Positions 1-64,000 of a stretch of 64,000 nt of DNA are shown piece after piece; positions within the stretch are counted from its first letter, which is position 1; every line of letters starts with the position of its first letter. The stretch is taken from positions 16,336,049-16,400,048 of the forward strand of contig NC_080422.1 of the NCBI RefSeq assembly GCF_029873635.1, written 5' to 3'. Origin of the DNA: Malania oleifera. Lineage: Eukaryota; Streptophyta; Magnoliopsida; Santalales; Ximeniaceae. The translations under genes and the position numbers were made by a program. Under the pieces are notes generated by a model. It had not been told where the DNA came from. It did no database searches and saw only the letters and a program-made list of their open reading frames with translations.

Positions 1-1413
1 TAGGTCAAAATTACCTCAGCCGACAGAACATGCTCACTCGGCAAATAAGTTTTCATCTTAGCCAATCGAACCCATGAAGGGTTCAGAAATCGTCCATGCT
101 CGACCGACCGGCCTCTTGCCACGGTCAACAAAACTTCTCAGGTTAGACCATTTTTTAGCGCTAAAACAAGTTTAAAAATTAATTAATCTTTTCTAATAAT
201 ACCCAGCATATCTCTAATAGTCAGATTTTCACCCAACTCTATATATACCCCTTCATAATTCATAATTAGCATGATGATTAGTTAGAAAAACTTCCTAAAA
301 TTTTTATATCGTATTTTTACTCTTTCTAACTAGTTTTTCATCCTCTCTTTGTTATTTATTCAAAAAATTATTTTTAGGAGAGTATTCTTTATCTAGGGCA
401 TTTTATTTTTACAAATCATATTGCTTATACTCTCATCTCTCATTCATTTTTCAAATCATTATCTTGAGAGTAATCCTAAGTTTTCTCCATATATTTTCAT
501 TGATAAACATCATTGGAGAAAAACTAATTCTTGCTTGTGAATCTTGCACTTTTATTGCAAGATTCAAAGGCTCACTTGCTTGTGTTTGCAAAAATATTTT
601 TGAGCCATAAACCCTAGATTCTCCAGCACTTTATCTAGAAAAATATTTTTGAAGGGATTTCTCATTTGGGTTAAAATCTTTGAGCATTTATCATAAACAT
701 CTTTATACAAATATTATTTAATGAAAAAATCACCATACTCATATTGACCTTATTTTCATATCATACGTGAGTGCATATTATGCTTATGGGTGTACACATC
801 AGCTTGTGTTAGAAGTAATTTATTTGTATACAAATATTTTACTAGTTGTATTCCATACGTGTTGGTCGGAAGAGGGAGACTCGCCCTGTGAGGAGTCCCG
901 GACTTGCTCAAACCTGGTTAGGAGAGCACCGAATTGTTTAGACCCGATTAAGAAAGCACCTGAGCGTTTAGACCCGATTAAAAAACCCAAGTGTGCCTTT
1001 CGAAGGTGCTGTTGTAAAGGTTGGCGTAAACCCCGTTAATCTTACTTGGGGTTTCCTTTGCCCAGTAAGGAAAGGGTGTTGTATCGGTGTCGCTCCACCC
1101 GTTAAGCGAGCATCTAGTGGAATCCTCTTACTTGTGAGCTTAAGGCGGGGACGTAGGCAGGATTGGCTGAACCCTGATAAAAAATTTTTTGTCGGCTCTT
1201 TATTTATCACACTTTAAATTCCTGCACATGTATGTTTAATTATTTATTGCTTTAATTGATTTACATACATGCTTTGATATTTCGAGATATTGGAACCTGC
1301 TTAGAAAGACCATAGGTTGCGATATACTGCTTGTGGATTCGAACCTAACCTAGGAAAAGTTTTAAAATTCCAATTCATCCCCTCCCCCTCTTGGGAATAC
1401 ACCATTCCTAACA
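1..1413 (+). repeat. 3' part of a copia-type (SIRE/Maximus-like) LTR, cut by window edge
   Basis: A TATA-like stretch (CTATATATACC) lies near 238-248. The block 1138-1175 carries the motif 'GGGGACGTAGGC' followed by 'TGAACCCTGAT', which recurs in the copia LTRs at 11874-14083 and, in reverse, at 53434-57474. The end carries the same CCCCTCTTGGGA signature as those LTRs and finishes in CCTAACA at 1413. No primer-binding site follows, and LINE-like sequence starts almost at once, so this is a solo or truncated LTR whose start lies before the window. Short ORFs within 767-1217 are LTR sequence, not genes. Confidence 0.6.
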
Positions 1414-1508
1414 CAAATATTGTTTGGAATATAATGGCTAATTTTATCGTAAGAATAGTAAAGGAGGTTTTAGGTGAGTCTAAATGAAGATATTCAAGTA
1501 GTAAAGAA
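1414..1508 (+). pseudogene. RTE-type LINE fragment, left piece
   Basis: Short AT-rich stretch ending in AAGAA (1504-1508), which is repeated at 3217-3221 on the far side of the solo LTR. It joins in sense to the LINE reading at 3222, so it is the left flank of the LTR insertion within one older LINE copy. Too short and mutated for a domain call on its own. Confidence 0.4.
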
Positions 1509-2348
1509 TGTAGGAACCTGAACCGTGATATATGGATTTAATTAATTAAGAGAAGGATAAATTGGTAATTGAGCAGGCTTCATCGATGAAGCCAGAGTTT
1601 GTCGACGAAGGCTTTGTGGTTCTCGACGATGAAATGCAGGGTCTCTTCGACTAGGAGAAGCTGAGAGGTTTTTCGAGAAATCGGGAATCTCAGGCCCGTC
1701 AATGAGGTCACCGTTTCGTCGACGAGCTATCTACATGGGCTCGTCAATGAGGGTGCCGTTCGTTGACAAGGACGGCTGAGGCAAAGGGCTATAAATAGAT
1801 ATTTTCATTACTTCTCAGCTAAGAAATCTCAAATTCTCTCTCTATCTCCCTGGAAACTCAACGTACTCTCTCTCTCTCTAGATTTCTTCGCCGTTCGTTG
1901 CGAGAATCGTTGATCCGACTTTAGCACGAGGATCAAGAAAGGATTCTCTACAAGTTCTACGGATCGGATCTTTATTCCGGGCACTTTCAAGTTTTTGCTC
2001 GAAACTGAGGTAAGGCTCAATTTTCAATTCTGTTCTAGTAGTTATGTAGGGAATAGGATTGTGAGTATCTTTTGTACTGTGCTTTGTAGATTTTGGGAAC
2101 TCAGTTCACTGTTTAGGGGCCGTAGAGTTCGGGATTGACCAATTGGGGAAAGGTAAGGGGATTCAGTTTATGTTAGTTATTTTTGAAATTAGACTCAGTA
2201 GAACTATGGTTCACGGTCCTACATGCGTTTTGGTTACTCATTTGGGGGAATCTAACGGGTAAAACTATGGGTTTTTCATGATTATAGTTTTGGGAAAAGG
2301 GGGCGACGGGCTGCATCCCTGGTTTTGTTGGAAAATCGTAAATATATT

Positions 2349-2382
<34 letters not shown>

Positions 2383-3216
2383 GTTATAGGGATGGTTGTG
2401 CCTTGACTTATTTATATTATATGTGTTTGGAAAACCATGATTTTAAATTACCAAATAGGTGTGGTTTGTTTGATTATATGAGCATGCATGGATGCGTTTT
2501 GTTAAAATGTCATAGGAACTGGGTTCCGAACTGTTCCAGGTACTGAAAGAGTGTCTGGCTCTATATCCGAGGGCGTAAGCCTTACCGACTGATCACCGAA
2601 AGGTGTGGATCCACCGGTTGTACCGCTACGATGCCATAGGAGTCTGGGACTAGCCATGTGCTGGGGACACTGTGTAATGCGAGCCGGCTTCAGGCCGAAG
2701 GGTGTGATGACATCGGGTTGCTTGATCATGTGTGTGTGTGTGCGTGTATGCACTGTACTGAAATTACATTTAACTGTGTATATTTTGTGTATCGTGATAC
2801 ATATGCCACACACCGATATAACCTGTACGTACATATTTTTCAGGTCCTTCGAGTAACCAGAACTAGCGTCCTGATATTAGGAGTGTAGTGGTCAGTGTAC
2901 TGCGAGAGATACTTGGGTAAGTAATAGGACTGTATTGGGTGGTCTTTTGTGGTTTTGGGTTAACACCCGGGTTGTGTTTTGTATTATGGACCTAGATTTC
3001 CTTTTGTATAGACTCTGCTTTGGTACTGGATGTGTATAGAAAAACCATTTTCCGCTGCGTATATTCTATTGTATATGAATGTGTATAGGATGCCTGAGAA
3101 CCCCACGGGATCGGACCCTCATTCCTTGTCCTGTGTATGGATGTTTTGTATGAAATAGGGACAGGTTAGGTTACTAATTCACCCCTGGGTCCCATTATCG
3201 GGTTCGGGATGTGACA
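1509..3216 (+). mobile_element. Solo LTR of a Ty3/gypsy family, duplication AAGAA
   Basis: Begins TGTAGGAACC and ends GGATGTGACA, with AAGAA immediately before (1504-1508) and after (3217-3221). This is a clean 5-bp target duplication around a 1708-bp unit with no coding region, so it is a solo LTR left by LTR-LTR recombination. Between about 1575 and 1770 it holds about eight variants of the palindrome TCGTCGACGA, ending just before a TATA box (CTATAAATAG, near 1790). A (TA)n run lies near 2356-2380. The same palindrome-plus-TATA design occurs in the LTRs at 19921-21939 and 43916-45992. Confidence 0.85.
1575..1770 (+). promoter_or_regulatory. Array of TCGTCGACGA-like palindromes upstream of LTR TATA box
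   Basis: About eight degenerate copies (for example TTCATCGATGAAG, TTGTCGACGAAGG, TTCGTCGACGAGC, CTCGTCAATGAGG) are spaced about 15-50 bp apart and lie directly 5' of the presumed TATA box. Position and repetition point to a U3 enhancer-like array. The binding factor is unknown. Confidence 0.5.
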
Positions 3217-3221
3217 AAGAA

Positions 3222-3690
3222 AGTTAGTTATGGATTCAAGAAGTCCAAAAAAGTCATTAAGACAAAAGAAATTGGTATAAAATATGGCAAAATTGTAGCA
3301 ATATAGAAAAACTTGAAAAATATAAAGAAGTGGTGAAAAACGCAAAAGAGACTATTAGTGAAGTTAAATATAGAACTTATGACATTTTATATACTAAATT
3401 AGATACAAGAGAAAAAGAAAAAATACATTTATAAACTTGTTAAAGCTAGAGAAGAAAAATGCAAAGGCTTCAAGTGATGCTAAATGCATAAAGAACGAGA
3501 ATGGTAATGTCTTAATTAGAAAAGAAGACATAAAAGAAAGGTGATAAAGATACTTTGATAAGTTGCTTAATGAAAACTAAAATGAAATATTAAACCTGGA
3601 AGTGACAAATGAGGAGAAGACAAAAAATAAAAGATTTATTCACAAAATTAGAGTACTTAAAGTTAAGGTGATATTAAAAAAATGAAAAAG
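3222..3690 (+). pseudogene. RTE-type LINE ORF2 fragment, middle piece
   Basis: Lys-rich, many-stop reading that runs into an RMKKTP-like motif at about 3675-3695. In RTE-type plant LINE polymerases this motif directly precedes the GPDxIPIEVWKC stretch. The matching continuation (PDKILIEVWKCLGD) appears at 7006, after the LTR insertion. The order and joint show one LINE copy. No intact frame remains. Confidence 0.6.
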
Positions 3691-4227
3691 ACACCCCGAT
3701 TTGCCTGGTCATTATATAGCCAAACTTAGAAATTTTTGTTCTTTAATTTAGTCTTTTTTAGTCATTTTTAGTGTCATCTATGGTCTTTACCTAGATTGGA
3801 TCTCTCATTTTTAATTCTCTTAACCTCGTCGAGTGAAATTGAGCTTTCATTAATTGGGTGTTTTGTACAAAATATTTACATTCTTTCATAAATAGTACAA
3901 ATACATCATTTTTTTAAAAAAATAAAGTACTAATTCAAAATTGAGTCTTCAAATCTTGGGCTGCTGTGTTGGGTTTTCTTCATCACCTGCACACATAGAG
4001 AGAATGTCAATGTTAGTTCACATGATTAAATGAGGCCCATTTTGGGCCAATTATGTATATAAGTGACAATATGGGCCTAATTTCAGCCCAATTTTTTAGA
4101 GTCAACCCATTTTGGGCTAGAAATAGCATTAAAGCCCAATTTGGAGCCCAACCCGAACAACCTCTCTCACGAATGTTCCCCATGATAGGTATGTTCTACC
4201 TTTCCCATCCCCCCATGCAACAATTCT

Positions 4228-4260
4228 CAAGGTGGCTGGTCCCCATGGCCAGCCACCTTG
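4228..4260 (+). repeat. Perfect 12-bp inverted repeat next to a TATA box
   Basis: CAAGGTGGCTGG (4228-4239) and CCAGCCACCTTG (4249-4260) form a 12-bp stem with a 9-nt loop. It lies about 25 bp upstream of the TATA box at 4286 in the LTR, so it could form a cruciform in the promoter or a hairpin in read-through RNA. No family is recognised. Confidence 0.7.
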
Positions 4261-5160
4261 ACTCATTTCCTAGGGTTTATTTTGCCTATAAATAGGGCTG
4301 ACTAGATTTAGAAAAAAAAAAAAACTAGTAAAATTCATAGGAAAACTTGAGTGGGCTAAGAATTGGAAAGTTAAGAGAGCTGAGAAGTTAGCAGAAAGAA
4401 AAGTTGAAGAGTTTAGATTTAAGAAGCTGAAGAAAGGAAAATTTAGAAAGTGATTGATGGGAGCAGTGTATAGGAAAGACTCGAGGGTGCTCAATACATA
4501 TGGGTACCCCTCTCCTAAATTGTTTTTAAGTTTCTAAATTATTGGGGTTGCTCGTAAAGGTTTTGTATTATTTTCAGAAAGGTCCCCAATATAGGGTCAT
4601 TGAAATCCCTCCAAAATCAAAAGCGAATTTCCAAAATTCATTGCCAAATAAAATCCCCAAAATCCCAGCCTAAGTCCCCAAACAAAAGCCCAATTTGGAG
4701 CCTCAAAATTTTGAAATAAATTTCTAAAAAAAACATTAGTAGTCCCTATAGAAAAGCCCAAATCATATCTAAGTTTTTAACCCAGATCTGAAGAAAGCAG
4801 ACTCGAAAGAGGTTGCTTCTAAGGAAAAGTGAGAAAATAAGATCTTCGGGACCTGATTCATTCAAGAAACTAAAAATGATAGTAATATTCCGTAATACTT
4901 TGCACAATACTACAAAATCTATCTCAAAGAAACTGGAAAAATCTTCCGCAGATGATGAAAGTCTGTCTTAAATAGCTCATTCAAAATGTACATGATTTTG
5001 GGTAGTATTGGTTTTGTCGTGCATGCATCTTGGGCACCTAGGTGACCTAGAACACTAATGGGGCTGACATGTTTTTCTGGCATGGCGAGGTGATTCCTTG
5101 GCCATCTCTGTCTCTGTTGGAATGCCTAACTTTTAGGTTTGTTGGATTATTTGTAAGCTA

Positions 5161-6080
5161 AACTACTTGTTTTAATTATTAGTGACGATTTTTCTAAACT
5201 GTTACTAATATTGTTAAATAAATTATTTATATATTTTTTAAATAAAAACACTATTAGTAACAGTTTAATAAATTCATCGCTAATCATAGGATATTAGTAA
5301 AGTTTCTCATAAACCGTAACTAATATAGTGGACTTTTTCCGGTCAACAAATGCATTATTAGTCACAATTTTACAAATCGTTACTGATACCAGTCTATTAG
5401 TGACAGTTTCCATAAATCGTCACAATAATAGACTACTAATATAGTTAAATAAATAATTTTTATATATTTAAAATAAAAAACACTAATAGTAATAGTTTAG
5501 CAGATTCGTCGCTAATAATAGGTTATTAGTAACGGTTTTGATAAACCTTTACTAATATTATTGACTTTTTCCCAGTCAACAAAGGTATTATTAGTGACGG
5601 TTTTATAAACCGTTACTAATATAAGACTATTAGTGACGATTTAGAAGAACCGTTATTAATAATGCATTATTAGTGATGGTTTTTAGGAACCATCACTAAT
5701 ATTGTTAACTTTTTCGCAATCAACATGCATTATTAGTAACGACTTATAGAATCGTTACTAATGTTTTACTATTAGTGACGGTTAAATAACAGTGACTAAT
5801 AATCTCCTTTTAGTGACACTTTGAATTCGTCACTAATACCCTAGGAAACGTCGCTAATATTTTCCCGGGATAGTTTTTGCACGAAAAGTGGTTTCCCGCC
5901 ATAGTTTGAGCGGAAAAATTAGGTTTTAGTGATGAAAGTATTAGTGATGATTTTAATTTCATCACTAAAAGTGTTAATTAGTGACAGTTTTTAAAAACTA
6001 TTACTAATAAGGCACTTTTAGTGATGAAATTAAAACCGTCACTAATACTTTCGTCACTAAAAATCAGTTTTTTTGTAGTG
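5161..6080. mobile_element. Non-autonomous CACTA-type DNA transposon
   Basis: The right end is TTTTTTTGTAGTG (the reverse complement starts CACTACAAAAAAA, the standard CACTA terminus). The left end is a decayed AACTACTTG. Both ends run into TTAGTGACG sequence. The 920-bp interior is built from many direct and inverted copies of TTAGTGACGGTTT/AAACCGTTACTAA, the subterminal repeat style used for transposase binding in CACTA elements. No transposase ORF is present. A clean 3-bp duplication was not found. Confidence 0.75.
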
Positions 6081-7005
6081 TTGCACACTTGTGTGCGTGT
6101 GTGCACTTCTCCATGACAAAAATTTTAAAAAAATAGGGATCTTTGATCTTAAATTATCTCCTGAGGGGTAGAGTTTCTAACCAAATTACTTTGTCTTTCG
6201 TGATTCTTTTAGAATCTTTGGATTTTGGTGTACACTTTGCATGTTTCTTTTACATAGGCTGTGATTTTAATTGCATGTTGTAAATATGTTTAATTGCTTC
6301 AATTTTTTTCTCCTATTTAATGTGTCATTGATAGAAAAACCTTAATGAATTTTTCCTTAAATCTCAAAGGCTATGTCTTTTCATGCCTTTGAGGTCTAAA
6401 GGCAGGAAATTTTTGTTTTATGCAAATCTTTCTGAAAATAAAGGCCAGGTAATGAGCACATTTTAAAATACATAAAGGAAAAACATTGAATGAATAATCC
6501 TCGAAAGGATCGTCGGAAGTTGTGTTCTTAGCACACTTTTGGGGTCTTGATGTGAGAATAGTCTCTGTCTTTCATAAGACTATTTGATATTTAAACGCCA
6601 AGTAAAAAAATAAACAGAAGAACTGAAGTCTTGATCAGCCAATTTGAATGTAATCTTTAGGCTAATCATGTACTTTCAATTGGATTGGTGTAAAGAAGTG
6701 CTAATACCTTCCCTTTGCATAACCATACTCTTGAATCCAAACTTGGTGATGCAAATGATTGACTGCTGGCTTCCTTGGACTTAGGTGACTAATAAACTGG
6801 TAGTATAAATAAATATTCTAACCGTACCTAGAATAAATAGGTTAGTGGCGAATCTATTGTTGTTTTTAAAAATTAACCCATTTCTCAGTCCATGTATTAC
6901 ACCGGGTTTCATATCACATAGTATCGAGTCTGCCACTCGGTTAGAGCATTTTAGATTTTTGACCCCACTCGTCGCATAGGGTTGACTCCCCGAGACATTG
7001 CAACA

Positions 7006-8440
7006 CCGGATAAAATATTAATTGAAGTTTGGAAATGTTTAGGGGATAAAGGAAATATTTTTTTTTAACTAATCTATTAAACACTATTATAAAAACCAAG
7101 AAAATGTCAAAAGAATGCTAGAAAAGTATGTTAGTACCTTTATACAAAAATAAAAGTGATATTCAAAACTGTAATAACTATCATAGAATTAAGATCATAA
7201 GTTATATGATGAAATTATTAGAAAAAGTAATTAAACATAGAAGAATACTAGAAATGAATATTTTATAAAAATCAATTTGATTTTATGCTTGAGCGATCAA
7301 CAACAAAAGTTATTTATCTTTTAAGAAGTTCAATGGAAAAGATTAGGGAAAAGAATAGGGACTTGCATATGGTTTTTATTGACTTAGAGAAAGCATATGA
7401 TAGAGTATTTAGGGAAGTTCTTTGATGGGTCTTAGAGAAGAAAGGGGCTTTTAGTAGATATACTAAGATCATTAATGATATGTATGATAGAGCAGTGACT
7501 AGCATTAGGATTGTAGGAGAAAAATTTAGAAATTTTCCAATCATAATAGGTGCACATCATGGTTCTACTTTAAGTTATTATCTTTTTTACTTTAGGAATT
7601 GATGAACTTACTGGAAATATCCAAAATGAGATCCCTTGATATATGTTGTTTGCAGATGAGATCGTGTTGATTGATGATAGTAGGAGTGGGGTGGAATCTA
7701 AGCTAGAACATATTTAGAGAGCCACATTAGAGTCTAAAGGATTCAGGATAAGTAGAAATAAGACATAATATATGAAATGTAATTTCAATAATCAAAGGAG
7801 TAATGATGGAGAGAAGATTGAACTTGATAATCAAAAGATTAATAGCAGTAATAGATTTAGGTATCTTGGATCTATAATGCGAGCTGAAAGGAACATTGAA
7901 GAAGATGTATTACATAGAATTAAAACAAGCAGGATAAAATGGAGGAGTGCAGTAGTTGTGTTGTGTGATCGTAGAATACATTTAAAATGAAATAGAAAGT
8001 TTTATAAAACGGTTATAAGTCAGCTATGCTTTATAGTTCAAAATGTTGAACAACTAAGAAACAAGTACAAAAAGTAAAGTTATTGAAATGCCAATATTAA
8101 GGTGGATGAATGATTTAACATTAAAATATAAAGTAAGAAATGAGCATATATGCAATAATTTAGGCATAACATCGATTGAAAACAAGATAAAGGAGGGGCA
8201 TTTTAGATGGTTTGAGCATTTCAAAATAGGCTTAAGAGAGCATATGTGAGGAGGAATGAGTTATTTTTGTTTCTGACATAAAATAGGGTAATGATAGGCC
8301 TAAAATAATTTAGAATAAGGTAGTGAGAAAGGATTTTATAACTCTTAATTTAATAGAAGAAAACACTCTCGATTGGATGAATTGGCATAAAAGGATTCAT
8401 GTGACTGACTTACCTAATGGGACTTAAGGTTTGTTGTTGT
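7006..8440 (+). pseudogene. RTE-type LINE reverse transcriptase fragment, right piece
   Basis: Broken frames read through reverse-transcriptase blocks in order: PDKILIEVWKC (about 7006), QFDFMLERSTT (about 7276), DLHMVFIDLEKAYDRV (about 7361), a decayed FADD box read as FADEIVLID (about 7650), MKCNFNNQR and FRYLGSI (about 7772-7880). The 3' end near 8425-8440 has a TTGTTGTTG tail, as in RTE LINEs. Multiple stops and frameshifts make it inactive. It continues the pieces at 1414-1508 and 3222-3690. Confidence 0.75.
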
Positions 8441-9600
8441 TGGTGGTATAATTATAATTATTGAACTTAAATATGGCAATAAAAATCAATTTGGCTTAAT
8501 TTTATTGTAATTTTAATTTAAATAATGATTATTTATTTAAATAATATTTTTAATTAAAATAATAATATATTTGTTTATTTACAACCCTAATTATAACCTC
8601 AAGGATGTAGCAATAATGTTACTAAAATGGGCTAGAGTTGTGACCTCCACATATGTAACATAGCCTCAATTCTCCATTTCTCACTAATTCAAAAGCATGG
8701 ATAAGCAAGGAAAATCCCATCCATTTTGTAGGGTTAATTTAATCTATTATGTAGGGTAGTCTCAATTTAAAATTTTGAATTAGCCTTTCACAATATTATT
8801 TGAGAGTGTAAAAAATATCTAAATTGACTAAATGTCACAACTAGACATTGTAGTTTGTCAATACGTTGCATGATTAAAAATATATTAACTAGTTTGTACA
8901 CTAGGCGACAAAATGCTTGCAAATTGATCATCTAATCATGCAAATATATATGATGAGATCATAGAAATCATTCATTTTGTTTTTTCGTATTTTTTTCCTT
9001 CACTCAGTAGCATGCTTTTCGACCTATTGCATATTATCATTGACTTTATCATTTAATCTATATTTTTATCGAAATATCTTAAGAAATGATAATAGATCTC
9101 TCTCTAGTGCAACATGAGTTGGAGTGTGGTATAGATCTAGTTTAGCACCTAGTTTCCGTGAGCACAAGGTATGAGCAAAAAGTAGATGGTTTAATTATTC
9201 AATTATTCATAAGCTACTTAATACCTACAAATACCTAACATGAGTTACTAAGCATTAGGATTAGAGGGGAAAAATGTCAATGGAAGGGAGGACAATTTTT
9301 TCATTAGTTCTATAATAGGCTCGTTAGTTTTGGGTTGCACATGCCAAATATGTAAATCTAAAGTCTCGAGTTCTAATCATTGAATGTCCTCTAGTGGATA
9401 TAAACAGAAAAAAAAAAATTTTAAAAAACACAATGAAAGTCAAAAAAAAAAAAATCTAATTATTGAACATAAGAAAATTGAATTAATAACTTGAAAATAA
9501 TTTTGTATATTTTACTTTTAAAAAAAAAAAAACATGTATCTATAACTATTTTTTTCTTTTTTTAAAATTATTTCTATAAAAAATTTGAGCATGGTGACTA
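8441..9600. other. AT-rich spacer without recognised features
   Basis: Contains homopolymer A tracts (about 9409-9535) and no frame or repeat that I can assign. It separates the LINE from the endogenous viral segment. Confidence 0.5.
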
Positions 9601-10190
9601 TAATAGTCAGATGTTAACACTTAAAATTCATAAAAAAATTTGGTAGAAAAGGCAGCGCCAATTCTGAAAAAGGTTTCAGTAAATAATCATTGGAATTGGA
9701 CTTCGAAGGATACTAAAGTAGTAAAGGCCTTAAAGAAAGAAGCCGAGAATTTGCAAAAATTAGAATACCCAGACGGCACAGAATTAGATATAATTCTAGA
9801 AACCGATGCTTCAGATATAGCATGGGGATGTGTTTTAAAAATCAGGAAAATTGATAAAACAGAACACCTCAGTAGATATTGGAGTGGGTGTTTTAATGGA
9901 GCAGAGCTGAATTACCCAGTTCATGAGAATGAGCTATTGGCAGTTCTTAAAGGTATGGCCAATGAACTTTTCTTGGGTAAACCATTCATCATTAGAACAG
10001 ATAGTTCCTATGTAAAGCACTTCATGGGAATTAAGTTAAAATGATGCATTCAAACAAGATTGGTTAGATGGAGAAACGAATTGCAATATTATTCTTTTAA
10101 TATAGAACATACTAAGGGAAAGGATAATATTATTGCTGATACTCTAACCAGATATTTGAACTCTTGTAGATCTAATGGCAAGCAGTAGCA
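9601..10190 (+). pseudogene. Endogenous caulimovirid: end of RT / RNase H domain
   Basis: The open part (9640-10044) matches a pararetrovirus RNase H with its upstream connection. The ETDASD box carrying the first catalytic Asp, the NELLAVLKG box with Glu, the RTDSSYV box with Asp and, past a stop, an IADTLTRY box with the last Asp (about 10135) are all visible. The reverse transcriptase and protease that should precede it are absent, so the integrated copy starts inside pol. The stop after 10044 and loss of the N-terminal part make it nonfunctional. The region downstream (10200-11560) and the leader at 14084-14587 fit the same viral genome order. Confidence 0.75.
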
Positions 10191-10199
10191 GTCATTCCA

Positions 10200-11562
10200 A
10201 ATGACCAATTTGTCAAGAAATACATAAGGTGGCAGATTGCCAAGTTACCAGATTTGTTGACAAACAAAGGAAAACAACTTTCAACTCTAGAAAGGGAGAA
10301 GGAAGTAGTAAAGAAAAGGAAGAAGTGTTTCTCAGAAAAGAGAACGACCAGTTCCAGTCCTGGAATAGAACCAAATAAATAAGGGAAGTTCGTCTAGAAA
10401 GGATGACAGGCCTAGTGACAAAATTCATATTCAGTGTCTTGTCTACAATTAGTATGGACATTACAGCACCCAGTGTGTCCAGAACCCTAGATCCAGGAAG
10501 GCAAAAGGAGAAGGTAGGCAGAGAAATGACTTAGTTGCAATCAACAGAAATGTTTCTGAATCCAGGAATGATAGAGAAACAATCGAAGTTCATTTTGTTA
10601 TTGAAGATTTTCTAGGAAGGACTCCAAAAATCACGAAGGAAAAGAGAGATTTTCTAGAAGGGTTAATCAATAATCTAGCAACCACAGCAAATATATATTT
10701 TTCAGTTAATTTAAGCGAAATGGTAGAAATATTGGAAGAATTTGAGTCCATGATTTCAAAAAACTTCAGGATCGTTAACAGGGAGAGTACATCCGAACTC
10801 ACTCATCAGCAGATTAAACTCAAATTTGAAATGGATATTCAGCTGAAGAAATACAACTTTACTACCAGAGCGATAGTAAGTATTTCATAGTATCCAAAGT
10901 TGAAGCAGTTTTGGATGAGAAGTGGTACGTGTATCCCAAAATTACACATACCCAAAAATTTAAACCCTAAACTTCTAATTGTAGTACAGAAGGCCTTGAG
11001 AACAGGAGAATTCCAGTTTTTTGGATTCAGTAAGATAGTACAAGCTTTTGATTTCCTGCTAGCAATGGTGAAACATGTGCTAAACTTCACTAATCCAAGA
11101 CGGCTATGGTGGACTAACTACATTGAACCAATTGAATTGAAATCAGGAAAAGTTTTGTTCTGAAATCTTTTTCCAAAAGATTGGAAAGATGGAACAGTCT
11201 CAGATTTTCATGAAGAAGAACCATACTGGGAGGATTTCCATAAGCATAGGAAATTTTATGATTTGGTTTAGAATTTATGGGGAATTTATCTTCTTGAAGC
11301 TAGAATAGTTTTAGATTGTATATTTTTCTCAGATTATGAAATTATGACTACAATTGAAGGAAAACATCTCCAGAAGTTCGAAGAAGCAAATTTAGTAGAA
11401 TTTGCGATTAGAGCAAAGAAGATAATTAATCAAATTAAAAATTGGGAGCATCATCTTCCTTCAACCCAGGCCATGAAGAGTGATCTTCAGATCGTACTTG
11501 TAAAGTTAGCAAGAAAGCAGCACGATGAAGAAATCATTAGTGCTTTGAAAGATCTCTAAAGG
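10200..11562 (+). pseudogene. Endogenous caulimovirid: ORF downstream of RNase H, possibly transactivator-like
   Basis: A zinc-knuckle-like remnant (YGHYSTQC, about 10450-10485) is followed by a long but broken reading to a stop at 11559. Open stretches are 10900-11163 and 11344-11559, with short blocks between. The composition is Lys/Glu-rich and the position directly after RNase H is where several caulimovirid genera encode the translational transactivator/inclusion protein. I see no diagnostic motif, so the identity rests on position only. Frameshifts and stops near 10889, 11163 and 11270 disable it. Confidence 0.45.
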
Positions 11563-11873
11563 AGGATGAGATCGAACGGTTCATATGATAGTCTAGGTGT
11601 CATCGTATCTCAAGCCAGACTGAGCGGATTACTCAGACAGGTCATATCCAGACATTTGTCCAGAATCATGTCATATCCTAGGCTACGCTAAAAGGACAAT
11701 TCATCGATTGATATCTTTTGTTGTTTAGTCAAAATCTACTTTATTAAAGTTGTCGGTAATTTTTTTATTTCAAAAGGTGAGTCAGCAAGCATATGTTGCC
11801 CCCTTTTCTTTTCTTTGTTAAAGTAAGTGAGTCAACAAAGCATGTGTTGTCCCTTTCTTTATCCTTTTGCTTT
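11563..11873 (+). other. Endogenous caulimovirid: intergenic region, left piece
   Basis: Non-coding, with two similar short blocks containing GTGAGTCA(G/A)CAA (about 11777 and 11827), each followed by a pyrimidine-rich tract. It is interrupted by the copia solo LTR starting at 11874 and appears to continue at 14084. Confidence 0.45.
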
Positions 11874-14083
11874 TGTTGGCCTAACTGGGTTTTTCAATCT
11901 TTTTTGATGATAATAAAATGAATGATGCTTTAACATGTTGTGTTGAGTGATTTGATTTAGGTAAAAGGGCACTCACGGTTGATAAGCTGAAGTTCAAAGT
12001 CAATCTAATGGAAGCTACTCAGAATATTGAGGTCAGTGAAGAACAAATGAAGAGATTAAAGGTCAAACAATTCTTAAAGTCAAAAGTGAATTTCGAGAGA
12101 CTGAAGGAGGCTGAAGAACTTAGTATTTTAGGAAAACCATGATTAGAAGGATTGTTGTAAGTACTTCAAAGCCACATACTATCTAGATACATGTGAAGCT
12201 CTTATGAATCAAAACAAACTAAGAAACACTTTTTTGAACGACCTTAAAATATGTCTTTGATTAAAAGGTCTCAAAGGAAGAAAGTTTTCAAAGTAAAAAA
12301 AGGAAAATACTGAGAGCTAGGCAACTGTCCTATATAGGCAGGCAACTGCCACAATTTAAAAGAAATAATTTAGGAGGCAGTAGGGTTCCGGGCTACTTCC
12401 TGAGCACTGACAGGCGCCTAGGTGGTCAAATCAAACGACTACCAACCTTCTAGGTTTTTTAAATTGTTCTTTGGAAAAATTTTGAATTTCAAAATTAATT
12501 CAATAATTTAATTAAATGAGGAAATTGTTCCTTGGAAAAATTTTGAATTTCAAAATTAATTCAATAATTTAATTAAATGAGGAAATTGCTCTTTAGAAAA
12601 ATTTTGAATTTAAAAATTAATTCAATAATTTAATTAAATGAGGAAATTATTCTTTGGAATAATTTTGAATTTCAAAATTAATTCAATAATTTAATGCTAT
12701 CTAATGAAATGAGGAAATTGTTCCTTGGAAAAATTTTGAATTTCAAAATTAATTCAATAATTTAACGCTACCTAATTAAATGAGGAAATTGTCTTTGGAA
12801 AATTTTGAATTTCAAAATTAATTCAATAATTTAATGCTACTTGAGAAAATTGTTTTTTGAAAAATTTTAAATTTCAAAATTAATTCAATAATTTAATGCT
12901 ACCTAATTAAATGAGGAAATTGTTCTTTGGAAAAATCTATAAATACCTCCTTTGGGCAAAGAAAAAGAAAATATAGACAAGCAAGATAAGCCTAAGAGAT
13001 CAAACAGTCAATACACTGAAATTCTTCCTGCACTAAAATTCTTCTTAAGCTCCTTTGCTCACGTCATTTTGCTAAAAAAAAAAAAAACTCTACATTTTTT
13101 GTGAATAGAAAATTCAAAAGCTTGGTTCCGAGTTGCACTTAATTCTTTTTAAAGAACCATTGGTGACTTCTAAAACTTTAGAGCTTCTCATGTTTTATTT
13201 ACCTTTGGTGTTTTGAAGTACAATTTAGAACTCAATTTGTACAACCTGCTCTGAATTTTGAGAGTATTTTTTGTACGCAGATCTACTTCTATCTTCTTGT
13301 ACTTTGAACAATTCAAAGGTTTGTTGGATCATTGGGACCAAGTACAGGTCAGTGCTTGGAGAGGTTTCTCTTCCTGAAAAAGAGGGTAAATTGTGTAAGG
13401 TTTTTGTTCCACCCGGAAGGAACAAGATATAGTAAATTCCTTGGGTGGTTGACCTAAGGCGAGGACGTAGGCTGGGTATAAGTCGAATCTCGTAAAAGTG
13501 GTGGTGTCATTCTCTTATTCTTACCCTCTTTTAATTTCAGCAACGATATACCCTCTGTGGATGTTTAATACTTTTAATTACAAAGCAAACACATATTAGA
13601 AATTAATAAAACCCAAAAACTAATTAGTTCTTGGGCTTGCGGAAAACGAAAGGGAGTACGTTGGTTAATCGATCTTTTGCAGAAACCGAAAAGAAGTACG
13701 TTGATTGATTAACATCCAAAAACTTATTAGCTGAAGGTTTAATTAAGTTCTGATATTGAAAAAGTGTTTGAATGTCGTTGTAATATTCAAATTCAAAAGA
13801 CAACAACATGAGTTGTATATTCATATACAGGGACTCTAAAGATTCAAATTGATTTTTGTTGGGTTGTTGTTGTGCTTGAATAGTAAGTTAATTGATTGTA
13901 TTAGTTGATTATGGATTAATTAGAAAATAGGAATTTATGTGGATTGCCTCATTAAAAAAAATACAAGTAATCCTTAAAAGATTGTGAAAAGGGACAAGAG
14001 TTCTAAAAAAGAATCAAAGAAATTTTAAATAACCCAATTCACCTCCCCCCCTACCCCCTCTTGGGACTACACCTTAGGTTTCA
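11874..14083 (+). mobile_element. Solo LTR of a copia (SIRE/Maximus-like) element inside the viral sequence
   Basis: Begins TGTTGGCCTAAC, then a TTTTTTGATGATAATAAAATG stretch, the start shared by copia LTRs in this window. The end carries CCCCTCTTGGGACTACACC and finishes in TTTCA. Flanks GCTTT (11869-11873) and GGTTT (14084-14088) form a 4-of-5 target duplication. A TATA box (TATAAATA, 12938-12945) and the motif GAGGACGTAGGCTGGG (about 13463) fit a promoter followed by R/U5. No coding region or primer-binding site follows, so it is a solo LTR. Confidence 0.75.
12464..12935 (+). repeat. Tandem repeat of about 62 bp directly upstream of an LTR TATA box
   Basis: About seven imperfect copies of a unit starting AATTGTTCTTTGG and containing TTTTGAATTTCAAAATTAAT and AATAATTTAATTAAATGAGG. 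The last, partial copy runs into AAAAATCTATAAATACC, so the array abuts the TATA box. The inner part TTGAATTTCAAAATTAATTC is itself a near-palindrome. Variation (GCTATCTAATG and GCTACCTAATT insertions) separates later copies from earlier ones. Confidence 0.85.
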
Positions 14084-14587
14084 GGTTTTGCTTTATGTCA
14101 AGCATCTGCTTTTGAGAAATCAAGTTGTGCTTATCCATTAGCAATCGCTTGCCTATTTAAGGGAGCTCCGACCCTTGTGTTCAGGGAGGCAAAATTAAGA
14201 AACATTAATACAAGTCTATTCAGCTCGTGGATCTCTCTCTTTCTTTGAATCTTTCTTTCTATTCCAAACACTGTTGTGTGACGGTTGAAGTTCTATGGAA
14301 GCCCAAGGAAGCTCGGTGGAAGGAGCATTCATAGAGGTTCCGTTTAGACACCAAACATACTAGTGGGATACGAAAGATTACCTGTTGCAGCTTTGTGCAG
14401 GGTTGAGAGAAGGATTAGGAAAAGGTAATATTTTGTATTAATTAATTTTCCTTTCCCCCTTTATCACACTAGTCTCAGAATTAAGTCCAGTGGGGATTCG
14501 CGAGAAACTGGTATCAGAGCCTGTGTCCTAATATCAGTGTTTCTTAGGAGGAGAAATATGGTATTATGATCAACAGAAGAGACAGAG
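14084..14587 (+). promoter_or_regulatory. Endogenous caulimovirid leader with promoter-like box and tRNA-Met primer-binding site
   Basis: A TATA-like box (CTATTTAA, 14152-14159) is followed about 350 bp later by TGGTATCAGAGCC (14509-14521), complementary to the 3' end of initiator tRNA-Met. That site is the usual minus-strand primer site and map origin of Caulimoviridae. No LTR structure surrounds it, and viral coat-region sequence resumes after the gypsy insertion at 21945, which supports viral rather than retrotransposon origin. It ends with CAGAG, the target site of the gypsy element. Confidence 0.6.
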
Positions 14588-14906
14588 TGTGATACCCCAT
14601 GGATGAAAAGACTTAAAAAAATTAAATGTTACTACCCATATCAACAAGGTGCACTTTTCTTTTTGGGAGCTTTCCCATAAGAACTCCATAGTTAAGCGTG
14701 CTTGCCTTGGAGCAATATTGGGATGAGTGACCTCCTAGGAAGTTTTCTCAAGAAGTGTGTAAGTGAGGACAAAACACACTGAAAAGGACACGTGTTGATC
14801 TGTAGGGCCAGTCATTAGTCCGATAAGGCCCGCCTCCCTGTTGTCTAGTCCAGGTGGAGGAGGAGAGATGCAGTACTCCCTAGCAGACCCAAGTTGGGGC
14901 GTTACA
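14588..14906 (+). repeat. Cassandra-like 5' LTR of the chimeric element
   Basis: 319 bp, TGTGATACCCC to GGGGCGTTACA. It contains a 5S rRNA-derived segment (14674-14745) followed by GTGTAAGTGAGGACAAAACA and TGTTGATCTGTAGGGCC, which I recall from Cassandra terminal-repeat retrotransposons in miniature. A primer-binding site starts 2 bp after its end, as in a genuine 5' LTR. The 3' LTR of the same insertion has none of this. Confidence 0.8.
14674..14745 (+). promoter_or_regulatory. 5S rRNA-derived internal pol III promoter in the LTR
   Basis: CCCATAAGAACTCC, AGTTAAGCGTGCTTG, GGATGAGTGACCTCCT and AGGAAGT match plant 5S rRNA positions covering the A box, intermediate element and C box, in order and near-normal spacing. 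The 5' third of 5S rRNA is missing and the linker between A box and intermediate element is diverged (CCTTGGAGCAATATT). It is therefore a promoter relic inside an LTR, not an rRNA gene. Confidence 0.85.
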
Positions 14907-14908
14907 GT

Positions 14909-14922
14909 TTAGTATCAAAGCC
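14909..14922 (+). other. Decayed tRNA-Met primer-binding site
   Basis: TTAGTATCAAAGCC stands where TGGTATCAGAGCC is expected, with two G-to-A type changes. It lies 2 bp past the LTR end, the same spacing as in the element at 38261 (40498-40510). The following leader (CTAGGTTCTATAGACTCTAGAG) matches the leader of that element. Confidence 0.75.
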
Positions 14923-15222
14923 TACGATACTAGGTTCTATAGACTCTAGAGTGTAGGAGTAATAATACCAGAGTATAGGATAAAGGGATTTGAGGTCTGG
15001 TTTTGTAGTCTAGATGCGGGACTTCCGTGGTGGTTTGTGTGATTTTTCTAGGGTGACAATTTTAGAAAAGTCATGGTAAACTGTCGTCAGGTTGGGTATC
15101 TAGGTTGCAGGATTGAACCTTGAATTAAGATCAAGAAAGATGAATTAATTAGGAAAATGTACTATATGAGTTGAGTGAAACGTATAGTGAAGGGGTTCTG
15201 AGTTAAGTTGTTTGTTTTCAGG

Positions 15223-16260
15223 ATGGACCTTGGTGGCAATAGTGCCCACACTAGTGGAAGTGAGGGCGCTGGACCCTCAAGCACTACAAGTAGTGATTCA
15301 GATGTCGTCTTACGCAGCGTGGCACAACAGGTTATGGCAGAAATTGCCAAGAGTTCGAACGAACAGGGTGCTCTATTGGTAGGCCACGGTAGCTCGATCG
15401 AGAAGTTTATTAAGATGAGTCCTCCAGCTTTCTCAGAAGGGATAGATCCTGGAGTTGCGAAAAATTGGGTACAGGAGATCGAGAAGATATTTGCAGTGCT
15501 GCAGTATTCTGAGGAACAGAGGGTACTATTTGCCACATATAAACTGACTGGAGAGGCCGAGAGATTGTGGTCGGCGGTGAGGTTATTAGAGCAGCAGAGG
15601 ACGATACCTGTGGAGATGATGTGGGAGTGGTTTAAAGAAATATTCTTCAATAGGTATTTTCCAGCCTCGTCCAGAGAGGCTAAGAATAAGGAGTTCCTGA
15701 ATCTAAAGCAGGGACAGCTGTCAATGCAGCAGTACGCGGTGAAGTTCATTGAGCTATCTCGCTTCGCCCCGTACATCATTCTAGATGAGGTGAAGAAGGT
15801 ACAACAGTTTGAAAGAGGCCTGAGGAGATAAATATACAAGCAGGTATTGATACTGAAGTTGCAGGACTTCGCCGAGCTAGTTGACTGAGCCATTATAGCA
15901 GAGATTGGGGAGCGGTTAGAGGATGAGGAGAAGAGGCAAAAGAAAAGGTCCACGCCTTCTAGTTCCCAGCAGGGGGTCGAACATGGTTCGTGGAACAGGC
16001 GTGGCTACTACAACGACCGGAGGCAAGAGTACGAGAATCGCTATTTTCAGGGTGTACAGCCACCTCCAGTTTGCCCGACTTGTGGGAAAAGACACCTAGG
16101 GGAGTGCCGTGTGAGGCGAGGTGTTTGCTATTGATGTAGGGAGCCAGGGCATGTGATAAGGGATTTCCAGGCTCAGATTGGTGCTGCTCCTGCTCCTAGG
16201 CCTGGTCGAGGAGGCCACCAGGCGCCACGTGGAGACCAGCAGAGGAATATGGTCCCAGCC
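15223..16260 (+). pseudogene. Gag of Tekay-type Ty3/gypsy element
   Basis: The start ATG at 15223 gives an open frame to 15831 with the gypsy gag core ([26 protein letters not shown]). After stops at 15829 and 15886 the same frame continues through an Arg/Gln-rich stretch to a double-Cys region (CPTCGKRHLGEC) and a CCHC knuckle whose second residue block is broken by a stop (CY*CREPGHVIRDF, last Cys lost). Gag packages the RNA and forms the particle. The leader is homologous to that at 40495, so gag belongs with the 3' LTR family rather than with the Cassandra-like LTR. Confidence 0.85.
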
Positions 16261-19200
16261 AGGGTTTTTACTTTGACGTCGGGTGATGCTGAGGCAGCCG
16301 ACAACGTGGTGAAAGGTACGATTAATATGTTTTCATTTAAAGTTATTGCACTCTTTGATTCTAGTGCCACACACTCGTTTGTGTCCTTGGGGTTTGTTAA
16401 ATTGTGTGGGGTCAAAACACAGTTACTAGATGTCGAGTTATTAGTGGCTACACCGACCGGGTCAGCAGTGAGATGTAGTAGGGAACTTCGTGGTTGTCCA
16501 GTTGATGTTCAGGGGAAGATTCTATCTGCTAATTTGGTGGTGCTGGATATGCATAGGTTTGATATCATCTTCGGCATGGATTGGCTAACAGCTAATTCCA
16601 CTATTATAGACTATTGTGCAAGAGAAGTGATATTCAAACCTCTAGGGAAACCAGAATTCAGATTTATAGGGTCACGAGTGCAATCTTTACCTCAGATGGT
16701 CTCAGCTGTTCAGGCAAAGAGGCTGCTCCAGAATGGCTGTCTGGGATTTGTGGCTTTTGTATAAAGAATGTCAGAAAATGAATTGAAGCTTATCAATACG
16801 CCTGTGGTAAAAGAATTTATAGATGTGTTCCTAGATGAATTACCAAGTTTACCACCTGATCGTGAAGTAGATTTCCCTATTGATCTACTTCCAGGTACAA
16901 CGCCAATCTCTAAAGCACCATACCGAATGGCGCCAGCAGAGTTAGCAGAACCGAAAGTTCAATTGCAGGATTTTCTTGATAAGGGCTTCATACGACCTAG
17001 TGTATCTCCGTGGGGAGCTCTAGTTTTATTTGTGAAGAAGAAGGACAGGACTATGAGGATGTGTATAGACTATAGGGAGATTAATAAAGTGACAATCAAG
17101 AAGTATCCTCTACCCGTATTGACAATTTGTTTGACTAGCTCCAGGGTACACTGGTGTATTCGAAGATTGACTTCAGATCCGGCTACCATCAGATAAAAGT
17201 GAAAGCAGAAGACGTCTCGAAGACGGCCTTTAGGACCAGGTACGAGCATTACAAGTTTCTTGTTATATCATTTGGTTTGATGAATGCTCATGCGGTATTT
17301 ATGGACTTGATGAACAGAGTCTTCCACTAATACCTAGACCAGTTTGTTGTTGCTTTTATTGATGATGTACTGGTCTATTCTAGGAGCTATGAGAAGCATG
17401 AGATGCACTTGAGGCAGGTTTTGCAGACACTTCGGGAAAAGAAGTTGTATGCCAAGTTCAGTAAATGTGAATTATGGCTAGAGAAAGTTGTGTTCTTGGG
17501 GCATGTCATCTCAGGAGACGAAATTTCTGTAGATCCTAGTAAGATTGAGGTGGTAGTGAATTGGGCTTAACCGAGAAACGTACAAGAGATTAGGAGTTTC
17601 TTGAGGTTAGCTGGATATTACCATCGTTTTGTCGAGGGATTCTCAACTTTATCAGGGCCTTTGACACGAATGACTAGGAAGAATACCAGATTTGAATGGG
17701 ATGACAGCTGTGAGCAGAGTTTCTAGGAACTGAAGCAGAGGCTAGTCACAGCGCCAGTACTGATCATCGCTTTTATGGGTGAGGGGTATACTATCTATAG
17801 TGATGCGTCCTTGAAAGGACTTGGCTGTGTATTGATGCAGCATGGCAGGGTGGTGGCATATGCGTCCAAACAATTGAAAGAATACAAAAGAAAACTACCT
17901 TACCCATGATCTTGAATTGGCTGCAGTGGTACACGCATTGAAAATTTTAAGGCATTACCTGTATGACAAGCAGTGTGAGATTTTCTTCGACCACAAGAGC
18001 TTAAAGTATTTCTTCACCTAGAAGGAATTGAATATGAGGCAGAGAAGGTGGTTAGAGTTGATTAAGGATTTTGATTGTACTATCACTTACCACCCAGGGA
18101 AAGCAAATGTGGTAGCTTATGCATTGAGCAAGAAGTCCAGGGAATCGATGTTGGCGACTATGGAGATCGAGTATTAGATTACAATGAATCTGGAGAGATT
18201 TGGCATTGAATTAGTTGAGAGTGGTTCTAAGACTCACATTTATAGTTTAGTGGTGCAGCCTAATCTGCAAGAGAGAATTAAAGCTGCCCAGAGAGAAGAC
18301 CCAGAATTAGTAGAGGTGATGGACAGAGTGCAGGGTGGTTAGGGGGAGGAATTCAGCATTGCAGATGAAGAAGCTCTACGGTTCCGTACTAGATTATGTG
18401 TTCCTACCGATATTGATATTAGGAAGACTATTTTAGAGGAGGCTCATAGATCCTTATATACGGTTCATTCCGGCAATACGAAAATGTATAAGAATCCTTG
18501 TATATGGTTCATCCCAGTGCTTGACGTGCCAGCAAGTAAAAGCTGAGCACCAGAGGCCAACTGGTCAGTTGCAGTCGTTATTTATCCCAGAGTGGAAGTA
18601 GGATTATATTTCCATGGACTTCGTTTTAGGGCTACCATCAACATCCTATGGCCAGAATGCGATTTAGATGATAGTAGACTGGTTGACTAAGTCCGCCTAT
18701 TTTCTTCCTATCAAGATCAGTTATTCCCTCAGCCGTTTAGCGGAGATTTATATTTAGGAGATAGTTCGTTCTCATGGTGTTCCAGTATCCATAGTGTCAG
18801 ATCGAGACCCACGATTCATGTCACAATTTTGGAGGAGCTTATAGGAGGCTCTGGGGTCTCAGTTATCGTTTATCACGGCATTCCATCCTCAGTCAGACGG
18901 GCAGACTGAGAGGACAATGCAGGTACTAGAAGATATTCTCTCTGCATGTATATTAGATTTTGGGGGTAGTTGGACTCAGTTCATGCTGCTAGTAGAGTTC
19001 GCATATAATAACAGTTACTAGTCTAGTATTGGCATGGCACCATTTGAAGCACCGTACGGTAGGAGATGTCGATCTCCTTTGTATTGGGATAAGATGGGTG
19101 AGCAGCGAGTTGTGGGGCCAAAGCTGGTACAGCAGGCATATGATAAAGTTCGATTTATCAGGGATAGAATCAGTGCAGTTCAGAGCCGAAAAAAGAGTTA

Positions 19201-19665
19201 TGCCAACAATCGCCGCAGGAATTTGAAGTTGATGTAGGTAACCATGTATTTTTTAAGATAACTCCATTAAAAAGAGTTATAAGGTTTGGTAGGAAGGGTA
19301 AACTTAGCCCTAGGTTTATCAGTCCATTTGAGATTTTAAAGAAAGTGGGGCCGATGGCCTACAGGCTAGCTTTGCCACCTACACTATCCAGGATACATGA
19401 CGTATTTCACGTATCTATGTTGAGGAAATACGTCCCAGACCCTTCTCATATTATCAGCTATGGTGAGTTAGAGCTCAATGATTTGCTAGTATATGAGGAG
19501 GTACCAGTGCAGATTCTGGACCGAAGGGAATAGGAACTACGTAATAAGAAAATTCCTCTAGTAAAGGTTCTATGGAGGAATCATGCAGTAGAAGAGGCTT
19601 CTTGGGAACTCGAGCGACAAATTAGACAAAAGTATCCACAATTGTTCCAAGAAGTCCATACGTAA
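16261..19665 (+). pseudogene. Pol (protease, RT, RNase H, integrase, chromodomain-like end) of Tekay-type Ty3/gypsy element
   Basis: Domains appear in chromovirus order. Protease has LFDSSATHSF (about 16351, Gly of DSG lost). RT has PYRMAPAEL (about 16920) and FIDDVLVYS (about 17353). RNase H has YSDASLKGLG (about 17796). The integrase zinc region with its final Cys pair is near 18520-18535. The integrase core has SDRDPRF (about 18800) and PQSDGQTERTMQ (about 18890). A C-terminal [12 protein letters not shown] and a chromodomain-like VLWRNHAVEEASWELE end at 19665. The frame shifts near 17120 and 17890 and again in integrase, and many TAG/TAA stops occur, several at former CAG or TGG codons. 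Nonfunctional. Confidence 0.85.
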
Positions 19666-19906
19666 GTAAGAAATGTGAGTAAATATGTGATGTTTCTTTT
19701 GTAGGTACATGTAAGGTTTTAGGTTGTAAGTGATATTTTAGTTTTGGGGGAAATTTTCTTTTGGTATATGTAATCTCCCAAAACTTGAAATGTAACCATG
19801 GTATTCCTCCGCCATAAGTGAGGGTAAGTAATAAAAGAAGTAGACCATTTTGCCTACTAAGGGATGATAAATTACGTGAATAGTAAATTTCAAGGATGAA
19901 ATTTTA

Positions 19907-19920
19907 TAAGGAGGGGAGAA
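19907..19920 (+). other. Polypurine tract before 3' LTR
   Basis: The purine run ending AAGGAGGGGAGAA sits immediately 5' of TGTGACAACCC at 19921 and matches the tract before the LTR at 47014 (AAGAAGGGGAGAA). It primes plus-strand DNA synthesis, so the 3' LTR at 19921 is in its native place. Confidence 0.8.
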
Positions 19921-21939
19921 TGTGACAACCCGAATAAAATGATATTTAAAATAATAAAGAGAAAGGAGAATTATTAGAGGCTTCGTCAACGAACACAGGG
20001 GATTCATCGACGATGACATACGAGGGCCTCATCGACGAAGCTGAATTTCGTCGATGAGGAAATACTGAGAGAGGTTTTGGAACAATCTAAATTTCATCGA
20101 CGAGGAGTGTATTTCGTCAAAAAAATTATTAAAGGGCTCATCGATGAGATGACGTGGCTCGTCGACGAATCCAGTCCTATAAATACTAAAAATTCGGATT
20201 TTAACTTCACAATTAAGCAAACACTCATCCTCTCTCTCTCTCTCCCTTCGGCTCCCTCTCCTTCTTTCTTCGATTTCGAACCAAATTTACGTCAGTTTGA
20301 CAATCTAAAGCCACCACGATGCTCCTGGGGAAGTTCTCTCCAAATCTGCCGGAGCGGATCATTGGTGAAAGTAAGTCAGGAATCATCCCTAAGTTGAGGT
20401 AAGGCTTTTTAAGCCAAATTTGGTCTTGCGGTAGTTATAGGAAATGATGTACACACAAAAATACTGAAGTTTAATACTTGAAGTTTTCATTTTTAGGGTA
20501 TTGATCAGGAAATCTTAGGGGTGTTAGACCAGGATATTTTATGGGCGTTCTCAGTAGTCAGGTAAGGGAATAAACTAAAGCAGTTACTTTTCACGCAAAT
20601 TACTATTATTTATGAGCAAATTGATTTTCTGAAAAATATATACGATATTTGAATATTATGGAATAAATGCATACTTGGGAAAATACTATTGTATATAGGA
20701 ATTACGATTTTAAATGGAACGTATGATTTAATTCAGCATTGTGTGGCATGAGTATTATTTTTCATGAAACGTATTATGTTACGGCAATTTTACGAATAAG
20801 CATGTTTTCAGGAATTACGTAATAATGTAGTATATGATGATGATTTTGAAATACATGATAATTGGTTTATTTTCAGAATGATATGTATGAAATGTTCGGC
20901 ACGAGGCTGTAATTATGACATATTCGGCGCGAGGCCGTAATTATGAAATGTTCAGCACGAGGCCATATTTACGAAACTTTAGGCAAGAGGCCGTATTTAT
21001 GAAATGTTCGGCACGAGATCATATTTACGAAATTACAAAAGATGCTATAATATCATCTATTATATGTTATCAGAACTCGAATGTTAGTTTAGTTCAGTTT
21101 CAGGAGCTCGGTACTGTAGCTATATATATAGATCAGATATCTATGTTCAAAGTTATGCTAACCACCCCACGAAGGGGTGGGAGATGGATAGTCGATGTGG
21201 CTTTCAGTATAGAGTTGTAGACGACTTGGAAGTTCGGACCAGGGTGTGGTGGGCCCATCGTACTTACAAACATTCTTAACTCGGCAGTGGTCGACCAGCC
21301 ATTGTCGGGTCCCGCCTTCGGTCTGCACAACCCATCATGGGGGGTAATACATGACATCAGCTAGCTATTCATCCTCGGTATGCTTTCAGTATTATCATAT
21401 ATAACATACGATTTATGAATGATATAAGTTACTAGAAAAATATGAAAGTATATGATGATTTAGTATGTTATGACGAATATTTACAGATATATGAAATGTA
21501 TTGTATATGTATAACAGCATTGTATATTCATGTTGCCACACAGTATTATTTAGTTTATTTTCCCTTACTGAGAAGTGTCTCACCCCCGAACGTAATTAAT
21601 TTTTTAGGAGACCCTGAGAGACCGGCGGGTCGTGGCCGCCGTTGAGTTTATCGAGTTACCCCACTAGGAGGGTAAGATTTTGATCTAGGATTAGGAGATT
21701 TTTTTTGTTGTATGATCCTAGGGTTATTTTGATAATTTGGAGGTTGTATATAAATACAGTATTTTGATGATGTAGTAATCTCTGGTATTATGTAATTAAT
21801 GGTTTGATGGATGTAATTTATTTTTACCGCTACTTAGGTTTCCGCTGTTCAAGTCAGACTGTCCCCGCTACCCACGGGTTCGGGTTGATGTTATTACTAT
21901 TTATGGTTATTATGTGATAAGTATAAGCAGGGCGTTACA
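19921..21939 (+). repeat. 3' LTR (2019 bp) of the chimeric gypsy element
   Basis: TGTGACAACCC to GGGCGTTACA. U3 (19980-20175) carries eight TCGTCGACGA-like palindromes ending just before CCTATAAATAC (about 20175). At 20895-21030 there are about five tandem copies of a 30-bp unit containing AAATGTTCGGC(A/G)CGAGGCC. At 21322-21353, CTGCACAACCCATCATGGGG followed by GTAATACATGACATCAGC is shared with the LTRs of the element at 38261-49215. It has no 5S-like sequence. Confidence 0.85.
19980..20175 (+). promoter_or_regulatory. TCGTCGACGA palindrome array upstream of LTR TATA box
   Basis: Eight degenerate sites (near 19983, 20002, 20028, 20047, 20092, 20112, 20138 and 20157; for example CCTCATCGACGAAGC, GCTCGTCGACGAATCC) directly precede CCTATAAATAC. 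The same design occurs at 1575-1770 and, inverted, at 45775-45965. Confidence 0.55.
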
Positions 21940-21944
21940 CAGAG

Positions 21945-22859
21945 AACAAGGGTCACTTTTTTTATCAGAAGGCTTCAATAAAATCAAATATAAGATTTTA
22001 TGAGAATTTAATAGAAGAAGTTTGAAGAGAGAAATACTTCAAACTAGTTTCTTCTAAATCCAATTTTGAATCAGATCCTATTGTGATAGATCTAAAAAGA
22101 GTTAAGAAATGTCTAGAATCACAACTAATAAAGATTGAAAGACTGATTAGTCTTTATCAATTTAGAATTAGGCAGTGTGAGTGGTAGTTAGAATAACTCC
22201 ATGGAACTCTAGGATTGGAATCAGACGGCTAAAATCTCATTAATCTTCAAAAATGAAGGATAGTCAGTCCATCACAAAAAGAATTAGAGAAATAATGAAA
22301 ATTTATGAGGACAAAATACAATCTCTCAGTAAGGGAGAAGACCCTCAATTGTCTCAAGTCAGGAGTAGCATATCAAGAAGATATACTGTTAAAGACTATG
22401 AAGATGCACAGGAACAGGAGGTTCAAAGTGCTCTCAGAGACATTGATGAAACAAAAGTTTTGTCAGATATAACAGAAGATATCCAGAATGCTCAGGATGA
22501 TTTGAAGAAATTACTACATTGTGAAAAATGGATAGAGAATGAAGTCTCAGAGATTCAGAAGAATATCAATAAAAGGTTTAATGAGGTAGAAAACCTCAAG
22601 GCTAAGAAACTAGCCAGTATCGAAAAAATTATTGCATGAACCAGTAAGGGTTCAGCAAGAGGTGGATCTACAAGAGCAGGACCATCAAGTTATTGGGAAA
22701 CAATGCAAGTAAGTTTTCCAAAAGTTTCATCTTGGGATGCAAAGCCAGTATGGCAGCCCCTAAGAATGGAACCTCAACCATTTGAGTGAAAGAAGTTATC
22801 TTTCAAGGAAATGCTCCAAACCACGGAAAAACAGTAGGAGCCTGTTTTAAATTACCCAG
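21945..22859 (+). pseudogene. Endogenous caulimovirid: coiled-coil N-terminal region of first large ORF
   Basis: After the target site the viral reading resumes with several stops. The open piece 22253-22639 (128 aa) is rich in Glu, Lys, Gln and Ile with heptad-like spacing (DIQNAQDDLKKLLH, EVSEIQKNINKRFNEVENLK), consistent with a coiled-coil virion-associated or capsid N-terminal domain. It directly precedes coat-protein sequence in compatible order. The exact protein boundary is unclear. Confidence 0.55.
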
Positions 22860-24210
22860 GAAGAACTCATGAGGAATTCAAGCCAAGGAGAAGTGTTCCA
22901 GAGGGAGTACCCCAAAACGGAACAATCCTTAGGCTCAATTTCGAAAAGGATCCTGCAGTTGCGATTGATGATTGGGCTATGGATATTAGATATCATATCC
23001 TTAGAAGAGGAATCGAATCTTGGTCAATGGAGCCAGCATATAAATTTGCAGTAGCCACACTAAGAGGAAATGCTGGAGATTTTTGGGAAATACTTCAAAG
23101 GAACTCAGATGTATAAACACTATCAAAACTCCAGATGAAGTAATTGCTATCATAGCAGATTTCCTCAAATAGGAGTTTGTAGGATATTCGCTAGTTGATA
23201 AAGGTGACGAGCTGGTTGAAAAAGCCAGAATGCCTCTCACAAAGATTCAGATCTGTGACATGTGTTACTTTGAAGAGTTTCTTTGTGAATTTATTTCAAT
23301 ATTAGTATTACAAGCTTGGTCCACAAGATCAAGCATACGCAAAAGAAGTCTTTATCAATAAATTACCCGAGAATTGGCCAAAACTGGTAAAACAAGATGT
23401 TAAGCAGAGACTGGAGAGAGATACAGAAGTATCAGATACTCTCGGAGTTAGAGATGAAACAGTAAGACAAATGATAAGACTTTACTGTATGCAGCGACAC
23501 ATGTTTCAGGATGTAAGAAACATGCCTTATACGAATCCAGAGTGTTGTCCCAAAATAAGTGGGGTAGCAAGGAGATATGACTATAACCAGAGATCAACTA
23601 GATACTCAGAACGAGTAGAAACTAGTTGTGCAAGTGGAATATGCCATAAGAAGAAAACATCCAAAGTCAAAGGAAAGACTGGGAAGAAATTTGGAAAAAG
23701 GAAGAGCTCTAAAAAAGGGCAGAAAAACCTAGAAAAGAGATATCTTAGACCTAGTAGGGTTAGAGAAGATGTCAAGGAATCGTTCAAGAAGAAATATGGA
23801 CAATATCCTAAATGTCCGAAAGGAAAGACTCTGGAGAATTATGACTGTTATTGGTTTTGTGGCAAGAAGAGCCATAAGGCTAATAATTGTCCTGAAGTAG
23901 AGAAAAGGAAGGGTAGCCTAAAAAGTATCTTGATGGAGAATTCTTCAAAATTTCTTTATGAACCGATTTGGGGAGAAGAAATAGACTCAGATGATGACAG
24001 TATTTATTCTATTTTCTCAAAATACTCCGATTTGGAAGAAGAAGAGGAAGATTCAGAAGACGAATCTCCTTATAATCTGAAGCTAAGTCAGCTAAGACTA
24101 GCTATGATGAGAGTAGTAGATAAAGCACCAGAACTAGTTTCTCTAACAGAAGAAGAAGGAGATCTAGTGCAAACTGCAGAAACTAAAATTCCTTCAGAAA
24201 GTAGGGATTG
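22860..24210 (+). pseudogene. Endogenous caulimovirid: coat-protein region with zinc knuckle
   Basis: Broken frames give the capsid-core style stretch DDWAMDIRYHILRRGIES (about 22960-23015) and QDVKQRLERDTEV (about 23393-23430). The open part from 23471 then carries a Lys-rich block and a CX3CX4HX4C version of the retroviral knuckle (CYWFCGKKSHKANNC, about 23846-23890), followed by a Glu/Asp-rich tail (SDLEEEEEDSEDESPY). This order is typical of caulimovirid coat proteins. The extra residue between the first two Cys is unusual, since CX2C is normal. Upstream stops and shifts near 23115-23330 disable the copy. Confidence 0.7.
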
Positions 24211-24630
24211 TCAGGAATGGAGGATGCCTCGAGCCAGTTGGGTTGAAGCATACCAGACCTCATGGATACCTTACAAAGAGACTGTAAAGGTAATCGAGAA
24301 AGAGGTAATAGCAAAAGTATCCAGTACTGATGTAGGAACATTTATAGTTCCACTACTCACCACACAAGAAGTCCAGAGAGCAATGGATAAAAGAGTAAGA
24401 AATGTCCACTATGGAATTTTTCAGGAATGGAGGATGCCTCGAGTCAGTTGAGCTAAAGCATACCAGACCTTATGGATACCTTACAAAGAGACTGTAAAGG
24501 TAATCAAGAAAGAGGCAACAGTAGAAGTATCCAATACAGATGCAGGAACATTTATAGTTCCATTACTCACCACCCAAGAAGTCCAGAGAGCAATAGATAA
24601 AAGAGCAAGATATGTCCACTATGAAATTAT
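24211..24630 (+). repeat. In-frame 210-bp tandem duplication in viral coat/movement junction
   Basis: TCAGGAATGGAGGATGCCTC begins at 24211 and again at 24421, and the following 210 bp (70 codons) repeat with scattered substitutions. The second unit runs into the movement-protein-like stretch. The first unit is open; the second acquired a stop near 24450. The two copies have diverged at several sites, so the duplication is not a recent assembly artefact. Confidence 0.85.
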
Positions 24631-24870
24631 CCAAGTAGGGATAGATCCATTGGTAAGGAAAGGGCAAGATCTTCCTATCCTTATTGCAGTTATAGATGGA
24701 AGTATCGGTAATTTTGGTAGGTCCTTACTAGGAGGAGCAAGGGCTAACTTACATAAGATGGTTGGATGCTATGAGATCTCTTTGGCTTACATCAGCGTGA
24801 GTTTCTTACCACTTGCTTCATTGCTTGTATTTCCAATGAAACCAAGGGAATTCTTTTTTATATATAAGTC
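24600..24870 (+). pseudogene. Endogenous caulimovirid: movement-protein core fragment
   Basis: VHYEIIQVGIDPLVRKGQ, then ILIAVIDGSIGNF and LLGGARANLHKMVGCYEISL, resemble the core of caulimovirid cell-to-cell movement proteins (30K superfamily). It lies after the coat region, an order unlike badnaviruses, where movement comes first. Viral sequence fades near 24840-24870, so protease and RT are missing on this side as well as on the left. The open frame 24650-24937 probably runs past the viral end into flanking DNA. Confidence 0.6.
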
Positions 24871-26189
24871 AATGATATTAACTAAACGTTTGGATTTGGG
24901 CAATACTTTTTTTTACGATAATTGTTTTAAGGCATAGAACTGATAAAGAGTGCTTCTCATCCATACAAAATAGTTATTGGCACACATTGTGCATGTTTTA
25001 TGATTTGAAATTTTTTATTTTTAAATTTTATAAAATAATTGTCCATTTTTGTTAGTAGAGAAAATGAATAGTTATAATACTTGAGAATTAAAAAAATCAG
25101 ACTAAAAGTAATTGTAAAATGGATAACCTTCTTCCATTTGTAATGTTGAGTTGTGACTTTCATGCTTAGAGGATTATTCACTCGAAAATTGTTACAAATC
25201 GGAGGGCTTAGAGTGCTTTCCATGTGTGAAACTTCTCTATCTACTTAAACTAAATTAAGTGAGGGTACGTTGAGGTGACCCCCCCTCCCCAGCACGGTAT
25301 AGTACAGTACATATGAGTCAAGTCACAATATAATTTATTATAATATAAGGATAGCATAGGGTTTTCGTATGGAGCTATATATAAATATTGTAATCAAGGT
25401 TGAAACTCCAAGACATTTTTTGTTTAATTATGAAAATTGCATAGGGGCTTCATGGACGTAGGTATATTGTCGAAACACACAAATTTGTGTTCTTCTTTTC
25501 TTTATTAATTTTCTTTATTTTTCCATATTTACTATGCTTGCGCACGTGCAAATAACTCTTGAAAGTAATTTCTTAACAAGTAATATATGCAAGATAAATA
25601 TAATAAAGCATCATGAGCTATATATATATATATATATATCGTTACACGTAGTTCCCTTAAATTTTCAAAAGTGATATATAGGAGGTGTTTGATGGAATTA
25701 AATATCAAGTGCTGAATATTAAATGTAATTTTGAACTTGTGAATTTTTTATCTAACATTTCACCAAAATTATCTTAATTTTAAAAAAAATAGTACTCATA
25801 TAGTCATTTATTTTATTTATTAATATCTTAGCAAAAAAATTAAAATTCTAAAAACAATACATCTATTTCATTTTCTTTTGAAAAAATACAATTTAAAATT
25901 TAAAAAACAACATCAATATAAATATAATCGATCATATTTTTTATGTATCGCTTTTTTCCTCTTCAAATTTTCAGCAAATCTAGTTATATAACTTGTAATT
26001 ATAAAATATTATTTATCTAAAAGTTCAAAAGTAAAAATAAAAATTATAAAATATTATTTTTAATAGAAATGAGTGATTTGATGGTTACCCAACCCAAACC
26101 TGTCTAAACCGATAGGTTGGGTTTGGATTAACTCATTTATAAACGAGTCAACTCTCAAACCCAAATTCAGTCTAAAAGGGTGGATAGTG
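24871..26189. other. AT-rich spacer
   Basis: No coding frame, LTR end or repeat family recognised. Contains a short (TA)n run near 25620-25640 and a direct GGTTGGGTTTGG-type block near 26085-26130. Confidence 0.5.
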
Positions 26190-27020
26190 TGTTCGCTACA
26201 AATCTCGCACCCTTTGAACTTTGTAGAGAGACAAAAAATGCAAGAAAAATAAAGGAAAATACAAACTACAAAATTATACAATAGAATGTATATTAAAATT
26301 TTTTAGGTACGACCTTTGGTTTATCTTCTGATTAATCCTCCTTTAGAGTTCCGTCAAGGGCCGCAATAGCTTGATCTCTGGTGGAACAAATCTTGTCCAA
26401 GTCTTCACTTTGGCGGTAGAGACAATCTTGTAGGTGAAGCTTTGATCATGAAGTTGGACATATTTTTATGGATTTCAGAGCTTGACCTTTAGATCTCGTG
26501 ATATAGACAAGTTCGGTATAAGGGCTTTATTTGAAAATAAAGTTTGAAATTTTTGGGGCGAGTTTGGTAGTTTGGGCTCCTAAAGTCGAGATGATTGATT
26601 TCTTCCCTCCACCGATGTCTAGCTGGGGTGAGAAGATGTTTAGCTTGGGGTAAAATTTTAGAGGAAGATTTGATTTAGGGAGAACAGTTTGGTATGATTT
26701 GGGAATTTATGGATAGATTTGGGAGTATTTAGTGTTTTGGACAGAAATATTTTGTGGAATTTGAAGTTTGGGGGTTAAAGTGAAAAAAAATAGCTAGACT
26801 TTTGGAAGGCTAATGTGTAGAGTTTGGGAATTTTGGAGGACGTATTTGCAAAGTCAATGCAAACTTCTCCTCCTCTCCTTTGGTTTTGAACATTGGGGAG
26901 ACAACACTTTGCTTTTCTTTTGCAGAGTGGGAGAGTGGATTTTTTTTTTTTTACTTTGCCTTTTTTTTAGCAAAGTTAGTGGGTTTTGTCAGAGAAGTGG
27001 GTGGAGTGTGACAGAGAGAT

Positions 27021-27087
<67 letters not shown>

Positions 27088-27419
27088 GAGAGAGAGAGAC
27101 TTCTCTCTTTATTTTTATTTTTATTTTTACTCTGGCTTAGGTAATCCGGAGCAGCAAGAGGAGATGGAAATGGGGGTGCAATGGCAGAGAGAGCTGGGTT
27201 TGAGGAGGATGGATAGCAGAGGAAGAGCTGAGGCCGGGGATTAGAAAAATTGGAAGAACTAAGGCCGGTAATTAGAAGAGGAATATCTATTTTCTCTTCT
27301 TCTTTTTCCCTTCTTCCGACAAGAATTTTTTTTTCTTCTTGCCTTTTGCTTTTTCTTCCCTCTCTTTTTCTCTATTTTCTTTCATTTTTTTAATTTCAAA
27401 ATTTTAGTGTTTATAAATG
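26190..27419 (-). repeat. 3' LTR of Tat-lineage element
   Basis: Shares its length and order of blocks with 51813-52998 and 59918-61105: TGTTCGCTACAAATCTCGCACCC at the low end, a region with CCTCCACCGATGTCT, a purine/pyrimidine-rich part, and TATAAACACTAAAATTTTG at the other end on the minus strand. It lacks the 40 bp that follow the other two copies on the high side, so either those 40 bp are LTR lost here or both others landed in similar sequence. Contains (GA)n at 27025-27083. Confidence 0.75.
27025..27083. repeat. (GA)n microsatellite
   Basis: Uninterrupted GA run inside the LTR. The two sister LTRs have only short GAGAGA stretches at this place (about 52640 and 60745), so it expanded in this copy. 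Confidence 0.95.
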
Positions 27420-27432
27420 CCCCCACTTCAAG
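27420..27432 (-). other. Polypurine tract of Tat element
   Basis: Minus strand ACTTGAAGTGGGGG abuts the 3' LTR. It marks the downstream limit of the internal region, so the captured genes at 27665-30387 lie inside the element. Confidence 0.6.
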
Positions 27433-27664
27433 TCTCGGTGTGGCGCGTAACTTGTGACGCGATATAAATCGAGTATTGAAGTTCTGCAGATTTGTTGACC
27501 CCCGTGGACAATCCTGACTGGTTAAAGACAAAACACATGGTAAATTTCTTTGCCCACAAAGTCTTGAGAGGGGTTGGTGCTCGAGATGCCACGATATGGA
27601 TTTTCTGGGGATTCTAGGACCTCACGACCTATCCCACTGTGGAAGATCCCTTTGATGTGGAGGG

Positions 27665-28276
27665 CCCTTCTGGATCTTCCCACAGTTTTTTGGGAATGGC
27701 ACCTTCATGCATTGGCTAGTACTCCTTTAGCTTTACGAGGAGCTCATTTGCATTAGTACTTTGGACAATTACGCTCCTTTGGGATGGTTTAATGAAACTA
27801 TCCTTGATGGGTTTTTCGATGAGCATGAAGAAGTCATCGAAGTAGCCATTGATATTTAACAAGCCTATAGGCTTGTCATGAATGCCTAACGGTGCCCAGC
27901 TAATAGCCCCCAATAGCCCACCCATGGCTTCATATCCCCCATAAAGGGCAATGAAACAATCAGCATGATGGGCCATTTTCGCTTTCCTTTGATGTAGGTC
28001 AGGCACGGTCCTTCGTTCTCTGATTGTCTCCTCCCCTCATAGTGCTTCGAGTGTAAATCCAAGCACATGGCCACCACAGTCATTGACCACCCGAGCGACC
28101 AAACCAAGGATTCTGGTAGTTTCTCCTCCATAGACGAGGTCTAGCCCCTGTGAGGCTAGTTCCCTTCCTAGTTCAATGGCGGCATTTCCATAGCTGCCTC
28201 TTCGGCCCATGGTTCTCTCGTTGAAGACATAAATGCTTCTGAACTTTGGATCAGCAGGCTGTGAATAAGTGGCCAT
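27665..28276 (-). pseudogene. LOG-like: LONELY GUY-type cytokinin phosphoribohydrolase retrocopy inside Tat element
   Basis: LOG enzymes remove ribose phosphate from cytokinin nucleotides to give active cytokinin. From the ATG at 28276 the frame reads AAIELGRELASQGLDLVYGG, DLHQRKAKMAHHADCFIAL, GIHDKPIGLLNINGYFDDFF and NELLVKLKEY, in the family order and nearly full length. Two in-frame stops (28037-28039 and 27716-27718) are each followed by further LOG-like sequence in the same frame. The nucleotide-binding PGGYGTxxE motif has decayed to YGGYEAMGG and the FCGSS motif to FNERT. Known plant LOG genes have several introns; none is visible, which indicates an RNA-derived copy. It lies 3' of two WOX-like ORFs, on the element's coding strand. 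Confidence 0.88.
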
Positions 28277-28517
28277 TTTTTTTTAGGTATGGATGATGTA
28301 GAAGCGGATCTATAATGTCTACAACCTGAGGGGAGCAAGCCATATAGTTAAGGAAAGGTTCCCCCTTGCGCAAATCAAAGCGATAGGTAGACATTGTCTG
28401 CTGCGAAAGTCAGGCTAATAATGCGTGCTACGAAAGTCGTCAAATGCACAGTATCCTCCTATTTTTTGGTCGACAGGGAGTGTCGTTGACGAGCAGTCAT
28501 AGTTGACATTGCACCCC

Positions 28518-29024
28518 CTAACGTTTTGTGTAGGGATACAATTTTTGAGAATTATCAGACACATTCGCGTTTGGTAAGGTTGCCACCTCACAGCGGGAAA
28601 AGAATAGAGTCTTCTTATCTGGTCCCTCCCTTGGTGTGGGACCTATAATGCAAGTGGTATGAGGGCGACGAGAGAGATCAGGCTCAGTACTTGATGTAGC
28701 TGTGCATGGTTCAGTAGTGGCGAAAAACATGACAGTTCGCCCCTTCCTAGCCTTATGATTCCTGAACTAGTAGTAGACATTCCAAGGCTTGATGTCATCG
28801 AATTGCTGAAGTTGAGTAGAAATTTATGAGGATTCCACCCAGAAAAGAACCCGACCTTCATTATTATGGAACATCTCTTCCATGATCTATACATGGGCCT
28901 GCATCGAGCACCACTTGTCAACATACTCGAGCTTTGGATGTTGAGTAGGTTCCATTCTTCTACACTTCTACAGTGAAATGAGCCAAGTGATAGAACTTGT
29001 TCTAGGTGTGATGGGATCATGCAT
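28518..29024 (-). pseudogene. WOX-like: WUSCHEL-clade homeodomain retrocopy (second WOX) inside Tat element
   Basis: WUS/WOX proteins are homeodomain transcription factors that hold stem-cell fate in meristems. One frame aligns without gaps to the WUS-type homeodomain (about 28746-28919): an initial KW, then MEEMFHNN, STQLQQF, NVYY and FRNHKAR. The NHKAR ending is typical of the modern WUS clade. Stops fall at 28968-28970 and at three homeodomain positions, one replacing the Trp of the WF.N motif (TGG to TAG) and the others plausibly former CAG/CAA codons. Removing stops would need no frameshift. A KKTLFF block near 28590 could be a decayed WUS box. The start may be 29024 or the ATG at 28955 nearer the homeodomain. 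Confidence 0.8.
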
Positions 29025-29089
29025 TGTTAAGAAGAATTCAAGACCTTTGTCTCTCCATCACTTGTGCTTTAAATGTGATTAATCCCCCT

Positions 29090-29281
29090 CTTTGGCCACC
29101 ACTTGGGTTGGTGGCCTACTGGCAAGGAGTCTATCATGCCTCCAAGAGGTCACGGGTTCGAGTTTTTTGGCTCCCCCACTTTGCCCAAGTGGTCTCTTGC
29201 CCTGGATTTACTTCAGGGGTAAGTGAGGTACAGTCGATGAGTATCCACCTATGAGTCTGTCATTTTTTACTGCTACAATCA

Positions 29282-29357
<76 letters not shown>

Positions 29358-29370
29358 TTACGTCTTATTA
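29090..29370 (+). mobile_element. tRNA-derived SINE with (ATT)n tail
   Basis: An A box (TGGCCTACTGG, 29112-29122) and a B box (GGTTCGAGTT, 29155-29164) are spaced as in tRNA-derived pol III promoters. They are followed by a GT-rich body and a long (TTA)n run (about 29281-29356). It is inserted between the two WOX-like ORFs, opposite to the element's coding strand. No target duplication was identified. A 61-aa poly-Leu frame over the microsatellite is not a gene. Confidence 0.65.
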
Positions 29371-29503
29371 GAAAATTTTATATGGATCAAATTTGTCATG
29401 TCTTTTTCTAACATATGTGTGGGGGCCCGAGTCTAAGACTTAGGTCGACACCCGCATCGATCGGAGTGCTTGTAGCATCACTGCTACTTGCTCTAGATTC
29501 CGC

Positions 29504-30387
29504 CTAATGGTGATAGACTCTAGTAATGTCACTGGTATAGGCTAGGAAAAGTGGAAGAGTACCTCCTTCTCCACCGCAAGAAGAAGAGTCTCCTTCTATT
29601 CTTGGTGGCATGGGGTTGGGATGCTTAAAATGACTGAAGGTCATTCCACCTAGTAATGAGTTGATCCTTGGATGCCAATACGTTCGACCTACTGTATAAT
29701 AGACCTGCTGGAAATGGTAGTGCAGGCCAGCATTGCCAAAAACCCCCATCGTGGTGACTATGGCGCGAACAGTATACACACTAGGACCTGTTGAAGTGAT
29801 GAAGGTGGTAAGCTCAACAATCGGAGCATTGATGGTGAGAGTGGTGGCAAGAGGAGTAGTGGTCAAGGTAATGTTGTGAGCACTACTTGGTGTGGCAACT
29901 TTGGAAGTGGCGAGATCAATGACTAGTGAAGTAGTGGTAGCAGCAGTGAGATCAATGGTCAGTAGGTCTAGCGAGCGGTCCCCTTGACCGACTTCTTCTT
30001 ATGATACCGTCGATTTTCAAACCAGAAGCGTACATCCTTTGGTTTGACAAGGCCATATCGTCGGTGCTCCCCTATGAGCAAGTAGACTAGCTTCAAGGAA
30101 GGAAGTTCCCCCTTGTTAGGGTGAAATTCTACCTCTAGGATCTCTAGTTATTCCCTTTTGGGCGCCCATTTAGGGGTTGATGAACTTGCGTTGCCCCTTG
30201 TAGTTTGTGTCATTGGGTGATTTGGCATCATCTTTGTGGTAAGAGATGAAAGTAGCCTTGGCCAAATGGAAGAAAGAAGGAGATGATCAGGTAGGATGGC
30301 TAGGAAGAATGAGTCTGAGTGGCTCACTTCTTTTACCATACCTGCCTCTTTTATAACAAAACCCTCCTTTTTTTTTGGGCCGTTCAC
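29504..30387 (-). pseudogene. WOX-like: WUSCHEL-related homeobox retrocopy with WUS-box-like motif (first WOX) inside Tat element
   Basis: The ATG at 30387 lies 48 bp after the pol stop. The frame reads about 70 residues, then a WUS-type homeodomain (about 29976-30174) that aligns gap-free over its length: KWAPKRE, LEILEVEF, HRRYGLVKPKDV and FWFENRRY, keeping Trp and Asn of the recognition helix but with Glu for the usual Gln. A TAA at 30148-30150 replaces a residue that is Gln in most family members. A one-base shift near 29975 leads to a frame that runs open to 29504 and carries GGTLPLFLA (about 29560), a WUS-box-like TLxLF repressor motif 18 residues from the end. Only one stop and one shift separate it from a full ORF. 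Confidence 0.85.
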
Positions 30388-30435
30388 AGTTTATACTCTT
30401 GTGGGCCAGGAGTGTGGTGGACATAACGTGAAGCC

Positions 30436-31520
30436 TTATGTGTAGTAGCGCTTTAGGAACTTGCCATTTATTGGGCCAATGCTAATGTCTTCGTGGTCGA
30501 GTAGCATATGAGAATTATTTGTGTAGGCTTTTTGCACCAAGTATGGACCATCCCATTTGGAAGTGAGCTTATCGCCAGGCCGGTGTTTCAAATTAGTAGG
30601 ACTTCATACTACGAGGACTAAGTCTCCACATTGGAATGATCATGGACGGACCTTACGGTCAAAGGCCTTGGTGAGTCGAGCCTGGTAGCACTCTAGTTGC
30701 TATTGTGCTTGGAGCCTTTTTTCATCTAGAGCCTCCAGCTCTTCCAATCGTAAGCATGCATTTTCTTCTTCAGTGAGGCCTTCTTGGATTACTATGTGCA
30801 GCAGTGGTATTTGTTTCTCAAGGAGCACAACTTCAATGTTGTAAACAAGGGCGTAGGGCATTGATTGGGTAGGTGTATGATAAGTCATACGGTATGCCCA
30901 TAATGCTTCGGGAACCCTATCATGCCAATCCCATTTTTTTCTTGGAGACCACTTCACATAGTAAGTTGCAAAGGGTCTTGTTGAACGCTTCGGCCAACCC
31001 ATTAGCATGAGCGTTATACAAGGAAGACTTGTATTGTTTGAAGTTGAACTTCTCGAAGAGTCTATCCATCAAACTGTTGTAAAAATGTTTCTCATTGTCG
31101 TTAATGATGAACCGAGGAATACCATAATGGTAGATCAAGTGGGTCCTAATAAAGTTCACAACGTTCTCCTTCTTCACTTCTCTAAACGGGATCACTTCGG
31201 CCTATTTAGAAAAGTAATCTGCAGCAACCAGTATCAAGTGACCAAGGGAGAACTTTGGCAATGGTCTGACCAAGTCAAGGCCCCATGCTTCAAAGGGCTA
31301 AGATGCTATAGTGAGGTGTAAAGGTTCTAGTGGCTGATGTATATAATTTGCATGTAATTGACACGCTTGACAGGTCTTAGCATAATCCATGGAAACATAC
31401 ACCATCGTAGGCCAATAGTATCCTATCCTTTTGATTTTATGGTGAAGTTTTGGTCTGGATTGATGTGTGCCACACACACCAGTGTGAGCTTTTTCTAAAG
31501 CCTGCTTCACCTCGTCGCCA
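30436..31520 (-). pseudogene. Integrase of Tat element
   Basis: The zinc-binding N-terminus (31298-31510) has AHTGVCGTH and TCQACQ. The catalytic core shows IINDNEKHFYN (Asp box) and YNAHANGLAEAFNKTL (Glu box). The C-terminal part has SKWDGPYLVQKAY and INGKFLKRYY before TAA at 30436-30438. It inserts the cDNA into the genome. Several stops (for example after LHLTIAS and after KKKMGLA) break the frame. The first captured WOX ORF starts 48 bp downstream. Confidence 0.85.
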
Positions 31521-31669
31521 CTTAAGCATCATAAGAAGAGTTCAACAAAGGATCTTCGATACAATGTATCCTTGTAGTATATGTATCGGGCAGTGTGTCG
31601 ATGCAACTCTGTCTTGTGACAAAGATCTTCAGGAGGCTTTCCATGCTGCAGATAGTCAATGATGGGCTC

Positions 31670-32420
31670 TCACCAGTCCTCGATTTTGATGACATGAAAG
31701 AATATATCATTTGTTTCTTTTTCTTCTTCATCTTCGATCGGTGGCACGATCCATTTTCGGTATACACTAACAATTGTTGTCTCGCTATCTAATTTGGCTA
31801 TTGACGTGGCCAGGTTGGCTAGTGCACCTGCTTGAAAATTCTCCTTCCATGGGATATGCTCCAAGACAATGCTCTCAAACTCTTCCAGTTGACATTGGGC
31901 ATACTTGTGATATGGCACGAGATATTCCTTTTAGACGTCGTATCGTTTGGAGAGCTGGTTGATCATGAGTTGTGAGTTGTCGTATACTTCAAGCACGGGA
32001 ATTTTCAAGTTAGTGGCCATTTGGAGGCCAATGATCAATGCTTAATATTCAGAGACATTGTTTGAGTATAGTTCACCGAGGATGAATACATACGGCAACA
32101 CTTGGCGTTGAGGAGGAACAAATGCTACACCGGCACCAGCACTATCACGTTGTGCAGCTCCTCAAGGAACATTGCCCACGGCGGCAAGATGTCTATTTGG
32201 AATACCTCCTCATCTGGGACGTTATCTGTGAATTCCCAATTAGATGGGGCCATATGATCCGCCAGAAAGTTGGCAAGAGCTTGCCCCTTAACCGCCTTTT
32301 AAGACACATAGACGATGTCATAACTTTGCAGTATAACTGCCCACTTAACGAGTCTTCCGGATAGGACCGGTCTGGATAGTATATATTTTACCAAGTCAAC
32401 TTTTGCAATGAGGTGGATCA
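31670..32420 (-). pseudogene. Dual RNase H region (RT-linked and archaeal-type) of Tat element
   Basis: The minus strand reads the archaeal-type RNase H signature between about 31940 and 32130. The sister copy at 57538-57738 shows it better (DGAGAGVVFV, CSNNVAEYQALI, EVYDNSQLVIN). It continues through the QCQLEEFESIVLEHIPWKEN stretch (31670-31918). The extra RNase H between RT-RNase H and integrase is the hallmark of the Tat/Ogre group. Confidence 0.75.
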
Positions 32421-33560
32421 TATGGGATTGCATGAAATGCTTCAGCTTATCAATAGCGAAGAAGAGTGCCAGACATATTTTTCAATGGGCGAGTAACTTA
32501 GCTCTGGACCAGCGAGCGTCCTGCTTAGGTAGTAAAGTACTACCTCCTTTCCTGGCTTATTTTCTTGGGCAAGTAAAGTTCCTAAGGATCTTTCTTGTAC
32601 AGCGATGTAAAGAATCAATGACTTTCCTTGGATGGGTGCACCTAAGATTGATGGATTTAAGAGGTAGTCTTTTATGTTTTAGAAAGCTTTAGTGCATGCC
32701 TTGTTCTACTCGAAGTCAACTCCTTTTTTCATCAATTGGTTAAAGGGTTGACATCATCCTACCAGATTGGAGATGAAGTGTCAGATGTACGCTAACCTTC
32801 CTTGAAGACTTCGCAACTCTCTCAAATTCTTGGGCTCTGACATTTTTTTCATGGCATCGATATTTGATTGGTCAACTTTGATGCCGCAATGGCGTACAAT
32901 AAAGTCGAGAAACTTGCCAAATGTGACGTAGAATGTGCATTTAAGTAGATTCATCTTTAACTGGTACTTTCAAATCCTATCGAACACCAATTAAAGATCT
33001 TGCAGGTGCTCATTACACTTCTTTGTCTTCACGACGAGGTCATCGACGTAGTATTCCACCTTCTCATGGAGTAGGTCATCAAAGATATTTTTCATAGCAC
33101 GCTGGTAAGTAGCACCAGCATTCTTTAGCTCAAAGGGCATCACTTTGTAACAATAAATCCCTTTTGGCATGCAGAAGGCTGTGAATTCTTCGTCCTCTAG
33201 GGCCATCCTTATTTGATTATAACCGGAGGACCTATCCATGAAAGACAATGCTTCGTGACCAGTAGTTGCATCCACTGTGATTTATGTTATGGGTAGGGGA
33301 AATAACCTTTTGGACATGCTTGGTTGAGATCCCTGAAGTTAACGCAAACTCGGAATTGTCCATTCTTCTTTCGGACAAGCACTATGTTTGCAATCCACGT
33401 CAAATATGTGACTTCTCGAATGAAACCTGCATTGATTAGGTTGTTTACTTTTTCTTCGAGTTTTGGGATAAGCTTGGGGAAGAATCGGCACTAGGGTTGC
33501 TTCATTGGTCGAGAGCCATTCTTTGTAGCCAAATGAAGCATCGCAACCCTTGGGTCAAGG
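32421..33560 (-). pseudogene. Reverse transcriptase of Tat element
   Basis: The open part 32991-33275 carries LSFMDRSSGYNQIRMALED, CYKVMPFELKNAGATYQRAM and the catalytic YYVDDLVVKTK (33039-33053). Broken frames on both sides continue the palm and thumb. Stops elsewhere inactivate it. Confidence 0.85.
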
Positions 33561-34609
33561 CCAAGCATCTCCTTGTAACTTCATGCAAATACATCCTTGT
33601 ATTGACTAAGTACATAATTGTACTCTTCTTCTTGTTTGAGTAAGGCACTTATGAAAGTAGATCAAGGATCCTCTAGAGTGCCGAGGTTGACTTCTTTAAG
33701 CTCTTCAATGGTGGCTCTAGCTCTAGAGGAGTGTCCTCAATTTCGTTGTTTAACAAATCGGGCTTAGTTACTAATTTTGATGTGGTATGACGTGTATGAG
33801 GACTCTTCCTCTCTTTCCTCATTGTTGTGACCACGCCTCTAAGCTTGGGTGTTGGTTTGTCCTTCATTTGTTGATGTTTATTTGATGTTGACTTCTGTGG
33901 TCATCCTATTCCTTCTCCAAAATGGAACTTTTTCACCAACTTCATGGTTATCTCCATGTTGGTTTGACAATGATGGTTTGCCTAACCTTTGGAAGACCAA
34001 CATTTTCCTTGTGCCTAAAATTCATTTGAACACAGATTTCTGAGGTATAAGATTTGGTCCTCTGATGCGTTCAAACATTGTCCCTCAAGGCTTTGATGAT
34101 TAGTGCTCTTTTGTCTCATTAAGCACTTGATTTTGTGCGAGATCAGGATCTCTAATGCGATCAAACACTGAACCGTGAGATGCTACTGCAGGGGAGTTTT
34201 CTTCTCCGTTGTCCACCCAAATCACGATGGCGCATATGTTCGTTGATTGCTTATTACTCTTTAATGTGATGCAAATAGGAGGCTTTTGTTGATAACCCAA
34301 ACCAGGCCAAGTCTTGGGAGGTTGAGCGACAACATCTTCGGTGCATGTTGCCGATAGTGGGCTTACTAGCTTTGGATTCTTGAAATCATGTCTAGCCTTG
34401 GGTAAAATTTTGTAGGCATTAGGGTCAAACCGTTCATTGGTTCTCCTATTCGGGAGTGCACCATGTTCGATTGCCCCCTTTGTTGGCTGGACGAATCCCT
34501 TTAATGGTTTGGTGGTCACCACTGAATCTATCTTTGGCATTGGTAGGGAGAGTGCATCCCTCATAACACGAATGTCTTTGGGTTTTAGACTGCCACATCT
34601 TTCCTCTAG

Positions 34610-35130
34610 CTAGGGATCAATATAGCAAAAACAAGATTCCTCCTTGTTGTATGGCTCATATTTCTTTAAGCTACTTCCAATTGTCGAAACCTCTGATGCG
34701 ATGACCTCGCAGTTGTCCATGTCTGTGTAGAATACTGCATTAGCTAGGTGGGCCTCAGCTTTAACGAATAGTTTCAAGTCAACATTGAATTTTTGGATGT
34801 CGTTCTTGTAGTACTTGAAACATCGATGTAGAATTGACAAAGAGATCCCATTTCCATGGATCCAGCGGTGGCCTAACAACATCTGGTATGTTGTTCGTGC
34901 ATCAATCACATGGAATAGGGTGTTGGATGTGAGGTCGATGATGGTAAGGTCTAGGCGAACCATGCCAGTCACTCGTTGACCCTTTTGATTGAAGCCTTGA
35001 ATCATCAATCGACTTTTGGATAGTTCATTGATGTTCATGCCAATCTCTTTCATGGTGGTTTTTAGGATTATGTTGACTGCGAATCCATCATCAATAAGGA
35101 TGTGGCTAATCCTCTATTCTTTGGCATACC
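34610..35130 (-). pseudogene. Aspartic protease of Tat element
   Basis: An active-site-like IDDGFAVNI (about 35085) is followed by LSKSRLMIQGFN, VIDARTTYQMLLGHRWIHGNG and a cysteine-containing tail, the Tat protease pattern. The usual Ser/Gly around the catalytic Asp is altered. Confidence 0.75.
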
Positions 35131-35689
35131 CTAAGACATACGAGGGTCGGTTATAGGGCTTTGACCCTAACAAAATATCTACGTTTGAAAATGCAATCAT
35201 TGAGTAACACGCTACACAGACTTGTTATTCCTAATTGTTGTGCGCCATCGCATCATTCTAGGTTCAAAGCCTTACAAACTCATGAAGAGTCAAGATGACT
35301 TGATTTTGTACCATCCCTTGAGATTGCATTAAGGAATGCAATTGGGAGTTGGCGAAGAGATATTGGAGAGTTTTTGATACCACATCTTCCACTAGGTTGC
35401 TTTTTCCATGTTGTCAACACTTAGGCTCTTCCTCGATGACGTTTATGGACATCATATGGACCATGACACTTTGGGTCTATGTGAAGAAGTCTTCAGGAAA
35501 TAAATCCATCAAGGTGATGGGAAAGGACCTTCCTTGAACCATTTCATCCTCATCCTTGGTTTTGATGTTTCGCACAACTATCATCTTGCGAGACTTATTT
35601 TTGGTTGAGGTGGATGAGATCTTCTTTTGTGTTGCTTCCTTCTTCGTGCTGATGGCCCTGCTAATATCCTCTTTGCTTGACATAGTCTT

Positions 35690-38255
35690 CTAGCCTTCAC
35701 AACAATCCATCCCTCCTCAGGCTCCTTGTGGATGGCTGAGTCTTTTAGCGAGTCTTATTGATCAAGCCTGGCATTGGTGTTGGGCCTCAAAGGGTGGACT
35801 TGAGCAGGGTGCGGCAAGGCTTGACTTCTCTTACCCTTTTTACTTTTCCTTGATTTTTTGATGAATGTGGACCATCCATCGCGATTTCATCCTCCAATTC
35901 TAATGAAGATGTCCAGACGTCAAGGTCGTTAGTCATGAGTTCATACAGAGTCAGGATATTTAGGTTATCATCCCGGGGCTTATCCGGTTAAGCGTTGAAT
36001 TCTTTGAAACCTTGGTATACTATGAATTGGGCACATATTGCCCCTTCAAGCAACTTGGGTCCTTCCTCTCTTATCTTGATGAGCTGCTTAGCTTGAGGAA
36101 GTGGTGTTTCATATGGCTCCCATTTCATCGTCGGGGTTCGTCACCTTTTTTTTGCTGTGTGGCAGTGTACCTTGGTGGCATTCCACATGTGTGAGACGTT
36201 TATAGGTTCCAAGGTTCCAAATTGAATAAACCATGGATCCTCCTTTGATGTAGTACTTTTTTGTGTAGGCCCAAATGGTTTGGTAGTGATGGTGACCTGA
36301 TTTGCCTCGGCCACGTCACCTTTGTCCAAGACAATCTTGTCCTAATTTTTTAGCCTCATGATCAGTTCTTTCAACGCGAAGTATTTCTCCATTGGATGGC
36401 TAACTATAAGATGATATTTGCAGAATTTTGGGTCTTTGACCCTATGCTTTTCATCAGGACACTTGGGCTCCGAAGGCTCTATGAGTTTGGCCTTCAAGAG
36501 CTAGTCCAAAATACCTAACATGTCGAAGTCCGAGAATGGATAGTTCTGTTGACCTTATGGGTCATACCCTATTTTGATAATGACAAGTACTCTGGTATTT
36601 AATGTCTATCTAGTTTGTGTGCAGGTTTATATTAGCAAATCAATTGATGGCACACAAAGTAAAACCTGAAGACCCTGAAGATTATTTATTGTTGTAATTT
36701 ATATTATTTGGGCCTGTAATAATTTATACCGGTCTGTAATAATCTCTGCATGTCATGCATGTAGGTAATTGTAAGCTCAAAATGACCGTAGAATGACCAT
36801 AGGGACCGAATGACCGTGGGGACTATCTTAAAACGGCCTCGGTAAAAACCCTAGTATGAACCTAGGTCCCAACACTCACACACATATCATATAATATACA
36901 GGAGTGTTAAATATGTGCTTAAAATGAATATTATTAGGGATCTTGTGAGAGCTCGGGCGACCGAACCCCTGGAGTTCAAAACTCCTCAGGCGCCCGAACT
37001 ATCGAGAAGTCAACAATTGATTTAGGCTCTCGGGCAACCAAACATATTTGTGCATACCTTCCCCGGGTGCCCGAACCCTTGAAAGGGAACTTTTCACCAA
37101 CTCGGACGACTGAACCTTCACGTTTAAATCAGACCCCAGGCGACCCAACACACAAGTTTGGGCTACCGAACCTATGACGAGGCACCCGAAATTACAAAGT
37201 AATGCTTTTTACTTTACTTCAAGCCACCAAACCTATGACCAAGCACCCAAAATTATGAAGCAATGTTTCTGACTTTACTTCGGGCCACCGAACTTGAACT
37301 CAGGAAACCGAACTGTTTTAAAAGTCTTTTATATATGTGTCTGTTCGGGCGACTGAACCAAGGTTCAACCACCCTAACCTCGCTGGGTTGAAATTAATTT
37401 AACTGAGGTAAAATTGAGTTAAGTTGGGTTAGTTGGTCTTTGCATTCCAAGCTCAACGCGCGCCATCTATTGATGTACTAGACAACTGGTTCCCTTTTTC
37501 TTTGCTTCGTATTGGTAACCTCCATCATGCTCACAATGCGTCGGGTGCTGAAGAATCTATTATGGAACTCTCTCTCAAGTTGTTCCCAACTGTCAATGGA
37601 TTCGGGTTCAAGATTGAAAAACCACTCGAATGCATTGTCCTTTAGAGATCTAACGAATTTTTTCACCAACAGATGATTGTATGTCCCCGCGTTGTTGCAA
37701 GTTTCGACGAAATGGGCTATGTGCTGCTGTGGATTACCTCTTCCATAAAATTGATGGAATTTGTGTTGTTGATAGCCCAATGGCATCCTTATCCACGTCA
37801 TCCTTTTCGAATAAGGCTTTACATAGGTTTTAGAGTCTTAGTTGAGCCCACCTTGTTGTAGTTTTATAGTGTTAGCTATCATATCCTGCAGTTGTTTGAC
37901 TGATAGCGATGCGACGGAGGTAGATGGCACGGCATACGCTGGTTCATCTTAAGGCTTTTCTGCCGTAGAAGTGTTCGCTAGCATGGCATGTGGAGCAAAA
38001 CCGAGAGGATACAGTTACTCTTTGTCGGATTCAGGATCAATTTGAGTTTTCCCTTTTAAGAAAGTGATCTATTGATCCTTGTATTCGAGGGCTTTAGCTA
38101 GCATCACTAGCTTGTTCTCCAACTCAACAATCATTTCATCTGTGTTTGCCGCATTTGTGGTCATTACTGTGATGTTAGCGTCGACAGATGATCCTGTGTG
38201 GAAGATTAGGGTGGATGGTTACGTTGCACCATCCTTGCTTAACCTAGTGGAGTGG
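35690..38255 (-). pseudogene. Gag of Tat element, interrupted by a copia LTR fragment
   Basis: The capsid core at 37478-37801 (MPLGYQQHKFHQF, LVKKFVRSLKDNAFEWF, LEREFHNRFF) matches the sister copy at 58678-59198. The C-terminal part resumes at about 36546 down to 35690 (NQVTITTKPFGPTQ, DPWFIQFGTLEPINVSH), matching 57919-58254. Compared with the sister copy, about 340 bp of gag (counterpart of 58305-58648) are replaced here by a copia LTR piece. Confidence 0.75.
36547..37436 (+). mobile_element. Truncated copia LTR replacing part of gag
   Basis: Starts TGTTGACCTTATGGGTCAT, the same start as the copia LTR at 57474 (reverse strand). It holds an array of GTTCGG/CGCCCGAAC-type motifs (about 36950-37370). 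It stops near 37430, before the 3' half of the LTR, and gag resumes out of register, so deletion accompanied or followed insertion. No TATA or primer site was seen in it. Confidence 0.7.
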
Positions 38256-38260
38256 TCTAG

Positions 38261-40494
38261 TGTAACGCCCCAGATAATAATATGCATGAAAGTGTAAAAA
38301 ATAATTTAATTAATTAATTAAAATTAAAATTAAAAAAAATTGAATTGATTAATTAATTTATTAAAATAATATATATAATGATTAGAATATATATATATAT
38401 ATATATATATAAGATTATATAATATAATAAAGTAAAGGTTATAATATTATATATATTACTTTAAGGAAGCTTGTCATTGAAGCTTTCCTACACATTTCAA
38501 AATGTGTTGTGCATCATCTCTCAGCATCTCTCTCCTGATCTCGGTCTCATCTCTCCCTCGTCTCTCTCTCCCACTCTCTTCAATTTCTCGACAAATTTTC
38601 TCCCGATTGAAAATCAGAAAATATCGTTGGACTCCATTCTCCGCCACTGACATTTCTACTAGAGAGGATTTGTCATAGGAGCGGTGTAAGTACCATTCCT
38701 GGGGTAAGGTAATCTTTCCCTATTTTCTTAATTTCTCCTTAAATCTTCAGTCAAATCGTCGATCGAGCACCACCACGAGGTCTTAGTTGCGATCGTCGTC
38801 ATTTTGGCTGGAGTAAATATTCAATTTGGGTTTCCTAAGCACCATTCCAAAGCAAGAGTAGGATTTGGGGAATTAAGTAAATTGGTCATATTTGAGGATA
38901 TAATTATTTATTTGAAATTTATGGGCCTAGGAAATATTAAAATAGTATTTTATTTAGGATTAATTTAATGGAATTAGGATTTTTGATTCAGGGTTCAGGT
39001 GAGCGTTGTAGGCATCAGTTCGGGATTCCTGTTGACGTAGTTCAAGAAACCAAGAAAGGGAATAAACTAAGTCAAAATTTTCATGGAAATACTTATTATT
39101 CTACAATATTTTATTTCAAAAATTATATATGATATAAAATTATGTTTGGAAAAATTACTGCTGTTTATAAGGAATGTTTATATATATATTATTAGGGAAA
39201 ATGGTTTAATTTTTGTGGCATGGGTATAAAATCTTATGATTTATGTGATGGAAAAATGTTATGTTTTCAAAACCTTCATGCTATTATTATTTTCAAGAAA
39301 TGGTTAAAACAGTACAAAAATTATATTTTTCGTAATTTATGTGAAATGGCGCAAGGGTCGTAATTTATAAAAATGGCGCAAGGGCCGTAATTTATGTGAA
39401 ATGGCGCGAGGGCCATAGTTTATATAAAATGGCGTAAGGGCCATTAATATATATGATATGATATGAAATGTCGACGCAAGGGCTGTAATGAAAGATATGT
39501 TATTTTTATGAAAATATTATTATGTTAGATATTATGGGGAAACGGTTATATTCAGCATATGAAATACAATATATGATATCAGAACCCGGATGGCTTAGTT
39601 TAGTTCAATTCAGCAGCACAGTACCATAGCTATATATGTATTCAGATTATATTAGTGCTACCACATGCCTCATGGGGCTATGGGAGATTGGCAGTTAATG
39701 TGGCCGCAGTGCAGAGTTGTAGACGTCCCCCTGGCAGTCCAGACTAGGGTGGGGCAGGCCCATCGTACTTACAAACTTATATTGATCTAACATGGTCGGC
39801 CAGCCAGTGCTAGGTCTCACCTTCGGGCCGCACAACCCAGTCATGTGGGGGTAATACATGGCATCAACAAGCTATCCATCCTGAGATTTATTTCACTTAT
39901 TATATAGTGATATAAGATGATTTACATGTACCGATATATAACATGATATGTATGCTACTTTCAAATATGTTTATTCAGTATTTATCAAACAAATTTCTCA
40001 GATATGATTTATGTACAGTATGTTCTTATGACACGTGGAATACTCATGTTACCACACACTGAATTAGTTTATTTCCCTTACTGAGAGGTGTCTCACCCCA
40101 GCTCTAAAACATTTCAGGGAATTTAGGTAGAGAATCGGATAATGCTCCGCAGCGTTAGTGGTCGCCCAATCTACCCTGCCAGAAGGGTAAGTCACTATGA
40201 TAGGGTCAGATGGATTTTTGGGTAGTGGCCTTAGGGAACTTTATGATCATTTTGGGATGTGTGTATAATTATGTGATGGGTTTGTAAAACTCTGGTATTG
40301 TATTTGGACGGTTGGTTTGTTATGTATATGATGTATATTTTCTGCTGCTAGGGTGTCAGTGATGTATGACAGGTTTTTTCCCCCGTACCCACGGGTCTGG
40401 GTGGATTATGTTTATGGTTATCATGATTATTGGCATGCTATTATGTGAAAAAAAAAGAATAAAGAATATATGGTAAATTATGCAAGTCGTTATA
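38261..40494 (+). repeat. 5' LTR of second Tekay-like element
   Basis: TGTAACGCCCC to GTCGTTATA, the expected terminal CGTTACA having mutated. It carries (AT)n near 38385-38411, CT-rich U3 to leader DNA, a four-copy tandem of about 35 bp around AAATGGCGCAAGGGCCGTAA (39345-39490), and CCGCACAACCCAGTCATGTG (about 39826). Confidence 0.9.
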
Positions 40495-40869
40495 GTTTGG
40501 TATCAGAGCCTAGGTTGCTAGGTTCTGTAGACTTTAGAGTGTAACGGAAACAATACCAGAGTATAGGAATGGATTTTGATGAGAGTAGGACATGGGTATA
40601 TTGAAATATAATTAAGTTATTTTTAGAGGATGAGATTGGGAATTTGGGATTCTATCTTGCGGCCTGGAGGCAGGAGTTCCGTGGTTGGTTCTGTGTTTTT
40701 CCTAGGGTGACGATTTTAGGAAAACCATAGATACTATCATTAGTTCTTGTTTTTAAGTGGTAGGATTAAATCCTAAATTGGGATTGAGGATGATAAAACG
40801 AATTTTCATAAAATATTATTTTTGGATCCTAGTTTGTTAAGTGTATTAGTGGTATTACGTAGTGTCACT

Positions 40870-41760
40870 CAATAGGTGATGGCAGAATTGACTAGGAGTT
40901 TAAAGGAACAAAGCTGCATGATTGAGCAGCTCATGCGTATGAAGCCCTGTCATTTTTTGGAGGGTCTGACCCATTAGTGGCTAAGAATTGGGTTCAAGAT
41001 ATTGAGGATATGTTGGCAGTGCTCCCTTGTATTGAGGAGCAAAAAGTGTCATTTGTTGCATTCAAGTTGACTAGGGAAGCAAATGCTAGTGGAGATCAGC
41101 AAGGCTAGTAGAAGAGCAGAGACCTAAGCCTGTAATGGTAACCTGGAGCCGCTTTAGGGAATTTTTCTTCAAGTGATACTTCCCCACTACTGTTAGAAAT
41201 GCAAAGGCGGCAGAGTTTTGTATTTGACGCAAGGACATATGACAGTACAGCAGCATACAGCTAGATTTATCGAGTTGTTCCGGTTTGCCCCACACTTAGT
41301 GCCAGATAAGGAAAGAAGGTGAAAAAGTTTGGGGAGGGCCTGAGTTAGGGATTTTATGAGTAGGTTGTAGGTTTCGTGGCCCAGAATTTTCAAAGATAGT
41401 TTATAGAGCCACAATGATTGAGAGTGGCCTATAGAGAGGTGCTGCGGCACAGAGTTAGAGGAAGTGGCCCGCGCCTCTAGATTTTCAGGTAAGGTTCAGC
41501 CGAGGGCTGTGGAGGAGGTATGATAGCAGAGGATGTCAGGTACTGGAGATGGGAGGTCGAGCGGTACAAGATAGACTGATGCCCCCTCCTTGTCCCAGAT
41601 GCTACAGGAGACACCCGGGAGAGTGCCGAGTGAGGGAGGTTGTCTGTTATCAGTGCTATCAGCCTAGACATATTTTGAGAAAATGTCAGGCACCTCCAGT
41701 GATAGTGGATGCTCCTCGATCATATAGAAGAGGCTATTGAGCACCTTGAGGTGGACAGCT
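40870..41760 (+). pseudogene. Gag with zinc knuckles, second Tekay-like element
   Basis: The frame is broken but reads the gag core in order. The best part is the Cys-rich end at 41587-41700 (CPRCYRRHPGECRV, CYQCYQPRHILRKCQAPP), the same double arrangement as in the element at 14588, here with all knuckle cysteines kept. Confidence 0.75.
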
Positions 41761-42590
41761 AATGAATACTGCTCTAGCGCAAGTTTATACACTGACGTCA
41801 GGAGATACTGAGGCGGCAGGAGACATGGTGACAGGTAGTAAAATTATAATTTCAGTTAAATTTATTGTTTTATGTGATTTAGAAGTAATGTGTTCATTTA
41901 TTTCTTGGGAATATATCAGACTGTGTAAGATGGGAAATTAATTGTTAGACATCAAATTATTTGTAGCCACACCAATAGGAATAATGGTAAAATGTAGAAG
42001 GGTGTTTAAGGATGGTCCAACAGATATTCAGGGAAGGATATTGTCTGCTGCTCTTGTAGTGCTTTATAGGCACTGGTTTATTTTGATCTTGGCAATGGAC
42101 TAGCTAGCTATTAGTTAGGCCAGTATTAATTATTATCGGAGAAAGGTAATGTTCAAACCAAGAGTACAGGAGTATAGATTTGTGGGGCCATGTGTGCATG
42201 CCAGACTACAGTTGTTATCCGCCATTCAGGTAAGGAGGTTGTTGTTGGAGGGTTGTCGGGGATTTCTGGATTGTGTAAAGGAGGTACCAAAAGGGGAGTT
42301 GAGATTAGAGGATATCCCAGTAGTGATGGATTTTCCTGATTTATTTTCCTAGGATTTGTCGGGACTACCTCCTAAACGTGAGGTAGAATTTGCTATTGAT
42401 CTAACTATGGGGACAGCGCCGATTTCGAAGGCACCATACAGAATGGCACCAGTAGAGTTAAAAGAGTTAAAGGAACAGTTACAGGAACTGTTGGATAAGG
42501 AGTTTATCAAGCCCAATGTGTCACCCTTGGTAGTGCCCGTATTGGTTATGAAAAAAAAAAAGATGGGTCGATGAGAACGTGTATCGACTA
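41761..42590 (+). pseudogene. Protease and start of RT, second Tekay-like element
   Basis: Protease is strongly decayed. 42149-42352 gives RRLLLEGCRGFLDCV and VVMDFPDLFS, and 42356-42574 gives [20 protein letters not shown] and [20 protein letters not shown], the start of gypsy RT. The reading breaks at about 42574 in an A-run and is lost after CIDY at 42590. Confidence 0.8.
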
Positions 42591-43915
42591 CATAATTTCA
42601 TATTTCCATAAGTCGGCCAAAATAGTGGAGACAGTGTAATCCTAAAATTAAGATGCCATAAGAATGTAAGATACAAAGTGGGCAATAATTTGACTTCTAT
42701 GTTCTGTGAAAATTCTTTATTCCCTGATAAGTGATGTTATCACCATAACCTGAAAACAAACCTGAGAATAAGATGTCATAGGCATCACATTACCAAGTAA
42801 CCTGAAGGATCTTGTGAATAACACCTAACCGAATCATCTTTAGCAACTTATCTAAAAGAAAAAAATCATAGTGATAATTGGACCTTGGCAATCTACCATC
42901 CAGAAGGAAAACCATACATGCCAGGACCTAAAGGTTTATCTTTTTGCTCTATCCTATGTGAATCCTACTTGGCAATGAGACACTAATTTAACCGCTTAGG
43001 CATTGGCTTGGTAGGGATTTGATTCGTATACAGCTTAATGTGAAATATTATATGGTGATCTGCAGTTGATTGTGGCTTTTGAAGTTATCTTCAGAATCTA
43101 ATCCTTCTACCATTAGCAACTCTCTAGTACAAATGAATAACACCATTTTCTTCCTGATTCATTTTACATAAGATTCATGCTGCCGGATAATGTCCTATCA
43201 CTGATCATAGCTAACTAAACAACTTTATTAGTATTGTATTCTATACCAAAAACTAAGACACGTGTTTATTATATATTTGGCCAGTCACTGGAGCAAGATT
43301 AGGGTTGGCTTGAGTCAATATACCAGGACTTAGATTTGCCATAATTGCAATCCTTGTTTTTCATTGAGAATATCTTCCAACTATATTTTAATATTCAACG
43401 TTTGCCAACATAGGCTAGAAGTGGAATCTTAAACCTATTGGAAGTAAGAAAAATCTAGGAACCCATTTGGTAAGAAAACAAGTACCTTGATTTAAAAGTG
43501 TAAGCATGTGCTTTAGTTCGATATTCAAAATAAATTGGGTGATTAGAATTTCAAAGAATGTTTAGAAGCTTATACAATTTTTATTCAAATGAATTACAAA
43601 GTTATGATGAGAGTTTGAAGTGCCTTTTGTACGTTTGATCTGATAGGCAAATTATTACACATTATGGTCAGAGATGTCCCAACAGATATGGTCCTTGATG
43701 AGTATGAATCATCATTGTAAGTTCTTTGTTTAAAGATGAGGCTAACCATTGAGGGTTAACTATTTATTACACACCTAGTTGATTGTCTTTAAAAGAAAAT
43801 AGTATTCAAAGATTCAAATGTAGTGAGGGTTTTCTTTCTAACTAATAAACTCTTATACTTGACATCCTGAGTGCTTGGGAAGGATAAAATTTGAGCACAT
43901 GTTTGGGGTTGTAGC
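42591..43915. other. Unassigned sequence inside gypsy element
   Basis: About 1.3 kb between the RT fragment ending at 42590 and the reversed solo LTR. It has no open frame above 60 residues and no motif that I recognise on either strand. By position it should be RT to integrase, but the texture does not resemble those domains. It could be a very old insertion or filler DNA. Confidence 0.4.
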
Positions 43916-45992
43916 TGTAACGACCTGCTACTTATATAACATTTTTTTTATTTCTATATATATATATATATAACATAAACACCATCTGTCTGATATACTA
44001 CTGAAATTATCACAGGCTCAAAGGAGCACTGAGGAAAAACTCTGTATGCCATACACCTCTAAGCAGTGATATACAAGAAACTGTAAACTGTCAAATACAC
44101 AATACCAAAAAACTATAATATTCTAAAGTATATTTACAACACAAATTACCCAGTGACAACCTCTCTATCTTGGAATCTATCCCAGCTCACTGGCACCAAA
44201 ACTATACCTACCCTCCCAACAAAGGCAGCGCAGGACAACCTCTACCCGTGAACCTGATCTGCTCGCCTAACTGGATCTCCTGAAAATAGTAAGTCACTAA
44301 GATGAGACAACGCTCAGTAAGAGGAAATATGCTATTACTAGTGTGTGGCGGCTGAGTTGCACATTTAATATAATGAAATAATACTGATATTGTAAAATGA
44401 GTAAGCTGATATACTAAACAAAACACATGACACATAGTTTAAAATACAACTATGTATCTGAGTTTACTATCTATACATACTACAAATATGATAATATAAC
44501 TGTTGCTGTGTGATATATCTGTACATAGGAACTTCTTCTATACCCTGGGATTCTGTACATCATGATATAACCCCTCATGATAGCGTTGTGCGGCCCATAG
44601 GTTGGACTTACACTGGTTGGCCTACCAGGCAAGTCAATCTATATCTATAACATCCACCAATCTAGCCCACTACAATCTCTCCGAGCAATATCCAAATCTA
44701 ACATTGTCTAACTGGCCACCTCAACCCAACTCACTGGGGAGACTGCAATATCTCCTGACTCAGTTAAACGGAATCCACATACTATTTGGAGTTATGTGGT
44801 TGCACTCTATCTGTAACAGCAACGATACCATGCTCTGTTGTATATATATCTGTCCGTAATTTCCACAGGGATCTGATACTATGCAATACTAGTATATATA
44901 CTAGTATATATATATCTTGTTACTTTTAACATGATTTCAAAACAACCATAACACTATAAATCTGAGCTGTAATATCTAAAATATCTGTAATATATGTCTG
45001 TAATATTTGTACTATCTATCATTAATATCTATAATATCTGTGTGTAATATCTGTCTATAATATCTGTCTTTAATATCTGTCTGAGTGTTATGGTTTAGAA
45101 ATCATGTTATTCTGAAAAATGCTATAAATTTTTCTTTCTGCTAATAAACTTGTATAACTGGATACCTGTAAAATTTCATAATCAGCATATTAAATTATAA
45201 CAAACTCAGGCCACACATATGTGCAATTAAAATCTCATGCTTCATTTCTGTAATTTCGCTCGAATAATAATAATCATGATATTCTGGAAAAATAAACTGA
45301 TCAACATACTTATAAATATACATATATAAACCTATGTATTACATTCTAAAAACTCTCTAGCATAGCATATTTCCCTTACCTAATTCATGAGAAGACCCTA
45401 CTGTATTCTGGCCCTACACCTGCAAGGTTCCCCACTCAACACCCTGAAAACTACATCTCCCAGAACAAAATATTAGTATTTCTTCATATACTACATTTCT
45501 TATAACTATGGGAAAGACAAATACTAAATAAAGTGTCTTACCCTGAGATTGGGATGGATTTCAAATCCTTTCCACCAACGATCCACTCCAGTAGATTTAC
45601 AGATAACTTTCCCAAAAGCATCGTGGTGGCCTCAAATCATCGATCCGATGAGAAACAGAGCCGGAATCGAAGAGAGAAGGGGAGAGGGTTGTTTTAGAGA
45701 GAGAGAGAGAGTGTGTGTCTTTTCACGCAATTTTCTGCTGTAAAATCCAGATTTTAGCTATTTATAACCCCGAATTCGTCAACGAGACACGTCATCTCAT
45801 CGATGAGTCCCTGAAGAAAGTTCGTCGACGAACATGAACCCCTTGTTGACGAATTTCATATTTCCAAAACCCCCCTCTTGTTATTTCCTCGTCGATGAGA
45901 CGTGTCCTCGTCAACAAGACCCTCACGTATTCTCATCGATGAATCCCCTATGTTCGTTGACAAAGCCCTGATTAATTTCCTAGGTTATTACA
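43916..45992 (-). mobile_element. Reverse-oriented solo LTR of palindrome-array gypsy family
   Basis: Ends TGTAACGACC and GGTTATTACA, flanked by GTAGC (43911-43915) and ATAGC (45993-45997), a 4-of-5 duplication. On the minus strand it has the palindrome array and a CTATAAATAGC TATA box (about 45755), then GGGCCGCACAACGC-type sequence near 44590, as in the LTRs at 19921 and 38261. No coding region, so a solo LTR. Short frames at 44208-44859 are not genes. Confidence 0.8.
45775..45965 (-). promoter_or_regulatory. TCGTCGACGA palindrome array in reversed solo LTR
   Basis: Eight variants near 45775, 45792, 45814, 45842, 45888, 45911, 45932 and 45952 (for example GTTCGTCGACGAAC, TCTCATCGATGAGTC) sit just upstream, on the minus strand, of the TATA box at about 45755. 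Site number and position equal those in the other two LTRs. Confidence 0.55.
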
Positions 45993-46029
45993 ATAGCAAT
46001 GATGGAAGAAACATATGAGTTAACGAATC

Positions 46030-47013
46030 CCAAACTTCTTTACCCATAGGTGATGAATTTTTAGATATTCTTTCCAGATGACTTATCGGGCCTACCTTCG
46101 AGAGGAGATTGAATTTAATATTGATTTGGTTCTAGGAGTGGAGCCTATGTCGATTGCTTCCTATAGAATGACATCAACCGAACTAAGACAACTTAAGGTG
46201 CAACTAGAAGATTTCCTTAACAAGAAATTTGTTCAACCTAGTATATCATTATAGGTTGCACTTGCGTTATTCATTAAGAGACATAATGGGGCCTTGGGGT
46301 TATGCATTAATCATTGGAAGTTGAATTACATTACAGAATTGGTATCGACTTCTAAGGATTGATGGATTATTTGATTAATTGGTGAAATCCCAAAATTTTT
46401 GAAGACTGATTTGCAATTAAATTGTCACTAATTAAAAATTGGAAATAATACACCCCAAAGACAGAATTGAGTACACAGTAAGGTCGCTATAGGTTTCTGG
46501 TGTTATCAATTGGGATTACCTATGCACCTTGCATTTTCATGGATAGGATGAATCAAGCTATTCAACCATACTTAGATCAAATTATTATAATTTTTATGGA
46601 TGATTTTTTTTTGGGTATTCAAAGACTCAAGAAGAGCATGAACAATGTTTTTGGTTAATTTTACAAACATTATGAAAACATCAGTTATATACTAAACAGG
46701 AAATGTGGTTCTGGACAATTAATACGAAATTTTGGGTCATGTCATAATCAAAGGATAGTTATCTATTGATTATTCTAAGGTTATGTCGGTGTTAAATCTT
46801 TGGAATATTGGAGATGAAAATTGAAGTTATTGAGTGTTGATGCTAAAGTAAGGTATACTAGGACAGGATGTATAATCCATCGATTTATGTTGGTTATTAG
46901 TTTAAGAGAGTTGTTTAAAAGATTAACTAAAAATTTGTTAGGTTAACGATGGATTTTACTTGGGGTTGTATTCAACAAATTTCGAGGACGAAATTTTCAT
47001 AAGAAGGGGAGAA
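46030..47013 (+). pseudogene. Second RT fragment and polypurine tract, second Tekay-like element
   Basis: 46030-46330 again reads the RT start (GLPS, then CFL-NDINRT counterparts of PYRMAP, then a LCI motif) with many stops, although RT start already occurs at 42356. The interior is therefore partly duplicated or composed of two related elements. The end TTTCGAGGACGAAATTTTCA and AAGAAGGGGAGAA (46999-47013) is the polypurine tract. Confidence 0.6.
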
Positions 47014-49215
47014 TGTAACGCCCTAGATAATAATATGCATGAAAGTGCAAAAAATAAATACATAATAAAAAATAAAAAATAAATCAAAATTAAAATTAAA
47101 AAAATAAAATAAAATAAAATAATTGAATTGATTAATTAATTTATTAAAATAATATATATAATGATTAAAGTATATATATATATATTACTTTAAGGAAGCT
47201 TGTCATTGAAGCTTTCTTGCACATTTCAAAATGTGTTGTGCATCATCTCTCTCCTGGTCTCCGTCTCATCTCTCCCTCGTCTCTCTCTCCCATTCTTTTC
47301 AATTTCTCGACTGATTTTCACCCGATCTAAAATTAGAAAATACCACTGAACTTCATTCTCCGCCACCGACATTTCTACTGGAGCGGATTTGTCATAGGAG
47401 CGGTGTAAGTACCATTCCTGGGGTAAGGTAATTTTTTCCTATTTTCTCAATTTCTCCTCAAATTTTCAGTCAAATCGACGATCGGGCACCACCACGGGAT
47501 CCTAGTTGCGATCGTTGTCATTTTGGTTAGAGTAAATTTTCAATTTGGGTTTCCTAAACACCATTCCAAAGCGAGAGTGAGATTTGGGGAATTAAGTAAA
47601 TTGGTTATATTTGAGGATATAATTATTCATTTGAAATTTATAGGCCTAGTAAATATTAAAATAGTATTTTATTTAGGATTGATTTAATGGAATTAGGATT
47701 TTTGATTTAGGGTTTGGGTGAGCGCTACAGGCATCAGTTTGGGAAACCTGTTGGTGTAGTTCAAGAAACCAGGAAAGGGAATAAACTAAGTCAGAATTTT
47801 CATGGAAATACTTATTATTCTATAGTATTTTATTTCAGAAATTATGTATGATATAAAATTATGTTTGGAAAAATTACTACTGTTTATAGGGAATGTTTAT
47901 ATATATATATTATTAGGGAAAATAGTTTAATTTTTATGGCATGGGTATAAAATCTTATGATTTATGTGATGGCAAAATGTTATGTTTTCAGAAACCTTCA
48001 TGCTGTTATTGTTTTCGATAAATGGTTAAAACAGTACAGAAATTATATTTTTCATAATTTATGTGAAACGGCGCAAGGGTCGTAATTTATAAAAACGGCG
48101 CAAGCGCCGTAATTTATGTGAAATGGTGCGAGGGGACCATAGTTTATATAAAATGGCGTAAGGGCCATTAATTTATATGATATGATATGAAATGTCAGTG
48201 TAAGGTCCATAATGAAAGATATGTTATTTTTATGAAAATATTATTATGTTAGATATTATGGTGAAATGATTATATTCATCATATGAAATACATTATATGA
48301 TATCAGAACCCAGATGGCTTAGTTTAGTTCAGTTCAGCAGCATGGTACTGTAGCTATATATGTATTCAGATTATGTTAGTGATACCACATGCAGCAAGGG
48401 GCCGTGGGAGATTAGTAATCGATGTGACTTCAATACAGAGTTGTAGACACCCCCCTGGCAGTCCAAACCAGAGTGGAGCGGGCCCATCGTACTTATAGAC
48501 TTATATTGATCTAGCATGGTCGGCCAGCCAATGCTAGGTCCCGCCTTCGAGCCGCACAACCCAGTCATGTGGGGGTAATACATGGCATTAGCTATCTATC
48601 TATCCTATGATTTATTTCACGTATTATACAGTGATATAAGATGATTTACATGTACCGATATATAGCATGATATGTATGCTACTTTCAAATATGTTAATTC
48701 AGTATTTATCAAACAGATTTCTCATATATAATTTATGTACAGTATGTGCTTATGGCACGTGGAATACCCATGTTACCACACACTGATATTAGTTTATTTC
48801 CCTAACTGAGAGGTGTCTCACCCTAGCTCTAAAACATTTCAGGGAATCTAGGTAGAGGAGCGGATAGGGCTCTGCAGCGTTAGTGGTCTCCCGATCTACC
48901 CTGCCAGAAGGGTAAGTCGCTATGCTAGGGTCAAATGGGTTTTTGGGTAGTGACCCTAGGGGACTTTATAATCATTTTGGGATGTGAGTATATTTATGTG
49001 ACGGGTTTGTAAAACTTAGGTATTGTATTTGGACGGTTGGTTTGTTATGTATATGATGTATGTTTTCTGTTGCTAGGGTGTTAGTGATACATGACAGGTT
49101 TTTTACCCAGTACCCATGGGTCTGGGTGGATTATGTTTATGGTATCATGATTATTGGCATGTTATTATGTGAAAAAAAAATAAAGAATATATGGTAAATT
49201 AGGCAGGTCATTACG
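47014..49215 (+). repeat. 3' LTR of second Tekay-like element
   Basis: 2202 bp, TGTAACGCCC to CATTACG, partner of 38261-40494. It has the same tandem AAATGGCG... units (48060-48210). The LTR pair differs by many substitutions and small indels, so the insertion is not recent. Confidence 0.9.
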
Positions 49216-49220
49216 TCTAG

Positions 49221-49509
49221 GCTTTGTTGTCGAGGGGAGATTAGAGGCAAGTAGTTTCCCCAAGCTCGATGTCAGTCGGTGTAGACGATTGGCTTATCCA
49301 TGCTTCGAGAGAGTTGAGTGACAGTTCTGGATCTTAAGGAAACTATTGGTCTTCCAAATTCATAGGTGTCATGGAGGCAAGAACTTGAGTTTGCCTGCGG
49401 GTCTCTGAGTCAGTGTAGCCAGGTCAGGTTGTGGCGATTAGCAATGGAGTGGTGACCTTTCTTTTGTTGGCGCTAGCGGTGATGTTCTTACTTAGTGCCA
49501 TGTGTTCAC
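49221..49509 (-). other. Leader/gag start of Tat element, between two insertions
   Basis: Matches 59467-59745 of the sister copy (AGAGGCAAGTAGTTTCCCCAAGC, CTCGATGTCAGTCGGTG). It ends in TTCAC (49505-49509), the target site of the next solo LTR. Confidence 0.75.
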
Positions 49510-51645
49510 TGTAGACACCCTATTTTTGCCCTAACCAAATAGAATAAGGGGTTCCCTTTTATTATTTTATTATTATTAGTATTTTTATTATCATTATTTT
49601 ATTATTACTTTCTTATAATTATTTTTATTATTTATTATTATTATTTTTATTATTAATATACTATAATCATTCTGGATTATTATTACTATTATTTTATTTA
49701 TTTTTTTTACCTTATTATTATTATTATTATTATTAGCATTAGTATCTTATTTTGGTTATTATTTTTTTTATTATCTTCATTTTTATTAGTAATGTTATCA
49801 TTATTATTATTATTATTAATTTTTACTTTTAATATTAGTATTATTAATTTATTTTTATTAGTATAATTATTATTATTATTTTACTGATAGCATCTTTATT
49901 ATTTTTATTTTTACTATAATTATTATTATTTACTATTAGTAGTAGTATTATTATTATTTATTATTATTATTACCTTATTGATGTTATTATTATTATTATC
50001 CTTATATTATTACTATAATAATAATTATTATTATTATTTCTATTTTCATTATTACCATAAGAATAAAAGCAAAAAAAAAGAAAAATAAAAATAAAATAAA
50101 AAAAGGAAGTTTTTTTTAGGGTTTTCAAATTTTTTTTTTTTTTTTTTATATAAGGGCAGGGGCGCTGCATACATGGGGGAGAAGCCAAAACCAAAAGAAA
50201 AATTGCCATCTTATTCTTCTTCTTCTCCAAGAAGCTCCCATAGCAGCCCCGAAGGCTCTGCTCCTTGCCAACAGCCATCCTTTCTTCTTCTGCTTCTTCC
50301 TTCTTCTTTTTTTTCTTCTTCTTCTTCTTCTTCTTCTTCTGCTTATTCTTCTTCTTGGTTACCCAGCCCAGTGGTCGAGCGTGCCTCCAGCCACCCTTCC
50401 TCACCACCGCAGAACCACCAATCCGCCATCGTCACCTCAGGGCTACCGTCGTCGCACTTGCGTCATCGCCATCGCCATCGCCATCGCTGTCAAGCTCTCG
50501 GTCTGTCCAACCTCCACGCACCGGCGGCCAGCCCTCTGCTGCTACACCTCCATCCGAGTGAACCTGCCGCCAACCCTCTGTTCCTACACCACCCTCTGCC
50601 ACACCAGGACGCTGCAATCCTCCGGCGACGCCCACCGCCTCCATCTCCGTCAGCCAATGGAAAGTTCCGGATCATTGCATGACATGTTAGAATTTGCGTC
50701 TTTGCGTACTTAAGGTTTTGATTGTCATATGCTGTATTTAAGGTTTGACTTATCGCATGTCAATAGTATGGTTAATCGGTTCCCATATTTGTGGTTTTAT
50801 GTATAAAGTTTGATTTATTTCCATCATATCATTATTGGTTTCCATATTTTAATCCTAAGACTGATTTGTTTCTTTAATTAATTGTTTATATATATGTGCA
50901 TGTCCTTAATTGCGTGTTAATATTAAGGTAAGTATCATATTATCGAAATACGTATATTATCTTTGTTACTTCTATTATTTATTACCATTATTATTATTGT
51001 CATTAATGTATTATCTATTATTACTATTAATATTATTATTGTATTAATTATCTCTATTATTATTACTATCATTATTCTCACTTGAAGCATACGTATATTC
51101 AACTGATTTATTTTTAGTACTTGTATTAACTTGTAACTATTTTAGTATTATTACATTTTTGTTATTAAATATTTTTGGTTTTTATATCCCTATGATTTTA
51201 ATGCTAGGGTATTAGCCTTCAGGCTTCACGTACCCTTAGTTCTGAGGGAATATGTAAATATTTATATTTTACATATATTTTTGTATTATTTATATACTTA
51301 TTTATCTATTTATTTATTTATTCACTTTATATGTGTATTTATAAACTCATAAAAGGAGTAACTTAAAGACTTTTTAAATTAACTTAGGGATAATTTAAAA
51401 TTAATTAGGTACCGTTTGTAAGAACGGGCACGTAGGGGGTGCTCGTACCTTCCCCTCGCGTAACCGAACTCCCGACCCCAGCTCTGGTAACGTAGGCCCA
51501 TTCTTCCCCTAACGAGGTAGTAATCATGTGTTCTAACCACACTAAAAGGTTAGTGGCAACTCCGACATTCGTTATTTTTCCTTAAAAATTAAAACTGATT
51601 TTTATTTCGCCGCCCGGGGAACACACACTCCGGGACGTCGCGACA
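49510..51645 (+). mobile_element. Solo LTR of a Tat/Ogre-type element, duplication TTCAC
   Basis: TGTAGACACCC to GTCGCGACA, with TTCAC at 49505-49509 and 51646-51650. The sister copy has the uninterrupted TGTTCACCAACTGC at 59737-59750. ATT-rich microsatellite-like DNA fills 49560-50040. A Ser/Pro-rich open frame (50173-50682) overlaps a (TTC)n run and a (CATCGC)n run and looks like low-complexity LTR sequence. The GGTTAGTGGCAACTCC and CCGGGACGTCG blocks are typical of this LTR class. Confidence 0.9.
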
Positions 51646-51787
51646 TTCACCAACTGCAATCTTTTTTTTCAAGGCCCCCTTTTTTTAAGGCCTTTTCTTT
51701 TCTCTTTTTTTTTTGGCCTCCTTGTTTTTTTTTTCCTTCCGAGGCTCTCTTTTTTTTTTTCAAAGATGAAGAGATGAGAGGCAAAGT

Positions 51788-51805
51788 CATCCTACCAGGC
51801 GTGCC
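51788..51805 (-). other. Primer-binding site of Tat element
   Basis: The minus strand reads a decayed TTGGCACGCCTGGTAGGAT. The sister copy at 59894-59911 has TGGCACGCCCGGTGGGAC, a clean primer site next to the LTR. The tRNA species was not determined. Confidence 0.65.
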
Positions 51806-51812
51806 AAGAATT

Positions 51813-52998
51813 TGTTCACTACAAATCTTGCACCCTTTGGACTTTGTAGGAAAACTAAAAATGTAAGAAAAAATAAAGAAAAATACAAACTACAAAATTA
51901 TATAGTAGAATGTATATTAAAAATTTTTAGGTACGACCTTTGGTTTATCTTATGATTAATCCTCCTTTGGAATTCCGTCAAGTGCCACAGTAGCTTGATC
52001 TTTGACGGAACAAATCTTGTCCAAGTCTTCACTTCGGCGGCAGAGACAATCTTGTAGGCGAAGCTCTGATCGCGAAGTTGGACGTATTTTTGTGGATTTC
52101 AGAGCTTGGCCATTGGATCTCTTGATATAGACAGGTTCAGTATGAGGGCTTTTTGAAAAGAAAGTTTGGAATTTTTTGGGCAAGTTCAGTAGTTTGGGCT
52201 CCAAAAGTCGAAATGATTGATTTCTTCCCTCCACCGATATCTGGCCAACGTGAGAAGATGTTTAGTTCTGGGGAAAAGTTTAGAGGAAGATTTGATTTAG
52301 GGAGGAAAATTTGGTCCAATTTGGGAGTTTATGGATAGATTTGGGAATATTTAGTGTTTTGGATGGAAAGATTTTGTGGAATTTGAAGTTTGGGGGTTAA
52401 AGTGAAAAAAAATAGTTAGATTTTTGGAAGGCTAATGTGTAGAGTTTGGGAATTTTGGAGGATGGATTTGCATAGTCAATGCAAACTTCTCCTCATCTTC
52501 TTTGGTTTTGAACGTTGGGGAGACAAAACTTTGCTTTTCTTTTACAAAGTGGGAGAGTGGATTTTTTTTTTAACTTTGTCTTTTTTTTAGCAAAGTTGGT
52601 GGGTTTTGTCAGAGAAGTGGGAGGAGTGTGAGAAAGAGATTATGGAGAGAGAGAAGAGAGAAGAAAGAGAGACTTCTCTCTTTCTTTTTCTTTTTCTTTT
52701 TTTTCTTCTTGTTCTGCCTTAGGCAATCCAGAGCAGCAAAAGGAGATGGAAATGGGTGTGTAGTGGCAGAGAGAGCTGGGTTTGGGGAGGATGGACACCA
52801 AAGGAAGATTTGAGGTCGGGGATTAGAAAAAATGGAAGAACTAAGGCCGGGAATTAGAAGAGGAATATGTATTTTCTCTTCTTCTTTTGCACTTCTTCCA
52901 GACAAAACTTTTTTTTCTTCTTGCCTATTGCTTCTTCTTCCCTCCTTTTTTTTTTTCTTTTCTTCCTTTTTTTTCTTTTCAAAATTTTAATGTTTACA
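51813..52998 (-). repeat. 5' LTR of Tat element
   Basis: Partner of 26190-27419 and closer to 59918-61105. The high-coordinate boundary is uncertain: similarity to the sister LTR continues to about 53038 (minus strand GGTGGTAAAACGAG). ORFs on both strands in this block are shadows of low-complexity LTR DNA. Confidence 0.75.
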
Positions 52999-53030
52999 TA
53001 ACGGTTCGCTTAGTTAGGTCTTGACTCGTT

Positions 53031-53433
53031 TTACCACCTCTTATCCCATATCTCCTTTGCAGAAGTACATGTCATAACTCTATTAAATTCATTAACATCA
53101 AGTCCACAATAGAGATTATCCATGGCAGTAGCATTTACACTAACAGCTTTCATATCCTCATCAATATATTCATCTTCAGTCTTAGGTACTCTAATTTCAC
53201 CTTGAGTTTTCATGGGAACATAGTTTCCCTTAAAGACAACTCTCCACACCTTCCAGTCAATGTTCTAAAGGTAAATACGCATCCTTTGTTTCCAGAAGGT
53301 GCAATTGACATCACTGAAAACAGGAGGACGTGTGAAAGAGGGTACCTCATAGAAAAGGATTACAGTGTTATGAGTCATCTAGATCTTTTGCAGAAAAATG
53401 GTTAAGTCTAAGCAACTAGGCTCTAATACCAAT
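53031..53433 (-). pseudogene. Copia gag start with primer-binding site
   Basis: The minus-strand frame 53249-53031 reads GNYVPMKTQGEIRVPKTEDE, LYCGLDVNEFNRV and TCTSAKEIWDK, the start of plant copia (SIRE-like) gag, then runs into the Tat LTR at about 53040. Upstream, at 53413-53432 on the minus strand, TTGGTATTAGAGCCTAGTTG is a tRNA-Met-type primer site directly after the LTR. This shows that the LTR at 53434 is the element's 5' LTR. Confidence 0.85.
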
Positions 53434-53875
53434 TGTTGACTTTACTGTAATCCCAAGAGGGGGGTGAATTGGTATTTTAAATTTTTTTCTCCCCTAGGTC
53501 AATTATCCAGCAACAATATTACACAACCTAGAGTCAATCTAAAACAGATAATGAAATGAATTAATAAACGCAGCTAAAATTTAAATTGCGAAAGTAAAAT
53601 ATTCAAGCTTGCACAACAAAGCAAGTAAAGAGAGAAAACACCATATATGTTATCAAGGTTCGACAAATGTGCCTACGTCCCCGCCTTAGCTCACAAGCAC
53701 AAGGATTCCACTATGACTCACTTAACGGGTGGAGCGGCACCTAATACAACCAGATTAAATTAAAGTATGGCTGACCTCAACCTTTACAACCAATCCTTCC
53801 AGGCTGGATTAAAGCCCCCTCAGGCCACGCCTAGAATACAACCAATTCAAAATACAAAGTGTGTACAAAATGAGT

Positions 53876-55976
53876 TGTTAGCTTTGATGTATTCTTAAGA
53901 GGGGGGGTGAATTGGAATTTTTAAAACTTATTCCTAGGTTAAATCATATGTTAAAAGAATATCACAACCTAGGGTCTTTCTATGCAATCCCAAATGCGCC
54001 AATAAATATAATATGCGAAAATTTAACTCATGCGCATCATTCACACTATAACATACACGTGCGATAAATATAAAGTGCGGAAATATAAATAGACACACGA
54101 TATGTTATCGGGGTTCGGCCAACTATGCCTACGTCCCCGCCTCTAGCTCGCAAGCCCGAGGATTTCACTAATACTCACTTAATGGGTGGAGCGGCACCTC
54201 ATACAACCAAGTCAATTAGCACAGGGCTGACCTCACCCTTTACAAATTCTCCTTGCGGGGCGGAGAAGGCCCTAAGTCAAATTGACAGGGTTGACCCCAA
54301 CCTTTACACAATCGTTACCGGGTAGGATTACCACCCCCTCAGGCCATGCCTGGAAATACAACAATATTTTTCACAATAAGAATGGTACAGTAATTATGCT
54401 TTCATGTAAAGCAGAAGTGTACCCAATACGCACAATCACATACACATCAACAATGTAGGACATGTAAGCTCAGTGATGTGTATTTGTGTGCAAACCACAC
54501 TCAACAAGATATGATCTCTAATATGCTCAAGAGTGTTCTAATCAAGTTATATCTTTGAAACATGTTGCATCAAATCTTAATATGGAATCAGGGTTTCAAA
54601 GATGCTAATCAAATATTCAAACTATCTCAAAATATTTTCCTTCAATGTAATGAGTACAAGAGTAGTTTGAAAAATATTATAGCTCGTAAAAATATTTGCA
54701 CAACATAAATAAAGCAATAGGAATCTTTGCAATGACAATGCAAAGATCCTTAAGCTAATGAGTTTTTCCCAACACTAGATTTATCAAATAAAAATCTGTG
54801 GGAAAACTCTTGCTTGACTCCCCAAAAATAAATCAATCAAAAAAGAACAATGGGAGTATTAGCAACCTAATATACACTAGCACAATCAATATACTCTCAC
54901 AATAGTGAAATATATCAAGGGAATAGAAATTTGAGAGCATTTAGACAAAAAGAGTATTTGAGATAGAGAGCATTTTTTTTGCTAATTATTTTTGGCTATT
55001 CGCATGCTAATCCTCACAAATGAACCCATATTTATAGGCAGGGGTAAAATTATAACCGTTTGGGACTTTTTGGGAATTGTTAGAAAAGATTCAAAATGTT
55101 TAAACACACTTAACCCAACTTAACTCGATTTTACTGCAGTTAAAATAATTTGAACCCACCAAGGTTCGGGTGGCTGAACCATGGTTCGGTCGCCCAAACA
55201 AACACAGGAACAAAAGGTATTTAAATAGGTTTGGTCACCCATGTCATGGTTCGGCGGCCCGAATCAAAGTCAATAGCATTGCTTCATAACTTCGGGTGCC
55301 CGGTCAAATATTCGGTGGCCCGAACTCATGTGTTCAGTCGCCTGGGGCACATTTTGAACTAAACCGCTCGGTAGCTCGAGTTGGTGGAATGTCCCTTTCG
55401 AAGGGTTCAGGCACCCGTGGACAGTACGCACAAAATAATTCGGTCACCCAAGAGGCCAATTCAATTGTTGACTTTTCAACAGTTCGGGCACCCGAGGAGT
55501 TTTGAACTCCAGGGGTTCGGTCACCCGAACTCTCACAAAATCCCTAATAATATTCAATTTAAGCATATTTTTTAACACTCTTGTATTTCGTATGATATAT
55601 GTGTGAGTGTTGGGACCTAGAGTGATACTACGGTCTTACTAAGGTCGTTTTGAGATAGTCCCAAAAATCCGACGTCGGTCGACCGAAGGGTGCCCTAAAG
55701 TCATTCAGTCCCTATGGTCATTCTACGGTCATTTTGAGCTTACAATTACCTACATGCATGACATGCAGAGATTATTACATACCGATATCCTAATTACTAT
55801 TACAGACCCATATAATATAAATTACAACAAAAGAAGTCTTCGAGGTCTTTAAACTTTGAATCTTCGTGTGTCATTAGTTGATCTTCTAATTATATACCTA
55901 CACACAAACTCGAAAGTCATCAAATACCAAGAGTATTTGTCATTATCAAAATCAGGTATGACCTATCAGGTCAACA
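53876..55976 (-). mobile_element. Copia solo LTR nested in a copia LTR
   Basis: TGTTAGCTTTG to GGTCAACA, flanked by TGAGT (53871-53875) and TAAGT (55977-55981), a 4-of-5 duplication. It has the same orientation and family as its host LTR: TCAAGTTATATCTTTGAAAC and CAGGGTTTCAAAG blocks recur at 56110-56175. An array of GTTCGG/CGCCCGAAC motifs lies at 55140-55530. Confidence 0.8.
55140..55530 (-). promoter_or_regulatory. GGTTCGGTCGCCCGAAC-like motif array in copia LTR
   Basis: About ten variants of (A/G)GTTCGG(T/G)(C/G)(G/A)CCCGA(A), spaced irregularly. Equivalent arrays occur at 36950-37370 (plus strand) and 56715-57110. Each half site GTTCGG pairs with CCGAAC, so the array is rich in imperfect palindromes. 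Function unknown. Confidence 0.5.
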
Positions 55977-57474
55977 TAAGTGCTTCTCCAACAAGCAAAT
56001 TTGTACCAATATCAATCAATGCACATCAACAAGATAGAAACTATAAGCTCAATGCAATGTGTGTTGTCACTCAATCTAATGTCAATATGCAATCAAGTCC
56101 AAGAGTGTGTATTCAATCTATCTTTGAAACTATGTATCAATATTAATCAACCACAACTAGGGTTTCAAAGAGTTCCAACAAGTGTATTCAAAATATCTCA
56201 AAAATGATTATCTCAAAATATTAGCTCAAGAGATATTTGAAGTATAAGCTTGTCAAAAATAATTTTAGCACAATCAAAATACAAGCCTTGGAGTCTTGCA
56301 ATACAAATCCGAAGACTCACAAGCTTCAAAGTTTTCCCCATACAATGAAGTTGTTAAATAAACCGAGGGGGAAACTTTGGCTAAAACTCTCAATAGAAAA
56401 CCAATCAGTTAATTAAACCAATGAGAGTTTAAGCAAGTAGAATCAATGTAGAATCACTCAAGGCACTCTCACCAAACTAGATTTAGCAAAGGAATAATAA
56501 TGGTTGAGTGTATAGGCTTTGTTTTTGGAAGAATAAGCTTTAATAATTTCAGAGGATTTTTCTCTTAATCAAAATGCTAATTAGTTCTCAATCTTTGCAA
56601 ATGAGGACCTATATATAGACAAGCCAAGAAATTTGACCATTGGGGACATTAGAGGAATTCTTAAAATTATTTTAAATGAGTTTAATAAAAATAACCCTAT
56701 TTTACCCCAATTAATCCTTGGTAAAATTTGGCCAACCCGAGAGTTTCGGTCGACAGAGCCATAGGTTCGGTCGCTTGAACATACATATGATAAAAAGTGA
56801 ATTTTTCCATGTTCAGGTGCCTGAAAATATGTTCGGTCTGCTGGCCAGGGCAATTTTCCAACCAGCTCGAGGTTCGGTCGCCTGGTCTCAAGTTCAGTCT
56901 GCCAAACTTGCACTTTCGATCACCTGAGGGTATTTTAAACGTGAAGTTCAAGCTCTTGAGTTATTGGAAAAGTCAGGATTAAATGTTTGGTCGACCGAGA
57001 ACACACAGTTCATTCCGGTTCGGTTGCCCAAAGTCAAGTCAACACTTTGACTTTCCTATGTTTGGTCGACCGAGACATTTTTAATGCCAATTTTCGGTCG
57101 TCCGAATCCTTAATATTTTAACACCTAAGTCATGTTTTTTAAAATTGATTTCCCCTGATAGTACATATGATCATGGGGACTATCCTAAGTGTTTGGGCAA
57201 GGACCTAGGGTCTATCTATGGCCTTTTTGGGCTTATGGTTTAATGCATGATATGCATCAATTATTACAGACCTTTGCTTAAATAGATATTACAAACCCAA
57301 ATTGAATGAAATATAAATTACAAAGAAGATAAACAATTTGGGACTTCATCTTCTTCAAGTCACCATATGCCGCCATATGATTTTACCAAAATGATCCTGC
57401 ACACAAACTTGGCAAACATTAAATATCAATGTATTTGTCATAATCAAAATGAGATATGACCCATAAGGTCAACA

Positions 57475-60400
57475 ACATTGGGCGTACTTGTGAAATGGCA
57501 CAAGATCTTCCTTTTTGACGTCGTATCATCAAGAGAGCTAGTTGATGACGAGTTGTGAGTTGTCGTATACTTCAAGCACGGGAATTTTCATGTCAGTGGT
57601 CATTTGGTGGCCACTTATCAGTGCTTGATATTCGGCGACGTTGTTTGAGCATAGTTCACCGAGGATGAATGCATATGGCAACACTTGGCGTTGAAGAGTA
57701 ACAAATACTACACCAGCACCAGCACCATCTTGAGGCATATTCGGATAAGTGTAGACTTCTTTGACATCTTGGTATACTATGAATTGGACATGTATTGCCC
57801 CTTCAGGTAACTTAGGCCCTTCCTCTCTTGTCTTGATGGGCTACTTGGCTTGAGGAAGTGGTGTTTCACATGACTCCTATTTTTCCATCGGGGTCCGTCG
57901 CCTTTTGTTTGCTGCGTGTCAGCGTACCTTGGTGGCATTCCGCAGGTGTGAGACGTTTATAGGTTCCAAGGTTCTAAATTGGATGAACCATGGATCGTCC
58001 TTTGATGTAGTACTTTGTTGCGTAGGCCCAGATGGTTCGATAGTGATGATGACTTGATTTTCCTCGGCCACGTAACCTTTGTCCAAGACAATCTTGTCCA
58101 AATTTTTTAGTCTCATGATCAGTTCTTTCAACACGAACCATTTCTCCATTGGATGGCTGACTATACGATGATATTTGCAAAATTTTGGGTCTTTGACTTT
58201 GTGCTTTTCATCGTGACAGTTGGGCTCCAGCAGCTCTATGAGTTTGGCCTTCAAGAGCTAGTCCAAAATATCCAGCACGTTAGAGTCCTGGAATGGATAT
58301 TTCTTCTGCTCCAATTCTCATAGCATCGTCCTTGGCTTCTCCTACCGCTTTGGTGGGTCAGGCAATATTGGAGTGTTTGTCTTCATCTTTGCTCTGATCT
58401 TGATAGGTGTGGTGTCAAAGGTCATTGCATCCTTGCCCTTTGCAGTTTTTCGATCCTTTTGACCTCCTTTCTTTCTCAACGTTGGTCCACGTGGTGTACT
58501 GGGTCTTTGCCCCCATAAGTGGCCTTATCTCCATGTCATGGGCTCAAGTTGCAAGTTCCTCAAAGATTTTAGACTTGATACGAGAATGTAGAGCAACTCC
58601 TAATGCTTCCCTCGAATGCACATCTCCACGATGGAAGTCTTGGTTGGGCAGTCTTTGTAGTCCAAGCTCAGCACGCGCTATCTGCTGATGTACTCGACAA
58701 TTGGTTTCCCTTTTCTTTGCTTCATGTTGGTTAGCTCCATCATGCTCACGGTGCGTTGGATGCTAAAGAATCTATTAAGGAACTCTCTCTCAAGTTGTTC
58801 CCAACTGTCAATGGATTCAAGTTCGAGATTGATGAACCACTTGAATGCATTGTCCTTTAGAGACCGAACGAATTGTTTCACCAACAAATCGTCGTATGTC
58901 CCCGCGTGGTTGCAGGTTTCGAAGAAATGGGCTATGTGCTACTTTGTATACCTCTTCCGTCAAATTGATGGAATTTGCGCGGTTGATAGCCCAATGGCGT
59001 CCTTATCCACTCAATCATTTGCGGATAAGGCTTTGCATAGGTTTTAGAATCTTGGTTGAGCCCACCTTGTTGTAGTTTGATGTTGTTAGCTATCATATCT
59101 TGCATTTGTTGGACTAATAGTGAGGCAATTGAGGTAGATGACGTGACATATGCTGATTCAGCTTGAGGCCTTTCTTCCGTAGAAGTGTTGGCTAGCATGG
59201 CATGTGGAACGAAACCGAGAGGATACGGTTGCTCTTCGCCGAATTCAATATCAATTTGATTTTTCCCCTTTAAGAAAGCGATCTATTGATCCTTGTCTTC
59301 GAAGGCTTTAGCTAGTATCACTAGTTTGTTCTCTAACTTGGCAATCCTTTCATCTGTGTTTGCCGCTTTTGTGGTCATTACTTCAACATTGGCGTCGACA
59401 AATGATCTTCCGTGGAATATTGGGGTGGATGGTTCTGTTGCGCCATCCTTGCTTAACCTAGTGGAGTGGTTTAGGCTTTACTGTAAAGGGGATATTAGAG
59501 GCAAGTAGTTGCCCCCAAGCTCGATGTCAGTCAGTGTAGACAATTGGCTTCTCCATGCTTCGAGAGAGCTAAGTGACAATTCTAGATCTTGAGGGAACTG
59601 TCGGTCTTCTGGATTCATGGGCCCCATGGAGGTGAGAACTTGAGCTCGCCTGTGGGTCTCCAAGCCAGTGTAGCCGAGTAAGGTGTGGTGACCTTTATTT
59701 TGTTGGGGCCAGTGGTGACATTCTTCCTTGGTGTCATGTGTTCACCAACTGCAATTTCTTTTTTTTTTTTTTTCAAGGCCCCTTTTTTGTAAGGCCTTTT
59801 CTTTTCTCTTTTTTTTTTTTGCCTCCTTGTTTTTTTTTCCCCCTTTCTAAGGCTTTTTTTTTTTCCAAACAGGAAGAGATGAGAGGCAAAGTTGTCCCAC
59901 CGGGCGTGCCAAGAATTTATTCGCTAAAAATCTCGCACCCTTTGGAGTTTGTAGAGAGACGAAAAATGCAATAAAATAAAGGCAAATACAAACTACAAAA
60001 TTATACAGTAAAATATATATTAAAATTTAGTAGGCACAACCTTTGGTTTATCCTCTGATTAATCCTTCTTTTGAATTCCGTCGAGGGCCACAGTAGCTTG
60101 ATCTCTGGCAGAACGAATCTTTTCCAAGTCTTCACTTCGGCGGCAGAGACAATCTTGTAGGCGAAGCTTTGATCACAAAGTTGGACGTATTTTTGTGGAT
60201 TTCAAAGCTTGACCTTTGGATCTCGTGACATAAACAAGTTCGGTATAAGGGGTTTATTTGAAAAGAAAGTTTGGAATTTTGGGGGCGAGTTTGGTAGTTT
60301 GGGCTCCTAAAGTCGAGATGATTGATTTCTTCTCTCCACCGATGTCTGGCCGGGTTGAGAAGATGTTTAACTTAGGGGAAAAGTTTAGAGGAAGATTTGA

Positions 60401-61144
60401 TTTAGGGAGGACAATTTGGTCTGATTTAGAAGTTTATGGATATATTTGGGAGTATTTAGTGTTTTGGACGGAAAGATTTTGTGCAATTTGAAGTTTGGGG
60501 GTTAAAGTGAAAAAAATGGCTGGATTTTTGGAAGGTTAATGTGTAGAGTTTGGGAATTTTGGAGGATGGATTTGCAAAATCAATACAGACTTCTCTTCCT
60601 CTTCTTTGGTTTTGAACGTTGGGAAGACAAAACTTTGTTTTTCTTTTGCAAAGTGGGAGAGTGGATGCTTTTTTACTTTGCTTTTTTTTACCAAATTTTG
60701 TGGGTTTTGTCCGAGAAGCTGGGGGAGTGTGAGAAAGAGATGATGGAGAGAGAAAGGAAAAAAAGAAAGTGAGACTTCTCTCTTTCTTTTTCTTTTTTTT
60801 CTTTTTTTTTTTCTTGTTCTGCCTTAGGCAATCCGGAGCAGCAACAGGAGATGGAAATGGGTGTGCAGTGGCAGAGAGAGCTGGGTTTGGGGAGGATGGA
60901 TAATGAAGGAAGACCTAAGACAGGGGATTAGAAAAATTGGAAGAACTAAGGCCGGGAATTAGAAGAGGAATATGTATTTTCTCTTCTTCTTTTGCACTTC
61001 TTCTAGACAAAACTTTTTTTCTTCTTGCCTTTTGCTTCTTCTTCCCACTTTTTTTTTTTTTTCTTTTCTTCCATTTTTTTTTTTTTTTGAATTTTAATAT
61101 TTACATAACAGTTCGCCTAGTTAGGTCTTAACTCATTTTACCAC
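57475..61144 (-). mobile_element. Second, internally deleted Tat copy
   Basis: Minus strand: 5' LTR (59918-61105/61144), primer site TGGCACGCCCGGTGGGAC (59894-59911), leader, gag (about 59663-57770), then a direct jump near 57745 from gag C-terminus to archaeal-type RNase H (57538-57738: GAGVVFV, CSNNVAEYQALI). Protease, RT and first RNase H are missing, and integrase, 3' cargo and 3' LTR are cut off by the copia element at 57474. It serves as the uninterrupted reference for insertion sites in the first copy. Confidence 0.8.
59918..61105 (-). repeat. 5' LTR of second Tat copy
   Basis: Similar throughout to 51813-52998 and 26190-27419, with matching ACCGATGTCTGGCCGGGTTGAG, TGGAAATGGGTGTGCAGTGG and CTTAGGCAATCCGGAGCAGC blocks. 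Similarity with the copy at 52998 continues about 40 bp further, to 61144. Confidence 0.8.
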
Positions 61145-61363
61145 ATCTTTTTTACCATCTTCTCCCTATCCTCGGAAAGTTGGAAAGTTAGAAGTTTTGT
61201 AGCCTTACATGCCCTTTAATAATAAGTTGTAACACAAGCATTAATGATTTAAATAATTTATTTGATAAATTCATTTTACATAATTTAAATACAATGTTAC
61301 AAAAAAAATAAATAAATAAATAAAACAACTAGCAGCTTCGTATCTACATTTATTACATTAGAC
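61145..61363. other. 3' flank of F-box gene
   Basis: AT-rich, with a minus-strand AATAAA at 61349-61354 only 10 bp past the stop and further A/T-rich signals near 61255-61325 that could serve in polyadenylation. Confidence 0.5.
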
Positions 61364-62431
61364 TCATATTTCCAAGCAACAGGCAGACTGAACGTGGCCG
61401 GAGTACTCCACCGGTGCGGTCACCGATGTCCACTTGTAATCCTTCAAATCCAATATATATGCTGAGTGAGGCCCACCAATTCTTGCAGAGCCAATCACTA
61501 ACAACCTGCCTTCCCACGACGATGTACAGGCTATCCTGCACACGTCAGCCGGCAGCTCAGCCACCTCCTGCCCCTTGGATTTGTCAAATACCGCCACGTG
61601 TTCCTTCAAACACATGTACAGCTTCCCTCCGCTACCATCCACGCAAGTCCTCGGACACACGTTAGCTTCCAAGAGGTCAGCCTGCGGTGGATACCAGTGC
61701 CACGTCGTAACATCAAAGGCCTCAGCACTTCTCTCGAATCGACCCTGCATTTCTGTAGTATACCCACCGATGACGTGGAATTTTCCTCCGCGGAATAGTC
61801 CTTTGCACTCATCGCGCTGGCATTCCATGTCAGGCAGAGGCGTCCACTCATCATTTGGCACGTCATACGCCAAAGCCGATCTCAGCGCATTCTTTTCCTC
61901 ATCATGGCCGCCGGCTACGAAGACCGCCCGACGAGAATCCGACGCGCAGCCAAAGAAGGACCTCCGCCGACCTGGCATATCGGCGCCGCGCCGCCACGAG
62001 GTCGAAACGAAATTGTAGATAAACACCGCATTGGAAACCTCCCAAGTTGTCGGGTCCCACCCGCCCATCACCACGAGGTCCGACCCGACTCCGACGATCC
62101 GGCAAAACATCGGCAAAAGTCCTGCAAAACCCGGAACCGCCGGCAACTCGTGCCAGCTGCCGATTCCCGGGTCGCATAGAGTAAGACGGTAAGCCGGCGA
62201 AGCTAAGTGCTTGAGGGAGGAAGGAACTTCGGCAGGGTCGACCCGAGCTTGAGCCATTACTACGATGGATCGGGCGCATCCGGCGGACTTCCGGCTCCGG
62301 AAAAAATCTGGGTGCTGAATCTCGGCCTTCCAACGTCGACACACCGACGAAGCCGAGGAGAAGTGATCGTAGGGAACGCGAATTAGACAGTCGCGGCCGA
62401 CGTCGTCGGGAAGACCCGGAATGAGCTCCAT
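61364..62431 (-). CDS. F-box/kelch-repeat protein (KFB/KMD-type)
   Basis: F-box/kelch proteins are substrate receptors of SCF ubiquitin ligases. This one resembles the small Arabidopsis group around At1g80440/At1g15670, described as KISS ME DEADLY and as KFBs that degrade phenylalanine ammonia-lyase and type-B response regulators. An uninterrupted frame of 355 codons starts MELIPGLPDDVGRDCLIRVP, the usual F-box opening of the group, so I prefer the ATG at 62431 over one eight codons upstream (62455). F-box about residues 2-45. Kelch motifs follow: VVMGGWDP, RRSFFGCASDSRRAVFVAGG, WTPLPDMECQRDECKG, HVIGGY and a C-terminal YSGHVQSACCLEI. Length fits the group. No introns, high GC compared with its flanks, no defects. 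Substrate not deducible. Confidence 0.93.
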   Translation of the reverse strand: MELIPGLPDDVGRDCLIRVPYDHFSSASSVCRRWKAEIQHPDFFRSRKSAGCARSIVVMAQARVDPAEVPSSLKHLASPAYRLTLCDPGIGSWHELPAVPGFAGLLPMFCRIVGVGSDLVVMGGWDPTTWEVSNAVFIYNFVSTSWRRGADMPGRRRSFFGCASDSRRAVFVAGGHDEEKNALRSALAYDVPNDEWTPLPDMECQRDECKGLFRGGKFHVIGGYTTEMQGRFERSAEAFDVTTWHWYPPQADLLEANVCPRTCVDGSGGKLYMCLKEHVAVFDKSKGQEVAELPADVCRIACTSSWEGRLLVIGSARIGGPHSAYILDLKDYKWTSVTAPVEYSGHVQSACCLEI

Positions 62432-62543
62432 ATTAGAAAACGGGTGAATTTTCAAATATCGAATTAGAGATGGAATTGATAGATGAAGATGACGAGAAGG
62501 ATTTTGGGATGATGAATTGATGAACGGAGTGGCTGGTGGTGTT

Positions 62544-62552
62544 TAATTTATA
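62544..62552 (-). promoter_or_regulatory. TATA box of F-box gene
   Basis: The minus strand reads CTCTATAAATTAAAC about 110 bp upstream of the ATG at 62431, a standard plant TATA context and distance. This supports an expressed gene. Confidence 0.75.
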
Positions 62553-62559
62553 GAGGTGG

Positions 62560-63014
62560 GCCGGCACTTTAGGGGGGAGTAGGGGGTTAATGACGGTGGC
62601 TCTTATGTCAGGCGGGCGGCGGACCGTTGTTTCTCCCCTTTTGATGGGCGAGGGAGGCCACGGCTTCTTCTTTTCTTGTGGACGAAAACTTGAATGGAAT
62701 CATATCAATTTATTTTCTAAAAAAATACATGTGCCATGGAAGTCAGGCCGCCGACAAATTATTCTACTGCTTTCCGACATTTTATGTTGCGAATTTGGAT
62801 TAGGATGGGAAGAAATAAGAAACATGGATGGGGATGGACTCCCTCTCATGTAATATATATAATTAAAAAATCTATAAAAATAAATTTATTATTTGATATA
62901 AAATTCACCCATCACAAAATGTTATGTAATAAATGAGTACAATTGTACAAACAAAAATTATTTGCATGAAAAATGTTAGGACATTTGGTTCTGATCATCT
63001 TACACTATTCCTGT
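62560..63014. other. Upstream region of F-box gene
   Basis: Moderately GC-rich to about 62700, then AT-rich. The frames at 62590-62936 have no homology that I recognise. Probably promoter DNA. Confidence 0.45.
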
Positions 63015-63502
63015 CAGGGGTGTGCAATTGGTCAATTCAGACAGTTAACCAAATTAATCGAAATTTTTTGATTAACTCTCCATTATAACTCAACCGATCG
63101 AATTATACTCCTTAACCGAACCATACTCGACCGAGCCAAATTTTCGATTAATTCGGTTAACCGAATTTAATCGAATCAAATTATAATTAATTACAGAAAA
63201 AAAAATATGATTGTATAATTTGTATCATTTCAAAATTCAACTTAATAATTTATATTTAATTATTAATTAATTACAAAATTTGAGAATTTTATGGATTTAG
63301 GGAATTGTGGGAACCTAAATTATATAATTTATATTTAATTATTAATTAATTACATAATTCAGTTATACTAGTTAACCGAAATTCACTTTCTCCACAACCA
63401 AACTAAAAACTGAATAATTGAATTCACTAAATTATAAAATTGAACCAAACCGATCAAATTTGGTCAGTTAATTCGGTTAAAATCGAATTGTACTCACCCC
63501 TA
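63015..63502. mobile_element. hAT-type MITE with 8-bp duplication
   Basis: The left terminus CAGGGGTGTGCAATT and right terminus AATTGTACTCACCCCTA form imperfect terminal inverted repeats. The flanks ATTCCTGT (63007-63014) and ATTCCTGC (63503-63510) are an 8-bp target duplication with one mismatch, as expected for hAT. The 488-bp interior is AT-rich, full of GGTTAACCGAATT-type inverted sequence, and has no ORF. Confidence 0.8.
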
Positions 63503-63510
63503 ATTCCTGC

Positions 63511-64000
63511 AAATGTAATTATCTTTGGAATATTTGATGCCAATTAAGCATATAAAATATTAAAAAGCTAAAATGCTAAGTTACTATACTTTGTTTGACG
63601 TTTTGCTCTCATAAATTAGTTAATTTGGCAAAATAACTATTTAAATTGTCTTAATTTTACATTTAGTATCCTACTTGTGGATAATTTGAGATTTTTGTTT
63701 CTTTAATTCAGTGTGTTGTAAGATATAAAGCATTCAGATACAGGATGAAAAGGAAATGCAGTTATTAAAAATTTGCAGATTAAATTACCCAAATACTCAA
63801 TTTATATAATTTCAAAAAAATTAAAATAATTTCTAGCATTTTTGGATCAGTTGAGGTCAATGCTAATGTAAACATAGGGGCCCCTTGCCCCCTTTCCTTG
63901 TGACTAGTTTGGGGTGACTGGTTAATTAGTATGACTTTTATTTTTACACAAGTTTCATTTGAATTTTCAATGAAACCAATGACATTTTAGGGAAAAAAAT
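63511..64000. other. AT-rich spacer to window end
   Basis: No coding frame or repeat recognised. Confidence 0.5.

Follow-up and report, generated by a model that had tools for sequence, protein, structure and literature searches.

WUSCHEL-type homeobox and LOG-like gene copies captured by a plant Ty3/gypsy retroelement lineage, with signs of past selection on LOG and WOX1

A lineage of plant retroelements captured copies of WUSCHEL (WUS)-type homeobox (WOX) genes and of a LOG gene, and both LOG and one of the homeobox genes, WOX1, bear the marks of past selection; what their products did can be proposed from sequence. We consider it likely that the lineage kept at least LOG and WOX1 as cargo, with a WOX protein acting on the host and a LOG-derived protein as partner. 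Retention of these two genes is argued from their order and position, from the derived features that the LOG copies share and from low dN/dS ratios. The window, the whole 64,000-nucleotide stretch analysed, corresponds to C6:16336049-16400048 of a 1.49-Gb assembly, and the host is a plant as judged by the genes and repeats of the window. The element that carries the cargo, element 1, lies on the minus strand, with the following features:

26190-27413, minus: 3' LTR of element 1, 85% identical to 51813-52996 and 84% to 59920-61103
27419-27432, minus: polypurine tract (PPT), a purine-rich sequence adjoining the 3' LTR
27659-28276, minus: LOG-like gene, intronless, with two in-frame stops and an altered active-site motif
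28731-28916, minus: WOX2, WUS-type homeodomain, three stops
29065-29357, no strand assigned: SINE-like stretch with a (TTA)n run in its sequence, between WOX1 and WOX2
29440-29998, minus: C-terminal part of WOX1, a 164-aa open stretch with TLPLF, one stop, then DLSLRL
29971-30210, minus: WOX1, WUS-type homeodomain, one stop
30436-31528, minus: integrase pieces (ORFs), the last ending at the pol stop, 30436
31670-35113, minus: pieces of the aRH end, RH, RT and protease (ORFs, our own motif reading)
37478-37837, minus: gag piece (ORF), with 76-81% matches at C10
38261-49213, no strand assigned: other LTR element nested in element 1, with 2.2-kb LTRs (88.7%)
51646-52998, minus: leader end and 5' LTR of element 1 (LTR about 51813-52998)
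53043-61130, minus: second, deleted element of the family, 5' LTR at 59920-61103, without WOX or LOG

A sequence-only reading had placed two WUS-type homeodomains and a LOG-like gene between the pol stop and the 3' LTR, on the strand of the element. We found the same arrangement with a nearly full-length LOG-like gene, and the coordinates given earlier were correct to within tens of bases. From the 3' LTR the element runs through the cargo and the pol stop to pol and gag pieces that reach 38260, beyond which follow the nested LTR element, the remaining leader, a second insert and the 5' LTR, ending at about 52998. As insertions would, both inserts have break points with an overlap of 5-6 bases when compared with the neighbouring copy, and no target-site duplication of element 1 was recognised by eye. 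The two LTRs differ by a K2P distance of 0.127 (1,173 columns), and the window copy is a dead relic. The stretch beside the PPT was found again next to LTRs at other loci, and RT and RH pieces of 60-75% identity are also present elsewhere. A second RNase H (aRH) between RH and INT is a feature of angiosperm Tat elements, and the domain order read from the ORFs is PR-RT-RH-aRH-INT. From this reading of the domain order the element is probably of the Tat group of Ty3/gypsy. Pfam RVT_3 matched the aRH piece of the second element at E 0.006, under its cut-off, and the integrase piece had no Pfam match.

The LOG-like gene (28276-27659) is a single frame of 206 codons. It matches Pfam Lysine_decarbox (E 1e-24) and the Arabidopsis LOG structure 2a33 (E 1e-56), and was the only LOG recovered when a host-LOG profile was run against all six frames of the 64 kb (9e-74; next 3.1). 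Its nearest relative among 5.8 billion proteins, P0001, is 59% identical and is an uninterrupted 208-aa protein whose sole context is a 1,495-bp ENA contig. Ordinary plant LOGs rank after P0001, at ~50% identity to the window LOG, and a protein search with the window LOG and P0001 gave no further lineage members in the best 120 matches. A predicted model of P0001 (pLDDT 81, from an alignment of mostly host LOGs) had 2a33 as its best PDB match, and the element copies are LOGs by fold and sequence.

The window LOG and P0001 form one clade (support 100/99) in a 48-row tree whose host rows are a sample of best hits, with other LOG subfamilies thinly represented. A shortened loop is common to both, and of 147 columns with a conservation of 85% or more among 150 host LOGs, 24 carry an identical replacement in the two. 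Sites altered in both sequences are less frequent where conservation is highest (20/102 vs 35/74, P 9e-5). Changes private to P0001 avoid conserved columns (10/65 vs 11/32, P 0.03), whereas those private to the window LOG do not (17/72 vs 7/28, P 0.54), which is the pattern to expect if P0001 is live and the window copy dead. When neutral walks to 50-52% identity were simulated, 4.0-4.8 stops were expected; runs with zero stops, the state of P0001, made up 0.7-1.7%, and those with two or fewer made up 14-23%, so that the two stops of the window LOG are unremarkable and say little for that copy.

The sequence-only reading had this gene make cytokinin. PGGXGTXXE is given as the active-site motif of LOG in the available text of PMC4979012, and it is altered in P0001 and in all five element LOG copies read, which leaves a cytokinin-making role unsupported; a working enzyme was accordingly set aside. 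Among multi-exon LOG loci of the genome GGYGTLEE is kept in three of the four looked at, the fourth showing the preceding exon only.

Both homeodomains are of the WUS type. WOX2 (28916-28731) gave WUSCHEL 6ry3 as the better of two PDB matches (E 9e-8) and no Pfam match for the piece; the WOX1 homeodomain (30171-29986) gave WUSCHEL in the PDB (E 4e-6) and Pfam Homeodomain at E 6e-5, just over its cut-off. Across all six frames of the 64 kb the WUS homeodomain hit these two places alone below E 1 (at 4e-8 and 2e-6, the next hit being at 2.5), and plain tblastn with it found WOX2 (E 3e-8) and missed WOX1. One frame change lies between the WOX1 homeodomain and the C-terminal part, where TLPLF may be a WUS-box-like and DLSLRL an EAR-like motif. 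Relatives of the WOX genes were absent from the protein database at E <= 1 (0 of 2,945 candidates), and scans of IMG/VR gave no relatives. Seven WUS-type site patterns were counted in three LTRs, with none clearly in excess and one depleted. For lack of a clear excess we rejected self-regulation through such sites, and targets in the host are more likely than the promoter of the element itself.

A genome search with P0001 returned 25 matches, of which eight rows are element LOG copies at four loci: the window, C2:73.67M with its duplicate C2:73.87M, C10:3.996M (a plus copy and a minus copy, the latter in two rows) and C2:138.23M (two rows). Short pieces make up the remaining 17 rows, and 16 of these 17 loci hold two or more LOG3 pieces, L039 holding one. 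LOG3 pieces break mostly near residues 32, 65, 74, 108, 132 and 179, and the full-length element copies run unbroken through these points. Because the introns of the multi-exon loci are absent from the element copies, the capture was of processed (spliced) copies.

At C2:73.67M (L009/L010) and C2:73.87M (L012) the end of INT, WOX1, WOX2 and LOG follow one another in that order, and integrase pieces 61-76% identical to those of the window precede the cassette there too. L010 and L012 share sequence past the LTR end (94% and 98%), and we therefore rejected them as independent cases and count one insertion, duplicated. The two are the arms of an inverted segmental duplication, ~190 kb from each other, and the same insertion of the element is present in both. 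The flank of the C2 cassette had no match to that of the window, and the full triple thus occurs in two independent insertions. The order WOX1-WOX2-LOG behind an integrase, which the sequence-only reading had proposed to look for elsewhere, recurs in this second insertion and bears out its view that one retroelement lineage made the capture.

Correctly oriented LOG stands immediately ahead of the PPT stretch and an LTR at C10, in two copies, and at C2:138.2M, in one broken copy; the 10-30 kb read at these loci showed no WOX. The C10 piece (L014, C10:3.994-3.999M) has its two LOG copies tail-to-tail between inverted LTRs, that is, palindromic element 3' ends. In the window's second element pol is deleted as well as WOX and LOG being absent. 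Two further insertions (L006/L018 and L007/L019) have a common deletion junction that removes LOG and part of WOX2, and their wider flanks do not match, which indicates that a cargo-poor form moved. A fixed set of three genes is accordingly not supported: LOG was found at four loci and was lost in a shared deletion, and the WOX1-type homeodomain occurs far more widely.

Selection was gauged by dN/dS (NG86). Decay of methylated DNA inflates synonymous change, and we therefore simulated a CpG- and transition-biased null. Its median was ~0.65, with a lower bound of 0.40-0.46 for LOG, and a ratio below 1 was for that reason rejected as proof of constraint. All six LOG pairs between the window/C10 and C2 lineages fall below this null (0.27, 0.24, 0.20, 0.22, 0.24 and 0.35). 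Younger pairs within lineages gave 0.41, 1.03, 0.72 and 0.42, which counts against retention; decay weighs more in such pairs. Wrong-frame controls for LOG ranged from 0.31 to 1.89. The WOX1 homeodomain gave 0.30 and 0.21, values reached by 6/400 and 0/400 null runs, and equally low ratios (0.32 and 0.21) came from one wrong frame, the second reverse, which has its third codon positions in common with the true frame. For the C-terminal part of WOX1 the ratios (0.48 and 0.37) lie in the range of the null or of its wrong frames (the latter 0.44-0.69), and that part consequently carries no signal in the window/C2 comparison. WOX2 (0.64 and 0.61) sits at 34-39% of the null and has no constraint signal, and two comparable integrase pieces out of three gave 0.04 and 0.23. 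Past constraint, for which the sequence-only reading had proposed to look, is supported for LOG and WOX1 but not for WOX2, which is within the null; the full triple is present in two insertions only.

The genome holds WOX1-like sequence in much greater number. A search with the WOX1 homeodomain gave 677 candidates, and the 150 scored and listed, on C1-C13 and C424, may include host WOX genes beside element copies. By hand count 117 of these 150 are stop-free within the match and 33 contain a stop. A single score recurs in many of them, together with an open frame of either 236 or 253 aa. Besides the window, 21 listed matches are at 54-74% identity, two of them stop-free, and these 21 probably stand closer to the family of the window. 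The flanks were read as well for two of the 150, C3:1.223M (L052, 236 aa) and C1:123.646M (L053, 253 aa). Both matched WUS, have 230 codons free of stops with LSLFPT near the C end, and contain no WOX2 or LOG in the piece read. L052 is flanked by direct repeats of at least 2,077 bp that are 99.9% identical at a spacing of 5,624 bp; this is one copy, and the piece read ends inside the repeats, so that any LTR ends, PBS, PPT and TSD would lie beyond it and a tandem array may also account for this locus. Matches to gag, pol, WOX2 or LOG were absent below E 0.18. With its direct repeats, dispersed matches and lack of a gag-pol match, the high-copy WOX carrier is a candidate non-autonomous LTR element. 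The search for intact copies, called for by the sequence-only reading, was answered in part: uninterrupted WOX frames exist elsewhere, and the window copies of LOG and WOX carry stops. Over 194 codons dN/dS of the window WOX1 was 0.29 (0.15-0.46) against L052 and 0.27 (0.14-0.42) against L053; the C2a WOX1 gave 0.45 and 0.50 against the same two frames, and L052 against L053 gave 0.42 (0.21-0.87). The main cargo thus seems to be WOX, which LOG accompanies only rarely.

A stretch resembling 29065-29357, which we presume from its box B motif to be SINE-like, also lies upstream of the WOX frame in L052 (196-502) and L053 (130-426), with a 73-74% match, and may be a trace of common history between the two carriers. 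Short tandem repeats whose translations are similar precede LOG in the C2 copy (L010, about 1936-2235) and WOX in the high-copy repeat (L053:607-987).

The alternative that survives best is that host cDNAs were taken by chance, perhaps repeatedly, and were useless to the element, in which case low dN/dS would reflect constraint on host genes before separate captures. It draws on the absence of LOG and WOX2 from related copies, on the continued movement of the deleted form, on the lack of constraint on WOX2 and on the wide occurrence of WOX1-type frames, host WOX genes lying outside the comparison. We nevertheless hold it improbable. P0001 and both LOG lineages have the altered motif, the shortened loop and many replacements in common and hence descend from one non-host ancestor; order and place are identical twice; and WOX1 stands at 0.27-0.29 against the high-copy ORFs.

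Still less probable is an origin of the many WOX matches outside retroelements, as a host gene family or as tandem arrays. Flanks were read for 2 of 150 matches and both repeats for one, with any repeat boundaries, PBS and TSD outside the pieces read, and some matches are 5.3-5.8 kb apart. Most matches are single, however, and spread over C1-C13 and C424; the two read lie on different chromosomes and are 91-94% alike along 4.5 kb; and the direct repeats, at least 2 kb long, are nearly identical. Separate entry of the three gene pieces into the window locus after the element had died, for which the broken state of the copy, its later insertions and the SINE-like stretch between WOX1 and WOX2 might speak, is rejected as highly implausible, since the same cassette stands in the same order in another insertion with another flank and LOG precedes the PPT and LTR at two further loci.

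On the preferred reading, capture followed by retention, a Ty3/gypsy (probably Tat) lineage took up spliced WUS-type homeobox and LOG copies between pol and the 3' LTR, and at least LOG and WOX1 were kept as protein-coding accessory genes while the lineage diversified. An uninterrupted WOX gene of the same kind is present in a dispersed repeat, read in two copies, that has long direct repeats and gave no gag-pol match. We infer that the WOX protein would bind DNA as a regulator, probably as a repressor, and change the expression of host genes in the meristem or in precursors of the germ line, to the advantage of the element. The plant germ line is set aside late, from shoot meristems, and any element that could bias the fate of a meristem would profit directly, so that the cargo may carry the germ-line benefit suggested earlier. 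The LOG-derived protein, its active-site motif lost, may have been a dimer partner or nucleotide-binding module, and perhaps blocks host LOG. LOG is described in the available text of PMC4979012 as a dimer in which dimerisation forms the active pocket, which makes the predicted role of a poison subunit possible. Only tentatively would we extend the analogy to a plant counterpart of transducing retroviruses, in which selected WUS-type genes, amplified as uninterrupted ORFs, would act on shoot-meristem identity and so reach the germ line, one branch having in addition a poison subunit derived from LOG. The idea of meristem bias becomes testable with selected WUS-type genes in a dispersed element. 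Element WOX genes could also inflate WOX counts in genome annotations, and it is puzzling that a hormone enzyme should have lost its active site and still be under purifying selection within a mobile element.

Earlier work on plant LTR elements with meristem genes may have been in circulation, and priority is unsure. In 2011 Steinbauerova reportedly noted a similarity to LOGL4 in two Athila-like elements. Citrus and Populus have Ty3/gypsy elements with a LOG/YgdH domain that are already published (PMC9289625, citing Steinbauerova 2011); like the present elements they carry a LOG-type domain, but the available text on them deals with neither WOX genes, active site nor selection. The sequence-only reading knew of no element with this set, which stands for the WOX cargo and not for the LOG domain: a full-text literature search, with preprints outside it, found no WOX-carrying element. 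Orchid Tat/Ogre-like elements with an m6A demethylase ORF likewise kept a host-derived enzyme gene, over several replication rounds, but as described in that available text (PMC9289625) they hold one gene for a working enzyme, in contrast to homeobox genes and an altered LOG. Retand, of the Tat group, also has an extra coding region between pol and the 3' LTR; in the available account its ORFs are antisense and mostly TRP28, whereas those here are sense and host-derived, and the terms WOX, WUS, homeo and cytokinin do not occur in the main text (PMC11963269). Captures by maize Bs1 and by rice and sorghum LTR elements similarly place a host gene inside an LTR element, usually in sense, but in the accessible parts of these reports (PMC7264820, PMC3726574) they are mostly in single or few copies, unlike the retention across diverged element lineages seen here.

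Elsewhere in the window, ORFs at 15202-19533 on the plus strand are Ty3/gypsy-like gag-pol by eye, those at 22244-24937 look pararetrovirus-like by eye (zinc-knuckle and coat-like stretches), and 61364-62542 on the minus strand is an uninterrupted F-box/kelch ORF of 392 aa.
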